DNA from: a virus
Virus record (IMG/VR): IMGVR_UViG_3300017991_000072
Span: 1-64,000 of that record
Strand: one strand, 5' to 3'
DNA length: 64,000 nt
Part shown: positions 1 to 64,000 of the stretch, one piece after another
How positions within the stretch are numbered: position 1 is the first letter of the stretch
How the letters are laid out: each line of letters starts with the position of its first letter
The notes under the pieces: generated by a model
Databases searched by the model: none
What the model was told of the DNA's origin: nothing
What the model saw: only the letters and a program-made list of their open reading frames with translations
Program-made: the position numbers and the translations under genes

Positions 1-227
1 ATGGGGATGTATCTGTCCCTGTTGTCCAGCTCCTCCCCGCCGTCAATGACCCCCACGATGGGTTCAGAGACCACCAGGTCAAACCGATAATGGCCGCCGC
101 CCACTTCAGCTATGGTTGGGGGTGTGACATCCAGCCCTGTGGACGCCACCTTCAAGGACTCGAATTCTGGCGTCAAGCTTTCCCTTGGAACGCCAGCGTG
201 TTGGAAGTAGACTGTGTATTGGCTCAT
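1..227 (-). CDS. tail-associated protein, N-terminal fragment (runs off left edge)
   Basis: The start is the ATG at 227, in an ATGA overlap with the stop of the gene at 224-544. About 75 residues are visible before the window ends. They begin MSQYTVYFQHAGVP and continue with the pattern LTPEF..LK......DVTPP.I.EVGGGHYRFD. This resembles small beta-sandwich modules of phage distal-tail or fibre proteins (general knowledge of such families, not tested). It is the last visible gene of the leftward late operon, so a tail role is inferred from position. Confidence 0.7.
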   Translation of the reverse strand, partial: MSQYTVYFQHAGVPRESLTPEFESLKVASTGLDVTPPTIAEVGGGHYRFDLVVSEPIVGVIDGGEELDNRDRYIP

Positions 228-544
228 GTGAAACCCCTTCTGGTTCTCCAAGGGCTACCGCCCTGGTTCGTTCCTTGTCCTTCCCAGGCCCCTGGTGGCT
301 TCCCAAGCCTGGACAGGGGGCCTCTGTAGCCGTTCACGTCAAAGCCAAGGATAGCGTGAACGTGTTGACGGTTCCCGAAGACCTCCCACTGGCCCATCAT
401 GGCCACCCTATACTTGGCCACTACCGCGTGGGTCCCTGTCAGGTGGACGTAGTATCTCCGCCCGGTCAAGAGGCCCAAGGGAGTCATGGTCTTCCCCGGA
501 ACCGTGGAGAACCCAAAAGGAGTCAGTGTGACTTGGTCTTCCAT
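224..544 (-). CDS. hypothetical late protein, 106 aa
   Basis: This ORF starts at ATG 544, overlapping the TAG stop of the gene at 545-2122 (ATAGATGG), and ends in an ATGA overlap with the next gene. I do not recognise the protein. It has no clear membrane segment and a basic, Gly/Arg-rich C-terminus. Its place between tail genes and its coupled start suggest a small tail or baseplate component. Confidence 0.7.
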   Translation of the reverse strand: MEDQVTLTPFGFSTVPGKTMTPLGLLTGRRYYVHLTGTHAVVAKYRVAMMGQWEVFGNRQHVHAILGFDVNGYRGPLSRLGKPPGAWEGQGTNQGGSPWRTRRGFT

Positions 545-2122
545 CTATCCCGCCATCCTTGGAATAGGGTCAATGTAGATGACCTTGGCCCCAGAGAAGG
601 CCGCCAAGATCAGCCTGATAGGGACGCGAAGGTTCACAGGGTCAGTGTGTATAGCCGGTAGTGGAGCGTAGAGGACAAAAGGCGTCAATGATCCCTGGTT
701 CTCCCAGGTTGATGTCAGATCGTCCTCCAAGGGGGTGATCTCCCAAGCGGGGTTCAGAACTGACCTGGTGGCGAAGGTGAACCGCTTACCTTGAAGACCA
801 AAGCCTGAAGCGTCCCCGCTGTCAGTCTCCGCCCATAGTGTCCTCTGGTTCAGCGTAGCTGAACTCCATCCTTCGTGAAGCCCGTGGATGGCAAAGAACC
901 CGAAGGAACTAGGCTCCTGGTCCACGTAGGTGACCTCCAGCCCCCACATGTTGACTACCAGCCGTGGACACCAGTTGGGTCCGAAGGTGTTAGGCTCCAG
1001 CTTGTAGGAGATGGGGTAGGACCCATGTCTGTAGATCGTTGTGTCCGCCGTGATCTGGCCGCCCCATTGCCAGGACTTGTAGGCCGTGGGGTCCCCGTTG
1101 TATTCAGACATGTTCAGCATAGGGAAGGAGTCAGGCAAGAAGCCCCCTGACACAGGGTCAAAGTGAACCGTTTCATGGCTCAGTTCCAGATGTCTACAGT
1201 TCACTATCCCCGCGCTGTGGACGCCGCCCCGTTCCCAGTCAACCCGAAGGTCCGCCGTTGATCCATTCAGCCAAGAGTCATCCAGGCTGACGGGTCCGGT
1301 ACAGTTGACCAGGTTCACTCCGTAGGCGTGGGTCCCTACTATCCCCACGTTGGCCATCTTGATCATGGAGCATCTGTCAAACTCTATCCCGGGAAGGTCT
1401 GACGCTGTCAGCTCTATAGCGCCGGACTCGCTGATCCAGAACGGATCCGCTCCTGATGGGCTGTAGCATCCATAGACGTAGACACCGTAGCTCCACTTGA
1501 TGGACAGGGACTTGTTAGCCCCTCCGTCATCCCGCTGAAAGGAGCAGAAATTGAACAGAAGGTCCCTGGCTCCGGTAACTTCCACAGGCCCGTAGAAGTC
1601 ACAATGTCTGAAGGTGTTCTGGTAGGGGGTCTGTCCTGGCGGATCTCCCAACAGCTCCAGGGTCCCTTCAAATCTACAGTTTTCAAAGTCAGCTCTGAAC
1701 TGGCCCCAGTCACCGTAGGCGTCCCCTGTGACGTTGATCCTGTGGAACCTCTGGTTGGACCCATAGGTCAGAAGGGCTATGTCAGCGTAGTCATAGGTCA
1801 GCGTGTCAGGGTCCCAGTCCGTCCTTGGATCAGGAGAAGGGCCGCCTGTCCCTGGCCGTGTGTCGTAGTATTCGTCCCCGCTTTCTGGCCACCCTATCCA
1901 GGCTACCTTCCCGTCATAGTATTGGAGGAGCATGGCGTTACCGGAGACCCCTGTTCCCACGCGCCTGATCCAGACCTTGTCTCCGCTGGACAAAGCGTTA
2001 ATGATCTCAGTTTCACGCCCCGTCACAGCGTTCCAACATCCTGGAGCGCCTTCTGAAGCCGCGTGGGTGTGGGCCGTCCCGTCACCGAATTCCGCCGCCG
2101 TGAAGTCTATGAAATAATCCAT
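545..2122 (-). CDS. tail fibre/spike-like protein, beta-helix type, 525 aa
   Basis: The ATG at 2122 follows AGGGGAGACC, a good SD. Residues about 140-330 have short hydrophobic strands alternating with N/D/G turns (for example F.NC.FEG, F.HCDFYG, FNFCSF), as in right-handed parallel beta-helices of phage spikes and fibres. Similar 'NC' turns occur in the three fibre-like genes at 25520-29454, so it may be a distant relative. Host-surface recognition or depolymerisation is inferred. No catalytic residues can be named. Confidence 0.7.
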   Translation of the reverse strand: MDYFIDFTAAEFGDGTAHTHAASEGAPGCWNAVTGRETEIINALSSGDKVWIRRVGTGVSGNAMLLQYYDGKVAWIGWPESGDEYYDTRPGTGGPSPDPRTDWDPDTLTYDYADIALLTYGSNQRFHRINVTGDAYGDWGQFRADFENCRFEGTLELLGDPPGQTPYQNTFRHCDFYGPVEVTGARDLLFNFCSFQRDDGGANKSLSIKWSYGVYVYGCYSPSGADPFWISESGAIELTASDLPGIEFDRCSMIKMANVGIVGTHAYGVNLVNCTGPVSLDDSWLNGSTADLRVDWERGGVHSAGIVNCRHLELSHETVHFDPVSGGFLPDSFPMLNMSEYNGDPTAYKSWQWGGQITADTTIYRHGSYPISYKLEPNTFGPNWCPRLVVNMWGLEVTYVDQEPSSFGFFAIHGLHEGWSSATLNQRTLWAETDSGDASGFGLQGKRFTFATRSVLNPAWEITPLEDDLTSTWENQGSLTPFVLYAPLPAIHTDPVNLRVPIRLILAAFSGAKVIYIDPIPRMAG

Positions 2123-2130
2123 GGTCTCCC

Positions 2131-3144
2131 CTATGCGTCAAGGCCCAACCTGACCGTGAACTTCTGGGCCGTGATGGGCCTGGCGGAAGGATTGATGATC
2201 CGCTTGACCCATATTCCGTATTTGTTCGTGTCTACGTCAGGAGTCACAGGGTCCAGGTGGCCAAGGGACAGCTTGGTGGACTGGGTGGCGTAGGAGAAGG
2301 CTATCAGCGGAGATGATGGTGGCGCGTCCTCCGAAGGGATGATCTGAATGGCTCCGCCGCTGACAGGCTCTATCCCAATCTCCACAGGGGCTCTGTAGGT
2401 GATGGCGTGGCCCGCTATCCCCGCCGCCGGTGTGGTCCCCTTGGCCCCGCGCCCAACAGACGGAATGATCAGGTTGATCCCGTCTGAAGCCTTGGCCGCG
2501 AAGTAGAGCCATTCCCCTGTGACTTCGTTCTGGACAAAGCCGTTCAGGGGGTATTCAGCGGAGTCTCCCACGTTCAGGTAGAAAGCCCCAGAGGAGTCAT
2601 AGTCAACCCCAAGGACTGAAGAAGGAACGTCAGACGTGTCAATGTAGACTATCACGTTGGTCATGATGTCCACGCCCGTGTTCTTGACGATGAAGCCCCT
2701 ATACTCCGTGTCCCCTACTTCACTTTCATCCGCGTCCACATCGTCAAACAAGACGTTTGACAGGTAGGCCATGTTGATGTCCTGGTCCTCCGAAGCTATC
2801 GGAAGACTGGCCTCCACCACAGCCAGAAGGACGTATTTGGACTCCACGATCCCATCAGAGACCTTGTAGACTCCGTCCCCTGTCAGGGAGACCTCCAGCC
2901 CAAAGTCCCCGCCAGGAGCCTTCCACTGGACCGTGGGGGTGGCCGCGTAGTTATAGCGGAGCGTCCCATAGGGGTAGGTCTGAAGATCGTAGGCGTTCAG
3001 CGCCGCCACGTCCTGAAGCGTGATCCCAGAGATGGCTGAAGGGTCCCAGGAAATCATGTCCTGGTTTTCTATGGCTGTTGGGGTGATGGGTCCTCCCAAG
3101 CCGCCCGCCGTCCGATACAGAACAAGGTCTTCTGGCTGTGCCAT
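2131..3144 (-). CDS. tail/baseplate protein, 337 aa
   Basis: The ATG at 3144 is preceded by TAGGAGGCTATC. The protein is beta-rich with no transmembrane segment. The C-terminal part (NKYGIWVKRIINPSARPI) reads like a beta-sandwich. It lies between the spike-like gene and an 832-aa tail gene in the late operon. I do not recognise the family; a structural role is inferred from context. Confidence 0.7.
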   Translation of the reverse strand: MAQPEDLVLYRTAGGLGGPITPTAIENQDMISWDPSAISGITLQDVAALNAYDLQTYPYGTLRYNYAATPTVQWKAPGGDFGLEVSLTGDGVYKVSDGIVESKYVLLAVVEASLPIASEDQDINMAYLSNVLFDDVDADESEVGDTEYRGFIVKNTGVDIMTNVIVYIDTSDVPSSVLGVDYDSSGAFYLNVGDSAEYPLNGFVQNEVTGEWLYFAAKASDGINLIIPSVGRGAKGTTPAAGIAGHAITYRAPVEIGIEPVSGGAIQIIPSEDAPPSSPLIAFSYATQSTKLSLGHLDPVTPDVDTNKYGIWVKRIINPSARPITAQKFTVRLGLDA

Positions 3145-3153
3145 GATAGCCTC

Positions 3154-5652
3154 CTAAATTGTTCTAAGCTGTCCGCCTGTTTCGTCACAGTAGGACTGAA
3201 GCGTTGACTGGTGTCCTGACCAATACCTGTAGAGACAGTATAGCTTAATGTTCCCCGCTTTGGCTCTGGAGAACGGGCTCCAGTAGCCGTCCGTGTAGTA
3301 TTCTTGGTAGGCGTCCGTGTAGGCGTTGTCAATCCCCCAGTGTCCGTAGCCTTGCCCGAACGGAACTATCCAGGATATTGGGGTGATCCCAACACAGTAG
3401 CACTCCCCGTTGTAGGAACTGTATGGGATTTCATCCGTGAATTCATCGTTGATCGTCAGGCCCCTGACGTTGATCATGTCATGGAGGAACCCGCCTGGGG
3501 CCGTGTTCTCCCAGTAGAAGATGTTCATGTCTGGGGGGTCTGGGCCTGGCCTCTGGTATCCCCAGAAATTCTCTATCTTGTCCTGGATCTCTCCGCTGTT
3601 CCAGGTAGTCTTGGCGTAGTTATGGTAGCCATACCAGGGCTCCCCGAAGTAGGCCGCTATGAACACGTCTTCCTTCCCCTCCAGAAGGCTGTCCAAGTTA
3701 CTGATGGCGGAACTGACCAGCCAGTTGGCCACGTTGACGTTATCCTCCACATCCCGTAGTTCAGAGACCACGTAGCGGTAGACCATACAGTCAGGGGAAA
3801 AGTAGATCCTGATGTGGCTGTCATTCACGTTCATGGGGATCAGTTCATCAAAGGAGATGTCCCTGGGGCCGCTGATGATCCTGTGGTAGGTCTCCATCTC
3901 CCCGTAGCTGTTCTCCCATTCAAACGTCTGATGTTCTACGGCTGACCCTATCTCTTCCAAGGACTCCGCCCACCCTACTTCTTCTTCCTCTTCTTCCGCT
4001 TCTGGGTCCTCCTCCGCGTAGGGGTCAGAGATCTCCCTGTTGAATGGGACGCCTTCATCAGGGCTGATGTTCCCCCACAGCCGCCCGCTGTTGTATTTCC
4101 AGTCCAGGTATTCATGGAGAGAAGTGATGGTAGTGGCCTTCAGCGTGGTGGCGTAGTTAGGGCCAGCCATGGTCAGACACCCTTGGTCAATCATGTCCAA
4201 GATACATTCCCTGGCTTCCCTGAAGTAGTCTCTGAAGTTACACTGACACTGACGAAGATGGGGGACCCCCTCCCAAGATGAAGCCTGTGGTCCGTCAAAG
4301 GTGAAGTCCGTCTTGTCTCCGGTGAAGAACTCTACCTTCCTGGCCGCCCATCTGTCATGGGCTGGAGTGAAGCCGTGTCTGGCCCTGATCTTGACCTTGG
4401 AGAACCCGTCAGGGGCCATCACGATGTAGTGGGACAGAGGGTTGATCCCATAGTCTGACAGGATAGCGGGGTTTATCCCCTGGTTCTGGGAGATGGAGTA
4501 GCCGTCCAGCTCATATAGCGGGGTGGGTTCAAACCTGTACCATAAGGGGTGAACATCCGTGTCCCTACTGTTCTGGTTGAAGACAAAGTCATTGAAGGTT
4601 TCCGTGGAGAAGGTCTCCGCCAGGAACTCCCCGTTCTGTGGCATGTGGGGGTCATTCCCTACCACGCCTGAAAGGGGGTACTTTGGATCTTCCGTCAGCC
4701 TCCAGAACTGTCTCCGTTCTCCCTGGTACTTCTTGAACCCTACGTGGAAGATGAAGGTGTTCTGGCGTGGGGTGAACGGAAGCTTGAACACCAGCTTCTT
4801 CCCTGAATTCTGGCCTTCCAGCGTGTAGACGTTGACCCGCTGTTCCCCTTCAGTTATCTGGACCTCCTGGAAGTAGGCCGTCCTCCCTTCCACTAGGCCA
4901 TGGTAGCCTCCGCTGTAGCTTCCGCCCCAGTCCTTCCACATGGGGTCATCTTGAACAGGGCTACTGTAGGGGACGTAGCGTTCCGTCTCCACAAGGCTTC
5001 CCATAGTGTCCAGGTTGAACCGTTCAGACGCCGCCACAAAATGACGCCACTGTCCGTCAACCTTGGCCCGCGTGTAGAACACAAGCCCTTCCCAAATGTT
5101 AGGGAAGTCACCTTCCAGCCCAAGAACGTCCATTTCATAAGGAACGCCCATGGAAGCGTCAAAGAACTTAGGATGTCCGTTTCCTGGGTGGGCCACATAC
5201 TGGCAAAGGAACGGAACAGAGTAGACTTCCAGCCCTGGGGTGATGTAGCCGTAGGAAGGGCCTGACCCGTGTGTTGGGCTATGCTGAAAAGGGACCACTT
5301 CCAGAATGGCCAGCCTGGAGGAATTGAACCCTAAACCAAAGAAGTCACTGACGAACTTTGAAAAGGAGGACCGTTTACAGTAGTCTAGCCTCCCCGTCTT
5401 CCCCAGGTACAGATGGAAGTCCCAGTCTTCCAGGCCGTTGAAGAACCTGATGTCATTGTGGTAGGTGAAGATCTGGGCAAAATGGCCGTCCCACATGGGG
5501 ACGTTAGCCTGGCCCCACTTGTCGTTGATGTATTGCCAGGTGGTGTCTTCAGGTTCGTAGACCGTGGGAGCGTACCTGTTATCCGGCCAGAAATGGTCCT
5601 GGCGTTCGTTCCGCTTGAAGAAGATGTGATGTGGAAGGAAGACGTATCCCAT
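3154..5652 (-). CDS. large tail protein, 832 aa, unknown family
   Basis: The ATG at 5652 overlaps the stop of the upstream gene (TGATGG), so translation is probably coupled. The protein is very rich in aromatic residues (W, Y, F) with many short beta stretches. It has a strongly acidic patch around residues 545-562 (a run of Glu). Late Cys residues (CQC, CYC) might bind metal or form disulfides. Size and position downstream of the tape measure suggest an adhesin or baseplate component. No domain is recognised. Confidence 0.75.
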   Translation of the reverse strand: MGYVFLPHHIFFKRNERQDHFWPDNRYAPTVYEPEDTTWQYINDKWGQANVPMWDGHFAQIFTYHNDIRFFNGLEDWDFHLYLGKTGRLDYCKRSSFSKFVSDFFGLGFNSSRLAILEVVPFQHSPTHGSGPSYGYITPGLEVYSVPFLCQYVAHPGNGHPKFFDASMGVPYEMDVLGLEGDFPNIWEGLVFYTRAKVDGQWRHFVAASERFNLDTMGSLVETERYVPYSSPVQDDPMWKDWGGSYSGGYHGLVEGRTAYFQEVQITEGEQRVNVYTLEGQNSGKKLVFKLPFTPRQNTFIFHVGFKKYQGERRQFWRLTEDPKYPLSGVVGNDPHMPQNGEFLAETFSTETFNDFVFNQNSRDTDVHPLWYRFEPTPLYELDGYSISQNQGINPAILSDYGINPLSHYIVMAPDGFSKVKIRARHGFTPAHDRWAARKVEFFTGDKTDFTFDGPQASSWEGVPHLRQCQCNFRDYFREARECILDMIDQGCLTMAGPNYATTLKATTITSLHEYLDWKYNSGRLWGNISPDEGVPFNREISDPYAEEDPEAEEEEEEVGWAESLEEIGSAVEHQTFEWENSYGEMETYHRIISGPRDISFDELIPMNVNDSHIRIYFSPDCMVYRYVVSELRDVEDNVNVANWLVSSAISNLDSLLEGKEDVFIAAYFGEPWYGYHNYAKTTWNSGEIQDKIENFWGYQRPGPDPPDMNIFYWENTAPGGFLHDMINVRGLTINDEFTDEIPYSSYNGECYCVGITPISWIVPFGQGYGHWGIDNAYTDAYQEYYTDGYWSPFSRAKAGNIKLYCLYRYWSGHQSTLQSYCDETGGQLRTI

Positions 5653-6452
5653 CAGGTGTCATCCAATTCTGTCCCGTAGGCCAAGAACCTGGGAACTCCA
5701 GCCTGTACGGACGCGCCAAGATGGATCAATAGCTGACCCCTGGCTTCTCCTTCAGGTGTCCTGTGAACTCCTATGGCTCCCAGGTTATTGGCACAATAGG
5801 CCGTCCCGCTGGTCTCTACCACAAACGTGTCAGGCTTTGGGTAGACTGACAGCCCCGCCTGAACATAGGACCCAGAGTCTCCCTCCGTCACTTCATCCGT
5901 ATAGGCGTAACACAGCCCTGTCAACTGGACAAGCCAGAGCCCGTTTTCAAGCTTCCCTGTCACTATCCCCATGGGTCTGTGAGTCGTCAAGAGATACTGA
6001 TGATATTCTCCGTCACTTTCAAAGTCTTCACGGTTCTGGAACTGGAACTGGGAACAGGAAGGGATCCCCTCCCCGCTGACCCCAAACCCCACCACCACAG
6101 CCGCGTAGGCTGGAAGCGTGGTTTCATCTCCCGCGTATTCACAGGCCGCGTAGACAGGGGGACCCCATCCGTGGTTATGCTTCCCGTATAGGTGGGGAAT
6201 GAACGGGAGCATGATCTGACCTTCCCGTCCAATCAGGTTCCCGCCCACCAGCTCCGTGGCCAGCTCTATGAACCCCTGGTCTGTGATGGCTACCGCTTTC
6301 CCGCCTTCATAGACCACCTGGGCCTCCGTGGTGGCCGGGTTCTTGGTGGCCCACTCTACCGCCTTGATCCCCCTCCCGAAATTCAGATTAGTCCGCCCCT
6401 TGGAGTCAGACTTTCCGGAGAACATGGCTATGATCCTGTCCCGTAACATCAT
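5652..6452 (-). CDS. tail protein, 266 aa, with GDSG motif
   Basis: The ATG at 6452 (or 6449) follows AGGAGGAC and overlaps the upstream stop as ATGA. The sequence contains EGDSGSYV near residue 195, which matches the catalytic-serine motif of chymotrypsin-like proteases. A convincing His/Asp pair is not obvious, so protease activity is not claimed. It could equally be a structural beta-barrel. It is part of the distal tail cluster between the hub-like gene and the 832-aa gene. Confidence 0.75.
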   Translation of the reverse strand: MMLRDRIIAMFSGKSDSKGRTNLNFGRGIKAVEWATKNPATTEAQVVYEGGKAVAITDQGFIELATELVGGNLIGREGQIMLPFIPHLYGKHNHGWGPPVYAACEYAGDETTLPAYAAVVVGFGVSGEGIPSCSQFQFQNREDFESDGEYHQYLLTTHRPMGIVTGKLENGLWLVQLTGLCYAYTDEVTEGDSGSYVQAGLSVYPKPDTFVVETSGTAYCANNLGAIGVHRTPEGEARGQLLIHLGASVQAGVPRFLAYGTELDDT

Positions 6453-6637
6453 GTCCTCCTTGTGATCTGTGGTGGCCTCCCAGTCTCTTCACTGGCCAAG
6501 ACCTTGACCACGGGGCCTTCCCTCTGGACCAGGATCTTCCCTGACATCTCCTCCTTGGAGATGATAACTGTGTTTCCGGTACAGATGAAAAGGCCGCGCT
6601 GTCCGTGCGTTGTGTGAACTTCAAACCTATCCTTCAA
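6449..6637 (-). CDS. small late protein, 62 aa (TTG start)
   Basis: The only upstream in-frame start is TTG at 6637, which overlaps the TGA of the preceding gene (TTGA), so translational coupling is likely. The product is small, with beta-type hydrophobic patterns (GLFICTGNTVIISKEE) and no membrane helix. Unknown tail accessory. Confidence 0.6.
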   Translation of the reverse strand: MKDRFEVHTTHGQRGLFICTGNTVIISKEEMSGKILVQREGPVVKVLASEETGRPPQITRRT

Positions 6638-6831
6638 ATGATCACCATCTTGTGACCGCCCGCTATGGGGAGCGCCACACGATGGTTCCCCAGATGTCCC
6701 GCTTTTCCTGTTGGGCCAATGATCACAGCCATGTGACCGCCGCCTGTCAGGCCGTAGGACCTCTTCCGCTGAACAGTCATCCTTCTCTTCAGTGTTTCCG
6801 CTCTTGTGTCAAAAATGTGTCTTCTAGCCAT
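6634..6831 (-). CDS. small basic late protein, 65 aa
   Basis: The ATG at 6831 lies 8 nt inside the end of the 704-aa gene (ATGGCTAG). The N-terminus is Arg/Lys-rich and the C-terminal half is Gly/Ile/Val-rich. It has no recognised family. Tight coupling on both sides argues that it is a real gene. Confidence 0.6.
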   Translation of the reverse strand: MARRHIFDTRAETLKRRMTVQRKRSYGLTGGGHMAVIIGPTGKAGHLGNHRVALPIAGGHKMVII

Positions 6832-8938
6832 CGTATCCCACTATGGTCAGCGTGGTGGTGGCGTTTCCTTCGCCATCGTACTGTTTAGACCACCCTTCCA
6901 CCTTGGCGTCATCTCCGTAGTCAATGGGTGGGAAGTCCCTCATGGCGTCCTGGATGGACCCAGTGATCTGGGTCCCCACAGGTACTTCATAGGCTCCCTT
7001 CAAGGTGACCGTGGTCCTGACTTCTATGGAGCCCTGGACCAAGCTGTTGGCCAGGTATTCCGCTATTTCATAGGCGTCATCCCAGTCTACCAATAACCCC
7101 AGGGAGACGGTAGCCATCCCCATGTCCGCGTCCCCTCCAGGAAGGTTCTGGTAGACCTTGATGGGCATGGTCCGCCGCTTGGACCAGGTGACTGGGACCT
7201 CCGCCGCCGGGATCTGGGTCAAGCTGGCCTGGGTCTTGAAGAGCGTGAAGACCTCCGTGTAGGCCCCTGTCTGGCCTGTTCTGTACGGGGGGACCAGATA
7301 CCTGGTGGGGTCCAGCTCTGACCTGTAGGTAGCCCTTTGGGCGTGTCTGTAGGACAGCTCCCTGTAGACATCCTGTTCTAGCCTGATCCTCCATAGGGGC
7401 TTGTCAGGTAGGAGCATGAACGGGACCGCCTCTGTCCTGTCTACGTCCTTCAGGGGGGTGAAGAAGATGGGTCCGCCCTGGTAGTTTGTGGTGAACCCTA
7501 GCTTCCCGTTTTCATCCCTCATGACTTGTTCCGTGAAGACCAGCCCCCATTCCTGGGTGACCACTTCCTGGAGCCGCCCGCCGTAGGTTTCGTCTTCATA
7601 GATGTGTTCTGTCTTCTCCAGGCTTCCTTTGTTCGTCCAGACTCCCGCATAGTTGAACTTCGTCCCTGGATCCACCAAGATGTCATCCGCTGACGTTCCT
7701 TCCGTGGGTATTTCATAGGCCATGGTCCTGGGGAACCCTGACGGAATGTAGAGGGTTTCGTCAGCCGCCGGGGCCGTGTCCGCGCTGAAGTATAGGTAGC
7801 GGAGCCGTTCCGTGTAGGTGGTGGTCAGTAGGGGCCTGTCAAACTCCACGCCCGTGTTCTGGTAGTTATTGACCACGAACTCCACGGACTCCAGCTTGTG
7901 TTTCTCCGGGCTGACGTTCAGCGTGGGCCTTGACGTGTAGACGTTGTATTGTAGGTTCTCCACGTCTCCTATGGAATTTACCGCCAGGGGTTCCCATCTC
8001 TTGTAGACCTCCGTCCACTGATACGTCAGATGGGACACGTCCCCAAAGGGGGTCTTGGCGAATAGCTGATAGACCAGGGTCAACTGGCTGTTGTCAGACG
8101 TGACGGACCACTTCTCTTCCCATCCGCCTGGGCTGGTCACTTGCCAGTATTTCCCGTAGAAGTAGACCTGTTTGGCGGAGGAGGCCCCGCCTTCCCATGG
8201 TCCGTCCCACTCCGTCTCCTTGAACTGTCCTTCTCCGCCCGTGACCTTCAGCTCTGAAGGATAGGCCACAAAGGCCCGCTGACTGGAGATGGTCTCCGCG
8301 TCCGTCAGACTAAGGGACCCTGAAGACGTAGCTGAAGACGCCTTCCCGTAGACGTAGATGGTGTTCCCGTTGACCGTGACCTGGGGGTCCAAGGCTGTCA
8401 GACCTGAAAAGATGTTCTGAAACAGGGGCTCCCCTTCTTGGATCTGGAACTGTTGGACCCAGAAATTGGGGAGGGAATACCAAAGGTTCAGCCCCAGAAC
8501 CTTGGAAAGGGCTGATCTAAGGATGTCCTTCATGGTCCAGCCGCCAACCCCAAAGTCATCCGCCTCCTTCAGGTAGATCTCCGTGTTGTCATCCGTGTCA
8601 TTCTTCATGTCTTCCCAGAACGTCCGTGGGGCTGACACATATAGGTAGTTCTGGGCTGGAGCCTTCAAGATCAGGTTGGACATCCAGTCACGGAAATTCA
8701 CCGTTGTGGATGGTTCGCCTTCTATCCCCTGGCTCTGAAGGTTGACATCTATGACCCGTCCACGGACGCCGTCCAGCGTGGTCTCTTCCCCCGCTTCGTA
8801 GCCCGTGTAGATCCCCTCCAGGTCCAGAGTGATCCGTTCAGACAGGTCTCCTACAGACCTGGCGAAGGTCACGGACTTGACGCGCCCTGACGCCCCTGGG
8901 CTGGCTGAAACTGACTTTTTAGTGTCTATGTATCTCAT
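6824..8938 (-). CDS. tail hub / tail-tip protein, 704 aa
   Basis: The ATG at 8938 lies just after the tape-measure stop (TAGGTCATG). The protein is long and beta-rich, with a central insertion (W-rich segment around residues 230-260) and a C-terminal region of alternating strands. Directly downstream of the tape measure is where siphophages encode distal tail, hub and tail-associated proteins, so the call is positional. No lytic enzyme motif is seen. Confidence 0.75.
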   Translation of the reverse strand: MRYIDTKKSVSASPGASGRVKSVTFARSVGDLSERITLDLEGIYTGYEAGEETTLDGVRGRVIDVNLQSQGIEGEPSTTVNFRDWMSNLILKAPAQNYLYVSAPRTFWEDMKNDTDDNTEIYLKEADDFGVGGWTMKDILRSALSKVLGLNLWYSLPNFWVQQFQIQEGEPLFQNIFSGLTALDPQVTVNGNTIYVYGKASSATSSGSLSLTDAETISSQRAFVAYPSELKVTGGEGQFKETEWDGPWEGGASSAKQVYFYGKYWQVTSPGGWEEKWSVTSDNSQLTLVYQLFAKTPFGDVSHLTYQWTEVYKRWEPLAVNSIGDVENLQYNVYTSRPTLNVSPEKHKLESVEFVVNNYQNTGVEFDRPLLTTTYTERLRYLYFSADTAPAADETLYIPSGFPRTMAYEIPTEGTSADDILVDPGTKFNYAGVWTNKGSLEKTEHIYEDETYGGRLQEVVTQEWGLVFTEQVMRDENGKLGFTTNYQGGPIFFTPLKDVDRTEAVPFMLLPDKPLWRIRLEQDVYRELSYRHAQRATYRSELDPTRYLVPPYRTGQTGAYTEVFTLFKTQASLTQIPAAEVPVTWSKRRTMPIKVYQNLPGGDADMGMATVSLGLLVDWDDAYEIAEYLANSLVQGSIEVRTTVTLKGAYEVPVGTQITGSIQDAMRDFPPIDYGDDAKVEGWSKQYDGEGNATTTLTIVGYDG

Positions 8939-8941
8939 GAC

Positions 8942-11440
8942 CTAGAACATGGGAAGGGTCTTCACTTGTCTGGTGAAGGCTTCCATATCGTCACTCTTGG
9001 ACGGGGACACCGGGTTCCTGGCTTCTTCCTTGGCCTCTGTCAGGGTTTCGTTGGTCTTCTTCTGTTCTTCAAGCTGTTGTTCCTGTAGCTCCAGGAGCCG
9101 CTGGTTGGGAGCGTACAGGCCGCCCTGGGCTCCTTCTCCGTATCTGTTGGTCCCCGCCCACAGCTCTGGAGACATCGTTGGCCCCTGGATGTTGGCCGCG
9201 CCAGCCGCCAGGGCTCCCATCCTGGAGATGGCGTCATTCACGTTGTCAAAGAAGATCCCCATGGTCTCCAGCTTGTCTTCATGAAGACCAAACCTGTCAA
9301 GGCTGGCGTTGAAGGTCTCCAACATCTTGGGGTTGAACTTCTCCCCCAGAAGGTAGGCGAATTCCCGCATAGCGTCCAGGGCGTTCTTCATCCCTTCCGC
9401 CTTGCTCTTCAGGTCCTCCTCCGCCTTCCCAACCTTGTCCACTATCTCCGCCTGGGCCAGTTCTCCCTGTTTCTTCAGGGCCTCCAAGACGCCGCCGTAG
9501 CCGCTGACTATCTCCTCTTCCAGGGACCCAAGATCACCAACACCAGCTTCTCCCCGCTCCTTCCGTAGCTCTTCCAGCCGCCTCCTGGCCTGGAAGGCTT
9601 CTCTGGGATCCTTCGCTTCCCTGATGGTCTTCTGAAGGTCCGCCTCCTCCTTCAACATCCCCTTGACTATGTCCGCCATCTTCTTGTAGGCGTCAGACTG
9701 GGCCTTCAGATCTTGGCGTTCCTGGGCCGCCGCCAGTAGCTCCTGTTGACGGGCCAGGCCCTTGGCGTTCTTCTCCTGGTCATCCAAGAGGCCCTTGGCC
9801 TCCCTGAACCCGTCAATCATGTCTTCCACACCATGGACTACGTTGATCTGTTCTTCCGCTATCTTCCGCCATTCCCCGCGTAGCTTCTCCAGGGCCTTGG
9901 CTGACTCTGATAGGGACTCAAACCCTTTGATGATGTTCTTCCTGTAGTCAATGTAGTCCGCCCGTTGGGCCGCCGTCAGGTCACTTGTCTCCGCCAGGTT
10001 CTCCGCCACCTGGTCCGTGGCCTCCGCCACGCCTTCAGCTTCTTCCTTCAGGCCGCCCATCAGGGACTTCATCATCTCCAGCCCTGACCCCTGGCGTTCC
10101 CAGTCTATGTCATCAAAGGCCCCCTTGTATTGGCCCACAGCGTCTATCAGTTCATTCCAGACAGACCCCGCCTCCTTCTCCTCCTCTGACATGTCCGTGA
10201 CTTCACCTGTGATGAAGGCCAGGTGTCTGTTCAGCTTCTCTATCAGCCCCGTGATGAAGCGTAGCTTCTCCATGGTGGCGTCAAATACCTGTTCCAGGAT
10301 CCTCCTGACCAGGCCAAGAAGACCCACGGACTCCTTGGTCCCCTTCGTGGCCACGTTGAAGCCCATGATCATCCGCTTGGTCAAGACTATGGACAGGTAG
10401 GTCATCCTGTAGAACGTGGAAGTCAGCTTGGCCGTCCATTTGTAGATCTCTCTGACAGGCTCCCCCATCCTCCAGAGGACCACAGCCGTCCTGACTGTGG
10501 CTGACAGGATCTTGGTGAACATGGACCAGATGGCCCCCAAGACCGCCTTCCCCAAGGGGGCCAGCCTGGACAGGTTCTCTATGATCAGCTTGAACGTGGC
10601 TCCTATGCTCTTGGCCCAAGCTTGGCCTGTCTCCCCCTGGAAGAAGCTTTGAAGGCCCTTCAACACCTTGTCCAGGACTCCCACCAGGGCGTCAGAGACC
10701 CCGCTGGTGTAGATCAGGTCCTTGAACTGGTTGAACTGGTCCCCTATGTTGGAGATCTTCACTTCCACAGTGTTGGCCATGGCCTCCATGGTCCCGCCAA
10801 ACTGTAGCTGGATGTATTTTCTGATGGTCTCCAAGGCTTTGGTGGGGTTGGACAGGTCAGGGGTGATGTTGGCCGCTTCCAAGGTGGACATGATCTGGTC
10901 CTTGGAGATACTGAACCGCATCATCAAGGAGCGCCAGTTTCCTTCAGCCGCCGCTTCCTTGATGGCCCACTGGGCGTCCTGAAGGGACCGCCCCATCCCG
11001 TAGGCCAGGTCCGCCATGTCCTCCATGACCACTTTTCCGTTCAACATGCTGGTGGGGTCCAGCCCCACAGCCTTGAACGCGCCGAACACATCCACCACAT
11101 CCTGGACCTTGAACGGGGTCCGCGCCGCTATCTCTATGGCTTCGTTCATGGCCTCCGTGGCCCGCGTGATGTCCTTGTAGAGCGCCTTGAACTTGGCCCT
11201 GAAGCCGTCAAAGGTCTGGCCCGTGGCCAGGATAGACTTTCCTATGCTCATGATGGCATAGGTCAGGCCAGCGAAGACCCCCGTCAAGGCTAGTCCGGCC
11301 GGAGCCATCTTCTTCATCCCTTGGCCAAGAGCGCCCAGGCCCTTCATCAGGCCACCGGCCGCCTTCCCAAGGCCAGCCAGGGCTCCCATGACTTTGGACG
11401 CCCCGCTGGTTAGAAAGCTAAGAATTACACTAGCCGCCAT
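8942..11440 (-). CDS. tape measure protein, 832 aa
   Basis: It is mostly alpha-helical. A Gly/Ala/Leu-rich hydrophobic N-terminus (residues 1-75) is followed by the pattern F..FR.KF..L..DI..A..A, typical of tape measure proteins. A conserved-looking block (ARTPFKVQDVVD) sits around residues 107-118. Long coiled coils with K/E/A heptads run through residues 460-690. It sits right after the two chaperone-like genes and before the hub-like gene, the canonical order. At roughly 1.5 A per residue it would set a tail of about 120 nm (general rule, not measured). The start overlaps the previous stop (TAATG). Confidence 0.92.
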   Translation of the reverse strand: MAASVILSFLTSGASKVMGALAGLGKAAGGLMKGLGALGQGMKKMAPAGLALTGVFAGLTYAIMSIGKSILATGQTFDGFRAKFKALYKDITRATEAMNEAIEIAARTPFKVQDVVDVFGAFKAVGLDPTSMLNGKVVMEDMADLAYGMGRSLQDAQWAIKEAAAEGNWRSLMMRFSISKDQIMSTLEAANITPDLSNPTKALETIRKYIQLQFGGTMEAMANTVEVKISNIGDQFNQFKDLIYTSGVSDALVGVLDKVLKGLQSFFQGETGQAWAKSIGATFKLIIENLSRLAPLGKAVLGAIWSMFTKILSATVRTAVVLWRMGEPVREIYKWTAKLTSTFYRMTYLSIVLTKRMIMGFNVATKGTKESVGLLGLVRRILEQVFDATMEKLRFITGLIEKLNRHLAFITGEVTDMSEEEKEAGSVWNELIDAVGQYKGAFDDIDWERQGSGLEMMKSLMGGLKEEAEGVAEATDQVAENLAETSDLTAAQRADYIDYRKNIIKGFESLSESAKALEKLRGEWRKIAEEQINVVHGVEDMIDGFREAKGLLDDQEKNAKGLARQQELLAAAQERQDLKAQSDAYKKMADIVKGMLKEEADLQKTIREAKDPREAFQARRRLEELRKERGEAGVGDLGSLEEEIVSGYGGVLEALKKQGELAQAEIVDKVGKAEEDLKSKAEGMKNALDAMREFAYLLGEKFNPKMLETFNASLDRFGLHEDKLETMGIFFDNVNDAISRMGALAAGAANIQGPTMSPELWAGTNRYGEGAQGGLYAPNQRLLELQEQQLEEQKKTNETLTEAKEEARNPVSPSKSDDMEAFTRQVKTLPMF

Positions 11441-12162
11441 TATTCAGTTACCCCTTTGGTTGGCTTCCCGAAGATGTCAGTCACGTGAAGACCTGACACC
11501 GTGGTCTTGAACCCACAAGCCTGGTTGAATTCTTGTAGTAGTCCCTTTAGTCTCCCTTCGTTGAACAGGTTTTGGCCGTGCCACAATGGGACCGCCTCTG
11601 AACCCGCGTTCAATGGTGGCTCCTTGCTCTTGACGCCGTGTTTGATCTCCAGATCTTGGCGTCTACGGACTTCAGAGTCCGTTGGGAACAGGTTGAACGC
11701 CGCCCACCCGATACGGACACACCGTAGAAGAACTTCCTTGGTGGGTTCAACTCCATTCCTTTTCATCCTTTGGTAGATGGACCACAGCTCCTTGTTTATG
11801 GACGCCCGCTTGGCCAAGATGTCCTGACCTTCCAGCGCCGCTTTTCTCTCTGGGGTCCATAGCTTGTCCTTCTCCCTCTGTGTCAGGGGCTTCCCTATCC
11901 TGATGGCCTCCTCCGCCAGCCTGGCGTCCTGTTCTATCATCTTGTCAACGTCAGATGAAGACAGATGGGAGAAGTCCACGTCATAGGGGAAGTCCCTGAA
12001 CGGGTCTTCTATGTATCTCCTGGCTTCCGCCTCCTTGATCTTTCCGCGCCTGTCTAGGACAGGCTTGTTTCCTTCGTCAGGGTTTCCGCCGTGGACCCTG
12101 ACCTGGAAGTCTATTTCATCTATTCTACTCTCCACCATGGCCACGGAGTAGACCGTGAACAA
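11440..12162 (-). CDS. tail assembly chaperone second frame (GT-like), possibly made by -1 frameshift
   Basis: This frame lies just upstream of the tape measure, where tail chaperone extensions are usually encoded. The first in-frame start codons are TTG 12162 and ATG 12138, and neither has a convincing SD, unlike most neighbours. The -1 frame relative to the preceding gene is open from inside that gene across its TGA into this ORF. That favours a frameshift fusion, although no canonical slippery heptamer is visible (the nearest is CAGAAAGG). The product is helical and charged. Confidence 0.75.
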   Translation of the reverse strand: MFTVYSVAMVESRIDEIDFQVRVHGGNPDEGNKPVLDRRGKIKEAEARRYIEDPFRDFPYDVDFSHLSSSDVDKMIEQDARLAEEAIRIGKPLTQREKDKLWTPERKAALEGQDILAKRASINKELWSIYQRMKRNGVEPTKEVLLRCVRIGWAAFNLFPTDSEVRRRQDLEIKHGVKSKEPPLNAGSEAVPLWHGQNLFNEGRLKGLLQEFNQACGFKTTVSGLHVTDIFGKPTKGVTE

Positions 12163-12170
12163 GGTGAAGG

Positions 12171-12995
12171 TCAGTCCATAGATCCTTTCTGTGGCGTTGG
12201 GGAAGCCGCTGTCAGGGCCACATCCAACTCCTTCACAGAGTCCTGGCCTGTGGCCGCGCCAACAGCGTTCTCCTGTGATCCTACATTCGTGGAACTTGGT
12301 TCCTTGGATGTATTCTCTGGTCCAGCCGTAGCTTCTGGCGAAGGCTTCATAGACTCTGTAGCGTTGGAGGGAAGCTTGAAACCGCGCTTCAAAGCCGCCT
12401 TCTTCATCTTGTCCAGGGCTTCCTGGCGGGATGTCTTGTGGTCCTCCACTTCCGCCAGAGTCTCCAGAGTGATGTCCAACATCTCCTGACTGGGGTTCCT
12501 CCCCTTCCTGATGTTGATCCCAAACATCTCCAGGAAGCCCTCCAAATTTTTTCGGATGTCTTCCGGTAGGCCCTTCATGGAGAAATTCTGTTCATACAGG
12601 ACAGAGATGATGTGGACGCCTTGACGAAGGGTCATCTTCTTCCTGATGTCCTCCGCGTCCTGTTGTGTGGCTATCCCTATGATCTTGGCCACGCGCCCGC
12701 TAGAAAGCATTTCCTGGAGCGTTTCCTTGATCGTGGTGATCCCCACAGCGATAGGGTCAACGTCCACCTGTTCCTCCACGGACTTCCGCTTCCCGTCCCT
12801 GGACATCAGCGCCTCCGCGATAGCGGACGCCGCCCTGGCGAACATTTCACCTATTTCCACCCATAGCTGTTCAAACTCCCCTTCAGTCAAGGGGAGAATT
12901 TCATGGGCCTCTGTCCCTATCACTATGGTTCTCTTGTCAGTGTCAGGTAGGAGGAACCGGTATTCCTCCGGAACCTCCTTCAACTTCTGTGACAT
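12171..12995 (-). CDS. tail assembly chaperone (G-like), 274 aa
   Basis: The ATG at 12995 follows AGGAGGACACG. The N-terminal 200 residues are helical and acidic. The C-terminal 60 residues are a low-complexity S/T/P/A/N tail. The order tail protein, this gene, overlapping-frame gene, tape measure matches lambda G/GT-type chaperones. These coat and fold the tape measure during tail assembly (family knowledge). Confidence 0.78.
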   Translation of the reverse strand: MSQKLKEVPEEYRFLLPDTDKRTIVIGTEAHEILPLTEGEFEQLWVEIGEMFARAASAIAEALMSRDGKRKSVEEQVDVDPIAVGITTIKETLQEMLSSGRVAKIIGIATQQDAEDIRKKMTLRQGVHIISVLYEQNFSMKGLPEDIRKNLEGFLEMFGINIRKGRNPSQEMLDITLETLAEVEDHKTSRQEALDKMKKAALKRGFKLPSNATESMKPSPEATAGPENTSKEPSSTNVGSQENAVGAATGQDSVKELDVALTAASPTPQKGSMD

Positions 12996-13031
12996 CGTGT
13001 CCTCCTGGGTTCGTGTTTTCGTGCCAATTCA

Positions 13032-14009
13032 TCATGATGTGGTGACCATGACGGGTTCCGCTGGATCACTGGGGGTCCAGTTGTATTTATCCATGTAAAC
13101 GTAGGCCCCAAGGGGTCCTCCGCGCCTGGCCCTGGCCGTTATCGTGACCCAGTAGTCACCCGGAGCCGTTGACAAGGCGAACCCGCCCGCCTCATCTCCT
13201 CCGTTGAAGGTGGTAGCCACGGATGGGATGGCCGCGTCAGCCGCCGCTATGGTAGCGTCAGGGATCATGTCTGGCGTCAGGGCCGTGGGTTTCTCACTCC
13301 TGACCCAAATGTCATAGAACATGACCACTTCATCCTCCACGGGCTGGATGGTGAAGATGACTTCCCCGATACCTCCAGACACATCCGCGAAAGACGGAAC
13401 ACTGGGCTGTTCCAACTGGGTCTTCAGACCAAGCTGTCCTTCATCCCCAAGACAGGAGTCAGGCTTGAACTTGGACAGATTGATCACGATGGAGCCCAAA
13501 GGGAAGGCCGTGTCATTCAGTGTGAAGGTTGGCGGGCTCCCTGGAACAGGTATCTGGACGTTTACCAGGTAGGGCAGAGGAGGAGGCTGGTTAACTATTT
13601 CATGGACGAAGTAGAACCTGAAGCTGTCAACGTCAACTGTTGGATCTACGGAAAAGTCCCTGATGACTAGAAGAAAGTCACCTTCCTCTACTTGAAGGGC
13701 GTCCAGATCTGTGGGGTAGTATAGCGGAATGTATGCTTGGAGCGAAGGGAAAGCCTGTGGTTCTTCTTCTAGGATGGCGTAGGGGATCCTGTGGGACAGC
13801 GCCTTGGGCGTTCCTTCCAGAAGGTCCCTGACCAGGCCGGTGATCTCCTTGAAGTATTGACGCTGGCCCGCCACGCCCTTCAGAATAGGAACTTCAGCTA
13901 TCTGGTCTTCCTTGTCTACCCTGACGCTGTCAATGGACACAGAGACATTCTGTTCCTGTTGGGTGTTGTCACTGGCCCTTGTGTATCGTTGACCTATTTG
14001 GATGGCCAT
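13032..14009 (-). CDS. tail tube/structural protein, copy 2 of a tandem pair, 325 aa
   Basis: The ATG at 14009 follows AGAAGGAGGAGAAG. It aligns by eye over its full length with the next gene. Both begin M..(I)GQRYTRASD..QQE.NV, share VRDLLEG and PYAIL, and end TPSDPAEPV.VTTS. Two tandem copies immediately before the tail chaperones suggest major tail tube or paired tail structural proteins. No cleavage or membrane signals are seen. The divergence pattern suggests an old duplication. Confidence 0.8.
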   Translation of the reverse strand: MAIQIGQRYTRASDNTQQEQNVSVSIDSVRVDKEDQIAEVPILKGVAGQRQYFKEITGLVRDLLEGTPKALSHRIPYAILEEEPQAFPSLQAYIPLYYPTDLDALQVEEGDFLLVIRDFSVDPTVDVDSFRFYFVHEIVNQPPPLPYLVNVQIPVPGSPPTFTLNDTAFPLGSIVINLSKFKPDSCLGDEGQLGLKTQLEQPSVPSFADVSGGIGEVIFTIQPVEDEVVMFYDIWVRSEKPTALTPDMIPDATIAAADAAIPSVATTFNGGDEAGGFALSTAPGDYWVTITARARRGGPLGAYVYMDKYNWTPSDPAEPVMVTTS

Positions 14010-14022
14010 CTTCTCCTCCTTC

Positions 14023-14997
14023 TTATGATGTGGTGGTCACCAGAACGGGTTCAGCCGGATCACTTGGCGTCTTGGAGTATTTGCTGAAGTAGTTCAGGAT
14101 CCCTGAAGTAGTGTCAGCGTTCTTTACGTTGGCCGTGACCGTGACCCAGTAGTCATCCACGCTGATGTTCCCGCCACCAGCGAAACCTCCGCCCCCGTAG
14201 GTAGTTATGACCTGGGGAACGCCAACCTGGGAAACGTAGATAGACTCATCTGGGATCATGTCAGGAGTCACCGCCTGGATCTTCTCCTGTGTGACCCAGA
14301 TGTCAAAGGACTCCACAGCTTCATCATCATGTGGATCCACTGTGACCGTTATCTGGATCGTTCCTCCTTCCGCCGTAAAGGTGGGGGAGGCTGGCTGTTC
14401 AAGCCGTGACTTCATCCCAAACTGACCTTCATCTCCCAAGGTGGAGTCAAACTTGAGCTTGGACAGATTGACCAAGATGGAGCCCAGGTAGTAAGGAACA
14501 GGGATGTCCGTCCAGCCCGGGGTAGCGCCTGACACAGGGATCTTCACCGCCGCCTGGGCCGGTGCGGGAGGGGTCCCTGGCGTGATCTCATGACAGAACA
14601 GGTATTCAAAGGCCCCGGGGGTGGTGTCCGTCAAGGGGTCCACGGAAAAGTCCCGAAGAAGGAGGAGGAAGTCACCTACCTCCAACTGAAGGGCGTCCAA
14701 GTCCGTGGGGTTGTATAGTTCTATGTAGGTGTCCAGGGCTTCAATGGGGGCCGCCGTCAGGATGGCGTAGGGGATGTTCCTGGAGATCCCCTGGGGGCTT
14801 CCCTCCAGAAGGTCCCTGACCAGGCTTGTGACCTCCTTGAAGTAGGTCCTCTGGCCAACTGTTCCCTTGATAACGGGGACTTCAAGGATCTGGCCGCCCT
14901 TGTCCACCCTGACGCTGTCCATGGACACCGTGACGTTGTCCTCCTGTTGGGACTTATCGCTGGCCCTGGTATATCTCTGTCCTATCGTGATGGACAT
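14023..14997 (-). CDS. tail tube/structural protein, copy 1 of a tandem pair, 324 aa
   Basis: The ATG at 14997 follows AAAGGAGGACAAA. It is a paralogue of the gene at 13032-14009, with the same length and the same N- and C-terminal motifs. It contains a conserved YNPTDLDALQ.E.GDFLL.LRDFSVDP block shared with its partner. A tail tube role is inferred from copy number, size and place before the chaperones. One copy could be the tube and the other a terminator or fibre-attachment variant. Confidence 0.8.
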   Translation of the reverse strand: MSITIGQRYTRASDKSQQEDNVTVSMDSVRVDKGGQILEVPVIKGTVGQRTYFKEVTSLVRDLLEGSPQGISRNIPYAILTAAPIEALDTYIELYNPTDLDALQLEVGDFLLLLRDFSVDPLTDTTPGAFEYLFCHEITPGTPPAPAQAAVKIPVSGATPGWTDIPVPYYLGSILVNLSKLKFDSTLGDEGQFGMKSRLEQPASPTFTAEGGTIQITVTVDPHDDEAVESFDIWVTQEKIQAVTPDMIPDESIYVSQVGVPQVITTYGGGGFAGGGNISVDDYWVTVTANVKNADTTSGILNYFSKYSKTPSDPAEPVLVTTTS

Positions 14998-15008
14998 TTT
15001 GTCCTCCT

Positions 15009-15305
15009 TTACACTGGGATCCTTCTCTTTCCCGTGGCTGAAATGTTGAACAGTTGAACGCCAGGCTCTACCTGGGTTATGTTTGGCTGACCGTCCATTG
15101 TGAAACCGCCTTCCCCTCCAGGGAAGACTTCATAGATCCGCTGAAGCCCGTATTCCAAGGTGGTCCAGTCTATGGTCCACTTCTTGACTTCTATCAGGGC
15201 GTTCCTGACAGCCACGCCTGTTCCCCTGACAGAACTTGAAATGTGGTTCTGGGGGTAGCGGTAGACCAACTCGTGTTCATAGTGTAGGGCTTCTCCGGCC
15301 GCCAT
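15009..15305 (-). CDS. small structural protein, 98 aa
   Basis: The ATG at 15305 overlaps the upstream TAA (TAATG). It shares a short pattern with the neighbouring 108-aa protein (MDG.P......P....(Y/F)N....GK), suggesting weak paralogy. It is a beta-type protein in the head-tail/tail block. No family is recognised. Confidence 0.7.
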   Translation of the reverse strand: MAAGEALHYEHELVYRYPQNHISSSVRGTGVAVRNALIEVKKWTIDWTTLEYGLQRIYEVFPGGEGGFTMDGQPNITQVEPGVQLFNISATGKRRIPV

Positions 15306-15631
15306 TATCCAGCGGGGACTATCACTGTCCCCGTCTCCTCTATTTCAGGCGTCAGGGGGGACGTTCCAAAGCCCTTCCCGTTCACCCTTACGTTGTAGAT
15401 CCTGGTCTGTGGGCTGATTTCACTGACATCCGGTTCCCCGTCCATGGCGTAGATCCCTTCTTCTTCGTTTATGGCTTCGTCTATGAAGTCCTGGATTTCA
15501 TCTTCATTCAGAAACAGTCCAGTCACCTGGATCATGTGGATGTAGCCTTTCAGCCGCCCCACGTTTGATCCTGGTGTAGTGGACGTGTTCTTGTAGACAG
15601 GGATGGAATACCGGAGCGTGTTTTTACCCAT
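15305..15631 (-). CDS. small structural protein, 108 aa
   Basis: The start ATG at 15631 lies two codons after the upstream stop and lacks a strong SD, so coupling is likely. It has helical then beta segments and the shared pattern MDGEPDVSEISP...YN, also seen in the 98-aa neighbour. It probably belongs to the tail structural module. Confidence 0.7.
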   Translation of the reverse strand: MGKNTLRYSIPVYKNTSTTPGSNVGRLKGYIHMIQVTGLFLNEDEIQDFIDEAINEEEGIYAMDGEPDVSEISPQTRIYNVRVNGKGFGTSPLTPEIEETGTVIVPAG

Positions 15632-15634
15632 TAG

Positions 15635-16369
15635 CTAGACCGTAGGAGGCCAAATACCGGCCTGATCGGATCCGTAGTGTTCCTCTATTGTGACTTCAGC
15701 CGTGGCCCAAGCTTCCGCGCTGAAGGTGGTGGTCCTGGAGATGGTGAAATTGGTGGCCAACACCTGGGCCGGAATGGACACACCTTGGACCAGGTGGAGC
15801 GCCCCTACACCGTCAGTCTGTGGAACCACCTTCCGTAGTTCAAACGTGAACTTGTGCCAGTCAGTGATGGACCTGTCCTGGCGTGGGTTGATCAGGATAG
15901 CGTCCTCTATGGTGACGCTGACCGCGCTGGCCGCCGGAATGGCCGTCCCTAGCGTCAAGGTGTATCCTGGGCTCCCGTGTTTGTTTTCTTCGTAGCCTAG
16001 ACCAGCGGTAGGGAGATCCCCAAACCCTGTCACCGTCATGGTGACTTCCTTGGACAAGATCAGAAAGCCGTCAATGAAGACCAGCTTGTCCAATGGCGGA
16101 AGGTTCCCGTCAATGTAGGCTTCATGGGTGGCCACGTTTTCAGACTCCGTCAACGTGACCGTCTCCAGCGTCCTCTGTAGGTCGTTTTCAGCCTGTGGGG
16201 CCAATCCCCAGGCCAGGTTTGTGATGTCTGTGGTGGTCTGTGAGACCGTCCCAGTCTCCGTCCTGTAGACCAGGTCAATGTCCAGGCCGTCCCTGAACTC
16301 TATCAGGTCCGTGGTCCTGGCCAGAGACAGGGAGTCGAAACCAACTGTTCCGAAACCAGGTAGTGGCAT
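15635..16369 (-). CDS. tail structural protein, 244 aa
   Basis: The ATG at 16369 follows GATAGGAGGATAGT. The protein is beta-rich, with many T/S/V alternations and no membrane segment. It stands between the putative tail terminator and the small paired proteins. It could be a tail tube or major tail protein. I do not recognise a specific family. Confidence 0.75.
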   Translation of the reverse strand: MPLPGFGTVGFDSLSLARTTDLIEFRDGLDIDLVYRTETGTVSQTTTDITNLAWGLAPQAENDLQRTLETVTLTESENVATHEAYIDGNLPPLDKLVFIDGFLILSKEVTMTVTGFGDLPTAGLGYEENKHGSPGYTLTLGTAIPAASAVSVTIEDAILINPRQDRSITDWHKFTFELRKVVPQTDGVGALHLVQGVSIPAQVLATNFTISRTTTFSAEAWATAEVTIEEHYGSDQAGIWPPTV

Positions 16370-16381
16370 ACTATCCTCCTA

Positions 16382-16888
16382 TCAAAGAATTACATTTGGC
16401 CGTGGGACGTAGACGTAGTATGTCAGGGGGACAAACTCCACCCCGTCCATGGCTCCCTCATTTTCCGGTCTGGCCATCCCCGTGGCCGATTGTAGAGGAC
16501 CACGTTCTTCAAACCTGATAGCCATTTCCAGCTCTTCACCTTCAAACGTAACCGGGGCCGGGACTTTAGGGTCAACCGTGAAGTCCAAGAATGGGATGGA
16601 CCTGACGTTCAGGGCCTCCCGTAACCGTGTGATCAGTTCTTCCAGCCTCCGTCCCAGTCTATCGTTGACAGGTCTATTGAAACAGCGGAACATCACCGTG
16701 TTGGTAGTGTAGGGGCCGCGCCCAAATGAAATCCAGTTCACGTCCACCCACACGTCCATGGATGGGGTGACCTTGAAAGCCGCGTCCCCGTAGTTCACGG
16801 AATACCCATAGGTCTCCGTGATCCCTTCGTGGACCACTTTCTGGACACTAGCTTTGATGTTTAGGTCTACAGTATCTTCCAGACTCAT
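16382..16888 (-). CDS. tail terminator-like protein, 168 aa
   Basis: Size and position after the HK97 gp10-like protein and before the tail proteins match tail terminator or completion proteins. The central segment (RRLEELITRLREAL) is an amphipathic helix, followed by beta strands and ending in a YYVYVPRP strand. The start ATG at 16888 overlaps the preceding stop. The function is inferred from synteny. Confidence 0.75.
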   Translation of the reverse strand: MSLEDTVDLNIKASVQKVVHEGITETYGYSVNYGDAAFKVTPSMDVWVDVNWISFGRGPYTTNTVMFRCFNRPVNDRLGRRLEELITRLREALNVRSIPFLDFTVDPKVPAPVTFEGEELEMAIRFEERGPLQSATGMARPENEGAMDGVEFVPLTYYVYVPRPNVIL

Positions 16889-17364
16889 TTCAATGTCTTG
16901 GTTATCCCGTTTTTCAGGGCCAAGGGGATGGTGTATCTAGCCCTGGCTCTGGTTTCAGGGAGCGTTGATTTCACGATCCCCAAGGGTTTGGTCCCTGGGT
17001 GGTTCACCCAGGCCACCAGTGATATGTCAGACAAGGCTACCAGGGGACCCATCTGTTGGTCCGCCGGGAAGACCGTCAGAGCCTTCTTTGACCGTGGCCT
17101 GATGATGTGTGGCCTGGTCCCGTACTCCAGATAGTCCGCCACTTTGGACGTGTTGTAGACCCTGAACCCCTTTTCTGGGGGACGGTACATCCTGACCTTC
17201 CACTTGGATCTGGTGGTTCCCAGTCTCTTGGGGGTCTTGGATTTCACCCTAGCCAAGGTCCACTTGGACAAGTCCCTGACAGCTCCGCGTAGCTCCCGCC
17301 GTTCGTTCCGCTCCAGCTTCCCTACCCATTTGAAGCCCTTGATGATGTTCTTCATGGCTATCAT
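16885..17364 (-). CDS. HK97 gp10-like neck/tail-completion protein, 159 aa
   Basis: The N-terminus is a basic amphipathic helix. It is followed by the motif VKSKTPKRLGTTRSKW and later VADYLEYGTRPHIIRP...AL, the signature layout of HK97 gp10-type proteins (T/V-P-x-x-x-G-x-L-x-x-S then Y-x-x-x-x-E-x-G-T). These join head and tail (family knowledge). The start is ATG 17364, or ATG 17355, overlapping the preceding TGA. Confidence 0.82.
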   Translation of the reverse strand: MIAMKNIIKGFKWVGKLERNERRELRGAVRDLSKWTLARVKSKTPKRLGTTRSKWKVRMYRPPEKGFRVYNTSKVADYLEYGTRPHIIRPRSKKALTVFPADQQMGPLVALSDISLVAWVNHPGTKPLGIVKSTLPETRARARYTIPLALKNGITKTLK

Positions 17365-17777
17365 CAGAACCCCGTCTTCTGTGGCCGTAGGTGTAGTTCA
17401 CACCGTCCGGACGGTTCGTGAAAGGTCTTCCGCTGGATGGACCAAAGGTTCCCAGATCCGGACACCATTTCAATGATGTCCGTCTCTTCAGGATCGTGGT
17501 CATAGATGACCACCAACTGATCCTTAGATTGGATCAGCCCCCCAGAATTGGCTATCTTGAACTCCGTGAAGTCCATGAAGGTACAGGGGAACGAACCAAT
17601 GACCACGTCAGTCACGGTCCCTTCAGAGCCCGCGTAGGGGACATCATCGTTCCGCTGATACCTGTGGACAGTCAAGAAGGGATGGCCAAGCCGTAGCCTG
17701 TCCGTCTCCCAGATGACATGTCTGTCCACGTCATGGATGTAGTCTACGTGGTGTTGGCTGATTGGGGTTCTGATCAT
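17364..17777 (-). CDS. head closure protein, 137 aa
   Basis: The ATG at 17777 overlaps the previous stop (ATGA). It is a beta-barrel-like sequence with a central D-Q-L-V-V-I-Y strand and a C-terminal R.ELHLRP strand, in the position of SPP1 gp16 / HK97 gp9-like head-closure (stopper) proteins. The assignment rests on gene order and size. Confidence 0.72.
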   Translation of the reverse strand: MIRTPISQHHVDYIHDVDRHVIWETDRLRLGHPFLTVHRYQRNDDVPYAGSEGTVTDVVIGSFPCTFMDFTEFKIANSGGLIQSKDQLVVIYDHDPEETDIIEMVSGSGNLWSIQRKTFHEPSGRCELHLRPQKTGF

Positions 17778-18586
17778 AGGGGAGCCTCTACTTCATCTGA
17801 AACAGCTACTTTCCCATTGATGTCCTCCGTGACCACCACAAAGAACCAGGAACCTGGTGTCAGGTCACTGACTCTGATGGATGTCTTGTGACGTTCCTTG
17901 ATGGTCTTCAACAGCTCCGCGCTGTTCTTCACGCCCTTGTAGTCCGCGTCTGGATCGTTCAGCGTGGTGGCGTCAGCCAGCCCGCTGTTGGTGTCCGCGT
18001 AGACTTTGTAGGTGTAGAAGTCCGTGTCAGTGTTTTCAGACCAAACAAGATCACAGGAGTCAGGTGGGTTCAGCGCCGCTACAGACAAAGAAGAAGCTTC
18101 AGGCCCCTCTTGGACTGACAGGGGAGTGATGTGGTCCCACAGGTCATCATAGCTGACCAGAGTCCCCATGGTGACCGTCTCCCCTACCTTGGCCCCTATT
18201 TCCAGGTCTTCACAGACCTGGTCATATTCCATTCCTAGCGTCTCCACCAGCTTCATGATGTTGTCAAACCTGGCGGAAGGATCCGCTTCACCCTGTTGGC
18301 CCTTGACGGGAAACTGAAGGGAGACCTGGGTGGCCCTCCACATACAGACTTCCCTCCAGGCCAGGAGGATGACCGGGGCCTCCTCCGCCTTGGGTAGCGT
18401 GTCCCACGTGTAGTCAGGATTGTGGCGTAGAAGGGCTTCCTCCAGGAACGTGGACGCCTCCGCTGAAGAGATTTCAAATTCGTCCTGTTCCTTGATCCGT
18501 GAACGGGACACCAACCGGCTGGTCAAATTGACCAACCGGCTGGTCCCGATAACGGAGGAAACGTCAATCAGCTCCACTATGGGCAT
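17774..18586 (-). CDS. head-tail adaptor with C-terminal fibronectin III-like domain, 270 aa
   Basis: The ATG at 18586 follows GGAGGCTAGATC. Residues 1-135 are helical and resemble connector (gp6/gp15-like) proteins by position. Residues about 160-270 carry a fibronectin type III-like pattern (W....D....Y.VY.......L.P.....F.V....G). FnIII decorations on virion proteins are known in many phages and may weakly bind carbohydrate. No catalytic motif is seen. Confidence 0.72.
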   Translation of the reverse strand: MPIVELIDVSSVIGTSRLVNLTSRLVSRSRIKEQDEFEISSAEASTFLEEALLRHNPDYTWDTLPKAEEAPVILLAWREVCMWRATQVSLQFPVKGQQGEADPSARFDNIMKLVETLGMEYDQVCEDLEIGAKVGETVTMGTLVSYDDLWDHITPLSVQEGPEASSLSVAALNPPDSCDLVWSENTDTDFYTYKVYADTNSGLADATTLNDPDADYKGVKNSAELLKTIKERHKTSIRVSDLTPGSWFFVVVTEDINGKVAVSDEVEAPL

Positions 18587-18589
18587 GAT

Positions 18590-19153
18590 CTAGCCTCCGA
18601 ACGCTGAACCGTTTTCCACCAAGATGGCCGCCACGTTAGGCGGGACCAGGTAGATTTCTCCTTCTTTACAGTGTGGGAATTCCGAAATCCAGCGGAACCT
18701 GAAGCCCTTGGACTTCATCATGGGAGGGGTGTTCAGCGTCTTCAACAGCCGGATGGGGACTAGCCCCGCTTCCTTGGCCGCCTGTGGGGTCTTGGCGGAC
18801 CTGGGATAGTGGGGCTTCTGATTGGAAAGCTTCATCATGATCTCTCTGTTCAGAGAGTCACAGATTTCCTTTTCCGCCACCGGTTCTTCCGCCGCCGCGC
18901 TGTCCCGCCCGTCCTCCGTTTCTTCGTTGGTGGGCGTAGGCGCTGAAGGGGCTTCTTCCGGGGCTTCATCAGCTTCATCCTCCACGAACTCCGGGGGCTC
19001 CACAGCTTCAGCCTCTTCCGTGGCCTCTTCCGTGGTGGGCTCCTCTGGAGTCTCTTCTTCCGAAGGTTGGACCGCTTCTTCCTCCTCCACGGTTTCCACC
19101 GGGATCTGGTCTTCCTTCTCTGTCTTTTTCACTGGTCTCCTGGACTTCGCCAT
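18590..19153 (-). CDS. head protein with acidic low-complexity N-terminus, 187 aa
   Basis: The ATG at 19153 follows CAGGAGGTCAGCTA. Residues 1-100 are dominated by E, A, P and T. The C-terminal 80 residues look folded (PIRLLKTLN.PPMMKSKGFRFRW). It lies immediately after the capsid gene. Possible roles are head decoration or a connector; unknown. Confidence 0.75.
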   Translation of the reverse strand: MAKSRRPVKKTEKEDQIPVETVEEEEAVQPSEEETPEEPTTEEATEEAEAVEPPEFVEDEADEAPEEAPSAPTPTNEETEDGRDSAAAEEPVAEKEICDSLNREIMMKLSNQKPHYPRSAKTPQAAKEAGLVPIRLLKTLNTPPMMKSKGFRFRWISEFPHCKEGEIYLVPPNVAAILVENGSAFGG

Positions 19154-19200
19154 TAGCTGACCTCCTGTTGTGTCAAGTGATCAGGAAGGCCGCCTGTTCT

Positions 19201-20169
19201 TTAGGCGGACTCCCCAATGACCACGTGGCCACCTTCGATCAGCCCGACGCCCCAAATTCCGTACCACGCCAACTTATGACGCCTTCCGAAATCCTTCACG
19301 CCGTCATCTCTCAGTTCCGCCTCCAGGGAGACAGCCAAGCCAAGGGAGTGATCCCCCACCATGATGGCCCTGTAGACATCCACGGTAGGAATGTCAAGGG
19401 TATCTTCACCCGTGTCCAGGCCATCAGCCCAGATGTTCCCCGCGTCATCCACGTAGGGGATCATGGTGGTTTCGATGAACCTCACGTCCTCATACCTTCC
19501 GATTTCTCCACGGAAGATCTGGTCCGGGGCTCCGTAGTGGCTGGCGTCAACCCAGTGTTCATCATCCCGCAGACGCCGCGCCTGGTGGGGATGGATGAAA
19601 CACACGTAGGCGTCCCCGTTGATCTTGGGGGCCTTGTTCGTGGCCAAGATTTCAACCATGTCCTTGACCATCTCTGTGTCGAAATAGTCAGTCCCTCCGA
19701 TGGCCGCCCTGTTGGCCGCCGTCCCCGCGAAGACCACGTTGGACGCCGTCAACAGCTCATCACGGAGCATTCCGTCCCGATACTTGGCCATGTGGTGACC
19801 CAACATGGTGGCGGAGTCGGAAAGGATGTCCGTGAAGGCCGTCCGAAGGGCGAATTCGGTCACCTGAAGGGCTTTCCCGTGTTCAGACACAGTGATCTGG
19901 ATCTGGGAGGCCGTCAGGTTGTCCGTTTCCATGTCCACGTTCTCCTCCAGCGCCGCGTCACCCGTCAGGGCCGCGTAGCGGAGGAAATTGATGGTCCGCC
20001 CGGGAACAACAGACAGCTCTTCCTTCCTGGAGGCTATCTGTTCAAAGCGGAGGAGGGGTTGGGCCTGGAAAAGAATTTCCCGGCTGTAGATCTCCATGAT
20101 GGCCGGAGTGATGGGAACCGCGTTGGGGTCTCCCCCTGCTGCTACTGCTGAAGTAATGTTGTCAGGCAT
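19201..20169 (-). CDS. major capsid protein, N4-gp56 family
   Basis: The 322-aa product has the layout of N4-gp56-type HK97-fold capsids. An N-terminal arm (ITPAIMEIYSREILFQAQP) is followed by RTINFLRY, a VSEHGKALQVTEFALRTA segment (E-loop/spine helix region) and YVCFIHPHQARRLRDD. Length is typical. The ATG at 20169 follows GAAGGAGTTTAGGAA. It is preceded by a scaffold-like gene, so it probably uses a separate scaffold. Confidence 0.9.
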   Translation of the reverse strand: MPDNITSAVAAGGDPNAVPITPAIMEIYSREILFQAQPLLRFEQIASRKEELSVVPGRTINFLRYAALTGDAALEENVDMETDNLTASQIQITVSEHGKALQVTEFALRTAFTDILSDSATMLGHHMAKYRDGMLRDELLTASNVVFAGTAANRAAIGGTDYFDTEMVKDMVEILATNKAPKINGDAYVCFIHPHQARRLRDDEHWVDASHYGAPDQIFRGEIGRYEDVRFIETTMIPYVDDAGNIWADGLDTGEDTLDIPTVDVYRAIMVGDHSLGLAVSLEAELRDDGVKDFGRRHKLAWYGIWGVGLIEGGHVVIGESA

Positions 20170-20221
20170 TTCCTAAACTCCTTCTTTGACAGGAGCCGCT
20201 GACCTCCGGCCGTCCTTCAAT

Positions 20222-21067
20222 CTATCGCTGGTTTGGATACTTCCGCGCCAGTTCCGCGTGAAGGTTCTTCCGTGAAGCCGCGAACTCTTCATCTGTCATT
20301 GACCGGACCTTGGCCGCCATGGCGGAGTCCGCGTCAGCCACCCCAGGCTGGAATTCTCCTCTTCCAGCTCCGTGACCGGCTGGCGGGGGTGTCCCACCAT
20401 TGGACTGACCTTGTCCAGCTTCTCCTTGTTCCTTGGTTCCAGGTTTCGCGCTGTCAACAGTTCTCTGCCACACAGACCGGGCTCTGGCGTAGGAGTCGTC
20501 AATCTCCTCTTCCGTGTTACCGGCTACCAGCTCTTCAATGATCTGGCCTCCAGCCTCCTGGATCTTCGCCGCCCGATACTCCGCCAAGTCCTTCTTCCGT
20601 AGTGTCTCCCGTAGTTCAGCCGTCTCTGAAGCGTGTTTCGTCTGGATGGCTTCAAGCTGTTGGTCAAACTGAACCTTCAGCTTGGTGGCCACTTCTTCAG
20701 TAGCCGCTTCGATCCGCTGGTCAATCTTTTCCGCCGTGGACTTCTTGGGCTTGGCTTCCTCCCCTTCCTTGGGGGTGGCCTGTTGACCGCTCTTTTCAAG
20801 GTCTGATAGACGGGCCTTCAAGGCTTCGTTCTCGCTTTGGATGGCCGCCGCTTTTTCCTCCACAGCCGCCGCCCTGTCTAGCTGGTTCTGAAGCTTCGTC
20901 CGCTCTTCCATCCTGACCTTATCCCTAAACTTGTCAATGTCCTGGGGAACCTTGGGCTCTTCCTGGCTCTTGGCCTCCTGGCCCGTGGTCTCCGTGGACT
21001 GTTCTTGGCCCTTCTGGGCCTCTTTTCCCTGGGCCTCCTGGCCCGCCTTTTCCTCTTGGCCTTCCAT
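20222..21067 (-). CDS. capsid scaffolding protein, 281 aa
   Basis: The ATG at 21067 follows AAAGGAGACGGA. The N-terminal 40 residues are E/Q/G/K repeats. Residues 45-190 form long charged coiled coils (K..E...A.L..L). The C-terminus is basic (ARKYPNQR), a common capsid-contacting end in phage scaffolds. It sits between portal and capsid genes, the usual scaffold position. Confidence 0.82.
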   Translation of the reverse strand: MEGQEEKAGQEAQGKEAQKGQEQSTETTGQEAKSQEEPKVPQDIDKFRDKVRMEERTKLQNQLDRAAAVEEKAAAIQSENEALKARLSDLEKSGQQATPKEGEEAKPKKSTAEKIDQRIEAATEEVATKLKVQFDQQLEAIQTKHASETAELRETLRKKDLAEYRAAKIQEAGGQIIEELVAGNTEEEIDDSYARARSVWQRTVDSAKPGTKEQGEAGQGQSNGGTPPPAGHGAGRGEFQPGVADADSAMAAKVRSMTDEEFAASRKNLHAELARKYPNQR

Positions 21068-21132
21068 TCCGTCTCCTTTTCAGTGTGAAGTAGTCAGAGG
21101 ATTTCAAGGGGTCACGTGACCCCTGGTTTCAC

Positions 21133-21369
21133 CTACCAGATCTTCTGTCCCTGGGGACCCACGGGCCTGTTGGACCAATAGGTTCCGCTACGGACGGGCT
21201 GGTTCATTCCCTTCCCCGTCATCTCCGAATGACGGACCGGCTGGTGTTTGGAACCCTTCATTCCCTGGTTCCTTCCCTTGGACTTGGAGAACTTCCCCGC
21301 CAAGGGGCCGGTGTTCTTGGGGTACTTTCCAGCCATTCCACGATCTCTTCCGTTTCCTAGCTTAGGCAT
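21133..21369 (-). CDS. small basic head-region protein, 78 aa
   Basis: I place the start at ATG 21369, because AGGAGG lies 8 nt upstream; a TTG six bases earlier is too close to the SD. The product is rich in K, G, N and M with repeated GMN/GMK patterns and lacks hydrophobic segments. It may bind DNA or the capsid interior. Unrecognised family between portal and scaffold. Confidence 0.65.
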   Translation of the reverse strand: MPKLGNGRDRGMAGKYPKNTGPLAGKFSKSKGRNQGMKGSKHQPVRHSEMTGKGMNQPVRSGTYWSNRPVGPQGQKIW

Positions 21370-21371
21370 TG

Positions 21372-23105
21372 TCAAGCCTCCTGTTCTTCTTCTTCTTCAG
21401 GTTCCGCCTCTTCTTCCGCCGCTTCCTCTTGGGGGGTCTCCGTCTCTTCCGTTTCAGGTTCAGCTATAGCCGCCACCTGTTCTTCAATCTGGGAGACTGT
21501 GTCCGCGCTGTCCAGGACTATCTTGTCCAGGTCCGTCCACATTTCCATCAGGCCAGTCAAGAGGGACAAAGACCCAAGAGACAGCGCCCGAAGGTTGGGG
21601 ATGGCTCCGGCGGAAGCCTTGGCCCGTTCAACATCCGTCAGAAGTAGCTCCCTGGCGTCCGCCAGTAGCTCTATGGCCTTCTGTGGGATGTTCTCTACGC
21701 CAAGCTTCTCCAGGGCTCCAAGCTTGGACTCCAGACCCATGTCAAGGAGTCTCTGAAGGATGTCTAGCTTTTCGCCTTGGTCCGTGGGGAGGGGTGATGG
21801 GAATTCAACTGTGAACCGCGTGGCTTTGGCGGGATCTTCAATGTTTCGCGTGATGGGGATGTCAAGAAATCCCTCCGCTATCCGTATTATAGTACCAGCC
21901 GTCTCCACAAGTCCAGCCCCGTAGGTCAATTCCTTCCGCTTGGCCTTTTCAATAGAAGGTAGAAACAAGGTCTTCAGGGCCGCCTCTGACGTGTTGGCCA
22001 GCCCTGGGATCTCCGATAGCGCCGCCATGGGAGTGTTGGAGAATTCCCCCAAGGACAGCTTGATCATCTCCATGTATTGGTTGGCTATGGTCAGCTCCCC
22101 CTGTAGCTGTAGGTTCTCCACCCTGGCGTCCGCCGGGAGACACCACAGCCTGTAGGCCGCCTTCTCCAACTGGCTGGCCCTGGCCCCGAAGATCAGCGTG
22201 ACAGGCTTGGCGTGGTAGTCCATGATCTCCCTGACCGCCGTGGCCGCCGTGTTCAGGTCTTGGTTCAGCTCCTTGATGGGGTCAATGTCCGCGAACCCGA
22301 AGGCTGACGTGGCCAAGGGAAGGTTGGCGATATGGGCCACGCCAATCTCCCCCAGTTTATTGGGGTACGGGGACCCAGGAACTTCCGCCCTGTTCACCCA
22401 TTCCCTGATCTCTGTGGGGGTGATGTAAAGAGAATAGAGCGCCTTGTTCCGCTGGACCGCGTCAGGGTCCAGGGCCACCACCACAGGGCTGGCCGTGCTG
22501 ATGGGATACTGGATCAGACAGGCTTCCATCTTGGTGTAGTCAGGATTGTAGACAGGGTAGACGTAGGCTGAATTCAGGGACCTGACGCTGATGAACCATT
22601 CACTCTTGGGTAGCTCCCGCCGCTGTCCCGTGGTGGGATCCAGGACACCCGTGACCAAGGTGGTCTGGATGTAGGCGTCCCCAGACACAGAGCCCACCTG
22701 GAAAAGGTCATAGACCAGCCTGGGGTAGTCATTCATGTCAAGGACCAGGTTGACCACGTCCGCCGCGTATTCATTCCCTGGGATGGCCTTGATGATGGGA
22801 GGGGTGGCCGCCATCCAGTCCACGGACTTGTCCACCAGGGTCCTACAGTAGTTCAGGACCATCTTCTTCTTCCCGTCCTTCGTCATCTGTTGGAACTGGT
22901 CCCCACGGTAGAACGCCCAGTTCTCTCTGTAGCGGAAGAGCCGCTGGATGGCCGCGTTCCTCCAGTCCAGTTCCAAGAACCCGTCATACGGTTCAAAGAC
23001 AGCTTCCCCCATGATGGCGGAAGTCAGATAGGCGTCAGTCCTCCCCGCGAAGGTGGACCGCCTGATGTTCTGGACCAGAGAATTGACCGTAGACCTGACA
23101 GACAT
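21372..23105 (-). CDS. portal protein, 577 aa
   Basis: The ATG at 23105 follows CATAGGAGAACCAC. It has the features of a siphophage portal: about 550-600 aa, directly after the large terminase, with an N-terminal segment ending at N-Y-C-R-T-L-V-D-K, a central ASQLEKAAYRLWCLP region, then helices. The C-terminus (residues 530-577) is an almost pure E/A/T/P tail. It forms the dodecameric DNA entry vertex (family knowledge). Confidence 0.88.
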   Translation of the reverse strand: MSVRSTVNSLVQNIRRSTFAGRTDAYLTSAIMGEAVFEPYDGFLELDWRNAAIQRLFRYRENWAFYRGDQFQQMTKDGKKKMVLNYCRTLVDKSVDWMAATPPIIKAIPGNEYAADVVNLVLDMNDYPRLVYDLFQVGSVSGDAYIQTTLVTGVLDPTTGQRRELPKSEWFISVRSLNSAYVYPVYNPDYTKMEACLIQYPISTASPVVVALDPDAVQRNKALYSLYITPTEIREWVNRAEVPGSPYPNKLGEIGVAHIANLPLATSAFGFADIDPIKELNQDLNTAATAVREIMDYHAKPVTLIFGARASQLEKAAYRLWCLPADARVENLQLQGELTIANQYMEMIKLSLGEFSNTPMAALSEIPGLANTSEAALKTLFLPSIEKAKRKELTYGAGLVETAGTIIRIAEGFLDIPITRNIEDPAKATRFTVEFPSPLPTDQGEKLDILQRLLDMGLESKLGALEKLGVENIPQKAIELLADARELLLTDVERAKASAGAIPNLRALSLGSLSLLTGLMEMWTDLDKIVLDSADTVSQIEEQVAAIAEPETEETETPQEEAAEEEAEPEEEEEQEA

Positions 23106-23114
23106 GTGGTTCTC

Positions 23115-24815
23115 CTATGCGAACAAGAAATTCTCCTGGTGGACCTCCACCACAGACCCTACAGGGGGTGTGTTGGCCGCCAGGTTCGCCAACATGGCGC
23201 TGTCACAGTAGTCATCCCTGGCTGACTTTTCATCCGGACAATGACACTTCATCAGGTCTCCCGTATAGCTTTTCTGTAGATCCAACATTTGATGGACAAA
23301 CCGCTTCCATCTCTTGTCCTTCTGGGCCTCCTGGCCCGCCGGGAACTTGAAGCGGCCTGACACTATATCCGTGTGGAGTATCTTGTATCCTTCGCTTTTC
23401 CTTGGAGCCGTCAGGACAACACCTTCAACTTCAACCCTGTCCCCTATCTCCGTGATGAACCGGTCCAATAGAACAGCCCCCAGACCCGTGGCGTCTACAG
23501 AGATCTTCTGAAGGTTGGGGATCTTCAGAAGGTAGTCCACGATGGCCGCGAACTGGATTTCATAGTTATCCCCTTGGATCTCCAGCCAGTCTATGATGGA
23601 CTTGGTGTAGGCTTCAAAGTAGGCGTTCCCTTCGCTGGAGAAGGACTCCACAGCCTGACAGATCGTGGGGTCATCCCAGTCCACTTCCGCTACCGTGACC
23701 ACTGTGGAAGACTGGCCCTTTCCAAAGTCTATCCCCGCCGCCTGGTATAGGTTGGCGTCCGCCTTCCCCAGAAGGGAGTAGCGCCCTGCCTTCACACAGA
23801 CGATAGGAGCGAATAGCTGATCAGGGGTGACGAACTGGCCGCGTTCAAGGACCCATTCACACAGGTAGGACATCCTGAATTCATCGCTGTCCGCCCCGTA
23901 GTGGTCCATCTCCTGTTTGACGAAGTCTCCATAGAGGGAGTTATAGGCCGCCGCCGTCAGCCAGTTGTATTCAAAATGATCCTGTTTTCCGCCCTGAAGC
24001 CTCCGCTCCATGTTGGCCTTGATCATGTGGTGGAATTCACCCTTCTGGGTAGTGGCCGTTCCTACCGCCATGGTGGTTCCCTTTGTGGCCGCTATCATGG
24101 GACGGAGGGACTTCTTGATCTTCCTGGAGGAGATGTCCTGGGCCTCCTCCAGGGCCAGGATGTCATGGGTGGATCCTTCCACCTTGGACTGTTCGCTGGC
24201 CGAACAGGCCCGGATCTCTGATCCGTTGGTCAGCCTGACCGTGTCCCTGTTCCAGGTGTCACATTCAATCCCCAGTTCCTCCAGGATCTCCTTGGCTTCG
24301 TTCGTCTTCAGGTCCTTCATCAGACGCCTGAACTGGATCTGGGCCTGTTCCAGCTTGGGAGCGTAGATCCCCACTGAAATCCCGTTCTTGAAGCCTCTGT
24401 AGCGCCCTTGTTCGTCCGTCAGGTTGAACCGCCAGTCCCGTTCAAACTCCGGGTCATTGGCTATAACAGGAAGAAGGATGGCCATGGCCGCCAAGATGGC
24501 CGCCACCATCTCCGTCTTCCCGCTCTGGCGGGAGAAGAGCGCCGTGACCGTGGCCCCTTCGTGGAGTAGGACAGACTCCACCAGCCTGGCCGCTGGCGTG
24601 ATCTGGTAGGGGTAGAACTGGATCCCAGAGATCATCTGGGCTGTCTGAATGACTACAGACACCAGGTCCTTGGTGGGGACCTTGGCGTCCGCTTCAGACG
24701 TGTAGGGAGTACAGATGGGACACATGGCGTCAGCCGTCTGGCCGCCTGTAGCCCTCTTCCTCCGCGTCCTCCGCTTCTTAGCTGGTTTGACCTGTTCTAC
24801 CTGGATCTGGGACAT
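23115..24815 (-). CDS. terminase large subunit, 566 aa
   Basis: An ATPase domain carries a Walker A-like SRQSGKTE near residue 97, a Walker B-like ILALEEAQ near residue 218 and a coupling motif GTAT soon after. The nuclease domain begins at AGIDFGKGQSS near residue 362, with later VDATGLG and DDYCDSA acidic positions. The N-terminus has two CxxC-like Cys (CPIC) that may bind metal. The start ATG 24815 follows AGGCGGAC. It packages DNA into the prohead through the portal. Confidence 0.93.
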   Translation of the reverse strand: MSQIQVEQVKPAKKRRTRRKRATGGQTADAMCPICTPYTSEADAKVPTKDLVSVVIQTAQMISGIQFYPYQITPAARLVESVLLHEGATVTALFSRQSGKTEMVAAILAAMAILLPVIANDPEFERDWRFNLTDEQGRYRGFKNGISVGIYAPKLEQAQIQFRRLMKDLKTNEAKEILEELGIECDTWNRDTVRLTNGSEIRACSASEQSKVEGSTHDILALEEAQDISSRKIKKSLRPMIAATKGTTMAVGTATTQKGEFHHMIKANMERRLQGGKQDHFEYNWLTAAAYNSLYGDFVKQEMDHYGADSDEFRMSYLCEWVLERGQFVTPDQLFAPIVCVKAGRYSLLGKADANLYQAAGIDFGKGQSSTVVTVAEVDWDDPTICQAVESFSSEGNAYFEAYTKSIIDWLEIQGDNYEIQFAAIVDYLLKIPNLQKISVDATGLGAVLLDRFITEIGDRVEVEGVVLTAPRKSEGYKILHTDIVSGRFKFPAGQEAQKDKRWKRFVHQMLDLQKSYTGDLMKCHCPDEKSARDDYCDSAMLANLAANTPPVGSVVEVHQENFLFA

Positions 24816-24963
24816 GTCCGCCTGGTTTCTTCCACCTGGCCTTGATGGCCAGGGCTTCAGAAGAACTTAGGCGTGTGGGGGGTGTGTCTGATGGGCGTGT
24901 TTTCGTGATGTTCTTCTTGATGGTGGCCCCCGTGGGGACCTCTTTTTTGATCTTCTGGGCCAT
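24778..24963 (-). CDS. small basic protein upstream of TerL, 61 aa
   Basis: The start ATG at 24963 overlaps the previous stop (TAATG), and the 3' end overlaps the terminase start by 38 bp. Lys/Arg-rich, with an LSSSEALAIKARWKKPGGH segment that could be a short helix. Position just before TerL would suit a tiny terminase accessory, but no small-terminase fold is visible. Confidence 0.6.
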   Translation of the reverse strand: MAQKIKKEVPTGATIKKNITKTRPSDTPPTRLSSSEALAIKARWKKPGGHVPDPGRTGQTS

Positions 24964-25154
24964 TATCGCTTCTTCCTCTTCCGTAGCCTGGCCCGCGCCT
25001 TCTTGGGGGTGACCCCTGTCTTCTTGGCGAAGGTGGACAGAGCCACCTTCTTCCCTTTGACTATGGGCTTCTTTCCTTGGGCCACCCTACGAAGGTTCCG
25101 CCGCCTGGCCGCCCCAAGGGCCTTCAGAGACTTCCTCCGTCCTGGTGTACCCAT
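24963..25154 (-). CDS. highly basic small protein, 63 aa
   Basis: The start at ATG 25154 is chosen because AAGGAGGAAGGGCTG precedes it. The open frame continues upstream through a run of Glu codons, but these are the purine-rich tract itself. The product has more than one third K/R, including KRKKR at the C-terminus and a VALSTFAKKTGVTPKKARARL segment that could be a helix-turn-helix. It is likely a nucleic-acid-binding protein, possibly related to terminase function. Confidence 0.6.
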   Translation of the reverse strand: MGTPGRRKSLKALGAARRRNLRRVAQGKKPIVKGKKVALSTFAKKTGVTPKKARARLRKRKKR

Positions 25155-25160
25155 CAGCCC

Positions 25161-25205
<45 letters not shown>

Positions 25206-25218
25206 AAGGAACAAGCCA

Positions 25219-25527
25219 TCATGGACCTCCGTTCCCTTGGCGTTCAATATCGCGTTGGGCCTCTTCAAGCTGTTGGATCAGCTCCGTGACTTTGGACTGA
25301 AGGTCAGGAACCAGACATTGGCGCTGACTTAGGGCCGTGACCAAACTGACCACAGCCTGACCCAGGGTTACCACGGAGACGGAATTTTTATCCACAGCCC
25401 TGGCCATCACCTTCATGGCTTCGTTCTGGTCCTTCTGTTGATCTCTGGACCACTTCAACATGATGATGACAGCTACCAGGACGATCCCCGCCGTCCCAAG
25501 ATCAGCCAACCAAGATAGTTCATTCAA
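25219..25527 (-). CDS. holin-like single-span membrane protein, about 102 aa
   Basis: TTG at 25527 lies 5 nt after CAGGAGG and is preferred; an in-frame ATG at 25554 sits inside the preceding gene. The protein has one transmembrane helix near its N-terminus (TAGIVLVAVIIMLKW), then a charged amphipathic/coiled-coil tail. One-span proteins of this layout (BhlA-like) occur among phage holins, so a lysis role is possible. No endolysin is recognised next to it. Confidence 0.6.
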   Translation of the reverse strand: MNELSWLADLGTAGIVLVAVIIMLKWSRDQQKDQNEAMKVMARAVDKNSVSVVTLGQAVVSLVTALSQRQCLVPDLQSKVTELIQQLEEAQRDIERQGNGGP

Positions 25528-26731
25528 TGTAGCCTCCTGACCCTGTTTCTTCATCCGCCACGCCGCCAGTCAGGCCGTGACCTGAACCCGTGGAAGCCGA
25601 AGAAGCCCGGCTGGCGTAGACGCCCGCCTGTTCGTTGGTCAAAGTGATGGTCCCCGCGTTGTCAGGGGTGGTCACCTGACCGTTCCCATCTATGTCAAAG
25701 TAGTCAGCGCCGGTCCCCACCACCTGGTAGAGCCCGTCCGTGATCCCCGCGTTCCCCGTGATGTCAACCCAGACGCCGTAGTCCTGGTCATTCTGGGACA
25801 GAGCCCCACAGGTGATCCTCCAGACATCTCCGCCCTGGTCCGCCACGTTGGTGATGGTCTTTCCAGCCCCACAGGTCACGTCCGCCTTGATGGACACATA
25901 GCTGGAATGGCGTGTCTGGACCGCCCGTTTACAGGACTGGATCACCGTGTTCTCCACGGAGCCCTTGGAATTCCCCACCAGGTATATCCCCGCTTCCTCC
26001 CTGGCGATATAACAGCCCGTGACCACGATGTTCCCCGCTTCAATGACGTAGATCCCCGTCCTGTTGGCCGCGTAGGCGTCATCCGCTATCAGACAGTCCT
26101 TGACCGTCACGTCATCACATTGGGAGATGGCCACGCCGCCGCCGTTGTTCTCCATCCCGTAGACCTTCAGGCCGTCCAGGATGACTCCGTTGGACCTGGC
26201 CACGATGACCGCCACTGTGGCCGGAGCGCCAAGACTGGGGAAGACAGCGCCAAGGGGGTTCTCCGCCTTGATCCGTAGCTTCCCAGTTCCCTGACATTTC
26301 ACGCCGTCCACCCAGATCCACGCCGGAACGCTGACAGTCCCGTAGGGATGAACCGTCAGCTCCCTGGTGATGGGATTGGAAGCGTAGGTCCCGTCCGCCA
26401 ACTGGATGGTCACTTCACAGTTCTTGACGGACTTCCCCGCTACCAGCGCCAAGGCCGCGTTCACGGAAGCCAATGGGTTGACATCCGCGCCTGATCCCTC
26501 CGCGTCATCCCCTCCCGTGGGGTCCACGTAGATGGTCAGGGGCTTGGTGATGGTCTCTTCCTTCATCCTGATGGCCATATATTGGTCAGGCGTCAGGATC
26601 TTCAGTCCCCCGCCGCCATCCCTGACCACGTAGTCCCCAATGTCCCCGTGGACCGTGTAGCCAGGAGAAGGAAACACCTTCCCTATCTCCATGTCCACGG
26701 GAGCCGCCAGGACCTCAACTATTTCATACAT
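25520..26731 (-). CDS. tail fibre-like beta-helix protein, paralogue 3, 403 aa
   Basis: The ATG at 26731 follows CATAGGAGGTCACC. Residues about 60-90 hold YVDPTGGDDAEGSG..NP..S...AL.LV.GK, a hallmark entry to right-handed beta-helix domains. The rungs have repeated V..C.I....GI patterns. It is a paralogue of the next two genes. A host-surface binding or degrading role is inferred from the fold. Confidence 0.8.
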   Translation of the reverse strand: MYEIVEVLAAPVDMEIGKVFPSPGYTVHGDIGDYVVRDGGGGLKILTPDQYMAIRMKEETITKPLTIYVDPTGGDDAEGSGADVNPLASVNAALALVAGKSVKNCEVTIQLADGTYASNPITRELTVHPYGTVSVPAWIWVDGVKCQGTGKLRIKAENPLGAVFPSLGAPATVAVIVARSNGVILDGLKVYGMENNGGGVAISQCDDVTVKDCLIADDAYAANRTGIYVIEAGNIVVTGCYIAREEAGIYLVGNSKGSVENTVIQSCKRAVQTRHSSYVSIKADVTCGAGKTITNVADQGGDVWRITCGALSQNDQDYGVWVDITGNAGITDGLYQVVGTGADYFDIDGNGQVTTPDNAGTITLTNEQAGVYASRASSASTGSGHGLTGGVADEETGSGGYIE

Positions 26732-26740
26732 GGTGACCTC

Positions 26741-27997
26741 CTATGATCCCACCCTGATGACTCCGCCGTTGAATTCACTGTCCAAGCCTGAACCTTTAAT
26801 GGAAGATGTCCCTGATCTCCAGATCACGCCGTTGTCCTCCGCCCTGTGGGCCGCGTTTTTCTGGGAAGGCGTGGCCACACCTGTCTGTCCCAGGTTTTCC
26901 TCCATGGGCACTTCTGAAGCGTCCACGTCCAGGTAGTTAGGACCAGCGCCAGCGTTCAAGACCCGAAGGTTGGCGTTATTGACCAGGGGAGTCAGCCCCG
27001 TGGTCTTGACCCATCGTAGGAAGTCCTGTTCATCCTGGGTCAGAGTCTCCGAAATTAGAAGCCTGAAGACATCTCCACCCATGTCCTGGACGCCTGTGAC
27101 CGTCAAAGACCGTCCACTGGTACAGTCATTGTCAACCGTAAGGACTCCACAGCTTTCCGCTTTGACTCCGTACTTGTTACTGTGGACCGTACACTTGGAC
27201 AGCCCCACGAAAGAACCGAAGCCTGACACCGCCCCTTCACTGAAGCCCGCCAGATAACATTCCGTGGCCGTGACGTATTCGCTGTTCAGCGGAAAAATGG
27301 CCGGGAAGAATGGGGGGCTCAACAGACCAGGGGGGTCAGGGTAGGCGTCCGCCATGTAACAGTTGAAGAAATGGACAGACTTGGACTGGCTGATACCGGC
27401 CAGCCCGCGTATCTTCATTCTGTGGATCTGGATGTTCTCACACAAGAGAATAGCCAGACCATAGGTGTTCCACGTGAAGTATCCGGGGCCTTCACCCTGG
27501 ATGATGAACTGTCCACCGGCTACTCCAGAGATCCTTCTAGGGCAACAGTAGGATGTCCCTGGAACCGTGATCCACCCTACGTCCCTGGAGTAGATGTATT
27601 CAACCCCAGACCATTCATTCAGGGAGTAGTCACCGTCCGCCACATGAAGCGTGACGGTAGTGGCCTCTATGGTCTTCCCTTCCATCTGGCCCAAGACCTT
27701 CTCAAATGACCTCCAGGGGTTGGCCTCTGTCCCGTCCCCAACAGCATCATCCCCCGTTGGGGAGATGTAGATGTCCGTGGGCGTGTTGATCACAGACTGG
27801 GCCAGCCGCCAGGCCGTGAAGTCTTCGTCCTTCACTATGACCTGGTAGCCGTCTTCGTAAGTTATCAGCCAGTCCGGGTAGTCCCCGGAGATCTCCTCCG
27901 TGTAGATTGGGGTCCCACCTGGACCGTCCAAGGCTTCCCTTGGCGTGATGGTGGTAGGCCCCGTCAACTGAACCGCTGTGTATCTTGGCGCACTCAT
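26741..27997 (-). CDS. tail fibre-like beta-helix protein, paralogue 2, 418 aa
   Basis: The ATG at 27997 follows GAGGAGGCTTTGTC and overlaps the preceding gene's stop. The same entry motif is present (YISPTGDDAVGDGTEANPW), followed by beta-helix rungs with asparagine/cysteine turns. Three such genes in a row suggest alternative or heteromeric receptor-binding proteins. Paralogous to 25520-26731 and 27994-29454. Confidence 0.8.
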   Translation of the reverse strand: MSAPRYTAVQLTGPTTITPREALDGPGGTPIYTEEISGDYPDWLITYEDGYQVIVKDEDFTAWRLAQSVINTPTDIYISPTGDDAVGDGTEANPWRSFEKVLGQMEGKTIEATTVTLHVADGDYSLNEWSGVEYIYSRDVGWITVPGTSYCCPRRISGVAGGQFIIQGEGPGYFTWNTYGLAILLCENIQIHRMKIRGLAGISQSKSVHFFNCYMADAYPDPPGLLSPPFFPAIFPLNSEYVTATECYLAGFSEGAVSGFGSFVGLSKCTVHSNKYGVKAESCGVLTVDNDCTSGRSLTVTGVQDMGGDVFRLLISETLTQDEQDFLRWVKTTGLTPLVNNANLRVLNAGAGPNYLDVDASEVPMEENLGQTGVATPSQKNAAHRAEDNGVIWRSGTSSIKGSGLDSEFNGGVIRVGS

Positions 27998-29454
27998 GAC
28001 AAAGCCTCCTCTATGAGATCATCAGGCCACTGTAGCGTGTTGGGGTTTCCGCGTAGGTGCCATTGGGTGATGTAGTAGGGGACGTAGACCGTCCCGCCGT
28101 ATCTGGAGTGAACCGCTGGTCCTATGTTGGAGATGTCCACGGACCCGGGGCTGGTGGCCTCATTTGCCGCTGTGGGGTTGTAGGCCCTGATGATGTTGTC
28201 CTCCCCCAAGGACTGGGGGGTGGCCAAGACATCAAAGAACCCGTTATTCTGGGACGCCGCGTCATAGACGTAGATCTGGTTGATCTCCTGGTCCCACCTG
28301 TGAAGGGTTCCCTCCAAGGTGATGACCATGTTGTCCCCGTCCTTCGCTATGCTAAGGATTTCATAGGGGTTATTGTAGCCTGACTTGGTGTTGGACCCTA
28401 GTTCAATGACTGATCCGTGAACGGCTGAAACGCCCAGAGTGTTTCCGTAGCTGTTGACGTATCTGGTACTGACCTGGGATCCAGCGTCAGCCAGTATTCC
28501 TTCACTACCTCCAAAGAACCAACAGTTGGTGAACAGGATCCCACGGCTATCCCTGACCCAGACCTTGGGCCAGTTCCGTGGAATGGAGGGAGCGTAGGTA
28601 TAGCCCATGATCATCCAGGCCAGGTGACAGTTTTCACACCTGTCTATCAGCCCGTAGAAGCTTCTGTGGCCTGAAACATAGATCCCCGAACACCTAGTCA
28701 TCCCAAATGTCCCGCCGTTGGCTGACCCGTAGGCGTCCACGCTAAGGAAGCCTCCAGCTCCGTCATGGGGTCCTATGAACACGTTGGCCCCGTTGATGGC
28801 GTGGGTGTCCGTCAGGGACAAGGAGACGTTCCCAAACAAGACTTCATTCCCTGTGTTTCTCCGGAGCCAGGGGTGAAGCTTCTTGATGACGCCGTTGTAG
28901 GCGTCCTCCGTTGGGCCTGGTTCAATGAAGATCCTGACCAGGACTCCCGGTCCCGTGACCGTCTTTCCCCTGATCTGATCCGCCGCCTTGTTAGGGCTGA
29001 ACCATGGGTTCCCTATCGTCCCGTCTCCTGTGACATCGTCCCCGCTGTAGTGAACGTAGTAGTCCACAGACTCCGTGATGAAGCCTGGTGACGGTCCCGC
29101 CGGTCCTTCTGGCCCTGGTGGCCCTGGGACGCCCCCGCCACCAATGGCAGAAACGCCCCTAGACGCGAAAGGGCCAGACATCACCCGAACTTCCACGGTT
29201 CCGGCTACCGCCCTGACCCCTATGACTTCAGGGGTTCCTTGGCCTTCTCCTCCGAAGGCCAGAGACTCCCCCAAGGACAGGATGGGACTGACCGATGGGT
29301 CCGCGTCTGGGACCTTCCCTTCAGTGATGTAGATCTCTCCGTCTATGGCCGTCACTACCAGGGGGTCCCTGGCGTTCTCTGTCCTGATCAGCGTTCCTGA
29401 CCCGTCATCAGAGAAATGGCCGCCTTTCTTGTTTTCAAGGATGAAATCAGCCAT
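27994..29454 (-). CDS. tail fibre-like protein with collagen-like stretch, paralogue 1, 486 aa
   Basis: The ATG at 29454 follows AGGGAGGATGTG. The N-terminal 110 residues form a beta domain. This is followed by a short collagen-like segment (GPPGPEGPAGPSPG) that commonly trimerises phage fibres. Then comes the entry motif YYVHYSGDDVTGDGTIGNPW and a beta-helix. It is the longest of the three paralogues and probably a receptor-binding protein. Confidence 0.82.
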   Translation of the reverse strand: MADFILENKKGGHFSDDGSGTLIRTENARDPLVVTAIDGEIYITEGKVPDADPSVSPILSLGESLAFGGEGQGTPEVIGVRAVAGTVEVRVMSGPFASRGVSAIGGGGVPGPPGPEGPAGPSPGFITESVDYYVHYSGDDVTGDGTIGNPWFSPNKAADQIRGKTVTGPGVLVRIFIEPGPTEDAYNGVIKKLHPWLRRNTGNEVLFGNVSLSLTDTHAINGANVFIGPHDGAGGFLSVDAYGSANGGTFGMTRCSGIYVSGHRSFYGLIDRCENCHLAWMIMGYTYAPSIPRNWPKVWVRDSRGILFTNCWFFGGSEGILADAGSQVSTRYVNSYGNTLGVSAVHGSVIELGSNTKSGYNNPYEILSIAKDGDNMVITLEGTLHRWDQEINQIYVYDAASQNNGFFDVLATPQSLGEDNIIRAYNPTAANEATSPGSVDISNIGPAVHSRYGGTVYVPYYITQWHLRGNPNTLQWPDDLIEEALS

Positions 29455-29717
29455 CACATCCTCCCTTCCTTCTCCAGGTCACTGACGTTCTTCCGCGTCA
29501 AGGTGGCCTGGCCTGTGATGACCTCCTGGGCCGTGGCCTTCATCCTGGCGTTCAAGGGGGACAGGGGCTTCATGAACTTGTCATTGTCCCCTGGCTTTCC
29601 CTTGCCAGGACGGAGACCCGTGTTGGTGGCCAGGGAGGACGTGGGCCGCTTGGGGGTCCGCTTTGCCCGTTCCTTCCGCGACAGAAACCGGCTGTTAATT
29701 CCCAACTGGTTAGCCAT
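29454..29717 (-). CDS. small basic late protein, 87 aa
   Basis: The start ATG at 29717 lies 8 nt inside the end of the previous gene (ATGGCTAA). Rich in K/R/N with an RKERAKRTPKRPTSS region and a helical C-terminus. Unrecognised. Possibly a virion-internal or assembly factor. Confidence 0.6.
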   Translation of the reverse strand: MANQLGINSRFLSRKERAKRTPKRPTSSLATNTGLRPGKGKPGDNDKFMKPLSPLNARMKATAQEVITGQATLTRKNVSDLEKEGRM

Positions 29718-29982
29718 TGTCTTCCTCCGTCATTTGGTTGAAGAACCAGATCACGTCTGAAACAGTCATGTCCGCCAGGTCTTCCGTCTTGACTCCCATG
29801 GCCACCCCGTCCACGGAGATCTTGGTCATGGGGTTTCCAAAATGGATCTCCATGACGGACCCCACAGGAATAGGGACCAGCTCTGGCTGAAAGCGTTCAA
29901 CCCGTCCGCCACATCCTGGGCGTGGACAGGTGGTCAGCTTCCCTTGTAGGGCTTCATCCTCTGGTTGGGAGAAGACCTCCAT
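29710..29982 (-). CDS. small protein with one CxxxxC zinc-ribbon-like knuckle, 90 aa
   Basis: The likely start is ATG 29982 (GTG one codon upstream). It contains TTCPRPGCGGRVERF near residue 18, a knuckle-like Cys pair without a visible second pair. A beta-rich middle (GSVMEIHFGNP) and a helix with FFNQM follow. Unknown function. It is coupled to its downstream neighbour. Confidence 0.6.
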   Translation of the reverse strand: MEVFSQPEDEALQGKLTTCPRPGCGGRVERFQPELVPIPVGSVMEIHFGNPMTKISVDGVAMGVKTEDLADMTVSDVIWFFNQMTEEDNG

Positions 29983-30020
29983 CACGAAGTCACAGGGGTC
30001 CTTCAGACACCTATACTCCG

Positions 30021-30311
30021 CTACTGGTTCCTGTTCTGTTGGTCTCTGGTCTGTTTCGTTGATCTCTTTTCCCTTCCGCTACCGTATTTCAGCGTCCTGG
30101 CCGCTACCGCTTTGATGGAGGACGCCGAACCCTTCCGCCCTTCTCCGCGCCTGGGGGATGGGTCAATCTTCTCCCCCTGGGACGCCTGTTGAAGGGCTTC
30201 CCTATCCTGAACTGACTTCTCCGCCGTCTCCATAGTCCGCTCCAGGTCCCAGTCCGTGTAGAACTTGAACCCTTCCATGAACGTCTTCTTGGCTTCTTCT
30301 AGTTTCAGCAT
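30021..30311 (-). CDS. hypothetical helical protein, 96 aa
   Basis: The ATG at 30311 is directly after the TGA of the upstream gene (TGACTATG). The N-terminal 45 residues are helical, and the C-terminal half is basic and low-complexity, ending QTRDQQNRNQ. Unrecognised. Follows the 145-aa gene in the same unit. Confidence 0.6.
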   Translation of the reverse strand: MLKLEEAKKTFMEGFKFYTDWDLERTMETAEKSVQDREALQQASQGEKIDPSPRRGEGRKGSASSIKAVAARTLKYGSGREKRSTKQTRDQQNRNQ

Positions 30312-30313
30312 AG

Positions 30314-30751
30314 TCAGGCCAGAACGATGGTCAAGACTTGGATCAGAGCGTAGAGCGTAGTCTTCCCAAGGGACTTCAGAAACTTCTTCCGCCTCTTGGC
30401 TTCGTCTATCAGCTCCAACATCTCCTCCGCGTTTGACGTTAGTGACTTGATGACCAGGGCCGCGTCCATGTGGTCAGCCGCCAGCTCCAAAGCCTCCTCC
30501 AGCTTTCCCTGGCGAAGCTTGAAGTAGATGACTTCCAACAGCTCCCGGCCAAAGGCCAGGAACAGGTCCGCGTTCTGGACAAGAACTTGAAGGTCCGTGG
30601 CTGTGAATAGATCTCCCACAGGGAGATCACCAAGGGAAAGATCACCCAAAGGGGTCTCTATGGTAGGTCCCGTGTCTTCCGTGTGACTTTCAAGAAGGTC
30701 TTTGACAGTGTCTACCGCTTTTTCCCAATCTTCACTTTTCAGTGTACCCAT
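30314..30751 (-). CDS. hypothetical helical protein with C-terminal membrane segment, 145 aa
   Basis: Long amphipathic helices are followed by a hydrophobic C-terminal tail (LYALIQVLTIVLA) that could anchor it in a membrane. No SD is visible before ATG 30751, and a promoter-like sequence ends only a few bases upstream. The mRNA may be almost leaderless, or this is an internal gene read through from upstream. Unknown function. Confidence 0.6.
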   Translation of the reverse strand: MGTLKSEDWEKAVDTVKDLLESHTEDTGPTIETPLGDLSLGDLPVGDLFTATDLQVLVQNADLFLAFGRELLEVIYFKLRQGKLEEALELAADHMDAALVIKSLTSNAEEMLELIDEAKRRKKFLKSLGKTTLYALIQVLTIVLA

Positions 30752-30753
30752 TT

Positions 30754-30783
30754 TCTATACCCATTTCCAGTCCCCGGGGTCAA
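30754..30783 (-). promoter_or_regulatory. candidate internal leftward promoter (TTGACC-18-TATAGA)
   Basis: On the minus strand, TTGACC (30783-30778) is separated by 18 bp from TATAGA (30759-30754). The -35 sits in the loop of a GC hairpin (CCGGGGGTC TTGA CCCCGG) that follows the phosphodiesterase gene, a partial-terminator/promoter layout like that of the early region. The predicted start of transcription falls at or just past the ATG of the next gene, which weakens the call. Confidence 0.35.
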
Positions 30784-30816
30784 GACCCCCGGTTTCTGTT
30801 CCGCTGGCCTCCTATT

Positions 30817-31716
30817 TCAGGATACCAGGAACGTCTTCATGGAGTCCAAGGGGAGCCTGTGACAAGAAGAGACCGTCTCCCCAAGAGGAACACCAGCCTC
30901 CTTTCCTATCAGTTGGCCTACTTCCCAGATGGGCCTGGCCTCCTCCTCCACGCCTTCCTTCCCAGAGTAGACACAGAGCGTGTCCGTGGCGTGTTCTCCT
31001 CCGAAGGGGTCAAAGCCGTGGTCTCCACAGACCACCCAGAAATCAGGCTTCAACATCCAGACCAACAGGCTGAAGATCTGTTCCAGCCAGGAGTAGATCC
31101 CCAAGACCCCGTTGGAAGCTAGGTTGGGGTAGGCGTGGGACACCCTGTCCGCCGCCTTGGTCCCCACACAGACAATGTCACGCCGCCGTAGATCGTTAGC
31201 GTGGCGGAACAGGAACCCGCTGTGGTAGCCAAGAACCAGGACCAGCTTGTCCAGGATGGCCTCCGCGTGGTCCCCGCTGTTCATGTAGCCCCACGTGGTT
31301 CCCAGTCTTTCGTCCATGATGTCAAACAGGAATTCCTCCGGAAGATCAATCCCCTGGGCCACTTCCAGATCCGTGGGACAAGGGAAGCCTGGAATGATCC
31401 AGCTCTTCCCGTGGGCCTTTAGGCCCCACGTGAACGGGGCCAGGAAGGACGCTATGTTCTCTCCATCCAGCCAGGTGGAAGACCTGACATCCGCGAAGGT
31501 AGGCCCTGACAAGGACCTCCCGTTCATGATGACCCCGTGATCCACAGGAGCCAGGCCCGTGTAGACGCTGGCCCAGTTTGGCCCAGAGTAGGGCCGTCCC
31601 TCTATGATGTCTGTGACCACAGACTCCGCTCTGAAGAAGGTCCCCTGTCTGGTGAAGAATTCCTTTTCCTTGGCGTAGTGGTAGGACAGCCCGTCCACAG
31701 CGTAAACTAGGATCAT
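30817..31716 (-). CDS. alkaline-phosphatase-superfamily phosphodiesterase/phosphatase-like protein, 299 aa
   Basis: The ATG at 31716 follows AAGGAGGAGGAGCC. Motifs fit the superfamily. A first metal Asp is in LVYAVDGLS (residue 8). A likely nucleophile Thr or Ser lies in GPNWASVYTG (about 45-53). DRVSHAYP (about 191) and CGDHGFDPFGGEHAT (about 232-246) supply the D..H and DHG...H metal ligands. The family hydrolyses phosphate or sulfate esters or diesters. No signal peptide is seen, so it may be virion-borne or cytoplasmic. Unusual cargo for a phage late operon. Confidence 0.8.
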   Translation of the reverse strand: MILVYAVDGLSYHYAKEKEFFTRQGTFFRAESVVTDIIEGRPYSGPNWASVYTGLAPVDHGVIMNGRSLSGPTFADVRSSTWLDGENIASFLAPFTWGLKAHGKSWIIPGFPCPTDLEVAQGIDLPEEFLFDIMDERLGTTWGYMNSGDHAEAILDKLVLVLGYHSGFLFRHANDLRRRDIVCVGTKAADRVSHAYPNLASNGVLGIYSWLEQIFSLLVWMLKPDFWVVCGDHGFDPFGGEHATDTLCVYSGKEGVEEEARPIWEVGQLIGKEAGVPLGETVSSCHRLPLDSMKTFLVS

Positions 31717-31728
31717 GGCTCCTCCTCC

Positions 31729-34700
31729 TTAGATGTCATCCCCGAAGACTATGATCTGGTCTATTTCAATGGCGTCCCCAATGGTTGGGTCTTGGTTCTG
31801 GAACCTTATTCCAAAATTGGCGTTATTGTCACAGGCTCCGCCTGAATGGGTGGAGATGTTGAAGACGTGGGGTCCTGTCCACAGCGTTGGGCTTTGGAAG
31901 ACCGTTCCCCTGGTGGTGTAGGTGGACCCGTTGGTGGTGTAGAGAAGCGTGACATCCGCGTTGTCATCCGTAGTAGCCCAGAAGGAGACCCTGATGTTGT
32001 CCTTCCCCACTGTGGAGATGGGCATGGTGATATGGTGGTTAGCGCCTCCGTTCAGGACCACATAGCCCTTTCCAGTGAAGTCCGTGAAGCCGTAGCCCGG
32101 CTTCTGGTACACAGAGTAGCCTTCATCAGGGTTGAAGACCCAGGCTTTCCATTCAGCCCCTACGTGGGCCGTGGACCATTCATTGTGAGCCGTGTATACA
32201 TCGTAAGGAAAGCCGGGATCCGAGTCAGACGATGACCAAGGTGGGATCTCCACTGTGGGCTGACGGTAGTCCTCCCAGTCTTCGTAGAACAGGATACTGT
32301 CAGAGTCAGAGCGCATAGGATAGCCGTCACAGGCCACCAGTTGGATGTGGTCAACGTAGGACTGGCCTGAAGACACTGTTCCATCAGCCAGTTCAAACCT
32401 GATCAATAGCCGCGTGTTATGGCAGAAAGGACCCACGCCACACCAGCGCGTGTTCCCATCAGATATAGGGGGTGGCTCTTCAGCCCATTCATGAGCGCCC
32501 ACCAGGTTCATGGACACGTAGGTCCACGTGGACCCAATGTAGGGAGACTCCCATACTTGACTCTCTGTGGAAATGTTGTGGACCAGCCAGTTGTCCCCAT
32601 CGTTGGGGGAAACCTTGACCGTCAGGTAGCTAGGGCCGGAGTCTCCAACTGTGTGCCAGTTCTTGTACCAGAACCGGATGACAGGTTCATAGCGTCCCCT
32701 CATGTCCAGATGAACCGTGTGGTCCAGCCAGACCGCGTCATCAAAGGCGAACTTGTGGATCCGGCCTTCATAATTGCTCCCGTCCCTCCCATAGTCCGCC
32801 ACGGAGACTTCCGTGGGATCGTCAGCCGTCCAAGGAGGACTCTGGTCTGTCCAGTTCAGTCCATCTTCAAAACTTTCCGTGAACCTGACAAAGCCCGTAC
32901 AGGCCGTAGGCGTTGGGGTTGGCGTTGGCGTGTTCGTTGGCGTATCCGTTGGCGTGTTCGTTGGCGTGAAGGTTGGGGTATTGGTAGGCGTGTTCGTGGG
33001 TGTGTTCGTGGGGGTGGACGTGGGCGTAGGCGTTGGCGTGAACGTGGGGAGCGTGGGGTCATAACAGCCTATCAGCTTCACGTCATCTATGAAGACACAG
33101 GAGGAACTGTTGGTGGTGGGCTTGTCTATCCAGACCTTGAACGTCATGTCATGCTGGTGGGAGTAGACACTGTTGTCCAGGTGGTGTTCACTGTAGCCCC
33201 AAAAATTGTTCCCCGCGTGGCCAAACCCAAAGCTATCCAAAGTCTCCCAGGGACCCGTGGGACCAGGGGCCACCTGGATGTTCCCCTTGGCCGCCTGAAC
33301 TGTGATGGACGCCTTGGTCCAGTAGGAGATGACCAGGTCAACCTGGGACTGGGTGTTGTGGGTGTAGGTGACGTATTTGGCCCCCGTCCCCGTTCCAACT
33401 CCAACCCGTCCTTCACTGTCAGAGTCATCACGCCCGTAGTTCCCTACTTCATACCATGCGTCCTGAACATTCTGATACCAGTTGACCGTCCCTGGGACCG
33501 TGTTCAGTTGGTCAAAGTCACTTTCCAGTTCAAAGTCCTCTTCATAGAGAATTGGACAGGTGGTGGGCGTGGCCGTTGGCGTAGCCGTGGGAGTCAGCGT
33601 GGGCGTGTTCGTAGGAATAGGCGTGGGCGTTGGGGAACACTGGTAGGGTCTACACTTATACAGGTTCCACTGTTTGGCTTCGTTCTGGCGTTCATAGGCT
33701 ATCCATTCCTGGGCCGGGTCCCAGGTCAGGTAGGTGTGGTCATAGGGAGTGATGGTGACCACCTGGCCGCCTGTTCCCGGGGAAGACATGGCCTGGTCAA
33801 CGTCAATGACGAAGACTTGGAAGACTCCCGCGTTGGTCTGTCTCTGACAGGCTATTAACTGACCGTCAGGAGACCACAGGGGCCTGTAGTGGTGATATTG
33901 GCCCCTTGTTATGGAGTAGTCCTCCGCCGGGAAAGGCCCTGTCAGTAGGTCCAAGACACAGATCTGGAAGTAGCCGTCTTCGTCCCTCTTGGCGTATGCC
34001 AGCCCAGAATGTGGTCCCCAGTCAAGGTCTATTCTGTCTCCAGGGGAGGCCGTCAGCGGATCCTCCACAGCCATCCCCACGCCCGCCTTGGGATCCGTCA
34101 GGTCAGCCCTGTAGACGTTGAAATTCAGATCAATCCCGTCCTGTTTGATGTAGGCCGCTGTGTTATCATCTGGGCTGAAGCAAGGGAACCCGCGCCAGTT
34201 GGAGTAGTCCGTGACGTTCCTGAACCCTGGCCCCGCCTGGTATAACATGATCTGCCAATGGCCTGATCCCCGCTCTGGCTCCCTTCTACACATCAGCCAT
34301 AAGTTATCAGAAGAGTATTTGACCTGACCGTAGTCTATGGTGTCATCCCCAATCCCAAACCACATCTGGCCAAGACCCGCCACGCCTGTGAACGCCAGCT
34401 TGGTCCTCCCGGTGGTGTTGTTCATGACCTCCGCTATCCCCGCCATGGGTGGTCCTCCAAAGGACGCCCTGGGCCTGAAATGGCTGTAGTCCGCGTTGGC
34501 CGTGACAGGATAGTTCCGCTCCTCCGCCAGGTTCCAGGCTCCTGTCTGGAAGCCGTAGGTGGGGTCCAGGTAGCTGTGAAAGATCCAGTCCCCCGCTGGA
34601 GCCCAGTGTGGATGTCTATGGGTAGACGCTGACTTCTTGGCGCTGATCCTGATGTTGTCCACGTAGAAGGGAGAATTCATCCCAGGGACAGAGTCAGACT

Positions 34701-36192
34701 GGGACCTGAACCTGATGACCAGATCGTTCTGGTTATCACAGGCCGCTGGAAGCGTCTTGGTTTCGTTCTTCCACTCCATGGGGGTGGAGATCTCCATTCC
34801 GTCCATGAAGTCATGTTGAACCCACGGACCTCCTGGCCCGTCCACAGAGTAGTCCAGGTAGCCCTTGGTGTAGGGAGGAAAGATGTCTGTCCCCGTCCAG
34901 CGCCAAGAGACCGTCACGTCCTTCATGGACTGGGTGTTCAGTTGGATGTAGGCGTATTCCACAGCGCCTTCCAGGGAGTCAATCAGCCCTTCATAGGTAC
35001 TGTCCGCCGCGCCGTAGTCCGCCACTGTGACCTTGGCCTCCGTGGACTCCGTCCAGGCCGGGTCCTGGGAGTCCCAGTCCTGGCCGTCTTCAAAGTCTTC
35101 ATAGACCAGGTCCACCAGGTCAGGAACCGTGATCAGGATTTCAGGACACACCTGGGGAAGAGGGGTTGGCGTGGCCGTAGGCGTGGCCGTGGGGACCACG
35201 GGGGTAGGCGTGTTCGTTGGGCCTGGAATGGGCGTGGCCGTGGCTATGGGCCTGACACCTGGGGGTGGGTCCGTCTCTGGGTCAAAGTAGAGCCGGAGCG
35301 CGTAGCGTCCAAGGTAGGCCCCTGGGTCAGGATCCTCTGGCCCCTCCCAGGCTTCTCCATCTTGCCACTTCAGCCAGCCGTAGCCTCCTTCCCCCCAACC
35401 TAGCCCCCAGGAATTCTTGATCTTGAACGCTGATATACTGTCATCATAGCCCACAATGGCTACCGCGTGGGTCCCCAGATATTCTCCCCAAGCGTATTCA
35501 TAGACGCCCCCCGTGTAGTAGATGATGTCTTCATAGATGACCAGCGTGGCCTCCACGGGACCTCTGAAGACCGCCGCCTTGATGGCCTCCACGTTGACGG
35601 TTCCGTAGGATAACCAGGACCATTGATTGACCTTCCAGACTCTATCTTCCCAGTCTTCACACCGGTCAAAACAGTTGTTATCCACGCCAGAGTAGCGGAG
35701 ACAGGCGTCATCTGGGACGCCCGTGTTCTTGAATAACTGGGCCGCCGCTGAAATAGACATCCCTATTTCACAGTCTCCGCCTCCACAGGAGAAGACGAAC
35801 TGTTCAGACAGATCTATGGAGTAGTCCTGGAAGCCCGTGACGATCCTGACCACAGCTTCATAGACCGCCACCTGGCTGAAGGCCGAACAGGCCCCACAGC
35901 TTCCCTGTTGTTTGACGGAAGTCATCCACGGGGACCAGTCCCAGTAGGGAGGAAGAAGGGAGAAGGCCGTGGCTGGCGGATCGTCTCCGGCTGACGTGTC
36001 ATGGGGTGGTTCCGACGCCGGGAACATGGACTTCAGTTGGGCCGTTGACTTCTCTGACAGAGATGTGTGGCCCGCTGACCAGTTCAAGCCCTTGTCCTGG
36101 ATCTCCTGTTGGATCGTGGTCATCTTGACCGCGTCCCCCAGAGCCCACACAGTCACCAAACACATCCACGTCCACAGGATGGACTTCTTCAT
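31729..36192 (-). CDS. secreted papain-family (C1A) protease with beta-propeller and repeated beta-sandwich modules, 1487 aa
   Basis: The start ATG at 36192 (ATGA overlap) begins a signal-peptide-like stretch ([19 protein letters not shown]). The protease domain spans about residues 70-310. It has [10 protein letters not shown] (catalytic Cys near 99), [12 protein letters not shown] (His near 245) and [14 protein letters not shown] (Asn near 261). Linkers of P, T and N (TPTNTPT type) lie near residues 320-345, 860-880 and 1050-1095. Between them are a WD/TolB-like propeller region (about 540-850) and about four modules opening with (E/S)FE.G..W. This layout is common in Chloroflexota secreted proteins. 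Substrate unknown; virion or host-surface proteolysis is inferred. Confidence 0.85.
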
Positions 36193-36959
36193 CCGCTGTC
36201 CTCCGCTTCACCCCCTGGAACGGGGGTCTCTGGTTCGCTGGTTCCGTTCGTGTTCCCGCCTTCTTCGTCCTCCCCCTCTTCTTCCTTTGGACGTTCCTTC
36301 CCGTTCAAGAGACAGTCAAAGGAAGTCCACAGCTCCGCGTTGATCTTGATGAACGCCTGTTCCTCTTCCCTGGTGGTCTTCTCTTCCTCCACCAGCTCCG
36401 CCATCCTCCTGGACAGGATGGCGTTCTGGGCCGTCATGGTCTTGGCCGCGAAGGGAACACAGCCGGTCAGAGTCAGCGCCAAGAGAAGGAGGCCCGTGGC
36501 CTGGGCCGCGAAGGCTGACGCCTTGGCCAGCTTCCTCTTCAGCCTTCTCTTCACCTTCGCCTCCTCCTTCTTCTTCAGCTTCTTGACCATCTCCCTGGTC
36601 AAGTCTCTGTATTCGTCGGGGGTTGAAACGTAGACTTCCTCCGGCGGAGAGTGATATTCACACCAGCCGTCTGACCCGTATTCTCTACAGATGTGGGTTC
36701 GTCGCTGTCTATGAATTGAACAGCGTCCCCGTTCAAGATACTGGCAAGGGATTCTGACGTAGAGCGTCCAGGCTCCTTCTTCTGGTCTTCCTCCATCAGT
36801 CTCCGGAGTGAATCCAATGACTGTCTGTCCGTTTCTATACAGATACCAGAGGCCATATTCCCATTCCTCCAAGGTGGTGGGCTTGTCCAGCTCCATTCCG
36901 AAATACTCACAACACCGTCCGCCACATTCAGGGGGACATCCACGGGGGTTCTGGGCCAT
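36189..36959 (-). CDS. YkgJ-like Cys-cluster domain fused to lipobox-like segment, 256 aa
   Basis: The ATG at 36959 follows AAGGAGGAGACG. Residues 8-100 have the Cys pattern of YkgJ/UPF0153 metal-binding proteins (CPPECGGRCCEYF, then CQYLERGRCSIH and CREYG). A very basic helix follows, then LLLLALTLTGC near residue 165, which looks like a lipoprotein signal with lipobox LTGC, then a coiled coil and an acidic tail. The second half may start internally at an ATG before VKKLKKK and form a separate lipoprotein (spanin-like). First gene of the late operon. Confidence 0.7.
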   Translation of the reverse strand: MAQNPRGCPPECGGRCCEYFGMELDKPTTLEEWEYGLWYLYRNGQTVIGFTPETDGGRPEEGAWTLYVRIPCQYLERGRCSIHRQRRTHICREYGSDGWCEYHSPPEEVYVSTPDEYRDLTREMVKKLKKKEEAKVKRRLKRKLAKASAFAAQATGLLLLALTLTGCVPFAAKTMTAQNAILSRRMAELVEEEKTTREEEQAFIKINAELWTSFDCLLNGKERPKEEEGEDEEGGNTNGTSEPETPVPGGEAEDSG

Positions 36960-37013
36960 CGTCTCCTCCTTGTCTTCGTGTAGGGATAGGTCTGGGGAAG
37001 TCTGTCAGGATCC

Positions 37014-37043
37014 ATAATACCCCAGAACAGTCCGGACCATCAA
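37014..37043 (-). promoter_or_regulatory. candidate late-operon promoter (TTGATG-18-TATTAT)
   Basis: On the minus strand TTGATG (37043-37038) and TATTAT (37019-37014) are 18 bp apart, with the palindrome GTCCGGAC in the spacer and a TTGACA further upstream (37057-37052). It points into the 36 kb late operon, whose first ATG is at 36959. Divergent from the first early promoter at 37208. Confidence 0.55.
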
Positions 37044-37090
37044 GCCGGGTTTGTCAAGGGGGTCCGGTTTCGCGTGTGGGATCCGGGGCC

Positions 37091-37116
37091 ATGCTCCCCT
37101 CCCCTACCGTCCCGGA
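37091..37116. promoter_or_regulatory. composite element, copy F (ATGCTC + CCGTCCCGGA)
   Basis: ATGCTC at 37091 and CCGTCCCGGA at 37107 match the left part of the composite elements at 39773, 42747, 44113 and 53793. ATCCGGGG stands 14 bp to its left. It lies in the divergent control region between late and early promoters, so an operator role is inferred. Confidence 0.55.
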
Positions 37117-37207
37117 CACACTATACTGTAGGCCGCGCCCACGGACGCCCCCACATCTTGGGCCTGAAAAAAAGTTCTCCCTGGGTCATTTTTTCTTCAT
37201 TTTTCTC

Positions 37208-37236
37208 TTGACAAATGGACGGGGATGGTTTAGACT
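37208..37236 (+). promoter_or_regulatory. early promoter P1 (TTGACA-17-TAGACT)
   Basis: Preceded by the T-rich block TTTTTTCTTCATTTTTCTC shared with the other early promoters. Six bases separate the -10 from the ATG at 37243, so the transcript is predicted to begin at that ATG. Confidence 0.85.
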
Positions 37237-37242
37237 ATAGCC

Positions 37243-37536
37243 ATGATGAACGAAGAAACAAACCCCAAACCCCAGGAGGCCAAGATGATCACCCTGACAG
37301 ACGAACAGATAGCCGTAGTGGCGGAAGCGGACAGCGTTCATGACTACGCCTGGTCCTACATCACCATCAGGAAACAGACCGCGTCCTTCCAGCGGGCCTT
37401 CTACCTGGTGGAGACGATGGTTCACAAGGCTGAACACATGGAACTGGCGGAGGACCAGGTGTCAGGGCTCCAGGTGGCCACGGAATGGCTGAAACATGAG
37501 ATCAAGAACGCGGGCCACCCAGTAGCCGGACTGTAG
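37243..37536 (+). CDS. early protein, 97 aa (or 83 aa from ATG 37285)
   Basis: Two in-frame starts: a leaderless-type ATG at 37243 (with ATG 37246) and ATG 37285, which follows CAGGAGGCCAAG. The 14-codon leader is P/K/N/E rich. The core protein is helical (ITLTDEQIAVVAEADSV...), small and acidic, and unrecognised. First gene of the first rightward unit, followed by a hairpin (37545-37573) and a second gene. Confidence 0.75.
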   Translation: MMNEETNPKPQEAKMITLTDEQIAVVAEADSVHDYAWSYITIRKQTASFQRAFYLVETMVHKAEHMELAEDQVSGLQVATEWLKHEIKNAGHPVAGL

Positions 37537-37544
37537 AACCCCAC

Positions 37545-37573
37545 GGGCTCCCTGGGGATCACCCAGGGAGCCC
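37545..37573 (+). other. intercistronic GC hairpin
   Basis: GGGCTCCCTGGG and CCCAGGGAGCCC form a 12-bp stem with a short loop. No U-tract follows, so it is not a standard terminator. Similar hairpins separate most co-transcribed early genes. Confidence 0.7.
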
Positions 37574-37595
37574 AGAACCCCAGAAGGAGGACCCC

Positions 37596-37787
37596 ATGAT
37601 ACGGACGAAGAAAGCCAAGAAGGTTCTGACGAAGAAGGAACAGCGCCACCTGACAGAGTCCAACATACACACCATGGCCGCCATGGAGCGCCAGGTGGCC
37701 TTCCTGAAGACCTACGAAGGGAACCCCACCATCTATCCCTGTTGGGAGTGTAGGGCCATAGCCCGGAAGCTTGGTCTGATGGACTGA
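37596..37787 (+). CDS. small early protein, 63 aa, CWEC motif
   Basis: The ATG at 37596 follows AGAAGGAGGACCCC. It is basic at the N-terminus (IRTKKAKKVLTKKEQR) and has YPCWECRAIARKLGL near the C-terminus, a single CxxC. Possibly a minimal zinc or RNA-binding protein. Unknown. Confidence 0.7.
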   Translation: MIRTKKAKKVLTKKEQRHLTESNIHTMAAMERQVAFLKTYEGNPTIYPCWECRAIARKLGLMD

Positions 37788-37803
37788 CGCCCAGGACCCC
37801 CGT

Positions 37804-37842
37804 GACCCCTGGAGAAAAAAATTCTCCAGGGGTCATTTTTTC
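37804..37842 (+). terminator. intrinsic terminator fused to next promoter
   Basis: GACCCCTGGAGAA and TTCTCCAGGGGTC form a 13-bp stem followed by ATTTTTTC. The T-run continues directly into the -35 of the next promoter. Confidence 0.85.
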
Positions 37843-37854
37843 TTCATTTTTCTC

Positions 37855-37883
37855 TTGACTTTTCTGGCTCCCTGGGTTACAAT
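37855..37883 (+). promoter_or_regulatory. early promoter (TTGACT-17-TACAAT)
   Basis: Same T-rich upstream block as P1. Six bases separate the -10 from the ATG at 37890. Confidence 0.85.
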
Positions 37884-37889
37884 AAGATC

Positions 37890-38324
37890 ATGGAAACACA
37901 GAAAACACCCCAAACCCCCAAGGAGGAGACGATGAACTGGACCAAAGAAATCAGCCAAGAGGCCGCTGACAAGGTGAAGAAGGCTGGCTACGTGGACCCC
38001 ACAGCCAACCATCACCTGATCTCTGAAGCCGCCGCTGAAGCCCACACGATCCTGGGCCAGGAGATCTTCCTGGCGAAGGACCACGCCTGTGAAGTCAGCG
38101 TCCAGATCCCCAAGACGATCACGGATGAATTCCAGGCCACCTATGACGCCTACAAGCTGATCATGATGGAGATGGAAGCCATCCACCCGGCCAACAAACC
38201 AGAACTGACGCCCCAAGGCTATGACCGCCTGATGGCTGGCCTTCAGGAAAAGGCCGCGCCCCTTCGTTCCAAGCTTTACTCCCTGGAGATGGTCCTGGTG
38301 TCCATCGTCCAGGCCCAGATCTGA
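37890..38324 (+). CDS. early protein, 144 aa (130 aa from ATG 37932)
   Basis: Dual in-frame starts: ATG 37890, six bases after the -10, and ATG 37932 after AAGGAGGAGACG. The leader encodes METQKTPQTPKEE. The core is alpha-helical and acidic with no Cys or membrane segment. Unknown function; likely takeover or regulatory protein by early position. Confidence 0.75.
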   Translation: METQKTPQTPKEETMNWTKEISQEAADKVKKAGYVDPTANHHLISEAAAEAHTILGQEIFLAKDHACEVSVQIPKTITDEFQATYDAYKLIMMEMEAIHPANKPELTPQGYDRLMAGLQEKAAPLRSKLYSLEMVLVSIVQAQI

Positions 38325-38333
38325 CGAACCACG

Positions 38334-38360
38334 GGGGAGGGACCACGGGGGTCCCTCCCC
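38334..38360 (+). other. intercistronic GC hairpin
   Basis: GGGGAGGGACC pairs with GGTCCCTCCCC. No U-tract. Separates the two genes of this unit. Confidence 0.7.
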
Positions 38361-38391
38361 TTCCCCCAACCCCACAGAGGAGGACAAGAAG

Positions 38392-38826
38392 ATGAAAGCC
38401 ACCAAGGACCAGATCAGAGGAATAGTAGGAGTCTTCCAGGACATCCTGGCCAAGGCGGAAGACAAGCTGAACACCAAGGAGATGGAGATGACAGAGCCCT
38501 ACGCCCACTACACTCCCGCCAAGGACGGAGGGACCTACAGGGCTGTCTGTCTGAATGACCTTCCCAGTGAAGCCTTCCAGGCCATGGACTCCGCCACGGA
38601 GGCCGTCTCCCGCGCCAAGATGGTCATCAGGGAAGGACTCCGCTTCTGGGAATTGGGTCAGATCTCTGATGAAGACCTGGTCTTCAAGGCCGCCCAGGCC
38701 AACGTCAACCTGGCCATGGAGGCCGTGGACAAGGCCCTGGAAGCCCCCAACCCCAGGCCCAAGACCAGGCCCAGGCCCATCAAGGCCAGGTTTGGGGAGA
38801 CCAGGCCAGCGTTCCCCGTGTCATAG
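38392..38826 (+). CDS. early protein, 144 aa
   Basis: The ATG at 38392 follows AGAGGAGGACAAGAAG. Helical core with Y-rich middle (YAHYTPAKDGGTYRAV). The C-terminal 25 residues are a P/R/K repeat (NPRPKTRPRPIKARF) that may be disordered or bind nucleic acid. Second gene of its unit; unrecognised. Confidence 0.75.
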   Translation: MKATKDQIRGIVGVFQDILAKAEDKLNTKEMEMTEPYAHYTPAKDGGTYRAVCLNDLPSEAFQAMDSATEAVSRAKMVIREGLRFWELGQISDEDLVFKAAQANVNLAMEAVDKALEAPNPRPKTRPRPIKARFGETRPAFPVS

Positions 38827-38835
38827 TTGACACAG

Positions 38836-38872
38836 CCCCCTGGTGAAAAAAAATTCGCCAGGGGGTCTTTTT
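38836..38872 (+). terminator. intrinsic terminator fused to next promoter
   Basis: CCCCCTGGTGAA and TTCGCCAGGGGG form the stem, followed by TCTTTTTTC. One internal mismatch. It leads directly into the promoter at 38887. Confidence 0.85.
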
Positions 38873-38886
38873 TCTTCACTTTTCTC

Positions 38887-38915
38887 TTGACAAATGGGGG
38901 ACCATGGTTTATAAT
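38887..38915 (+). promoter_or_regulatory. early promoter (TTGACA-17-TATAAT)
   Basis: Consensus -35 and -10. Six bases separate the -10 from ATG 38922. Confidence 0.9.
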
Positions 38916-38921
38916 AGAGCC

Positions 38922-39383
38922 ATGATGAAGGAAGGAAACAAACCCCAAACCCCCCAAAAGGAGGAGGACCTGATGATGACCCTTCAAGAAGCTACCGCTG
39001 GACTGATCGCTGGAACCGTGACCACGGATGACCTGAAGGTCCAAGGGTTCACGGCTGATGAACTGATCGCTGTGGTGGAGGCCATCCCGCCGTTCACAGG
39101 CTGTCCCTGTTGTTCGGATGAAGAGCCCGGCGCTGACTACGCGGACTTCAACATGTCCCTGTCCCGTCAGTTGGCCTTGGCTGACGTGAAGGTCTGTGGG
39201 TCCTGTGGAGCCATCCACGGAACCGTGGAGACCTGGGAAGCGGCCCACATGGTCTACCACCCCACGATGGTGGCCAAGGCCACGGGGGAGGAGATCTACG
39301 TGGACCTGACGATCCGTTCAGAGAATGAACGGTTCCATGGCTGGATGGACTCCGCCACCAAGAACCTGACCCAGGTTGGCTAG
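38922..39383 (+). CDS. early zinc-binding-like protein, 153 aa (136 aa from ATG 38973)
   Basis: Dual starts: ATG 38922/38925, and ATG 38973/38976 after AAAAGGAGGAGGACCTG; in frame, 17 codons apart. The core has GCPCCSDEEPG and KVCGSCGAIHG, two Cys pairs about 35 residues apart that could form one zinc site. Helical before and after. Unrecognised; may relate to the zinc proteins of the right arm. Confidence 0.78.
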   Translation: MMKEGNKPQTPQKEEDLMMTLQEATAGLIAGTVTTDDLKVQGFTADELIAVVEAIPPFTGCPCCSDEEPGADYADFNMSLSRQLALADVKVCGSCGAIHGTVETWEAAHMVYHPTMVAKATGEEIYVDLTIRSENERFHGWMDSATKNLTQVG

Positions 39384-39400
39384 GACCTGGGAGGAAGCCA

Positions 39401-39424
39401 GGGAGGGACCCGTGGGTCCCTCCC
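39401..39424 (+). other. intercistronic GC hairpin
   Basis: GGGAGGGACCC pairs with GGGTCCCTCCC around a 2-nt gap, followed by TTCTTC. A weak terminator function is possible, but another gene with its own SD follows at once. Confidence 0.7.
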
Positions 39425-39457
39425 TTCTTCGTTCAACCCCAAACCCAGGAGGAGACG

Positions 39458-39664
39458 ATGACCAGAGAAGAGGCCCAACGGATGGACCCAGAGGAGGCCA
39501 AGCTGAAGGCCAAGAGACTGGCCCAGGAAGCTGATGAACTGATCTCCAAGATGGAACTGGCCCACCCCCATTCCCAACGCTACACTGAACTGTGGAACGA
39601 ACTGACAGCCGTGGAACAGGAACAGCTAGTTCTGACCTGGGCTCCAGGCTACGGAGCCTGGTGA
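39458..39664 (+). CDS. small early protein, 68 aa
   Basis: The ATG at 39458 follows CAGGAGGAGACG. Acidic, all-helical (EEAKLKAKRLAQEADELISK), no Cys. Unrecognised. Last gene of its unit, before a strong terminator. Confidence 0.75.
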   Translation: MTREEAQRMDPEEAKLKAKRLAQEADELISKMELAHPHSQRYTELWNELTAVEQEQLVLTWAPGYGAW

Positions 39665-39722
39665 CGGAATAGAGCCCAGGCCCTACCCCTGGCGAACGAT
39701 CCAGGGGAGGGACCTGGGACGG

Positions 39723-39756
39723 GAGCCCCGGCGTTCAGACCGGGGCTCTTTTTTTG
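39723..39756 (+). terminator. intrinsic terminator
   Basis: GAGCCCCGG and CCGGGGCTC stem followed by seven T. Ends the unit starting at 38887. The composite element copy A lies just beyond. Confidence 0.9.
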
Positions 39757-39772
39757 TCTGGATCCCCTGGCC

Positions 39773-39827
39773 TATGCTCCGCCTCCGCACCGTCCCGGAT
39801 GTGGTATTATCCCACCACAATGTCAAG
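39773..39827. promoter_or_regulatory. composite element, copy A
   Basis: TATGCTC (39773), CCGTCCCGGAT (39790), then the inverted repeat TGTGGT-8-ACCACA (39800-39819) and GTCAAG (39822). Same order as copies B and C. Lies between a terminator and a promoter; operator, enhancer or partition role inferred. Confidence 0.65.
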
Positions 39828-39877
39828 AGAAGAGTGAAAAAAATTTCGTCTGGTGTCAAGATTTCTTCATTTTTCTC

Positions 39878-39907
39878 TTGACTTTTAGGATTGACCTGGG
39901 GTATAAT
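39878..39907 (+). promoter_or_regulatory. early promoter (TTGACT-18-TATAAT)
   Basis: Preceded by ATTTCTTCATTTTTCTC. Unlike most, no ATG stands at the predicted start; a long structured leader follows. Confidence 0.85.
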
Positions 39908-39913
39908 AGGGCC

Positions 39914-40001
39914 ACAGTCAAGATAGTTGACTGGTTGAATTCGGATCTTTGACAACTGAATAACGGACACAGAAACCCCCAAACCCCAAGGAGGGAAACC
40001 C
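39914..40001 (+). promoter_or_regulatory. long 5' leader with hairpin and rRNA boxA-like sequence
   Basis: CAGTCAA-5-TTGACTG forms a 7-bp hairpin (39915-39933). Next comes GATCTTTGACAACTGAATAA (39944-39963), which closely resembles boxA-type antitermination signals of bacterial rRNA leaders and spacers. The gene's SD (AAGGAGGG) follows at 39989. A Nus-type antitermination site is inferred and could allow read-through of the downstream terminators. Confidence 0.5.
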
Positions 40002-40241
40002 ATGGACGTGTTCTCTGTTCTGATCATCGTGGCTGTGGTTCTGACCAAGGTGGAGGCCCTGGAGGACGCCCTGGAGGCTTCTGAAGCGGACTTCTTCCCC
40101 GCCCAGGTCCTTGTGGTCCTGGTGGCCAGGGACGCCCTGGTGGGAGCCCTGGCGGGCTTCCTGGAGACGGGAACGGGGCTCCAGGATCTCCTGGACGCGG
40201 CCCTGGACCTGGATGACGCCCTGGTCAAGCTGGCGAAGTAG
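40002..40241 (+). CDS. small hydrophobic/acidic early protein, 79 aa
   Basis: The ATG at 40002 follows AAGGAGGGAAACCC. N-terminus VFSVLIIVAVVLTKVEALEDALEA is hydrophobic then acidic; the rest is L/A/D/V-rich. It may be a membrane-associated peptide or an acidic mimic. It is the only product of the boxA-like leader unit. Function unknown. Confidence 0.7.
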   Translation: MDVFSVLIIVAVVLTKVEALEDALEASEADFFPAQVLVVLVARDALVGALAGFLETGTGLQDLLDAALDLDDALVKLAK

Positions 40242-40248
40242 AAACAGA

Positions 40249-40284
40249 CCCCCAGAGAAAAAAATTCTCTGGGGGTCATTTTTT
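40249..40284 (+). terminator. intrinsic terminator fused to next promoter
   Basis: CCCCCAGAGAA and TTCTCTGGGGG with an A5 loop, followed by TCATTTTTTC, then directly the T-rich block of the next promoter. Confidence 0.9.
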
Positions 40285-40297
40285 CTTCATTTTTCCC

Positions 40298-40326
40298 TTG
40301 ACTTTTAGGAATGGGTGGTTTATAAT
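40298..40326 (+). promoter_or_regulatory. early promoter (TTGACT-17-TATAAT)
   Basis: Six bases separate the -10 from ATG 40333. Confidence 0.9.
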
Positions 40327-40332
40327 AGGGTC

Positions 40333-40638
40333 ATGATGAACGAAGGAAACAAACCCCAAACCCCCAAGAAGGAGGAAACCATGAACCAGATGACAACGAA
40401 GAAGAACGCGGGAAGAGACATGGTCCGGAAGGTGAAGGCGGAACAGATGTCCTTTGTGACGGAGGACCAGTTGGCCGTTATCGCGGAGGACGATGAAACC
40501 AGGATGACCCCCATCCTTGTCCGCTGTGGGAATGGACGCTTCACGTGTCCCGCCCAGAACGCGGCCTGGTTCATTGACATCATCACCAAGGAAGGGACGG
40601 ACTACGTCAGGGACGCCTCCATCTACTCCAGCTACTAG
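40333..40638 (+). CDS. early protein, 101 aa (85 aa from ATG 40381)
   Basis: Dual starts: ATG 40333/40336 at the predicted transcript start, and ATG 40381 after AGAAGGAGGAAACC, 16 codons apart in frame. The leader encodes a MNEGNKPQTPKKEE-type peptide. The core has a basic start, a helix and RCGNGRFTCPAQNAAWF with two Cys. Unrecognised; single-gene unit. Confidence 0.75.
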   Translation: MMNEGNKPQTPKKEETMNQMTTKKNAGRDMVRKVKAEQMSFVTEDQLAVIAEDDETRMTPILVRCGNGRFTCPAQNAAWFIDIITKEGTDYVRDASIYSSY

Positions 40639-40652
40639 CCTGAACCCCTCCA

Positions 40653-40690
40653 GCCCCCCAGAGAAAAAAATTCTCTGGGGGGCCTTTTTT
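40653..40690 (+). terminator. intrinsic terminator fused to next promoter
   Basis: GCCCCCCAGAGAA and TTCTCTGGGGGGC stem followed by CTTTTTTC. Confidence 0.9.
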
Positions 40691-40703
40691 CTTCACTTTT
40701 CTC

Positions 40704-40732
40704 TTGACTTTCTTGACGGGGTGGGCTATAAT
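40704..40732 (+). promoter_or_regulatory. early promoter (TTGACT-17-TATAAT)
   Basis: Six bases separate the -10 from ATG 40739. Confidence 0.9.
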
Positions 40733-40738
40733 AAGATC

Positions 40739-41191
40739 ATGGAAACAGCGAACAAACCCCAAACCCCCAAACCCCAGGAGGACAGAATGTCAGTCACACA
40801 GTTCAGCGCGGAAGCCGTTTCCCAGATGGCCCACAGCATAGCCGCCCACGCCCGTCTTGATGAAGAGTTGGCGGAGATCATCCTGGAGTCCAAGGCGGCC
40901 CACCACGCTGGCCGCGTGGAGTTCAACCTGGACACGGATGACGTTTCCTTCAAGCTGGTCCACTACATGAGGCTGTCCAACCTGGTGGCCTACTCCATCC
41001 AATACCAGGAGCCCATGGTTCCCGTCTACACCATTGATGACTACTACGGGGAACCCCTGGTGGCCAAGGAGCTGGCGGAGGAAATTGACCACTGGATCTA
41101 CAACGTCCAGACCAACGCGGGGACCGCCCTGGTGGACCCGCTCTGGTTTGAACTGTTCCAGGCTGTCAGGGACCACCTGGCCGCGAAGTAG
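40739..41191 (+). CDS. early protein, 150 aa (134 aa from ATG 40787)
   Basis: Dual starts: ATG 40739, and ATG 40787 after CAGGAGGACAGA, 16 codons apart in frame. The core is mixed alpha/beta and acidic, with YSIQYQEPMVPVYTIDDYYGEP in the middle. No known motif. Single-gene unit between two terminator-promoter cassettes. Confidence 0.75.
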   Translation: METANKPQTPKPQEDRMSVTQFSAEAVSQMAHSIAAHARLDEELAEIILESKAAHHAGRVEFNLDTDDVSFKLVHYMRLSNLVAYSIQYQEPMVPVYTIDDYYGEPLVAKELAEEIDHWIYNVQTNAGTALVDPLWFELFQAVRDHLAAK

Positions 41192-41204
41192 CCCACGGCC
41201 TCCA

Positions 41205-41242
41205 GACCCCCAGAGAAAAAAATTCTCTGGGGGTCATTTTTT
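41205..41242 (+). terminator. intrinsic terminator fused to next promoter
   Basis: GACCCCCAGAGAA and TTCTCTGGGGGTC stem, then ATTTTTTC. Confidence 0.9.
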
Positions 41243-41255
41243 CTTCATTTTTCTC

Positions 41256-41284
41256 TTGACTTTTCCCCGGGGATGGGTTACAAT
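41256..41284 (+). promoter_or_regulatory. early promoter (TTGACT-17-TACAAT)
   Basis: Six bases separate the -10 from ATG 41291. Confidence 0.85.
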
Positions 41285-41290
41285 AAGATC

Positions 41291-41563
41291 ATGGAAACAG
41301 GAAATCAACCCCAAACCCCGAAGGAGCCCAAGATGAAGATGAACCCCAACGGATCAGTCAGTTTCAGCTATGAAGAGATCGTGGCGGCGGCGGAAGAGAC
41401 CAAGAAGGCGGAAGCGGCCCGCGCCAACGCGCCCATGATGGCCGTCAGCTATGAAACCCCCGTAGGGACCTTCAAGGACTGGATCAAGGCGGCGGAGCGC
41501 GTGGAGGCTTTGGACATGGACCCCGTGGAGGTCATCAAGGTAGTCAGAACCCCTATCAGCTAA
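41291..41563 (+). CDS. early protein, 90 aa (76 aa from ATG 41333)
   Basis: Dual starts: ATG 41291, and ATG 41333 (or 41339) after AAGGAGCCCAAG, in frame. Helical and Ala/Glu-rich (AAAEETKKAEAARAN), then VGTFKDWIKAAERVEALDMDP. Unrecognised. First of three genes before the terminator at 42415. Confidence 0.75.
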   Translation: METGNQPQTPKEPKMKMNPNGSVSFSYEEIVAAAEETKKAEAARANAPMMAVSYETPVGTFKDWIKAAERVEALDMDPVEVIKVVRTPIS

Positions 41564-41577
41564 GGACAGGAACCACG

Positions 41578-41601
41578 CCCCCCCAGGATCCCCTGGGGGG
41601 C
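41578..41601 (+). other. intercistronic GC hairpin
   Basis: CCCCCCAGG and CCTGGGGGG with a 4-nt loop. No U-tract. Confidence 0.7.
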
Positions 41602-41630
41602 CAACCCCAACCCCAACGAAGGAGGACACG

Positions 41631-42029
41631 ATGAACAGACAAGCCAAGATCCCCCAGGAGATGGCCACCTACCTGGTGGACGCGGAGGACAAAGGCTGGA
41701 CCGGTGGCCAGGTGACCAGGTGGGTCCGGAACTGGATGAAGGACCTAGTCTGGGATGACAAGGACCCCCTGGGGGAGTCCGTGGCCGTGACCGTCCCCTG
41801 TTCCCTGGTGGACCAATACGGGAAGCTGATGGCCAAGGAGGACGAAGTCAGGACCTTGATGGAGACCAGAGCCCAGACCCTTGGCCTGGTGTCCTGTGAC
41901 CCCAGGTCTGAAGAGTACAGGGAGACCAGGAGGAAACACCTGAACCTAGTCAACGCCCTGGACATGGTCAGGGAGTCCAGGAGGAACCTGGAAGACGCCA
42001 TGACCTGGGTCCTGTTGGCCCAACTGTAG
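41631..42029 (+). CDS. early protein, 132 aa
   Basis: The ATG at 41631 follows GAAGGAGGACACG. Helical, with W residues near the N-terminus (GWTGGQVTRWVRNWMKDLVW) and a C-terminal coiled segment. No motif recognised. Confidence 0.78.
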   Translation: MNRQAKIPQEMATYLVDAEDKGWTGGQVTRWVRNWMKDLVWDDKDPLGESVAVTVPCSLVDQYGKLMAKEDEVRTLMETRAQTLGLVSCDPRSEEYRETRRKHLNLVNALDMVRESRRNLEDAMTWVLLAQL

Positions 42030-42042
42030 ACGAACCCAACGC

Positions 42043-42068
42043 GGCCCCCTGGGGAGACCTGGGGGGCC
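42043..42068 (+). other. intercistronic GC hairpin overlapping SD region
   Basis: GGCCCCC pairs with GGGGGCC just upstream of AAGGAGGACCCC and ATG 42081, so folding could tune access to the SD. Confidence 0.6.
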
Positions 42069-42080
42069 AAGGAGGACCCC

Positions 42081-42386
42081 ATGGAAGGACAAGAACCCAA
42101 GATGGTCTCCGTCATGGTGGCGGAGAAGCTTCTACAGGATTATGACACGGCCTTGATGGGAGCCAGGAACATGGAGGGACGCCTATTGAACGCTGAACAG
42201 TGTCTTCTCCAGTCCGTCCTGGACTGTGACCAGGAAGCCTATGAAGAGGCCCTGGCCCAGAGGGACAGGGTCCAGGCTTCTCTGGACCTGGCCAAGAACC
42301 AGGCGGCGGCCCTGTCCGTCACGATAGCCAAGAAGGCCCTTCAAGACTGGATGACCCCAGGGACTCCAGTCTTCCCAGAGGATTGA
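42081..42386 (+). CDS. early coiled-coil protein, 101 aa
   Basis: The ATG at 42081 follows AAGGAGGACCCC. Nearly all helical with heptad-like spacing (RLLNAEQCLLQSVLDCDQEAYEEALAQ is part of it). Two Cys, no zinc pattern. Unrecognised. Confidence 0.78.
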   Translation: MEGQEPKMVSVMVAEKLLQDYDTALMGARNMEGRLLNAEQCLLQSVLDCDQEAYEEALAQRDRVQASLDLAKNQAAALSVTIAKKALQDWMTPGTPVFPED

Positions 42387-42414
42387 ACCACGGGTCCTCC
42401 CGTGGGTTTGGGGT

Positions 42415-42450
42415 GGGGCTCCCCCAGGGGTGGGGGAGCCCCTTTCTATT
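42415..42450 (+). terminator. intrinsic terminator
   Basis: GGGGCTCCCCC and GGGGGAGCCCC stem followed by TTTCTATT. Ends the three-gene unit. Its T-tract overlaps the -35 of the candidate ncRNA promoter. Confidence 0.85.
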
Positions 42451-42477
42451 GACTTCAGGCGGACCATGGTCTACACT
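42449..42477 (+). promoter_or_regulatory. promoter of candidate small RNA (TTGACT-17-TACACT)
   Basis: Spacing and sequence match the other early promoters, but the base triplet six nt after the -10 is TGA rather than ATG, and no ORF follows. Confidence 0.6.
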
Positions 42478-42483
42478 GAAGCC

Positions 42484-42570
42484 TGATCCACAGGGAACGG
42501 CGGGGCTTCCCCGTCCTCCTTGGGGTTTGGGGTAGGGGTCCAGGAGGGGTCCTGGACCCCTCTTTATATT
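42484..42570 (+). ncRNA. candidate small RNA, about 85 nt
   Basis: Predicted to start near 42484 from the promoter at 42449-42477. It contains a CGGGG-CTT-CCCCG hairpin and ends in a strong terminator (GGGGTCCAGG/CCTGGACCCC, 42535-42560, then TCTTTATATT). There is no SD-led ORF. Function unknown; transcription is inferred from sequence only. Confidence 0.5.
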
Positions 42571-42615
42571 GTGGTTCTTCTTGAACAGCTCCCCCACATG
42601 TGGTATGGTGGAACC

Positions 42616-42708
42616 TGCTAGGGCTGACTTGGTGTCCGTACCAGCGCCGGGTCACTCTGTTTCCTCCTTTGGGCTCCCCACGCGCCACGGGGAGCCCTTC
42701 CCTTCTAT
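42616..42708 (+). ncRNA. possible second small RNA, about 90 nt
   Basis: A weaker promoter (TTGAAC 42581, 17-bp spacer, TATGGT 42604) precedes it, and a hairpin GGGCTCCCC/GGGGAGCCC (42671-42697) followed by TTCCCTTCTA could end it. The palindrome CACATGTG lies in the promoter spacer. No ORF with SD. It was checked for tRNA features and lacks a T-loop, so it is not a tRNA. Confidence 0.35.
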
Positions 42709-42746
42709 GTTCCACGTGAAACCCTGACTCCCTGGACCCCCGGGCC

Positions 42747-42914
42747 ATGCTCCGGCCGGAGACCGTCCCGGATGTGGTATTCATCCACCACAACGTCAAG
42801 TCCCCACTTGACACGCCCCCCTTCCTCCTCCCCCCTGGTTATGCTCCCCCCAGGAAATCCGGGACACCACATGTGGTATACCCACGGCCACGGACCCCCT
42901 ACATTTTGTGGTGT
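42747..42914. promoter_or_regulatory. composite element, copy B
   Basis: ATGCTC (42747), CCGTCCCGGAT (42763), TGTGGT-8-ACCACA (42773-42792), the palindrome GTCAAGTCCCCACTTGAC (42795-42812), a second TTATGCTC (42839), ATCCGGGAC (42857) and the perfect 12-bp palindrome ACCACATGTGGT (42866-42877). A final TTTTGTGGTGTC is at 42904. Lies between the ncRNA region and the promoter at 42944. This, with the two ncRNA candidates, accounts for the 600-bp gap without genes (42387-42990). Confidence 0.65.
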
Positions 42915-42943
42915 CATATAGCGAATTTTTCTACACTGAACCC

Positions 42944-42973
42944 TTGACAACAGGGGGTCCCCTGGTGTATATT
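42944..42973 (+). promoter_or_regulatory. early promoter (TTGACA-18-TATATT)
   Basis: Lacks the fused terminator found elsewhere. ATG 42991 lies 17 bases after the -10. Confidence 0.8.
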
Positions 42974-42990
42974 AGGGGTAGATAGTGAGA

Positions 42991-43416
42991 ATGAAACGGA
43001 CCCCAGAACCCCAAACCAAGGAGGACAGGATGAACGCAAGAACCAACGATGACTTCAGGAAGGAAGGAACCAGGAAGGCCACGCTGGCGTTCCTTTCCGC
43101 CCTGACAGAACAGGAGGAAAGCGGAGAACCCCCGGCCATGTTCATGATCTGTCAACAGAAGAACCCCATCACGGGACGGAGGAATGAAGTCAGGTTGACG
43201 GCCGGTGTTCAGGCCATGGGAGCCATAGCGGCCGGTCACGTCCTGAAAGCCGTTCATGACTTTGACACCTTCACAGAGGATAATGACCCCTACGGGGAAC
43301 ATGACTTTGGGATCGTCAGGATGGAAGGGGAAACCCTGAACTGGAAGATTGATGACTACCAGGGCTATGATGGGATTGAATTGGTCCTGACCATCATGAC
43401 GGCCATGGAATACTAG
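42991..43416 (+). CDS. DUF3768-family protein, 141 aa (128 aa from ATG 43030)
   Basis: The C-terminal half matches the DUF3768 pattern: NDPYGEHDFG, then LNWKIDDYQGYDGIE, then LTIMTAMEY. The N-terminal half has VRLTAGVQAMG, also typical. Family function is unknown; it is common on plasmids and proteobacterial mobile elements. Dual in-frame starts 13 codons apart (ATG 42991; ATG 43030 after AAGGAGGACAGG). First of three genes in this unit. Confidence 0.82.
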   Translation: MKRTPEPQTKEDRMNARTNDDFRKEGTRKATLAFLSALTEQEESGEPPAMFMICQQKNPITGRRNEVRLTAGVQAMGAIAAGHVLKAVHDFDTFTEDNDPYGEHDFGIVRMEGETLNWKIDDYQGYDGIELVLTIMTAMEY

Positions 43417-43424
43417 AAACCCCA

Positions 43425-43450
43425 GGGAGCCCGGCCACGGCCGGGCTCCC
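43425..43450 (+). other. intercistronic GC hairpin
   Basis: GGGAGCCCGGCC and GGCCGGGCTCCC form a 12-bp perfect stem with a 2-nt gap. No U-tract. Confidence 0.75.
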
Positions 43451-43477
43451 ACCACCCCCCAAACCAAGGAGGACAGA

Positions 43478-43741
43478 ATGGACCCCATCACGAACCCAAG
43501 ACCCACCACCCACCAATGGAAGGAAGGGGACAGGGTAGCCTTTTCTAAAGCCTTCCTCCGCAACACTGGCCAGTGTGACTATGAAACGGCCAGAGGCCGG
43601 GGGACCATCATCAGCGTGGCCCCCGTGGGGGACCTGACCATAGCGTCTATCAGATGGGACGGGATAGGTCTGGTCACTAACGTCAACGTGTTGAACCTGT
43701 CCCTGGTCACCAGGGACGGGGTAGTTCAGGACAGGGACTAG
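43478..43741 (+). CDS. early beta-type protein, 87 aa
   Basis: The ATG at 43478 follows AAGGAGGACAGA. WKEGDRVAF, GRGTIISVAPVGDLTIASIRWDG and VNVLNLSLV suggest an SH3-like or KOW-like small barrel of the type seen in nucleic-acid-binding proteins. No family recognised with certainty. Confidence 0.75.
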   Translation: MDPITNPRPTTHQWKEGDRVAFSKAFLRNTGQCDYETARGRGTIISVAPVGDLTIASIRWDGIGLVTNVNVLNLSLVTRDGVVQDRD

Positions 43742-43751
43742 GAAGTCACCA

Positions 43752-43779
43752 GGGAGCCCTGGCGCTGGCCGGGGCTCCC
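43752..43779 (+). other. intercistronic GC hairpin
   Basis: GGGAGCCC and GGGGCTCCC flank GGCGCTGGCC. No U-tract. Confidence 0.65.
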
Positions 43780-43801
43780 ACCCCCACCCAAGGAGGACAG
43801 G

Positions 43802-44041
43802 ATGGATCTGGAACGCTACAGGGTCTTCACAGCCCAGAAATTCATGGCCATGACCACGGGGGAACGCCAGAGGACAAAGCCCACCATGATGTTCAGCCGG
43901 GAATACCTGGCCCTGGCCCTGGCGCTGGCCTCTGAAAAGGTCATCATCTATGACGCCCAGGAAGACCTGGCGTGGCATTGTGGGGACCTGGTCACGAAGG
44001 CGGGATGGTACGATGGGAGCGGACAGCTAGTCAACCCGTAG
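43802..44041 (+). CDS. small early protein, 79 aa
   Basis: The ATG at 43802 follows AAGGAGGACAGG. N-terminal helix with RVFTAQKFMAMTTGERQR, then a short hydrophobic LALALALASEKVIIYD strand-helix and a WHCGD motif. Unrecognised. Last gene of the unit. Confidence 0.72.
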   Translation: MDLERYRVFTAQKFMAMTTGERQRTKPTMMFSREYLALALALASEKVIIYDAQEDLAWHCGDLVTKAGWYDGSGQLVNP

Positions 44042-44081
44042 CCCTTCACCGGGGACCTGGTGAAGGGGTCCCCTTGGTTAG

Positions 44082-44114
44082 CCGGTCCCGGGGAAACCCG
44101 GGGCCGGTCTTTTT
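44082..44114 (+). terminator. intrinsic terminator
   Basis: CCGGTCCCGGG and CCCGGGGCCGG around a short A-rich loop, followed by TCTTTTT. The T-tract runs into composite element C. Confidence 0.85.
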
Positions 44115-44260
44115 ATGCTCCCCTCTGGCCCCGTCCCGGATTGTGGTATACTGTATCCACAATGTCAAGCCCTGGCTTGACGGGCCGTCTGCTAATCCAC
44201 GAAAAGCCGGGACGGCCCCACATGTGGTAGGCCCCGTCCACCACCCCTATATTTTGTGGT
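44113..44260. promoter_or_regulatory. composite element, copy C
   Basis: TTATGCTC (44113), CCGTCCCGGAT (44131), TTGTGG-10-CCACAA (44141-44162), the inverted repeat GTCAAGCCCTGGCTTGAC (44164-44181), TCTGCTAATC (44188), CCGGGACGG (44207), CCACATGTGG (44218-44227) and TTTTGTGGTGTCC (44253). Shares TCTGCTAATC and the flanking CCGTCCCGGAT/CCGGGACGG with the intragenic copy E. This is the most complete intergenic copy. Confidence 0.68.
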
Positions 44261-44291
44261 GTCCGTGGGCGTCTTTTTCTTCACTTTTCTC

Positions 44292-44321
44292 TTGACAAAA
44301 GGGGAACGCCGGGCGTATAAT
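44292..44321 (+). promoter_or_regulatory. early promoter (TTGACA-18-TATAAT) with 5' hairpin
   Basis: No ATG at the predicted start. Instead the transcript would begin with the hairpin GCTGAAC-AAAG-GGTTCAGC (44332-44350). Confidence 0.88.
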
Positions 44322-44382
44322 AGACCTGTAAGCTGAACAAAGGGTTCAGCGAAACCCCAACCCCCAACCAAGGGAGGACAGA

Positions 44383-44580
44383 ATGTTGGTAGCGTGTTAC
44401 AAGACCAAGAAGGCTTTGAAGGAAGCCGTGGGACAGGCTCTTCTATATGAAGAGACTTCCTTGTTCGGGGAGGAATACCGCCCGGACGGGACGTTCCCAG
44501 TGGTAGGCCCCGGGGCCTATGAGCGTAAATGGTACGCGGAAGTTACCATGAAGGGAGGGAAGATCCACAAGGTCAAGTAG
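44383..44580 (+). CDS. small early protein, 65 aa
   Basis: The ATG at 44383 follows AAGGGAGGACAGA. VACYKTKKALKEAVGQ, then FPVVGPGAYERKWYAEVTMKGGKIHKVK, a beta hairpin-like end. Short, basic, unrecognised; the layout suits a small DNA- or protein-binding inhibitor. Confidence 0.75.
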   Translation: MLVACYKTKKALKEAVGQALLYEETSLFGEEYRPDGTFPVVGPGAYERKWYAEVTMKGGKIHKVK

Positions 44581-44591
44581 GAACCTGAACC

Positions 44592-44615
44592 GGCCCGGGG
44601 CTCCGGCCCCGGGCC
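44592..44615 (+). other. intercistronic GC hairpin
   Basis: GGCCCGGGGC and GCCCCGGGCC with a 4-nt loop. Confidence 0.72.
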
Positions 44616-44639
44616 ATTCTTCCAACCAAGGGAGGAACC

Positions 44640-44924
44640 ATGAACACACAAGAGACCCTAGAATTCACTGGACACCAGATGGCCCGGGCCAATACGGTCC
44701 TGTCAAGCCTTGACGGAGCTGGCCCTATGTCCGTCTGTAAAGCCGCCGCCGTGGCCCAGAAGGCCAACCAAATAGCGGAAAGCCTACCAGCCCTTGACAA
44801 GCTGGCCGGACACCTTGAAAGCCATCCTGATGACCCCGTGGCCCTTCTGGCCGTTCAAGCCTATACCGTGGCCGTGGGCGTCCACCTTGACCTTCTGGAA
44901 CTGACCCTTCAAATGACCCTATAG
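44640..44924 (+). CDS. early helical protein, 94 aa
   Basis: The ATG at 44640 follows AAGGGAGGAACC. All-helical, Ala/Leu-rich, ends LELTLQMTL. No Cys pairs (one Cys). Unrecognised. Slight resemblance in composition to the protein at 46917-47219, not enough to claim homology. Confidence 0.75.
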   Translation: MNTQETLEFTGHQMARANTVLSSLDGAGPMSVCKAAAVAQKANQIAESLPALDKLAGHLESHPDDPVALLAVQAYTVAVGVHLDLLELTLQMTL

Positions 44925-44958
44925 CCTCCCCCCAGGGGGGAGGAATTCCCCCTTGGTT

Positions 44959-44995
44959 GGCCCCGGTCCCTTCTGGGACCGGGGCCTTTCTTTTG
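44959..44995 (+). terminator. intrinsic terminator
   Basis: GGCCCCGGTCCC and GGGACCGGGGCC perfect 12-bp stem, followed by TTTCTTTT. Confidence 0.92.
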
Positions 44996-45036
44996 TCAAC
45001 CCCAGACTTGACATAGTGGTGTGCAAATGTCATTTT

Positions 45037-45133
45037 CCGTCCCGGACGTTGACCGTTTCCCAGGGCTCCCAGAGCGGAGCGGAGCGGAGCGGGTCCCCGT
45101 AGGGGACCACGGCCCCCGTCCCATCCGGGACGG
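45037..45133. promoter_or_regulatory. composite element, copy G, with GGAGC pentamer repeats
   Basis: CCGTCCCGGA (45037) and ATCCGGGACGG (45123) flank a tandem pentamer (GCGGA/GGAGC type, four units, 45072-45092) and other GC repeats. The TGTGG and GTCAAG parts are missing or degenerate (CTTGACATAGTGGTG lies just to the left at 45008). Confidence 0.45.
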
Positions 45134-45231
45134 GGGCCGGGAACCGCATAGAGAGAAGAGACCGGAACCGGACCCGGCCGGACCCACCTGAAAAAAAATT
45201 CGCGGGAGGACGTTTTTTCTTCACTTTTCCC

Positions 45232-45260
45232 TTGACTTTCGTTCTGGGATGGTTTAGAAT
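45232..45260 (+). promoter_or_regulatory. early promoter (TTGACT-17-TAGAAT)
   Basis: Preceded by GTTTTTTCTTCACTTTTCC. Nine bases separate the -10 from ATG 45270. Confidence 0.85.
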
Positions 45261-45269
45261 AGGGGTGTA

Positions 45270-46226
45270 ATGAGGAAACGAAACACACCCCAAACCCCGA
45301 AGGAGGCCAAGATGGCAACACAGAGCGGACAGGACAAGGTTTTCCAGATCTTCACAGACCAGATCATGGACATGTTGGAAGAGGGGACGGTCCCCTGGCG
45401 TCAACCTTGGAAGGGCGGGAAGATCCCCATGTCCTTCCAGACCAAGCGGCCCTACCGTGGGATGAACGTCTGGTTCCTGAACAGCGTGGCCATTCATCGC
45501 GGCTACACATCCAACTGGTGGGTGTCCCTGAAGTCAGTGAAGAAGGCCAAGGGCTGGATCAAGGACGATGAATTCAAGAAGTCAGTGACCGTGATCTTCT
45601 GTAGGCCCAAGCGGTACGAAGTGGAGACGGACGAAGTGGACGAACAGGGCCAGCCGGTCAAGGAAGAGCGGATGTCCTTCATCTACTTCTACCACACGGT
45701 ATGGAACATGGACCAGGTGGAAGGGATGACGGCCCCTGACGCGGACCAGGACGCGGAGGAGCGGACCCCCAACCAGATCCTTGAAGAGGCCCAGGCCATC
45801 ATTGACGGCTACCAGAACGGCCCAGAGATCAGCCACGGCGGGACCAGGGCTTTCTATCGTCCCTCTGATGACTCCGTGACGGTCCCAGAGATGGAACTGT
45901 TCCAGGACAGCGAGAACTACTACCACGTGATGTATCATGAACTGGCACACTCCACGGGTCACGGTTCCCGCCTTGGGCGGAAGGGAGTCATGGACCTGAC
46001 CATGTTTGGATCCCATGACTACTCCAAGGAGGAACTGGTGGCGGAGATGGGAGCGGGCTTCCTGGGAGCCCTGGTGGGACTGACCCCCAGGACCATTGAC
46101 AACACGGCGGCCTACATCCAGTCCTGGCTGAAGGCCCTGAACGATGACAAGCGGCTCCTGGTCTACGCGGCCAGCAAAGGCCAGGCGGCGGCGGAACACA
46201 TCCTGGGCGTGACCTGGGAAGGATAA
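45270..46226 (+). CDS. ArdC-like antirestriction protein with zincin motif, 318 aa (304 aa from ATG 45312)
   Basis: From ATG 45312 the N-terminal domain has I..MLEEGTVPWRQPW, MSFQTKRPYRGMNVWFL and YTSNWWVSLKSVKK, the ssDNA-binding layout of ArdC and TraC-type primase N-termini. The C-terminal domain has the metallopeptidase motif HELAHSTGH near residue 211 and a downstream EELVAEMGAGFL with a third ligand Glu. ArdC proteins protect incoming DNA from restriction (family knowledge). Dual in-frame starts, the inner after AAGGAGGCCAAG. Typical length. Confidence 0.9.
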   Translation: MRKRNTPQTPKEAKMATQSGQDKVFQIFTDQIMDMLEEGTVPWRQPWKGGKIPMSFQTKRPYRGMNVWFLNSVAIHRGYTSNWWVSLKSVKKAKGWIKDDEFKKSVTVIFCRPKRYEVETDEVDEQGQPVKEERMSFIYFYHTVWNMDQVEGMTAPDADQDAEERTPNQILEEAQAIIDGYQNGPEISHGGTRAFYRPSDDSVTVPEMELFQDSENYYHVMYHELAHSTGHGSRLGRKGVMDLTMFGSHDYSKEELVAEMGAGFLGALVGLTPRTIDNTAAYIQSWLKALNDDKRLLVYAASKGQAAAEHILGVTWEG

Positions 46227-46236
46227 CAGGGAGGAA

Positions 46237-46267
46237 GCCTGGGAGTCCCACAGTGGGGCTCCCAGGC
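46237..46267 (+). other. intercistronic GC hairpin
   Basis: GCCTGGGAGTCCC pairs with GGGGCTCCCAGGC (one wobble) between the ArdC gene and its partner. Confidence 0.7.
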
Positions 46268-46301
46268 CCTTCAAACCCCAAACCAGAAGGAGGACAGAAC
46301 G

Positions 46302-46775
46302 ATGGAACAGACAGACTACACAGCGGACAGAGAACTGGCGGTCAAGGCCCTGGAACAGATGGACTACATCCACCTGGAACGCGGACAGGTGGCGGCCCTG
46401 GTGGACACCTACCGGGTCATCACCACCCATAACCCTGGCGCGGTCCCAGGCCATGAAGAGGAACTAGGGACCCTGGCCGGGCTCCTGGTCATGAGCGTAG
46501 GAACTGGCGTCAAGCTGATCCCAGAGGACGGACCCCCCAACGTCCGGGTGGGAGTCCCCAGGCTCCTGGTGGAAGCCATCAAGGACATCAACATCCAGAG
46601 GGACAAACTGGCGGCCTACAAGGAGGAACACAAGGACGGAGGAGGACCAATAGACCCCAAGTCCATGGAAGTCCTGGAGGCCCAACAGGCTACCCACAGG
46701 GCGGCCCTTTCCACGGCCCTGGTCAACGTCATCATCACGGACTTGGCTGGAATGGCGGACGCTGGAAGCTACTAG
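46302..46775 (+). CDS. early protein, 157 aa
   Basis: The ATG at 46302 follows AGAAGGAGGACAGAACG. Mostly helical; VRVGVPRLLVEAIKDINIQRDKLAAYKEEH in the middle suggests a coiled coil. It is co-transcribed with the ArdC-like gene, so a role with it is possible but unsupported by motif. Confidence 0.76.
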   Translation: MEQTDYTADRELAVKALEQMDYIHLERGQVAALVDTYRVITTHNPGAVPGHEEELGTLAGLLVMSVGTGVKLIPEDGPPNVRVGVPRLLVEAIKDINIQRDKLAAYKEEHKDGGGPIDPKSMEVLEAQQATHRAALSTALVNVIITDLAGMADAGSY

Positions 46776-46792
46776 ACTGACCCTCCCCCACA

Positions 46793-46832
46793 GAGCCCCG
46801 GCCCGGTTCGTCCGGTCCGGGGCTCTTCTTTT
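46793..46832 (+). terminator. intrinsic terminator
   Basis: GAGCCCCGG and CCGGGGCTC stem with an inner CCGG pair, followed by TTCTTTT. Confidence 0.9.
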
Positions 46833-46860
46833 ATGCGGGCCGGGACTAGCGTCCCGGATA
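46831..46860. promoter_or_regulatory. composite element, copy D (minimal)
   Basis: TTATGC followed by the palindrome CCGGGAC-TAGC-GTCCCGG and AT. It lies 57 bp upstream of the gene at 46917, where a promoter is not clear (a TAGACT -10 at 46892 lacks a good -35). Confidence 0.45.
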
Positions 46861-46916
46861 TACGCCATTTCCCACGGTCCCCATCACGTGGTAGACTATG
46901 GATGAAAGGAGATCCC

Positions 46917-47219
46917 ATGACCTACACTCTATCCCAGGCGGGGACGGCCTACGCTGAAGCGGCGGCCACGTGGGCCAGGGCTATGGAAGCGGAGGAGGCG
47001 GTCAGACAAGAAGGCCCTGACCTGAAGGTTGACAAGTTCCTCCACGTGACGGCCTTGTCCACAGTGATCCGCCAGGCTATGAACGGCCTGTCCCAGGCTG
47101 TCATGATCTTCATCTGGCGAAACAACGAAGGGAACCACGCGGTCCTGGAAGCGGCCATGGCGGAGACTATCCGCGTGACGGCGGACGCCAACGCCCTTAT
47201 GGACTCCTACGGATACTGA
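46917..47219 (+). CDS. early helical protein, 100 aa
   Basis: The ATG at 46917 follows AAAGGAGATCCC; an upstream in-frame extension starting at 46833 runs through the composite element and is rejected. Helical, with a hydrophobic FIWRNNEG turn in the middle. Unrecognised. Confidence 0.74.
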   Translation: MTYTLSQAGTAYAEAAATWARAMEAEEAVRQEGPDLKVDKFLHVTALSTVIRQAMNGLSQAVMIFIWRNNEGNHAVLEAAMAETIRVTADANALMDSYGY

Positions 47220-47226
47220 ACCCCCT

Positions 47227-47312
47227 GGACCCCTGGGCCACCAATGACTGTTTATTAACCCTGAACTGTCATTCTGTTGTTACCGGTTATCAGGCCCAGG
47301 GGTCTTTTCTTT
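47227..47312 (+). terminator. terminator with long structured loop
   Basis: GGACCCCTGGGCC (47227) pairs with GGCCCAGGGGTC (47293), followed by TTTTCTTT. The 50-nt loop includes AATGAC/GTCATT complementarity. The loop is AT-rich compared with its surroundings. Confidence 0.7.
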
Positions 47313-47409
47313 CCCCCACGCGGGCGCGGGCGGGCGCGTGGGCGCGTATACGCGGGCGCGGGGCTCCTGAAAAAAGTTCTCCCAGGGCGTTTTTTTCTTC
47401 ACTTTTCTC

Positions 47410-47438
47410 TTGACATCCGTGGACGGGTCCCCTATAAT
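47410..47438 (+). promoter_or_regulatory. early promoter (TTGACA-17-TATAAT)
   Basis: Preceded by GTTTTTTTCTTCACTTTTCTC. Seven bases separate the -10 from ATG 47446. Confidence 0.9.
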
Positions 47439-47445
47439 AAGGACC

Positions 47446-47829
47446 ATGGACACAGCGACAAACCCCAAACCCCAAACCACGGAGGACAACATGTCCACAC
47501 TGAACGCCCTTGGAACCCTTCTCTACAGCCTCCCCGTTCCCACCCGTCACGCCTACACCATCACCATCTGTGACCAATACCAGGACACAGAGCCTACCAC
47601 CTGTGTGGTCAACGCGGAGACCCAGGGCGCGGCCCTGGCCAAGGCTGTGGAGGTCTACTCCACAGAATTCTACGGCCACGCGGTCACCCTGGACCCCCAG
47701 GTCCTTCATGACGCTGTCACCGTCATCTTCCATCCTGACGGCGGCGTGAACCCCGTGGGGTTCTTCGCCAGTGACCCCCAACCCATCCGCCTTCAGCGCC
47801 TTGGGGACCCTGTCCCCTTGTCCGCGTAA
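47446..47829 (+). CDS. early protein, 127 aa (112 aa from ATG 47491)
   Basis: Dual starts: ATG 47446, and ATG 47491 after ACGGAGGACAAC, 15 codons apart in frame. The core has a beta-strand-rich N-terminal half (HAYTITICDQ, TTCVVNAETQGAALAKAVEVY) resembling small alpha/beta folds. Unrecognised. Confidence 0.75.
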   Translation: MDTATNPKPQTTEDNMSTLNALGTLLYSLPVPTRHAYTITICDQYQDTEPTTCVVNAETQGAALAKAVEVYSTEFYGHAVTLDPQVLHDAVTVIFHPDGGVNPVGFFASDPQPIRLQRLGDPVPLSA

Positions 47830-47840
47830 GCGGACCCCCT

Positions 47841-47866
47841 GGGGGGTGGGAATTCTCCCACCCCCC
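47841..47866 (+). other. intercistronic GC hairpin
   Basis: GGGGGGTGGGA and TCCCACCCCCC perfect 11-bp stem around ATTC. Confidence 0.75.
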
Positions 47867-47895
47867 GGCTGGAACCCCAAACCCAGGAGGACATC

Positions 47896-48096
47896 ATGGA
47901 CCAAGTCAAGAAGAGCCTGACCAAGAAAGCCCTGAAGGCCAAGCTGAACCAAGCCAGGGAAGAGCTGACCTACCTGGAGGACTTCCTGGCGGGACCCTGT
48001 TGTGTGTCCCACGCGGAGATTGACGCGGCCGGGGATGACACCTACAGGCTTCAGAAGGAGATCAGGGAGCTGAAGGAGGCCCTGGCGGCCCTGTGA
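47896..48096 (+). CDS. small early protein, 66 aa
   Basis: The ATG at 47896 follows CAGGAGGACATC. Helical hairpin layout, with LAGPCCVSHAEIDAAGDDTYRL between two helices. Two adjacent Cys. Unrecognised. Confidence 0.74.
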   Translation: MDQVKKSLTKKALKAKLNQAREELTYLEDFLAGPCCVSHAEIDAAGDDTYRLQKEIRELKEALAAL

Positions 48097-48136
48097 TCTT
48101 TTTTTCGTCAGGCGGCGTTTTTTCTTCACTTTTCTC

Positions 48137-48165
48137 TTGACAAAGCCTGAAGGATGGTTTACACT
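48137..48165 (+). promoter_or_regulatory. early promoter (TTGACA-17-TACACT)
   Basis: Six bases separate the -10 from ATG 48172. A T-run (TCTTTTTTT, 48099) upstream may be part of a weak terminator. Confidence 0.82.
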
Positions 48166-48171
48166 TACACC

Positions 48172-48819
48172 ATGGACACAGACCGCAAACCCCAGACCCA
48201 GGAGGACACGATGAACGAAGATCACATCACCCAAGAGGCCACGCGGCGGCTGGAAGCCCTTCACCCCTACCTGACCAGGGAGATCAAGCTGGCTCCCCCG
48301 TCTCCCCCAGAGAAGACGGCTGAAGAGTACAGGGAAGAAGCGGCCCGTCACGCGGCGGAGCGCCTACGGTCCCAACAGGAGTCAGACACGGACGGGTTCC
48401 TGTCCCAGTGGGCCAGCGGCCTGAACAGTTCCCTGGCGTCCAGGCGGGCGGAGATCAAGGAGAACGGCGGGAACTGGGAGTTCTGGGGACTCTACCGTAG
48501 GGCGGACGGGAAGCGGATCAGGGCCAAGATGATAGACGGGAAGTATGGCCTCTGTTGGGCCATCTGTGACGAACATTCCACCTTCACGGGTCAGTTCTTC
48601 TCCGTGGACGGGACGGGCTCCAAGAGGACCAAGCTGTGGAAGGCTGGCCTGGAAGAGCGGCGTGAAATGGCCCCGGCTTGGGCCAAGATGGACGGGAAGG
48701 GAACGGGCCTGTCAGGTCAGGCTTGGGTGTCCACCTACAGGATAGACGGCGGCTACCCCTTGGACGCGGTCAACCTGGACTCCCCCGTGGAGGACCCTGA
48801 CCCCACGCCGGACCCATAG
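48172..48819 (+). CDS. early protein, 215 aa (202 aa from ATG 48211)
   Basis: Dual starts 13 codons apart, the inner ATG after CAGGAGGACACG. Helical and charged to residue 90; then a compact part (WEFWGLYRRADGKR..AKMIDGKYGLCWAI) with alternating strands. The C-terminus DSPVEDPDPTPDP ends at TAG 48817, after which the same frame stays open for 63 more codons (see next entry). Function unknown. Confidence 0.76.
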   Translation: MDTDRKPQTQEDTMNEDHITQEATRRLEALHPYLTREIKLAPPSPPEKTAEEYREEAARHAAERLRSQQESDTDGFLSQWASGLNSSLASRRAEIKENGGNWEFWGLYRRADGKRIRAKMIDGKYGLCWAICDEHSTFTGQFFSVDGTGSKRTKLWKAGLEERREMAPAWAKMDGKGTGLSGQAWVSTYRIDGGYPLDAVNLDSPVEDPDPTPDP

Positions 48820-49011
48820 CCTTCCCCCAAGAAGGCCAAGAGGACGGAAGCGGAACTACGGCGGGACCTTTCCGCCATCATGAGGGGTCACAGAGTATGT
48901 CAGGACTGTGGCCAGGTCAGGCCCACGGCTGAAGTCCACGTCCCTGGACGTGGGATGGCTAGGGTCTGTCAGGACTGCTATGACGTGGCTGTCTATGAAC
49001 TGACGGCCTAA
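48820..49011 (+). CDS. in-frame extension after TAG: zinc-ribbon segment (readthrough or separate 43-aa gene)
   Basis: Immediately after the TAG at 48817-48819, the same frame reads PSPKKAKRTEAELRRDL, then (from the only ATG, 48880) MRGHRVCQDCGQVRP..., with a second VCQDC pair near the end, stop TAA 49009. It codes for a plausible CxxC/CxxC zinc ribbon. No SD precedes ATG 48880, and the usual hairpin plus CCCCAAACCCC spacer is missing. Options are amber readthrough, a recent nonsense mutation splitting one gene, or a weakly initiated small gene. Confidence 0.5.
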   Translation, partial: PSPKKAKRTEAELRRDLSAIMRGHRVCQDCGQVRPTAEVHVPGRGMARVCQDCYDVAVYELTA

Positions 49012-49041
49012 CCCCAACCCCCAGGACAGGAGGAAGGAACG

Positions 49042-50343
49042 ATGGACAAGGAGAAGATCAAGGAGCTGTGTGACAAGGTGGAACACCTGACTGAATGGGC
49101 TGAAATAGGCGCGGCCTGGACAAGGGACCAGGCCACGTCAGAGTCCACGGAGAAGGACGCCAGGGTCAACCTGGAACTGGCCCACCAGGAGGAGAAGGAA
49201 CTGTTGGACTTCCTGACGGGCCTGATCAAGGAGGAGGACACCAGGTCCCCGGAGATGGTGTCCCTGGATTGGATGTTTGACGCGGCGGAGGAACACCTTC
49301 TGGACGAAGACGGAGAAGTCACCTGTGAAGTGGAGGAACTACGGACCCACTACCAGGTAGTCCTGAACAACTTGAAGGAGCTGGCCCTTCTTCGTGAACG
49401 CTACCAGTCCTTGAAGATCAGGGCCTTCTCCGCCATGTATGGAACCTTCATTCCCGCCAGGGAGGACGGGCTGAACCACTACTTCCAGTCCATCACGGCG
49501 GAGCGGGAGGCCAAGGAAATGACGGAGGCCCTGGACGCCCTGGAACACCTGAACAAGGAGGCCAGGGAAGGGAACATAGCTGTCTACGATGGGGAAGAGA
49601 ACTGTGAAGCCCTTCTTCAGGACATCAAGGACGCCTACAGGATCCTGTGGGACTTCATCACGGGCTCCAACACCAGGAACATTCAGAACCTTCCCAGGAC
49701 GGTCACAGGACGGTTCACGGACTCCCCCAATTTCCAGGAGGTCCCCAAGACGGAGTCCACGGCGCGGCCCATCGTGAAGGCCCCTGGTCCCTCCCCCTAC
49801 GCCCAGATCTTCCAGGTCATTGGGAACGTGGTTCCCCAGGAAGCGGCGGAAGCTGTGGACCTGGCCATCCGTCAGTATGACGGATCCTTCAGCGGGACTC
49901 CCCTGAAGGACCTAGTGATGAAGACCTGGGGAGCCCTGGACGGGGACGCCAGGATGGCCCATGACAGGCTGTCAGGCCACATCCAGACCAGCGCGGACCC
50001 AGACATCAGGGAGGACAGGCTGAAGGACCTGGTGACCCTGGTGGGCTCCCTGAACGCTGAAGAGAAGGCCAGCTACTCCGTGGCTGTGGACATGTTCCTG
50101 AAGGCCAGGATCATCTCCACGTTTGAACGGGCCTTTGACATCAACCATACGGAAGCGGCGGAGATCTTTGACAGGGTCCAGGACGGGGAGCCCTTGGAGG
50201 CCATCCTGGTGGACATCCTGACCGTGGCGGAACGCCATGACCCCAACCAGTTCAGGGCGGGGATCTTGGCCATCCTGAAGAAGGGACATGGGATCTCCAA
50301 CGCCCAGAACAAGATTGGGGGTGATCCCAGTGATAAAGAGTGA
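49042..50343 (+). CDS. early protein, 433 aa, mostly helical
   Basis: The ATG at 49042 follows AGGACAGGAGGAAGGAACG. Residues 1-210 are charged coiled-coil; a linker near residue 215-260 is rich in P, S, T and R; residues 270-430 are helical with repeating VDLAIR, LKDLVTLVG, FERAFDINHTEAAEIF elements. Longest gene of the early region. It overlaps the next gene by 14 bp. No enzyme motif recognised. Confidence 0.8.
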   Translation: MDKEKIKELCDKVEHLTEWAEIGAAWTRDQATSESTEKDARVNLELAHQEEKELLDFLTGLIKEEDTRSPEMVSLDWMFDAAEEHLLDEDGEVTCEVEELRTHYQVVLNNLKELALLRERYQSLKIRAFSAMYGTFIPAREDGLNHYFQSITAEREAKEMTEALDALEHLNKEAREGNIAVYDGEENCEALLQDIKDAYRILWDFITGSNTRNIQNLPRTVTGRFTDSPNFQEVPKTESTARPIVKAPGPSPYAQIFQVIGNVVPQEAAEAVDLAIRQYDGSFSGTPLKDLVMKTWGALDGDARMAHDRLSGHIQTSADPDIREDRLKDLVTLVGSLNAEEKASYSVAVDMFLKARIISTFERAFDINHTEAAEIFDRVQDGEPLEAILVDILTVAERHDPNQFRAGILAILKKGHGISNAQNKIGGDPSDKE

Positions 50344-51262
50344 CATCCTGGACATGGTGGACAAGATGGTCCAGGCGGGCCAGCTACACACGGAAGTCCT
50401 GGAGGCCCTGGGACACCTGGCGGACGAACACACGGACCACATCCTGAAGGAGAAGCTGGACCACCAGGCGGCGGAACACGCCCGGCGCTGTGACCAGTTT
50501 GTTGACCAGATCGTTCAGACAGATCAGCGGTTCATGGACTTCCTGAAGATGGCCTACGCCATGGACGCGGACACGGCCAAGGAGACCCTGAAGCTGATCA
50601 AGCGGGGACTGTTCCCAAGCCAGATCCTACGGGACGCCCTGTCTGAAGGAGAACGCCAGAAGGCGGCCCTGGAACACGCGGGCCTGGGGGACGCCATGAA
50701 GGCGGCCGGGGATGTCTTCAGGGAGCTGGAAAGTGAGAAGCCCAAGCTGAAGGTCACCCTTCCTGACGGGTCCACGCGGGAGTCCGTCCCAGACAAACCC
50801 TGGGACCCTGACGGCTCCAGGCCAAACCACCAGCCCAAGTCTCCGTTCCCTCTGGTGGTGGATGTCAAGGTGGACCCAGAGAACGAAGAACACAGGGACT
50901 ATGTGATGGGCCTGATCTGTGAACATCTCCCTGACGGCCAGCTACAGGTCAGATGTGACCTGGACCCGGACACGGAGGACCTGGCCTTCATCTGGAGGAT
51001 TGAATGGTCCTTCCAGGAGAAGCGGACGGACGGGGAGATCCCTGTGACCCGTGGCGTGGCCCTGGAAATAGGCCACAAGGAAGGGACCCTGGTCAAGGAT
51101 CTCCCTGGGGTAGCCATGGGACTGGCCAGGACCCTGAAGGCCAAGAGGAAGCGGGCCTATGGAGACATAGAAGCCCCCTGTCTGGAATGTGAAGGAGCCT
51201 ACGCGGACGGAAACCCATGTCAAGACTGTGACGAAGGAGAAGGAAATGGCCATCAAGGATAG
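50330..51262 (+). CDS. early protein with C-terminal Cys motif, about 310 aa (GTG start)
   Basis: Likely GTG at 50330 or 50321 within the end of the preceding gene, after ATTGGGGG; ATG 50354 is an alternative. Helical first half (LTL..IKRGLFPSQILRDALSEG). The middle has LPDGSTRE and a P-rich linker; the last third is mixed. It ends CLECEGAYADGNPCQDCDEG, a DnaJ-like CxxC pair of pairs that could bind zinc. It may act together with the upstream helical protein, since the two genes are coupled. Confidence 0.76.
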   Translation: MIKSDILDMVDKMVQAGQLHTEVLEALGHLADEHTDHILKEKLDHQAAEHARRCDQFVDQIVQTDQRFMDFLKMAYAMDADTAKETLKLIKRGLFPSQILRDALSEGERQKAALEHAGLGDAMKAAGDVFRELESEKPKLKVTLPDGSTRESVPDKPWDPDGSRPNHQPKSPFPLVVDVKVDPENEEHRDYVMGLICEHLPDGQLQVRCDLDPDTEDLAFIWRIEWSFQEKRTDGEIPVTRGVALEIGHKEGTLVKDLPGVAMGLARTLKAKRKRAYGDIEAPCLECEGAYADGNPCQDCDEGEGNGHQG

Positions 51263-51470
51263 AGGAGAACTGGAAGAGCGCGGGATTGAAATTGATCTGT
51301 CAGGTCCCCAGGGGAACGGGTTTGTCCTGATTGGGTACGCCAGGAAATGGGCCAAACAGTTGGGGAAGGACGCGGACGCCATCACCAAGGACATGGAGTC
51401 AGGAGACTATGACCACCTGGTTGAAGTCCTGGAACGGGAGTTTGGGGACTACGTCACCATCTACAGGTAG
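51246..51470 (+). CDS. small early protein, 74 aa
   Basis: The ATG at 51246 lies within the end of the previous gene, after GAAGGAGAAGGAA. IDLSGPQGNGFVLIGYARKWAKQLG followed by DLAITKDM-like and VLEREFGDYVTIYR is a layout I have seen in small phage proteins of unknown function. No assigned role. Confidence 0.76.
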   Translation: MAIKDRGELEERGIEIDLSGPQGNGFVLIGYARKWAKQLGKDADAITKDMESGDYDHLVEVLEREFGDYVTIYR

Positions 51471-51479
51471 GAGCCCAAG

Positions 51480-51689
51480 ATGAAACACATCAGACTGGGA
51501 AGACCCCAGGTCTTCAACGTCCAGACAGGTGACGAAAGATGCTACTTCTGTGACAAGCCACCCACGGGGGCCTGTAGGAGCTGTGGAGCCCACGTCTGTG
51601 ACGATCATGACGAACACCAGGGACAGGACGGGAAGCCCTGTCCCACGGGGAGCGTCCACGGAGCCCCGAAGGAGGACGCTGATGGCTAA
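51480..51689 (+). CDS. zinc-binding cross-brace-like protein, 69 aa
   Basis: The start ATG 51480 follows TAGGAGCCCAAG. CYFCDKPPTGACRSCGAHVCDDHDEH contains C-x2-C...C-x2-C-x4-C-x2-H, the same ligand spacing as the downstream gene and the right-arm family. Shortest member and missing most of the C-terminal part. Overlaps the next gene by 8 bp. Confidence 0.76.
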   Translation: MKHIRLGRPQVFNVQTGDERCYFCDKPPTGACRSCGAHVCDDHDEHQGQDGKPCPTGSVHGAPKEDADG

Positions 51690-52110
51690 GTTCACACGGC
51701 CACGGATCCATTGGGAGAAGTCAGGGGTGGAAGTGTGCTACTTTTGCCTGACTGAACTACCTGAACACGTCTGTCCACGATGTAGAGCCCACGTGTGTGA
51801 CCTACACTGGAAGAAGCGGCCCAAGATGTGTTCCCAGTGTCACCTTGGACACTACCCTGACCAATACACCAAGGAAAGGCTTCTGAAGAACCTGGACACC
51901 CTGGTGGCGGTCACGGCCAAGACGTGGGCGGAACAGACCCCCAACTGGCAAACCATACAGAGGAAGGAACGGATCACGGATGTCAGGCTGATGGGGGAGG
52001 CCATCCGCCACTACATCCTGTCAAGTGAAAAATGTTCCCAGGAAGAGGCCCAGAAGCCCCCAGAAGAAGAGCGGAGCGGGGGAAGGATACTACGGAGCCC
52101 GAAGAACTGA
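51682..52110 (+). CDS. zinc-binding cross-brace-like protein, 142 aa
   Basis: The ATG at 51682 follows GAAGGAGGACGCTG. CYFCLTELPEHVCPRCRAHVCDLHW, then MCSQCHLGH, gives C-x2-C, C-x2-C-x4-C-x2-H and C-x2-C, the full two-site pattern. Residues 60-142 are helical and basic to acidic. Paralogous to the preceding gene and to the right-arm family. Function unknown; RING/B-box-like folding is inferred only from spacing. Confidence 0.78.
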   Translation: MAKFTRPRIHWEKSGVEVCYFCLTELPEHVCPRCRAHVCDLHWKKRPKMCSQCHLGHYPDQYTKERLLKNLDTLVAVTAKTWAEQTPNWQTIQRKERITDVRLMGEAIRHYILSSEKCSQEEAQKPPEEERSGGRILRSPKN

Positions 52111-52154
52111 AGAGTCTACATGAAGCCCACAGGTCCTCCTGTGGGGTTTGGGGT

Positions 52155-52190
52155 GGGGAGCCCGGAGGGGTCCGGGCTCCCCTTTTCTAT
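52155..52190 (+). terminator. intrinsic terminator
   Basis: GGGGAGCCCGG and CCGGGCTCCCC stem followed by TTTTCTAT, ending the long unit that begins at 48137. Confidence 0.9.
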
Positions 52191-52203
52191 GGGGGCGGGG
52201 GTC

Positions 52204-52232
52204 TTGACGCTGGTGGCGTGAAGTGGATAGGC
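52204..52232 (+). promoter_or_regulatory. weak promoter candidate (TTGACG-17-ATAGGC)
   Basis: Only the -35 is good. It lies between the terminator and the lipoprotein gene, which otherwise has no promoter in view. Confidence 0.35.
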
Positions 52233-52303
52233 TGTCAACATTGGCGGGAAGACTGGGCCTGGCGGGGACATACTACCTGTGGGGGGTAGTGAAGGAGGAC
52301 AGG

Positions 52304-52714
52304 ATGAAGAAGATCCTGACTCTGGCCCTGTTGGCTGTCTTGGTGTGGAGCCTTGGCGGCTGTTCAACCATTGGCCAGGCTATGGTCCAGAAGAGCATGA
52401 ACGGCGCGGAGATAGCCAAAGCCTACTATGACCAAGGGAAGGACGGGAGGACCTACAACCCCGTCATCCTGGAGGCGGCGGAAGGGGAAACCATGTCCAT
52501 CACCATCAACGGGTTGGCCAAGGTGGCCCTGACTACGCCACATGAACCCCTTAGCGTATACCCAAGGGATCCTTCCACCCTGGGCCAACTGTTGGACGGT
52601 CTGTGGAAGATAGGGACCGTCATTGGGTCCACCATCGTAGGGGAGAAGATGGTGGAAGGTCTGTCACGCGGGCCTACCATCGTGGAGCCCAAGGTGGTCA
52701 CCGTCCCCAGATAG
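52304..52714 (+). CDS. lipoprotein, 136 aa
   Basis: The ATG at 52304 follows GAAGGAGGACAGG. A signal peptide MKKILTLALLAVLVWSLGGCST contains the lipobox LGGC with acceptor Cys at residue 20. The mature part has helical and beta segments and a G-rich IGTVIGSTIVGEKM stretch. Phage-encoded lipoproteins often act in superinfection exclusion or as spanins (general knowledge). Here it ends the rightward block alone, outside the late operon, so exclusion is the better guess. Confidence 0.78.
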   Translation: MKKILTLALLAVLVWSLGGCSTIGQAMVQKSMNGAEIAKAYYDQGKDGRTYNPVILEAAEGETMSITINGLAKVALTTPHEPLSVYPRDPSTLGQLLDGLWKIGTVIGSTIVGEKMVEGLSRGPTIVEPKVVTVPR

Positions 52715-52825
52715 AAAAGAGGAGCCCCTGGGGACATGTGCGAAACCCCAGGGACTCTACCATGGCTGGCGTGATGGGAAAAGAAATGGAGCCTCATGTC
52801 AGAGCCCCTAAAGAAACCCATCACA
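52711..52825 (-). ncRNA. candidate small RNA in the convergent region, about 115 nt
   Basis: A minus-strand promoter (52832-52861) predicts a start near 52825. A 12-bp stem (minus-strand GAGTCCCTGGGG/CCCCAGGGGCTC, 52757-52722) followed by TCTTTTCTAT ends it near 52711. An ORF opens nearby without SD and runs antisense through the lipoprotein gene, so RNA is more likely than protein. The 3' end is adjacent to the lipoprotein stop, so antisense control is possible. Confidence 0.45.
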
Positions 52826-52831
52826 GGACCT

Positions 52832-52861
52832 ATGATACGCGGCCCCTGGGGCTCCTGTCAA
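52832..52861 (-). promoter_or_regulatory. leftward promoter (TTGACA-18-TATCAT)
   Basis: TTGACA at 52861-52856 and TATCAT at 52837-52832. It carries the same TTTTTCTC block before the -35 as the early rightward promoters and is the only clear minus-strand copy of that cassette. Confidence 0.6.
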
Positions 52862-52890
52862 GAGAAAAATGTTCCCTGTGTTTCTTCCTG

Positions 52891-52948
52891 GGGACCCCCG
52901 GGCGCGGCGTAGCCAGGCGAACAGGCCAACGGGGGTCCAGACCCCCGT
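52891..52948 (-). terminator. terminator region for the leftward right-arm operon
   Basis: GGACCCCCG/CGGGGGTCC (52892-52938) can form a long-range stem, and ACGGGGGTC-CA-GACCCCCGT (52929-52948) is a perfect 9-bp inverted repeat. T-richness follows only 25-30 nt later on the minus strand, merging into the promoter at 52861. Strength uncertain. Confidence 0.45.
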
Positions 52949-52974
52949 GGTCTACGTCTGTTCCTACCGTGCTA

Positions 52975-54672
52975 CTACTCCCAGAACGATTGAAGGTCAA
53001 CTTCATCCTGTGGCTCCTGTTCCTGTGGGGTAGCTGTCTTCAGATCCGTCAGCCCATCGTTCCCATCACTACCGTCCGTCAAGTCTTCATTGTCAAGTGA
53101 AGAATGTTCTTGGTCACCTTGGTCACTCACCAGTCCTCCAGAGGTCATTTCAGAGCCAGCGCCAAGATGTGAACGGTATGAGTCTTCGTGAAGTCTCCGT
53201 GAAGCCTCCTGGGGAGACATCCCTGGAAGGACTGACATGGAAGGTAGGAGGCCCCGCTTGGCCTTCTCTATCAGGACGGCCACCTGGCCGGTCCCATCTG
53301 ATAGGGTCAGGCTCCTCTTGACTTCCCCGCTGTCAGGGTCCAACAATTTCACCAGGTCCTTCAGCCTTTTGTGGACTTCCCCTACTAGAATGTCTGTTCT
53401 CTCTTCTGGAACCCCAGTGATAGCCTCCCTCAATAGGGCTTCTTCTATCCTGGCCAGATCCTTGGTAGCCAGGCCAGCCATGGCGGCCAGGGCGTCAAGG
53501 TGTGAGCCTATGACATGTCTGTCCAGTAGCCCCTGGTGTTTACAGTCATGGCCCTGGTCATAGTCTGGACACTTCCCCTTCAGAGGACACCTGTCACAGG
53601 TACGCTTCACAGCCCCACCAAATAGGCCACCCTCCAGTTGGATAGGCCCCATCTGTGTCCCTGGTGACCCACAGGTTCCGATAATATCAGTTATGTTAAC
53701 TTTTCCAGGGACCCCTGACCCCACAGGGACCCCTTCCTGACCCCCTTCTGTCAAGGTCCCACATGACAGGGGGTCCCCAGGAGCCCCCTGGCTATGCTCT
53801 TCTCCATCTCCGTCCCGGATCTCGCTTATATCTAGCCCATTCGTCAAGTTATTACTTGACAAAGTCTCCTTCACAACATCTTGTGGCGCTCCATCTTGTG
53901 GTACATTCCCTTGTGGTACTACATCTTGTGGCCCTAGATCTTGTGGCCCCTCTGCTAATCGTCGAAGATCCGGGACGGGAGAATGCGGCGGGACAGGAGA
54001 AACAGCCCCAATATCTTGTAGCACTACATCTTGTGGTACTACATCTGGCCCCCTACCGCTTGTACCACTAGATCTTGTACTACTAGATGTGGTGGCGTCC
54101 AGAAAACGCTCCAAGAGGGACCGGCGGACAGGAGGCCCTTGGGGTTCTTCCTTATTGACCCCTGTTTTCACCTGGGGTCCTTCCTCTGTAGGGTCCAATG
54201 TATCCCTGGCTTTCCCCTTTGTATTCTGGGGAACTTCCTTCTCTGTGTTCTGTTCTTCCGCTTTGGCTGACCCTCCACCCCGCGCCCTGGGTTTCCCCGT
54301 TCCCTGTTCTTGTCTGGACTCCAGTTCCTCCATCCCCTTCTTGGCTCTGTCCAATGGATCGTCTGACTGGTCTTCCTTGTAGCCTGTCAGGGCCTTCATC
54401 ATAGCTGTAGCCATGTCTGGACCCTTGGCTGGACCCTTCCCCGCCGCCTGGGGTTCCCCCTTCTCCGCCTTCTGACCCTGTACTGTGGGGACCTTCAGGA
54501 GCCTCTTCTTCTTGGCTCCCCCCTTTGTCCGCCGTGAAGTCCCATTTTCTGGGGTCTTTCCGCTGAAATCTTCGTTTTTGGGTGGGGGTGTTTCCGCTTT
54601 CAGCTTTCTTTTCTTGACAACAGGGGGTTCCCCACGCCCTGTCTTTTCCGCTGAATTCCGCTTCTTGGCCAT
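52975..54672 (-). CDS. large Lys/Pro-rich protein with Cys cluster, containing DNA iterons, 565 aa
   Basis: ATG 54672 is chosen because AAGGAGG lies 5 nt upstream; the frame also opens at 54693. Residues 1-170 are basic and low-complexity (KKRKLKAETPPPKNEDF). Residues about 190-285 hold a PQDVV repeat. A CDRCPLKGKCP.......CKH cluster (C-x2-C-x5-C-x8-C) near residue 355 is followed by a helical domain, then an acidic tail. The Cys cluster recalls motifs of some phage DNA-binding or small-terminase-type proteins, but that is weak. The coding DNA contains composite element E. Confidence 0.72.
   Translation of the reverse strand: MAKKRNSAEKTGRGEPPVVKKRKLKAETPPPKNEDFSGKTPENGTSRRTKGGAKKKRLLKVPTVQGQKAEKGEPQAAGKGPAKGPDMATAMMKALTGYKEDQSDDPLDRAKKGMEELESRQEQGTGKPRARGGGSAKAEEQNTEKEVPQNTKGKARDTLDPTEEGPQVKTGVNKEEPQGPPVRRSLLERFLDATTSSSTRSSGTSGRGPDVVPQDVVLQDIGAVSPVPPHSPVPDLRRLAEGPQDLGPQDVVPQGNVPQDGAPQDVVKETLSSNNLTNGLDISEIRDGDGEEHSQGAPGDPLSCGTLTEGGQEGVPVGSGVPGKVNITDIIGTCGSPGTQMGPIQLEGGLFGGAVKRTCDRCPLKGKCPDYDQGHDCKHQGLLDRHVIGSHLDALAAMAGLATKDLARIEEALLREAITGVPEERTDILVGEVHKRLKDLVKLLDPDSGEVKRSLTLSDGTGQVAVLIEKAKRGLLPSMSVLPGMSPQEASRRLHEDSYRSHLGAGSEMTSGGLVSDQGDQEHSSLDNEDLTDGSDGNDGLTDLKTATPQEQEPQDEVDLQSFWE
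53793..54093. promoter_or_regulatory. composite element, copy E (intragenic) with 15-bp TTGTGG iterons
   Basis: TATGCTC (53793), CCGTCCCGGAT (53810), GTCAAGTTATTACTTGAC (53843-53860), TTGTGG at 53881, 53896, 53911, 53926 and 53941 (15-bp register), TCTGCTAATC (53951) and ATCCGGGACGG (53968), the same order as copy C. Further degenerate iterons stand at 54016, 54031, 54060 and 54075. Lambda-type origins have iterons inside the initiator gene; replication origin, packaging site or operator are all possible. Confidence 0.6.
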
Positions 54673-54752
54673 GGTGGCCTCCTTCCTTGACATTCAGTGA
54701 AGAGCCCCTTCTGGAGCCCGCGCCGTTTCTTGACTACCCCTCCATCATAGAC

Positions 54753-54800
54753 CAAAAAAGAAGGGCTGACCAGGGGAGGACAGGAGCCCCCAGTCAGCCC
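54753..54800 (-). terminator. intrinsic terminator (leftward)
   Basis: On the minus strand GGGCTGAC (54800-54793) pairs with GTCAGCCC (54770-54763), followed by TTCTTTTTT. Separates the gene at 54829 from the 565-aa gene, which should therefore have its own promoter in 54700-54750, although none is convincing. Confidence 0.85.
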
Positions 54801-54828
54801 ATGGACGGACCAGACAGGAATTGGTCCG

Positions 54829-55275
54829 CTATATGTTCAGGGTCCCTCCTTCAACCTTTTCTCCGGCGTCAATCATGGACTCCACGCCAAGGTTCAGGTC
54901 CTCCACGTCAAAGGGCTCCACCTTCTCCAAGGCGCTTTCTGGGATGGCCAGGTTTTCCTTGTGGGACAGGATGTAGACCTTCCCGTCATTATGGGTTCTG
55001 AAGGCCAGACAAGGGACGAAGGCCGCCCCCATGGGATCAGTCATGAAATGGATGACCCCATAGTAGGAAACCCGCCGTCCAGTCTCCTTCTCCCAGGAGC
55101 GTAGGAACTCCGCCGCCAGTTCCGTCACTGTGGCCGCGTCTTCATAGAAGCCGCCCAGTTCGTGGTCTGGATTGTTGTTCTTCGCCATTCTACGTCCAAA
55201 ACACAGGTCAGGTTCAAGGCCGCCGAAGAAGGCTACCTTGACTTTCAGAGCGTACAAATACAGGGTCTTGATCAT
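54829..55275 (-). CDS. hypothetical protein, 148 aa
   Basis: ATG 55275 (second of two ATGs) is preferred, with GGAG 6 nt upstream; an ATG three bases earlier is possible. Alpha/beta, with YYGVIHFMTDPMGAAFVPCLAFRT and a Y-V-L-S strand. Acidic C-terminus. Unrecognised. Last gene before a strong terminator. Confidence 0.74.
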   Translation of the reverse strand: MIKTLYLYALKVKVAFFGGLEPDLCFGRRMAKNNNPDHELGGFYEDAATVTELAAEFLRSWEKETGRRVSYYGVIHFMTDPMGAAFVPCLAFRTHNDGKVYILSHKENLAIPESALEKVEPFDVEDLNLGVESMIDAGEKVEGGTLNI

Positions 55276-55330
55276 CATGTTCTCCAATTCAGGTTCCAGG
55301 TTTCAGTTCTTGGTCACAGTCCGCCGTGTG

Positions 55331-55423
55331 TCAACTCCTCCTTCCGCCAAACATCCAGACCAAGAACTGGGTGATCAGGGCCGTGAAGGCCACCATCAGG
55401 ACCGCTTGTAGCCTCCAATCCAT
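55331..55423 (-). CDS. tiny single-span membrane protein, 30 aa
   Basis: ATG 55423 follows AAGGAGTCAGGG; an in-frame ATG 55444 overlaps the stop of the upstream mini-gene. The peptide MDWRLQAVLMVAFTALITQ continues FLVWMFGGRRS: one hydrophobic helix ending in Gly-Gly-Arg-Arg-Ser. Typical of small phage membrane effectors or holin/antiholin peptides, but too short to assign. Confidence 0.6.
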   Translation of the reverse strand: MDWRLQAVLMVAFTALITQFLVWMFGGRRS

Positions 55424-55436
55424 CCCTGACTCCTTC

Positions 55437-55577
55437 CTAGTCATCCTTCCTTGGTTTCGCCTTCGCTTCCTCCGGTCCTTCTTCTCTCCAGCGCCGCCAC
55501 CATGTTCTGATCATGTCCAGGGCCAGGAGGACCAGGATGATGATCTTGATGATGATGGCCAGGAGAAGGTTCTTCAC
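55437..55577 (-). CDS. small membrane protein, 46 aa (GTG start)
   Basis: GTG 55577 overlaps the TGA of the upstream gene (GTGA). The N-terminus KNLLLAIIIKIIILVLLAL is an almost pure hydrophobic helix, followed by TWWRRWREEGPEEAKAKPRKDD, a charged tail with Trp at the membrane face. It overlaps the next mini-gene in another frame. Possible lysis or superinfection role; no family match. Confidence 0.62.
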   Translation of the reverse strand: MKNLLLAIIIKIIILVLLALDMIRTWWRRWREEGPEEAKAKPRKDD

Positions 55578-55785
55578 TGATCCAGCCCCTTGAACTTGGT
55601 GGGGGAGATCTCCAGGTCCAATTCTTCAGGGCTCTGTTCGTTCTTGGTGACCAGGATGGCCTCCAGGGCCTTCAGCCGTTCTTCATGATCGGAGATGACC
55701 TCTTCCGCCTTGGTCAGCCTGGCCACGTATTCCTTGGCCTTTTCCATCAAGGCCGCCTTCACTCCGTTCAACATGTCAGTCCCCT
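55574..55785 (-). CDS. coiled-coil protein, 70 aa
   Basis: ATG 55785 follows AGAGGGGACTGAC; a longer in-frame extension overlaps the preceding gene and is rejected. Contains a leucine-heptad stretch (LTKAEEVISDHEERLKALEAIL). No catalytic motif. Probably part of a coupled set with the two membrane mini-genes downstream. Confidence 0.68.
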
Positions 55786-56037
55786 CTGTTCCGCTATGGC
55801 CTCCAGGACCATGATGGCGTCTTTGGCCGTCTGGGCCGGGGCTCTGTTGATGGGGGCCAGGAGGACGGACACAGACGCCCTTTTCACGGAGGGGTTCCCT
55901 TTGGGGGTCTTCCACCCGCTGATGGTGACGTAGATCTTGGGGACCTTCGTCTTGGGTGGGTCCAATTCGTGGAACTCCACCCTGTCATCCCCAAAATGGT
56001 CCATGATCCTGTTCTTGAAGATCCCTAGCCTGTCCAT
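55768..56037 (-). CDS. hypothetical protein, 89 aa
   Basis: ATG 56037, after a moderate AGGTAG. VPKIYVTISGWKTPKGNPSVKRASVSVLLAPINRAP looks like two beta strands with a Pro-rich link, then a helix AKDAIMVLEAIAEQRG. Unrecognised. Confidence 0.68.
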   Translation of the reverse strand: MDRLGIFKNRIMDHFGDDRVEFHELDPPKTKVPKIYVTISGWKTPKGNPSVKRASVSVLLAPINRAPAQTAKDAIMVLEAIAEQRGLTC

Positions 56038-56047
56038 GTCCTACATT

Positions 56048-56167
56048 CTACCTTAATTTCACAGGGAACCTGACCGCTATGACCAGCCTGATGAAGGTTA
56101 TGGCCGCCAGGGCCACCAGGAGAACCAGCTTCAGGTTGGGTCCCACATCCAAGGTGACGTTCATCAT
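56048..56167 (-). CDS. small single-span membrane protein, 39 aa
   Basis: ATG 56167 (or 56164) follows GAGGAAGAC. MMNVTLDVGPNLKLVLLVAL then AAITFIRLVIAVRFPVKLR: one transmembrane helix with a basic C-terminus. The start overlaps the stop of the upstream gene. Third tiny membrane protein in a 1-kb cluster. Confidence 0.62.
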   Translation of the reverse strand: MMNVTLDVGPNLKLVLLVALAAITFIRLVIAVRFPVKLR

Positions 56168-56424
56168 GTCTTCCTCTTTTCTAGCCTTCTTCTGACCCGC
56201 CTGGTCAGCCATTTCCTGGCCGCCGCCATGGAGATCAGGGCCTCCATCTTGGCCTTGGCTTCATTGGCCTCCGCTACCGTGGGGAACCTGTCAAACAGGG
56301 GAGGGATAGGCTTCATCCTCTTGGCCGCCTCTTCCAGGGCCTCCCAGGAAGGCTCCTCCAGATGGCCTCCAGCTTCACCCAAGATCCACCCCATGTCCTT
56401 GGTGTTCCACACATGGTCAGCCAT
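56164..56424 (-). CDS. hypothetical protein, 86 aa
   Basis: ATG 56424 overlaps the preceding stop (ATGGCTGA). Helical, ending in a strongly basic AARKWLTRRVRRRLEKRKT. The basic helix may bind nucleic acid or a membrane. Unrecognised. Confidence 0.7.
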   Translation of the reverse strand: MADHVWNTKDMGWILGEAGGHLEEPSWEALEEAAKRMKPIPPLFDRFPTVAEANEAKAKMEALISMAAARKWLTRRVRRRLEKRKT

Positions 56425-56749
56425 TCATCATCCTCCCAAAGGAGTCCCTGACGATCCTGGCCGCTTCATAGGCCGCTTCCATGACTCCAGAGCATAGTGG
56501 GCCGTATCTGGGGTCATCTTCAGTCATCCCTTGGAGACAGGTGGCGTGAACCGCTATGTCCACTGACATCCCATATCCTTCCCCATCCGTTTCAGGATAG
56601 CCCACGGAGACCTTGACCTTGGCCTTGTCCCGAAGAACCCGCCCCCCACACAGGGGACAGTTCAGGATAGACCCGGCCAGGGCCTCCGCTTCTTCCATGA
56701 TGATCTGGGGATCCCTGGGGGTGACTTCTGGGAAATCCTGGCTTTCCAT
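56417..56749 (-). CDS. hypothetical protein with a CPLCGG zinc knuckle, 110 aa
   Basis: ATG 56749 (GTG 56755 possible). LNCPLCGGRVLRDKAKV lies near residue 30; His/Cys in AVHATCLQG about 35 residues later could complete a zinc site. The rest is helical. Resembles small zinc-ribbon proteins encoded by many phages. Confidence 0.72.
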   Translation of the reverse strand: MESQDFPEVTPRDPQIIMEEAEALAGSILNCPLCGGRVLRDKAKVKVSVGYPETDGEGYGMSVDIAVHATCLQGMTEDDPRYGPLCSGVMEAAYEAARIVRDSFGRMMNG

Positions 56750-56751
56750 CT

Positions 56752-57045
56752 TCACCTGTTGTCCCTCCTCCAGTCACAGTGAAGATAGTGTGACAGTTGG
56801 TCCAGTTTGTTGTGTAGCTCCTCTACACTGACCGCCAGCTCCGCCAGAGCCTCCCTGTCAGACAGGGGATCCTGTAGCCTACGGATCCAGTCCTTCTTGA
56901 TGGCTTCCCGCTGTTCGTCCGTGAAGATACGCCTTCCTGGCTGACCATATCTAGGGTGAATTGGAAGCGTGACCACCCCGTTGGTCCAGTTCTGTCCTGT
57001 GAATTGGTGTTTCCTCAGTTTCTCCGCCTGGTCCGTTTCCGCCAT
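56752..57045 (-). CDS. hypothetical basic protein, 97 aa
   Basis: ATG 57045 follows GAGGAGGAAACGG, an excellent SD lying inside the upstream gene. Y-G-Q-P-G-R-R-I-F-T-D-E-Q-R-E-A-I-K looks like a DNA-binding helical segment, followed by a coiled coil. It overlaps the upstream gene by 94-95 bp in another frame. Confidence 0.72.
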   Translation of the reverse strand: MAETDQAEKLRKHQFTGQNWTNGVVTLPIHPRYGQPGRRIFTDEQREAIKKDWIRRLQDPLSDREALAELAVSVEELHNKLDQLSHYLHCDWRRDNR

Positions 57046-57316
57046 CCGTTTCCTCCTCTTCTTCTATCCATTCCTGTTCACGCCACTTCCCATCAGGCCC
57101 CTTTTCATACCAGACCCCTTCCACCCAGATCATGGATGGGCCAGGGCCAGGGGATGGCTTGGTCAACTCTTCCACCATGTCCTTCAACATGTCCGTGGTG
57201 ATCCCTTCAGCCTCCAGGTCCTCCTGGGTCATCTGTTTCACGTCAATCCTGTGTTCCTTCCCTTCGTGTTCAAAGGTGAAGAAGGAATGATGGCCGTGGG
57301 ACCCTATCTTCTTCAT
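56951..57316 (-). CDS. hypothetical protein, 121 aa, acidic C-terminus
   Basis: ATG 57316 follows AGGGAGAAGTC. HHSFFTFEHEGKEHRIDVKQM is beta-like; SMIWVEGVWYEKGPDGKWREQEWIEEEEE follows. The last 30 residues are encoded in the overlap with the gene at 56752-57045 and look unstructured. One long out-of-frame overlap is unusual in this otherwise tight but short-overlap region. Confidence 0.68.
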   Translation of the reverse strand: MKKIGSHGHHSFFTFEHEGKEHRIDVKQMTQEDLEAEGITTDMLKDMVEELTKPSPGPGPSMIWVEGVWYEKGPDGKWREQEWIEEEEETDGGNGPGGETEETPIHRTELDQRGGHASNSP

Positions 57317-57738
57317 GACTTCTCCCTGGCCTTCTTGTAGTCCTTGTAGGAGTCCCAGGAGGCTTGAATTGGGGCCTCTGGTTTCAGCCCCCTGTCCATA
57401 GGGAGACATCCCAAAATGGGGACAGGAACGGGCTTGGAAGTAGGCCAGAAACAGACCATGGCCACGGGGACCGTGTTCTTGACCTCCATGTAGCCAGGGT
57501 CATAGTCATAGCCTGACCCTGTGGACATGTGGCTGAAGCCTTCCTGGAGCCACCTGACCCCACAGAACCAGCCCACCCTGGGACGATACTTCCCGCCCCA
57601 TCCCTTCAGATCTACCTGTTCCCAGGTGACCCTGTGACCCCGTTTCCCGGAGTCCCAGACCTGTTTCCTCTTCAGGATGAACTCCACCTTGACCTTCCGC
57701 CCCATGAACGGAAGTAGCGCCTTCAGATCAATCTTCAT
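57313..57738 (-). CDS. hypothetical protein, 141 aa
   Basis: ATG 57738 follows AAGGAGGACAGGACAG; an upstream extension overlaps the previous gene and is rejected. Beta-rich with many W, Y, G (RPRVGWFCGVRWLQEGF, GSGYDYDPGY). Ends with a basic helix YKDYKKAREKS. Looks like a small beta-barrel; unrecognised. Confidence 0.74.
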   Translation of the reverse strand: MKIDLKALLPFMGRKVKVEFILKRKQVWDSGKRGHRVTWEQVDLKGWGGKYRPRVGWFCGVRWLQEGFSHMSTGSGYDYDPGYMEVKNTVPVAMVCFWPTSKPVPVPILGCLPMDRGLKPEAPIQASWDSYKDYKKAREKS

Positions 57739-58120
57739 CTGTCCTGTCCTCCTTGAAGGCCCGTCTCCCGTGTTCTTGGGCTCCCCACCTACAACCGGCC
57801 CAGGACTCCCTTGGGTTCTGAACGTAGATCCCACAGGTCTCCCAGGACCCACATTCACATGGGGGCTCCTTCAGGGGTTTCTGGTAGCCTCCGTCAGCGT
57901 GATAGTAGCAGGGCCGCCGGGGGAATAGGACCACGCCAAAGGTGGAACTTCCAATGGTCCCTGACTCCAGGTGGGCCTTCAGGTCTATGTCCCTGGCGTC
58001 AATCCAGACAGCCTTGGCCTTCTTCAGCCTGACCCTGGCTATGGCCAGGGCTTCATCCAGGTCATTGGTGACCCCCTGGTCCATGATGTCATTAGCCAGT
58101 TCATGTTCCTGGAACGTCAT
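57728..58120 (-). CDS. hypothetical protein, 130 aa, Cys-rich C-terminus
   Basis: ATG 58120 overlaps the preceding stop (ATGA). N-terminal helices (LDEALAIARVRLKKAKAVWIDARD), then CYYHADGGY..P...PPCECGSWETCG, which may bind metal. Unrecognised. Confidence 0.7.
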   Translation of the reverse strand: MTFQEHELANDIMDQGVTNDLDEALAIARVRLKKAKAVWIDARDIDLKAHLESGTIGSSTFGVVLFPRRPCYYHADGGYQKPLKEPPCECGSWETCGIYVQNPRESWAGCRWGAQEHGRRAFKEDRTDED

Positions 58121-58386
58121 AGACCGCCCGCTTCTGACCACCTTGATGGATCCAGCTTGTCCTGAAGCCTCTTGATCAGGTCCTTGACCTCCGCCCTGGC
58201 TTCAGGAGTCCTGACGCTGTCCAGGGCCTCCACAGCCTCCTGAAGGGTACAGACAGAACAGACCATGAAGCATTCATGGCCAACTATGTGTTCTTCACAG
58301 GTTGGCCTCCCACAGCGCCCTTCACAGTTTCCGTCTCCGTAGCCTTCGCCTTCCTTCCCACAGATCCAACAGGTGACCTTCTTCAT
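58117..58386 (-). CDS. zinc-binding cross-brace-like protein, 89 aa
   Basis: ATG 58386 after CACGGGAC. TCWICGKEGEGYGDGNCEGRCGRPTCEEHIVGHECFMVCSVC has C-x2-C, C-x3-C-x4-C-x2-H and C-x2-C, the family pattern, followed by a helix (LQEAVEALDSV). Member of the paralogous zinc family of this arm. Confidence 0.76.
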   Translation of the reverse strand: MKKVTCWICGKEGEGYGDGNCEGRCGRPTCEEHIVGHECFMVCSVCTLQEAVEALDSVRTPEARAEVKDLIKRLQDKLDPSRWSEAGGL

Positions 58387-58592
58387 GTCCCGTGTTTCCC
58401 TTCTTCCTCCGCCATCCACTTCTGTTCCTGGTAGTAGTCATTGACCGCCTGACAGATGTCCTCTTCTGGGCCAAGAGTCAGGAACAGCTCTTCATCCATC
58501 AGAGCCCGCTGACAGTTGGCCTTCTCTGGACATCCTGGCCTACAGGATTTCATGGCCTCCTTGACAGCCGCCTCCATCTCCACTCTGTTCAC
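58383..58592 (-). CDS. hypothetical Cys-containing protein, 69 aa (GTG start)
   Basis: GTG 58592 lies 6 nt after GGAGG and overlaps the upstream stop (GTGA); ATG 58577 is the alternative. SCRPGCPEKANCQRALMDEE contains C-x3-C-x5-C. Compare the C-x2-C-x5-C-x8-C cluster in the 565-aa protein at 52975; the CP.K..C element is shared. Acidic C-terminal helix. Confidence 0.68.
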   Translation of the reverse strand: MNRVEMEAAVKEAMKSCRPGCPEKANCQRALMDEELFLTLGPEEDICQAVNDYYQEQKWMAEEEGKHGT

Positions 58593-58900
58593 TTCTTCCC
58601 TCCGTGGGTGTTCTTGGGGAACGGGATGATCCACAGCCAGCCGTTTGGGGCCTTGTGGCGTCTGTTCTTCCAAGCCTTGATCATGTCTTGGGCCGTCTTT
58701 GCCAGGGCGTCTTGGTCCTTGGTGTCCCAGGCCGCCCTGTAGCTGTCCAAGAGCGCCTTGAACTTGGGGTCCCAGGTAGTAGCCCACATGAAATGTATTT
58801 CCCCGTATAGGGGACCGTTGAAACACAGTTCCCCACGTTCCTGGTGAATACACTTCTCTATGTGGTCCCTGTTGACGCCCTGGCAAGGAACAAACCGCAT
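58589..58900 (-). CDS. hypothetical protein, 103 aa, N-terminal Cys-rich
   Basis: ATG 58900 overlaps the preceding stop region (TGATATG). MRFVPCQGVNRDHIEKCIHQERGELCFNGPLYGEIHFMW includes C...H..C.H....C and may bind one metal. It has a W-rich helical rest. Unrecognised. Confidence 0.7.
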   Translation of the reverse strand: MRFVPCQGVNRDHIEKCIHQERGELCFNGPLYGEIHFMWATTWDPKFKALLDSYRAAWDTKDQDALAKTAQDMIKAWKNRRHKAPNGWLWIIPFPKNTHGGKK

Positions 58901-58901
58901 A

Positions 58902-59831
58902 TCAGGCCCCCGCCTCCTTCTTCTTCTTCCGCCTCTTGTTCTCCATGGATTTCTTGTAGCTGGCCTCCAACTCCGCCAACATCTGTCCTTCCATCCTTGC
59001 TCTGGTTTCTTCGTCAGGCCACTGGACGGGGGGCCAGTCCTCTTCCTCCAACTGTTTCTTGAACTGTTCTATCCCTGACTTGATGAATAGCCGCCCCATT
59101 TCACCCTGGTAGAGCGTTCTGGGAAAGTCTCCTTCATCCAGGTAGGCTTGGAGGATGTTGAAGTCCAGCATATCAGAGACCCCTACCCTGGCCGTGATAG
59201 TACAGAACTCCGTGGGGGCCTTTTCTGATGTGTCCACGGGAAACCCGTTGACGTGGCCAGGTCTAGGTGGGGCCTCCTTCGTCTCCTTGGGCCGCCTGGG
59301 AAGCAAGGATACAGGGTTCTCCTCCAGCGTGGTGATCCTGGCTTCCAGCCTGTTCAGGGCTCCAAGGATCTGGGCCAGGGCTCCTTCTTCTTGTTCTCCT
59401 GGATCGTCCAGTTCGTCCTCCTGTGTGTCAAGGTCCCCGTGTTCGTGTTCCATCGTGTTCTCCTTTCGTGGTTTCAGTGTGTCCATGAACCTATCAAAGG
59501 CCGCTTCTAGGTCTTCTTCTTCGTTCTGTTCGTCAAAGAAGACCTGTCTGAACCTGTCTATCATGTCATCTTCCACCATATACAAGGTCCTGTCCCCGTC
59601 ATATTCCACGGAAATGAAGCCGCGTTCCTTGTTCAATTCTTCGTAGGGAATGGCTTCTGTTCTCTCCAGGAAGTCCCCGTAGGCCAGCTCATACTTCATG
59701 ATCTCCTTGATGACCGCGTCAGACCCCAGACGGGTCAAGGTCATGTCTGGGATCCACCTGGCTATGGCCCTGAAGATCTTGTGACAGTGAATAGGGATCC
59801 GGATGGACAAGGATGTGTGTGTTCTTGGCAT
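58902..59831 (-). CDS. hypothetical protein, 309 aa
   Basis: ATG 59831 follows AAAGGAGCCTATACA; an upstream extension is rejected. Residues 1-120 form a helical, mildly basic domain starting PRTHTSLSIRIPIHCHKIF. A second in-frame ATG (59452) has its own SD (AAAGGAGAACACG), so a shorter form may be made. The C-terminal half has a coiled coil and a basic KRRKKKKEAGA end. No known domain. Confidence 0.76.
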   Translation of the reverse strand: MPRTHTSLSIRIPIHCHKIFRAIARWIPDMTLTRLGSDAVIKEIMKYELAYGDFLERTEAIPYEELNKERGFISVEYDGDRTLYMVEDDMIDRFRQVFFDEQNEEEDLEAAFDRFMDTLKPRKENTMEHEHGDLDTQEDELDDPGEQEEGALAQILGALNRLEARITTLEENPVSLLPRRPKETKEAPPRPGHVNGFPVDTSEKAPTEFCTITARVGVSDMLDFNILQAYLDEGDFPRTLYQGEMGRLFIKSGIEQFKKQLEEEDWPPVQWPDEETRARMEGQMLAELEASYKKSMENKRRKKKKEAGA

Positions 59832-59866
59832 TGTATAGGCTCCTTTCGTGTGTTCGTGTTTTCGTG

Positions 59867-60439
59867 TCAGGGAGTCATAGCCTGGGCCTTGTCCCTCCAC
59901 TTCTTGGCTTCGTCTTCCCTGAAGAAATTGTAGTCTTCGTCTGGATCCAAGGTCAGGACAGCCACCACCAGCTTGGCCAAACAGGACGGACACAGCCCCA
60001 TGGGATGGTGTCTGTCCTGGATGTTCCAGTGTGCCACTGGATGGTAGGAACAGTGTTCTCTACAGACAGCCGTGTAGCAGACCTGACAGGCCCGGATGGC
60101 CTTCTGGTTACAGTAGACCGTGGGAGACCCTATGGAAGGCTTTCTGGCGTATTGACAGTTGGTCCCGCCGCTGTTGACCATCTGGCTCTTCACCATCCAG
60201 GGCTCCAACTGGCCTTCCCCAAGACGGACGGAGCCTGGCCTGGGTTGGGGTGACAGCTCCATGGTGGACATCCTGGTCAGGGCCGCTATCCGCTGGATCT
60301 GGCTGTTGAACTCCCTGGTGGTCCTGGCCGCCTCTACCAGAGCGCCAGTCATGGTCTTTCCAATCTCCACCAGACCACCACCCTTCTTCTTCATGTTGGC
60401 CCTTCCTCCTCTGATGATCCCATTCCTGGCCCGCGCCAT
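59867..60439 (-). CDS. zinc-binding family member with N-terminal extension, 190 aa
   Basis: ATG 60439 after GGGGCTAAA. The N-terminal 80 residues are basic and helical. Then NCQYARK...VYCNQKAIRACQVCYTAVCREHCSYHPVAHW..Q.RHHPMGLCPSC repeats the family layout with added His, followed by LVVAVLTLDPDEDYNFF. A paralogue of the proteins at 60441, 62007, 62906, 63241 and 63602. Confidence 0.76.
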   Translation of the reverse strand: MARARNGIIRGGRANMKKKGGGLVEIGKTMTGALVEAARTTREFNSQIQRIAALTRMSTMELSPQPRPGSVRLGEGQLEPWMVKSQMVNSGGTNCQYARKPSIGSPTVYCNQKAIRACQVCYTAVCREHCSYHPVAHWNIQDRHHPMGLCPSCLAKLVVAVLTLDPDEDYNFFREDEAKKWRDKAQAMTP

Positions 60440-60440
60440 T

Positions 60441-61001
60441 TTAGCCCCTTAGATATGGATAGATCTTCTCCAGCCTGGACATGGCCTCCTGGGCCACCTG
60501 GAACTCCCTGGCCTCCTTCTCCGCCTTCTTGGTCCAGGCCCCTATCTCCTCCATGACCCTCTTGTCCAAGACCCCTTCAATGGCCCTGATCAAGATCAGC
60601 CGCCAGAACTCCTTCAACCAACAGTCCCTACAGACGATCCACCAGAGCGTGATTTCAGGATCCATGACCTGGTAGGCCGGGTGTTCAACCTTGTGGAAGG
60701 ACATCATCTGGCAGAATTCACAGACTGGCTTCTGACAGGTCACACAAAGCTTGAAGGACCTGGCCTTCCCACAGCCCTGACACAGACCACGATCCTGGCC
60801 GCCCAGAACGGAGTCCATAGCGTAGACTCCGTTCTTGGGCTTGATGGCGTTCTTGGACAGGAAGTAGATGGCGTCCTTGATCTCCTTGGCCAACAGGTTG
60901 GCGTTGGACTTCCCCGCCTGTCTGGGGGCCAGGGTCTTGAACGTCACTGGCTTGTGGCCAGGGCCGTGGATCTGGATGGTGATGGGATCCTTGGGGCTCA
61001 C
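60441..61001 (-). CDS. zinc-binding family member, 186 aa (GTG start)
   Basis: GTG 61001 overlaps the preceding stop (GTGA). An N-terminal domain of about 60 residues is followed by LCQGCGKARSFKLCVTCQKPVCEFCQMMSFHKVEHPAY and IVCRDCWLKEFWRLIL. Ligand order fits C-x2-C / C-x2-C-x4-C-x2-C / H..H / C-x2-C. C-terminal helices. Paralogue of neighbours. Confidence 0.76.
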   Translation of the reverse strand: MSPKDPITIQIHGPGHKPVTFKTLAPRQAGKSNANLLAKEIKDAIYFLSKNAIKPKNGVYAMDSVLGGQDRGLCQGCGKARSFKLCVTCQKPVCEFCQMMSFHKVEHPAYQVMDPEITLWWIVCRDCWLKEFWRLILIRAIEGVLDKRVMEEIGAWTKKAEKEAREFQVAQEAMSRLEKIYPYLRG

Positions 61002-61258
61002 AAGGAAACGTCCTTCAGCTTACCTTCACAGGCCGGACACAGGCCATCTTCTTCCACACAGTCTTCACAGAAGAACATCCGACAGGACAAACACAGGAAA
61101 TGATAGTCATCTACCCCACAGGTGAAACAGGGAAGATGTGGTCTTTCCCCCGTGTCCATCATCTCTTCCAGCTCTTCATCCTCCAGCGTGTCAGCCAGGG
61201 CGTCAGGATCTACCCATTCATCTTCATAGGAGGAGTCATCATCATAGAACTCTTCCAT
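60998..61258 (-). CDS. zinc-binding family member with acidic N-terminus, 86 aa
   Basis: ATG 61258 follows AAAGGGACTGAC. The first 40 residues are very acidic (D/E). Then LPCFTCGVDDYHFLCLSCRMFFCEDCVEEDGLCPACEGKL gives eight Cys in four pairs with the family spacing. Compact version of the module. Confidence 0.78.
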   Translation of the reverse strand: MEEFYDDDSSYEDEWVDPDALADTLEDEELEEMMDTGERPHLPCFTCGVDDYHFLCLSCRMFFCEDCVEEDGLCPACEGKLKDVSL

Positions 61259-61259
61259 G

Positions 61260-61577
61260 TCAGTCCCTTTCACTGACTTCCAGGGCGTGGTCCTTCCGCC
61301 ACGCCAAGTCAGCCTCCACTTCTTCCAGTTTCCGCTTCAGCTCCTTGATCTCCAGCTTCAGCTCCCCGTTGACCCGCTCCTGGTGATGTAGGGCTGACTC
61401 CAGCTCTTGGATCCGCCGGGCCTGTTGTTTGGTCCCGCCGTCCCCTCCCAGGAAGTCAAAGGTGGCCTTCTTCAGGTCCTTGATCTGGCCTACCACCAAC
61501 TGGCCGCTGGACGCCAGGTCTTCCGCCTGGTCCCAGAGGACATCCAGGTGGCCGTCATTGATGGCTTCATCCATCAT
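61260..61577 (-). CDS. coiled-coil protein with FLGGDGGTK motif, 105 aa
   Basis: ATG 61577 is preferred (AGGAGG 9 nt upstream; ATG 61583 and 61574 also possible). Residues 1-40 helical, then ATFDFLGGDGGTKQQARRIQELE, then a long heptad coiled coil. Paralogue of the next gene. Overlaps that gene's 3' end by 11 bp. Confidence 0.75.
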   Translation of the reverse strand: MMDEAINDGHLDVLWDQAEDLASSGQLVVGQIKDLKKATFDFLGGDGGTKQQARRIQELESALHHQERVNGELKLEIKELKRKLEEVEADLAWRKDHALEVSERD

Positions 61578-61983
61578 CTTCATCTTCCTCCTCTGGATCC
61601 TCCCCCAATTCCTCCTCCAGTTCTGCCACTTTGGCCACCAGCTCCCCGGAGACCTTCTCCAGCTCTGAAGCCCTGGCGTCCGCTTCGTTGGCCTTGGTGA
61701 CCTGTTGTTCAAGGGCTCCCTCCAGGTTCTCTACCCTTTCCTTCAGGGTCTTGTTCTCTTCCATGACCTTCTCCAGGGCCTCCTGGCCTTCCTCCAGCTT
61801 GGCCGTCAGGTCCACGATCTGGTCAGACTGGGCCTTGGTTCCGCCGTCTCCGCCAAGGAACTCCACAGTCTCCGCTTTCAGGGCTCCCAATTCAGCCGCC
61901 ACGGAAGCCCCGCCTCCCTTGGCTACCTTCTTCACGATGGCCGCCCACTTCCCTTCCAGTGTTGCGTCAGTGATCTCTACCAT
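61567..61983 (-). CDS. coiled-coil protein with FLGGDGGTK motif, 138 aa
   Basis: ATG 61983 follows AAAGGAGAAGGAA. ETVEFLGGDGGTKAQSDQIVDL precedes a coiled coil of about 90 residues and an acidic tail (EDPEEEDEDDG). Shares the GGDGGTK turn and layout with the preceding protein; both probably oligomerise. Unknown function. Confidence 0.77.
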   Translation of the reverse strand: MVEITDATLEGKWAAIVKKVAKGGGASVAAELGALKAETVEFLGGDGGTKAQSDQIVDLTAKLEEGQEALEKVMEENKTLKERVENLEGALEQQVTKANEADARASELEKVSGELVAKVAELEEELGEDPEEEDEDDG

Positions 61984-62006
61984 TTCCTTCTCCTTTCATG
62001 GGTCTC

Positions 62007-62909
62007 CTACGGACGTTCAATGTCCATCCCACCATAGCCGTCAGGCTTGATGATCTGGACGGTTCTTCCTTCCTGGGTGATGTGAACCGTCTTTCCCTTG
62101 GCCACTTCCCGCCGGACTCTGGCCATGATGTCCATCATGGGGTCACCAGCGTCCTTCAGGCCCTTCAATAGCTCTGTGTCTGGTAGTTTGTACTGTTCCA
62201 GCTCTGGCGTCCCCTGGGGGCCGTCAGGGGGCTCTGGTGGCGTTTCTCCAAGGGCCAGGGCCTCCAGCCGCTTCTTCTCCTCTTCTTCCTTCCTGAAGAT
62301 CTCCAGAAGCGTCTTGTCCCGCTCCTTGGCCATGTGTTGTCCCAGTTCCGCCGCCTTGTTCAGAAGGTCAGCCTCTTCTGGTGTGACCGTCCGCCCACCA
62401 GGGAACAGGGGAAGCCTCTTCAGCCCGCCAGCCCCGTCCTGTTGGATGGGGATTGACATCTGTTTGATCATGTTGGCCATGGCCGTCTGTTTCAGGACCT
62501 CCATGATCATGTCATTCAATTCCTGAAGGTCCTGGCTGGTCTGGATGGCCGCCCTGGCCGTCTGGATCGTGGACAACATCTGAAGGACTTCAATGGACAG
62601 CTCCTCCCCGTCCAGAAGCCCCTTCAGTTGGAGCATGAAACAGTCAGGACAGACCCTAGCTTCCCATTCATTGGGCTGACGGTAGCTCACCAAGGAGCCA
62701 AAGGAGCAATCATGACAGAAGGACTGAAGACAGCCAGGACAGACTTCACCGTAGGCCCATTCACGGTCCATAGGGCTGGTTCCCGCTACCTGAATGACTC
62801 CGCCCTTCCTCTTGTCTACGCTGAACCCACAGCTCCTACAATGGGCCGCCTTCTTCGTCTGTCTCCACTTCTCTTCTGGGGTTTGGACGTTGGCCGCTGT
62901 CCCATTCAT
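62007..62909 (-). CDS. zinc-binding family member with long C-terminal helical domain, 300 aa
   Basis: ATG 62909 overlaps the preceding stop (ATGA). HCRSCGFSV near residue 23, VCPGCLQSFCHDCSFG near 56 and VCPDCFMLQLKGLLDG near 85 give the family ligands with an inserted loop. The remaining 200 residues are helical, with LLEIFRKEEEEKKRLEALALG and a basic C-terminal VAKGKTVHITQEGRTVQII. The largest member of the family. Confidence 0.78.
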   Translation of the reverse strand: MNGTAANVQTPEEKWRQTKKAAHCRSCGFSVDKRKGGVIQVAGTSPMDREWAYGEVCPGCLQSFCHDCSFGSLVSYRQPNEWEARVCPDCFMLQLKGLLDGEELSIEVLQMLSTIQTARAAIQTSQDLQELNDMIMEVLKQTAMANMIKQMSIPIQQDGAGGLKRLPLFPGGRTVTPEEADLLNKAAELGQHMAKERDKTLLEIFRKEEEEKKRLEALALGETPPEPPDGPQGTPELEQYKLPDTELLKGLKDAGDPMMDIMARVRREVAKGKTVHITQEGRTVQIIKPDGYGGMDIERP

Positions 62910-63244
62910 CCCAGGGTCCTCCTTAGTATCCCCGTGTCCTTGGGTTCACTCCTGGCCAGCTTCCGCTGGATCCGAACAAACCAGCCATTCAGGGCTGACA
63001 GGGCGTCAGGGTCTCCGTTCAGGGCCAACATGACCTCCCCGCACCAACAGGAGGAACAAATATACTGACTAGACCACAGGGAATTCATCCTGTGGGCCGG
63101 ACACACCTTCTTCCCACAGGCTCCACAGGATGTCATGTCTGACTGTCTGAACTCCCCGCAAACTACACAGCCTCCCCAAGGATCTCCCCTGGTAGCCGTG
63201 GCCGTGTAGCGCGTAGATGGTCCGCGTGGTGTTCGTGTTCTCAT
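62906..63244 (-). CDS. zinc-binding family member, 112 aa
   Basis: ATG 63244 overlaps the preceding stop (ATGA); a longer frame is rejected. GCVVCGEFRQSDMTSCGACGKKVCPAHRMNSLWSSQYICSSCWCGEVMLALNGD shows the full pattern: C-x2-C, C-x2-C-x4-C-x2-H, C-x2-C, then E...LNG(D/E). C-terminal basic helix. Confidence 0.8.
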   Translation of the reverse strand: MRTRTPRGPSTRYTATATRGDPWGGCVVCGEFRQSDMTSCGACGKKVCPAHRMNSLWSSQYICSSCWCGEVMLALNGDPDALSALNGWFVRIQRKLARSEPKDTGILRRTLG

Positions 63245-63615
63245 TTGAACCGCTCCAGATCCGTGAAGTAGGTGTAGGTGACCAAGGGCTCCCCTGTGGC
63301 CCAGTCCACGCCCTGGGTGACTGTGACCTCCGCTATTTCTCCCTTCAGGATGGAGACCACTTCTTCCACCAGACAGGCTTGACACTGGGAGTGAATGATG
63401 TCAACCATGGGCCTGAAGAGAACTGGCCCCCTGTGTTCAGGACAGGTCAGCTTCCCACAGAAGTCACAGGTCATCATCAGTGACTTGGGTTCGTCAGGGC
63501 CTTTCCGGCCGTAGCCCACGCCACAGAAGTCACAGGGGTAGTTCTTCTGAACCATTTCCGCCTTGGCCAGGACCTTCTGTAGGCCCGTGGCTCTTCTTGG
63601 CCTAACTGGTGACAT
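63241..63615 (-). CDS. zinc-binding family member, 124 aa
   Basis: ATG 63615 inside the end of the upstream gene. CDFCGVGYGRKGPDEPKSLMMTCDFCGKLTCPEHRG...QCQACLVEEVVSILKGEIAEV shows the family ligand order and the shared ending C..CLV.E....L.G. Clear paralogue of the flanking genes. Confidence 0.8.
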   Translation of the reverse strand: MSPVRPRRATGLQKVLAKAEMVQKNYPCDFCGVGYGRKGPDEPKSLMMTCDFCGKLTCPEHRGPVLFRPMVDIIHSQCQACLVEEVVSILKGEIAEVTVTQGVDWATGEPLVTYTYFTDLERFK

Positions 63616-63985
63616 TGGCCTGTCTTTTCATCTTGTTCAACATTTGTCTGGTCAGCGTGTAGCTTCTAGCCTGGACCATCTCTTCTCCCGTGATCTCCAC
63701 AGACCCGTTCATCAGAATGACCTTGATCTCCAAGACCAAACAGTCAGGACAGATCCTCTTCATGACGCTGAACTGGGCCAGAGACGGGGCCACGTGGCTC
63801 CCACAGACTACCCTATGACACCTGGGACAGTTGGCCGTCCTGGGGTTCTTGTAGTAAACGTCAGCCCCACAGAAACAACAGGAGCCCTTCCCTGGGCCTG
63901 GTGGGTTCTGTAGCTGTGTCTTTAGGTTCTGGAGCCGTGGTGTCATCATAGCCGCGTCCGTGACGTGGTAGTCCGCCGTCATCAT
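63602..63985 (-). CDS. zinc-binding family member, 127 aa (may extend past right edge)
   Basis: ATG 63985 or 63982 has no SD in the 15 bases shown, and the frame stays open to the window edge, so the true start may lie outside. ATG 63949 is another option. CCFCGADVYYKNPRTANCPRCHRVVCGSHV...ICPDCLVLEIKVILMNGSVEI is closest to the next gene. Member of the expanded family. Confidence 0.75.
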   Translation of the reverse strand: MMTADYHVTDAAMMTPRLQNLKTQLQNPPGPGKGSCCFCGADVYYKNPRTANCPRCHRVVCGSHVAPSLAQFSVMKRICPDCLVLEIKVILMNGSVEITGEEMVQARSYTLTRQMLNKMKRQANVTS

Positions 63986-64000
63986 GATGGGGGTGTTGAT

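Follow-up and report, generated by a model that had tools for sequence, protein, structure and literature searches.

What does an enzyme of the alkaline phosphatase superfamily do among the particle genes of a tailed virus? The question is raised by the minus-strand open reading frame at 30817-31716 of the window, that is, of the whole 64,000-nucleotide stretch of DNA that was analysed, which comes from an IMG/VR virus contig of 99,864 bases. The frame is open from ATG to stop and encodes a compact protein of 299 amino acids without a signal peptide that can be recognised by eye. A Shine-Dalgarno-like sequence, AAGGAGGAGGA, can be read directly on the same strand at 31720-31730; it ends three bases 5' of the phosphodiesterase ATG and overlaps the stop codon (31729-31731) of the papain-like gene upstream. 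The gene is under purifying selection, as dN/dS is 0.153 between the window and L002 (90% protein identity) and 0.245 between the window and L004 (67%).

The metal-ligand motifs VDG, D..SH and DHG...H, to which a sequence-only reading had drawn attention, lie at residues 7-9, 190-194 and 232-234 with H242. By homology, the ligands are D8 (codon 31693-31695), D190 and H194 of DRVSH (codons 31135-31149), D232 and H233 of DHG (codons of D232-H233-G234, 31015-31023), and, as the last, H242 (codon 30991-30993), which stands close behind DHG because a long segment of the cellular relatives is absent. The nucleophile had been left unnamed; alignment gives Ser44, in SGPNW (codon 31585-31587). Position 44 is Thr in L014, L016, L017 and L150. 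The seven residues follow one another as in alkaline-phosphatase-superfamily enzymes, and their roles are presumably those of their counterparts in NPPs. Alignments with relatives at 24-27% identity show no change in the six ligands and either Ser or Thr at position 44; all seven residues are kept in the window protein, the viral alignment rows and L159. W48, Y52, T53, G54, H60, G61, D190, H194, D232, H233 and G234 are invariant in a 67-row alignment, in which the cellular rows end behind DHG and the H242 column is thus viral only.

The protein matches PF01663, the type I phosphodiesterase/nucleotide pyrophosphatase family, at E 8.8e-8 (32.6 bits; Pfam cut-off 23). An AlphaFold2 run with four close sequences only was unusable (pLDDT 29.8). 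The usable model was built from the 67 rows (8 viral and 59 cellular), the cellular ones cut behind DHG because a full-length alignment left the last His of the window protein unmatched to theirs; it has a pLDDT of 75.7 and a pTM of 0.82, and falls under pLDDT 50 at residues 80-85, 139-141 and 282-299. The best PDB matches of the model in Foldseek are Xanthomonas NPP (E 3e-8) and ENPP1/ENPP3. In VIA-align 2 the nearest structure is Xac NPP 7n1s_A (Z 20.8, rmsd 2.8, 223 residues aligned), together with ENPP7 (Z 20.5, 2.9, 228), ENPP1 6xkd_B (Z 20.2, 2.8, 221), chains of iPGM (Z 19.8, 3.1, 231) and 6ael_A with 3'3'-cGAMP (Z 19.7, 2.9, 225). Since these top Z scores differ by about 1 or less, the fold identifies the superfamily with a leaning toward NPPs and leaves the substrate unnamed. 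The core common to the window protein and iPGM says nothing on function, and PF01676 gives no match to the window protein at E up to 1. The alkaline-phosphatase core that the sequence-only reading had expected of a predicted structure is therefore present, and the two-metal site that it had also expected stays a prediction from the conserved ligands. Family match, model and fold comparison together bear out the proposed phosphodiesterase/phosphatase-type class, and assignment to the NPP-type phosphodiesterases of the alkaline phosphatase superfamily is held with high confidence.

The NPPs (Xac NPP, ENPP1-7) have in common with the window protein PF01663, the ligand order, a Ser/Thr nucleophile and the fold (Z 18.6-20.8 at 14-20% identity), whereas they are about 380 residues or more in length and the window protein, at 299, has no visible signal peptide. 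The sulfatase motif, presumably [CS]-x-P-x-R, is not matched, as the window protein reads S-G-P-N-W with no Arg and gives no match to PF00884 at E up to 1. PglZ of BREX (PF08665) also belongs to the alkaline phosphatase superfamily; PF08665 matches L016 (E 2e-4), L017 (4.3e-4) and L023 (0.0089) weakly, all under the cut-off, and the window protein has no match to it at E up to 1 and none in PADLOC. Phosphodiesterase/phosphatase proteins of Mimivirus LCMiAC01 (275 aa, E 9.1e-8) and Hyperionvirus (297 aa, E 1.2e-6) are alike to it by fold, although these are giant viruses, unlike the tailed virus of the window. The window protein is unmatched in PHROGs (E up to 1) and NCBIfam (E up to 10) and has no PDB match by sequence; in PHROGs, L014 and L016 are unmatched and the best match of L017 has an E of 0.07.

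Relatives with the same compact architecture occur in other viruses. When viral contigs were scanned for P.W.[ST]..TG..P..HG, 6 stretches came out, namely three known relatives and L014, L016 and L017, whose PF01663 proteins are 280-322 aa long, and profile scans added L023, L144, L159 and L162. In genome contigs, a stricter motif matched 116 times in 115 stretches; of the 96 complete frames one has 108 aa and the others have 467 aa or more. These long bacterial and archaeal PF01663 proteins, most of them 470-540 aa in length and at 15-22% identity, have P.W.[ST]..TG..P..HG in common with the window protein, and most have DR..H and SDHG. The difference lies behind DHG: from there to the C-terminus the 14 compact rows have 47-89 residues (63 in L156; counted from ELG in L155) and the window protein 68, whereas 87 of 92 long forms have 213 or more (median 243) and the remaining 5 are without DHG. 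The window protein accordingly lacks the long stretch that the cellular forms have between DHG and the final ligand His (68 residues against at least 213).

In a tree built from the part of the protein before the DHG-to-end region, a branch separates 13 compact from 36 long rows (94/78; 94% of bootstrap trees), and the corresponding support was 97/97 in an earlier tree that had 11 compact rows. Support is moderate and the branches are long, and the compact branch is likely to be real. L016 and L017 group with L023 (100/97). A clade of the viral rows alone is possible (51/82 in the earlier tree; in the later one, a p-AU of 0.234 for the viral rows with L156). The branch has cellular members too: L150 and L155 come from genomes in the class to which an Anaerolineales bacterium belongs, and L157, a cut sequence, is probably a further member. 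In L155 (6996-7991) the first Asp, that of D..GH and the DHG are all lost, and to judge from these residues the protein is probably inactive. L156 lies in a phage-like stretch, its structural genes named by reading, that is binned in a genome of the class of L150; L159, a viral contig, has a relative at 84%; and L162 lies with a T4-type portal gene (E 3.7e-28). An archaeal host is possible for L017 because of a weak TFIIB match (E 0.036).

Within the genomes sampled, which are Chloroflexota, the class of the Anaerolineales genome and the phylum of a Planctomycetota genome, the compact branch is mainly viral, with members in several tailed viruses that are unrelated to one another and in a small number of bacterial genomes. 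A first scan of genome contigs yielded 60 stretches, none confirmed. Profile matches were obtained in 5 of 201 genomes for Chloroflexota at E 1e-12, in 38 of 298 (at 1e-18) and 32 of 346 (at 1e-25) for the Anaerolineales class, and in 19 of 294 for the Planctomycetota phylum at 1e-18. Frames under 400 aa among the matches listed number five in the Anaerolineales class scan at 1e-18 (G199, G388, G221, G314 and G410); in the Planctomycetota scan those among the matches listed are G772 and G543, which start within 200 bases of a contig end. The window protein, L014, L017 and L156 found no match by tblastn in 50,697 phage records, a search of limited sensitivity because it also missed gp29 of Haloarcula hispanica tailed virus 1 (HHTV-1).

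This protein of the haloarchaeal virus HHTV-1 (KC292025 22013-22762; 249 aa, annotated hypothetical) was found by fold (E 6.1e-7, TM 0.50). Like the window protein it is compact, with an LGYV tail and ligand motifs recognisable by eye, and its gene lies directly behind the tail tube gene. It differs in having no Pfam match at E up to 0.01, and it falls outside the compact branch in the earlier tree, with an end branch of 5.0.

Two compact genes, L023 (6852-8807) and L144 (4723-6771), carry inteins at one shared place, P46/N47 in window numbering, two residues past the nucleophile; the corresponding codon boundary in the window (31578-31579, minus strand) is empty. The junctions read TGP/C...SN/CWTSLYTG in L023 (321 aa in all) and SGP/C...HN/CWSTIYTG in L144 (369 aa in all), so that each intein has Cys first and Asn last, with Cys next after it. 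Pfam recognises the L144 intein over cut-off (splicing E 1.1e-9, LAGLIDADG E 4.1e-15) and that of L023 weakly and under cut-off (0.0034 and 0.003). The two are 26% alike over 137 residues, and one old gain with losses and two separate gains fit the shared site equally. Inteins usually occupy highly conserved sites of important proteins, and their presence at the active site of L023 and L144 suggests that the site matters.

The window gene is set among structural genes. The papain-like neighbour upstream, noticed in the sequence-only reading, is real (31729-36192, minus strand; 1487 aa; PF00112 E 4e-31) and has by eye a signal-like N-terminus and TPT-rich linkers; it also contains a PD40-like stretch (E 9.5e-4, under cut-off). 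Downstream, at 30314-30751 on the minus strand, lies a 145-aa protein of no convincing family, 86-99% identical in three relatives. Three fibre-like genes occupy 25520-29457 (minus strand), with a beta-helix match over cut-off in the first only (PF13229: 25520-26731, E 4.3e-12; 26741-27997, E 0.031; 27994-29457, none). Three IMG/VR contigs encode close relatives of the phosphodiesterase, at 91, 68 and 68% identity. By its translations, L004 keeps the order papain-like protein, phosphodiesterase, proteins of 145, 96, 91 and 87 aa, fibre-like proteins, terminase. L007 has frames of matching length in the same order, with the phosphodiesterase, the 145-aa protein and the terminase confirmed by tblastn, and L003 shares the gene order from the phosphodiesterase onward. 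To the three fibre-like genes of the window correspond two in each of L003, L004 and L007. The co-location of enzyme, protease and fibres, from which a surface-modifying cassette had been proposed, thus stands and is kept in the window phage group; at the other viral loci whose neighbours were read, no papain-like gene was noticed. In the window group, L156, L162 and HHTV-1 alike, the compact phosphodiesterase gene is surrounded by structural genes.

Other features of the window phage can be noted. By its genes, among them RecA-, PolA-, primase- and DnaB-like proteins read by eye, the phage appears to be bacterial, and its promoter-like repeats have TTGAC and TATAAT-like parts by reading. These repeats number 9 copies of 56 nt within 37165-48210, 63-80% identical to the reference copy (itself excepted), with the consensus AAAAAA.TTC...CTTCA.TTTTC.CTTGAC followed by a TATAAT-like part; several copies are followed by a CCCCAAACCCC leader and an AGGAGG-like site ahead of plus-strand frames. 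An ArdC-type anti-restriction protein with a metallopeptidase domain is encoded at 45270-46226. Weak PF03692 (CxxCxxCC) matches, under cut-off, lie near the phosphodiesterase gene in the window (36189-36959) and in L014 (4883-5239).

The guess at a substrate draws on the neighbours in other lineages. In the lineage of L156 and L159 a glycosyltransferase gene and then a methyltransferase gene lie upstream, the latter with a four-base overlap with the phosphodiesterase gene, and in L162 two glycosyltransferase genes and a methyltransferase gene precede it, the latter overlapping it. The divergent neighbour in L144 is a glycosyltransferase gene, with nucleotide-sugar genes beyond; in L014 a methyltransferase gene is the second gene upstream; and the compact cellular L150 adjoins a sulfotransferase and an ATP sulfurylase/APS kinase. 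Such glycan-type neighbours were not seen in the window group, L016/L017, L023 or HHTV-1. The glycosyltransferase family 2 profile, PF00535, has a match in 4 of 11 records and one over cut-off in 3 of 11, a count that covers PF00535 only and leaves out L156, which lies in a genome; the whole records of the window phage, L003, L004, L014, L016, L017 and HHTV-1 have no PF00535 match. The glycan link thus comes from other lineages, since the record of the window phage has no such match, and the association of glycosyltransferase and methyltransferase with the phosphodiesterase is suggestive only. Their position upstream in two lineages lends indirect support to some glycan-related role, the part of the cassette proposal that concerned surface modification. 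Counting against it, the gene found near the phosphodiesterase gene in L014 and in the lineage of L016, L017 and L023 is instead a small PD-(D/E)XK-like one.

This small gene, labelled from its motif, encodes 107-125 aa and lies near the phosphodiesterase gene in four viral contigs (L014 8305-8682; L016 4377-4739; L022, of the L017 record, 5608-5967; L023 6532-6855). The proteins of L014, L016 and L023 have no Pfam match. As a general partner it was rejected: the window, L005, L006, L007-L009, L144, L150, L155, L156, L157 and HHTV-1 gave no match to it at E up to 0.1.

The account favoured here as a whole, whose chances we put at about even, is that of a soluble, cytosolic NPP-type phosphodiesterase/pyrophosphatase, made late, with a glycan or activated-sugar substrate as best guess. 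The enzyme would be produced together with the particle proteins. The ligands D8, D190, H194, D232, H233 and H242 would hold two divalent metals that activate Ser44, which would attack a phosphodiester or pyrophosphate to give a phospho-serine intermediate that is freed by water; nucleophile, metals and phosphoenzyme are predicted because NPP chemistry is established and the residues are kept. With the segment between DHG and the last His missing, the active site may be more open than in cellular relatives. Action in the cytosol during particle making is suggested by the absence, by eye, of a signal sequence. The substrate would be an activated sugar or a glycan-linked phosphodiester in virus-directed glycan modification, which is ranked first among the candidates and held tentatively. 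A wider version is more doubtful: that a virus-adapted compact NPP branch, found in tailed viruses of bacteria and archaea and tied to the particle stage, builds or trims phospho-glycan with viral glycosyltransferase and methyltransferase on the particle or host surface, the inteins beside the nucleophile in two separate viral branches pointing to the importance of its active site.

The strongest of the alternatives is counter-defence by cleavage of nucleotide immune signals (cyclic di- or oligonucleotides, linear dinucleotides) in the infected cell; it is judged unlikely, and anti-signalling, already a guess in the sequence-only reading, is a guess still. The protein is NPP-like and apparently cytosolic, the compact enzyme is present in unrelated viruses, and its structural neighbours include ENPP1, a cGAMP hydrolase, which makes signal degradation by the window enzyme possible and no more; one fold, however, serves many substrates. 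The downstream 145-aa protein weakly matches Csx1/Csm6 (CARF+HEPN) in PADLOC over residues 42-130 (E 9.5e-4, 16.5 bits); a true match would speak for signal degradation, but this one may be due to chance between helical stretches and is too weak to shift the odds. Among ten proteins compared with PADLOC, the window phosphodiesterase, the papain-like protein, L014, L016, L017, L156, L162 and HHTV-1 gp29 are unmatched, and L150 has a match at E 0.052. The gene also lies among structural genes, whereas counter-signal activity would be most useful early. Acb1 has a 2H fold and Apyc1 a metallo-beta-lactamase fold; both phage anti-signal nucleases differ in fold from the window protein, and they would have nucleotide-signal targets in common with it only if it does degrade such signals. 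A literature search on phage anti-CBASS phosphodiesterases turned up no title with an enzyme of the window type. As a best guess, we infer editing of glycans or activated sugars ahead of immune-signal degradation.

Less likely again is nucleotide processing for the DNA of the phage itself, in salvage or in trimming DNA-modification intermediates. Besides QueC (E 7.5e-26) and QueD/PTPS (E 9.1e-20) of the 7-deazaguanine pathway (L005 16817-18108, or about 79816-81107 of the record), the window record does encode a DNA methylase (PF01555, E 2.1e-17), and one of its proteins matches the calcineurin-like phosphoesterases of PF00149 under cut-off (E 6.1e-4); L014 carries radical SAM, C5 methylase and PAPS-reductase-type genes, and L016 has MazG. 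Against these stand the some 48 kb that separate the phosphodiesterase gene from QueC/QueD, and the link to 7-deazaguanine DNA modification is set low because, of 8 records, the two with PTPS both belong to the window group and none matches the TGT family PF01702. Release of phosphate from diesters by an auxiliary scavenging gene is very unlikely: it would suit the superfamily, and there is a study of phosphorus-acquisition genes in soil phages (PMC10987575), but scavenging enzymes usually work outside the cytoplasm, no signal peptide is visible, and the gene is set among structural genes. Least probable of all is a degenerate or structural relic without catalysis, since the loss known inside the compact branch from L155 is outweighed by the seven residues intact in the window protein, the viral rows and L159, by dN/dS values of 0.15-0.25 for the window gene and by inteins at the active site of L023 and L144.

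In published work, gp48 of A10ZJ24 is a metallophosphoesterase (PMC12287305); PMC7412058 describes a DHH-type phosphodiesterase and a terminase intein, not the compact NPP-type enzyme; and the passages compared from PMC8651126 and PMC3950731 do not contain the word "phosphodiesterase". A literature search of titles and abstract openings returned nothing on the compact viral branch or on an intein in such an enzyme, and gave no description of a glycosyltransferase-methyltransferase-phosphodiesterase cassette.

Neither the fold nor the chemistry is new; the compact branch is, as are its inteins and, in some lineages, its glycan-cassette setting. With no PHROGs family and four members unmatched by tblastn, the compact branch looks like an overlooked viral enzyme family, and inteins in the nucleophile motif are a cheap marker of active-site importance. 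HHTV-1, with its cultured host, makes the role testable. If the enzyme does belong to a glycan cassette, a phosphodiester-handling step would be added to viral glycan biology; if it degrades immune signals instead, another fold would be added to counter-immunity.
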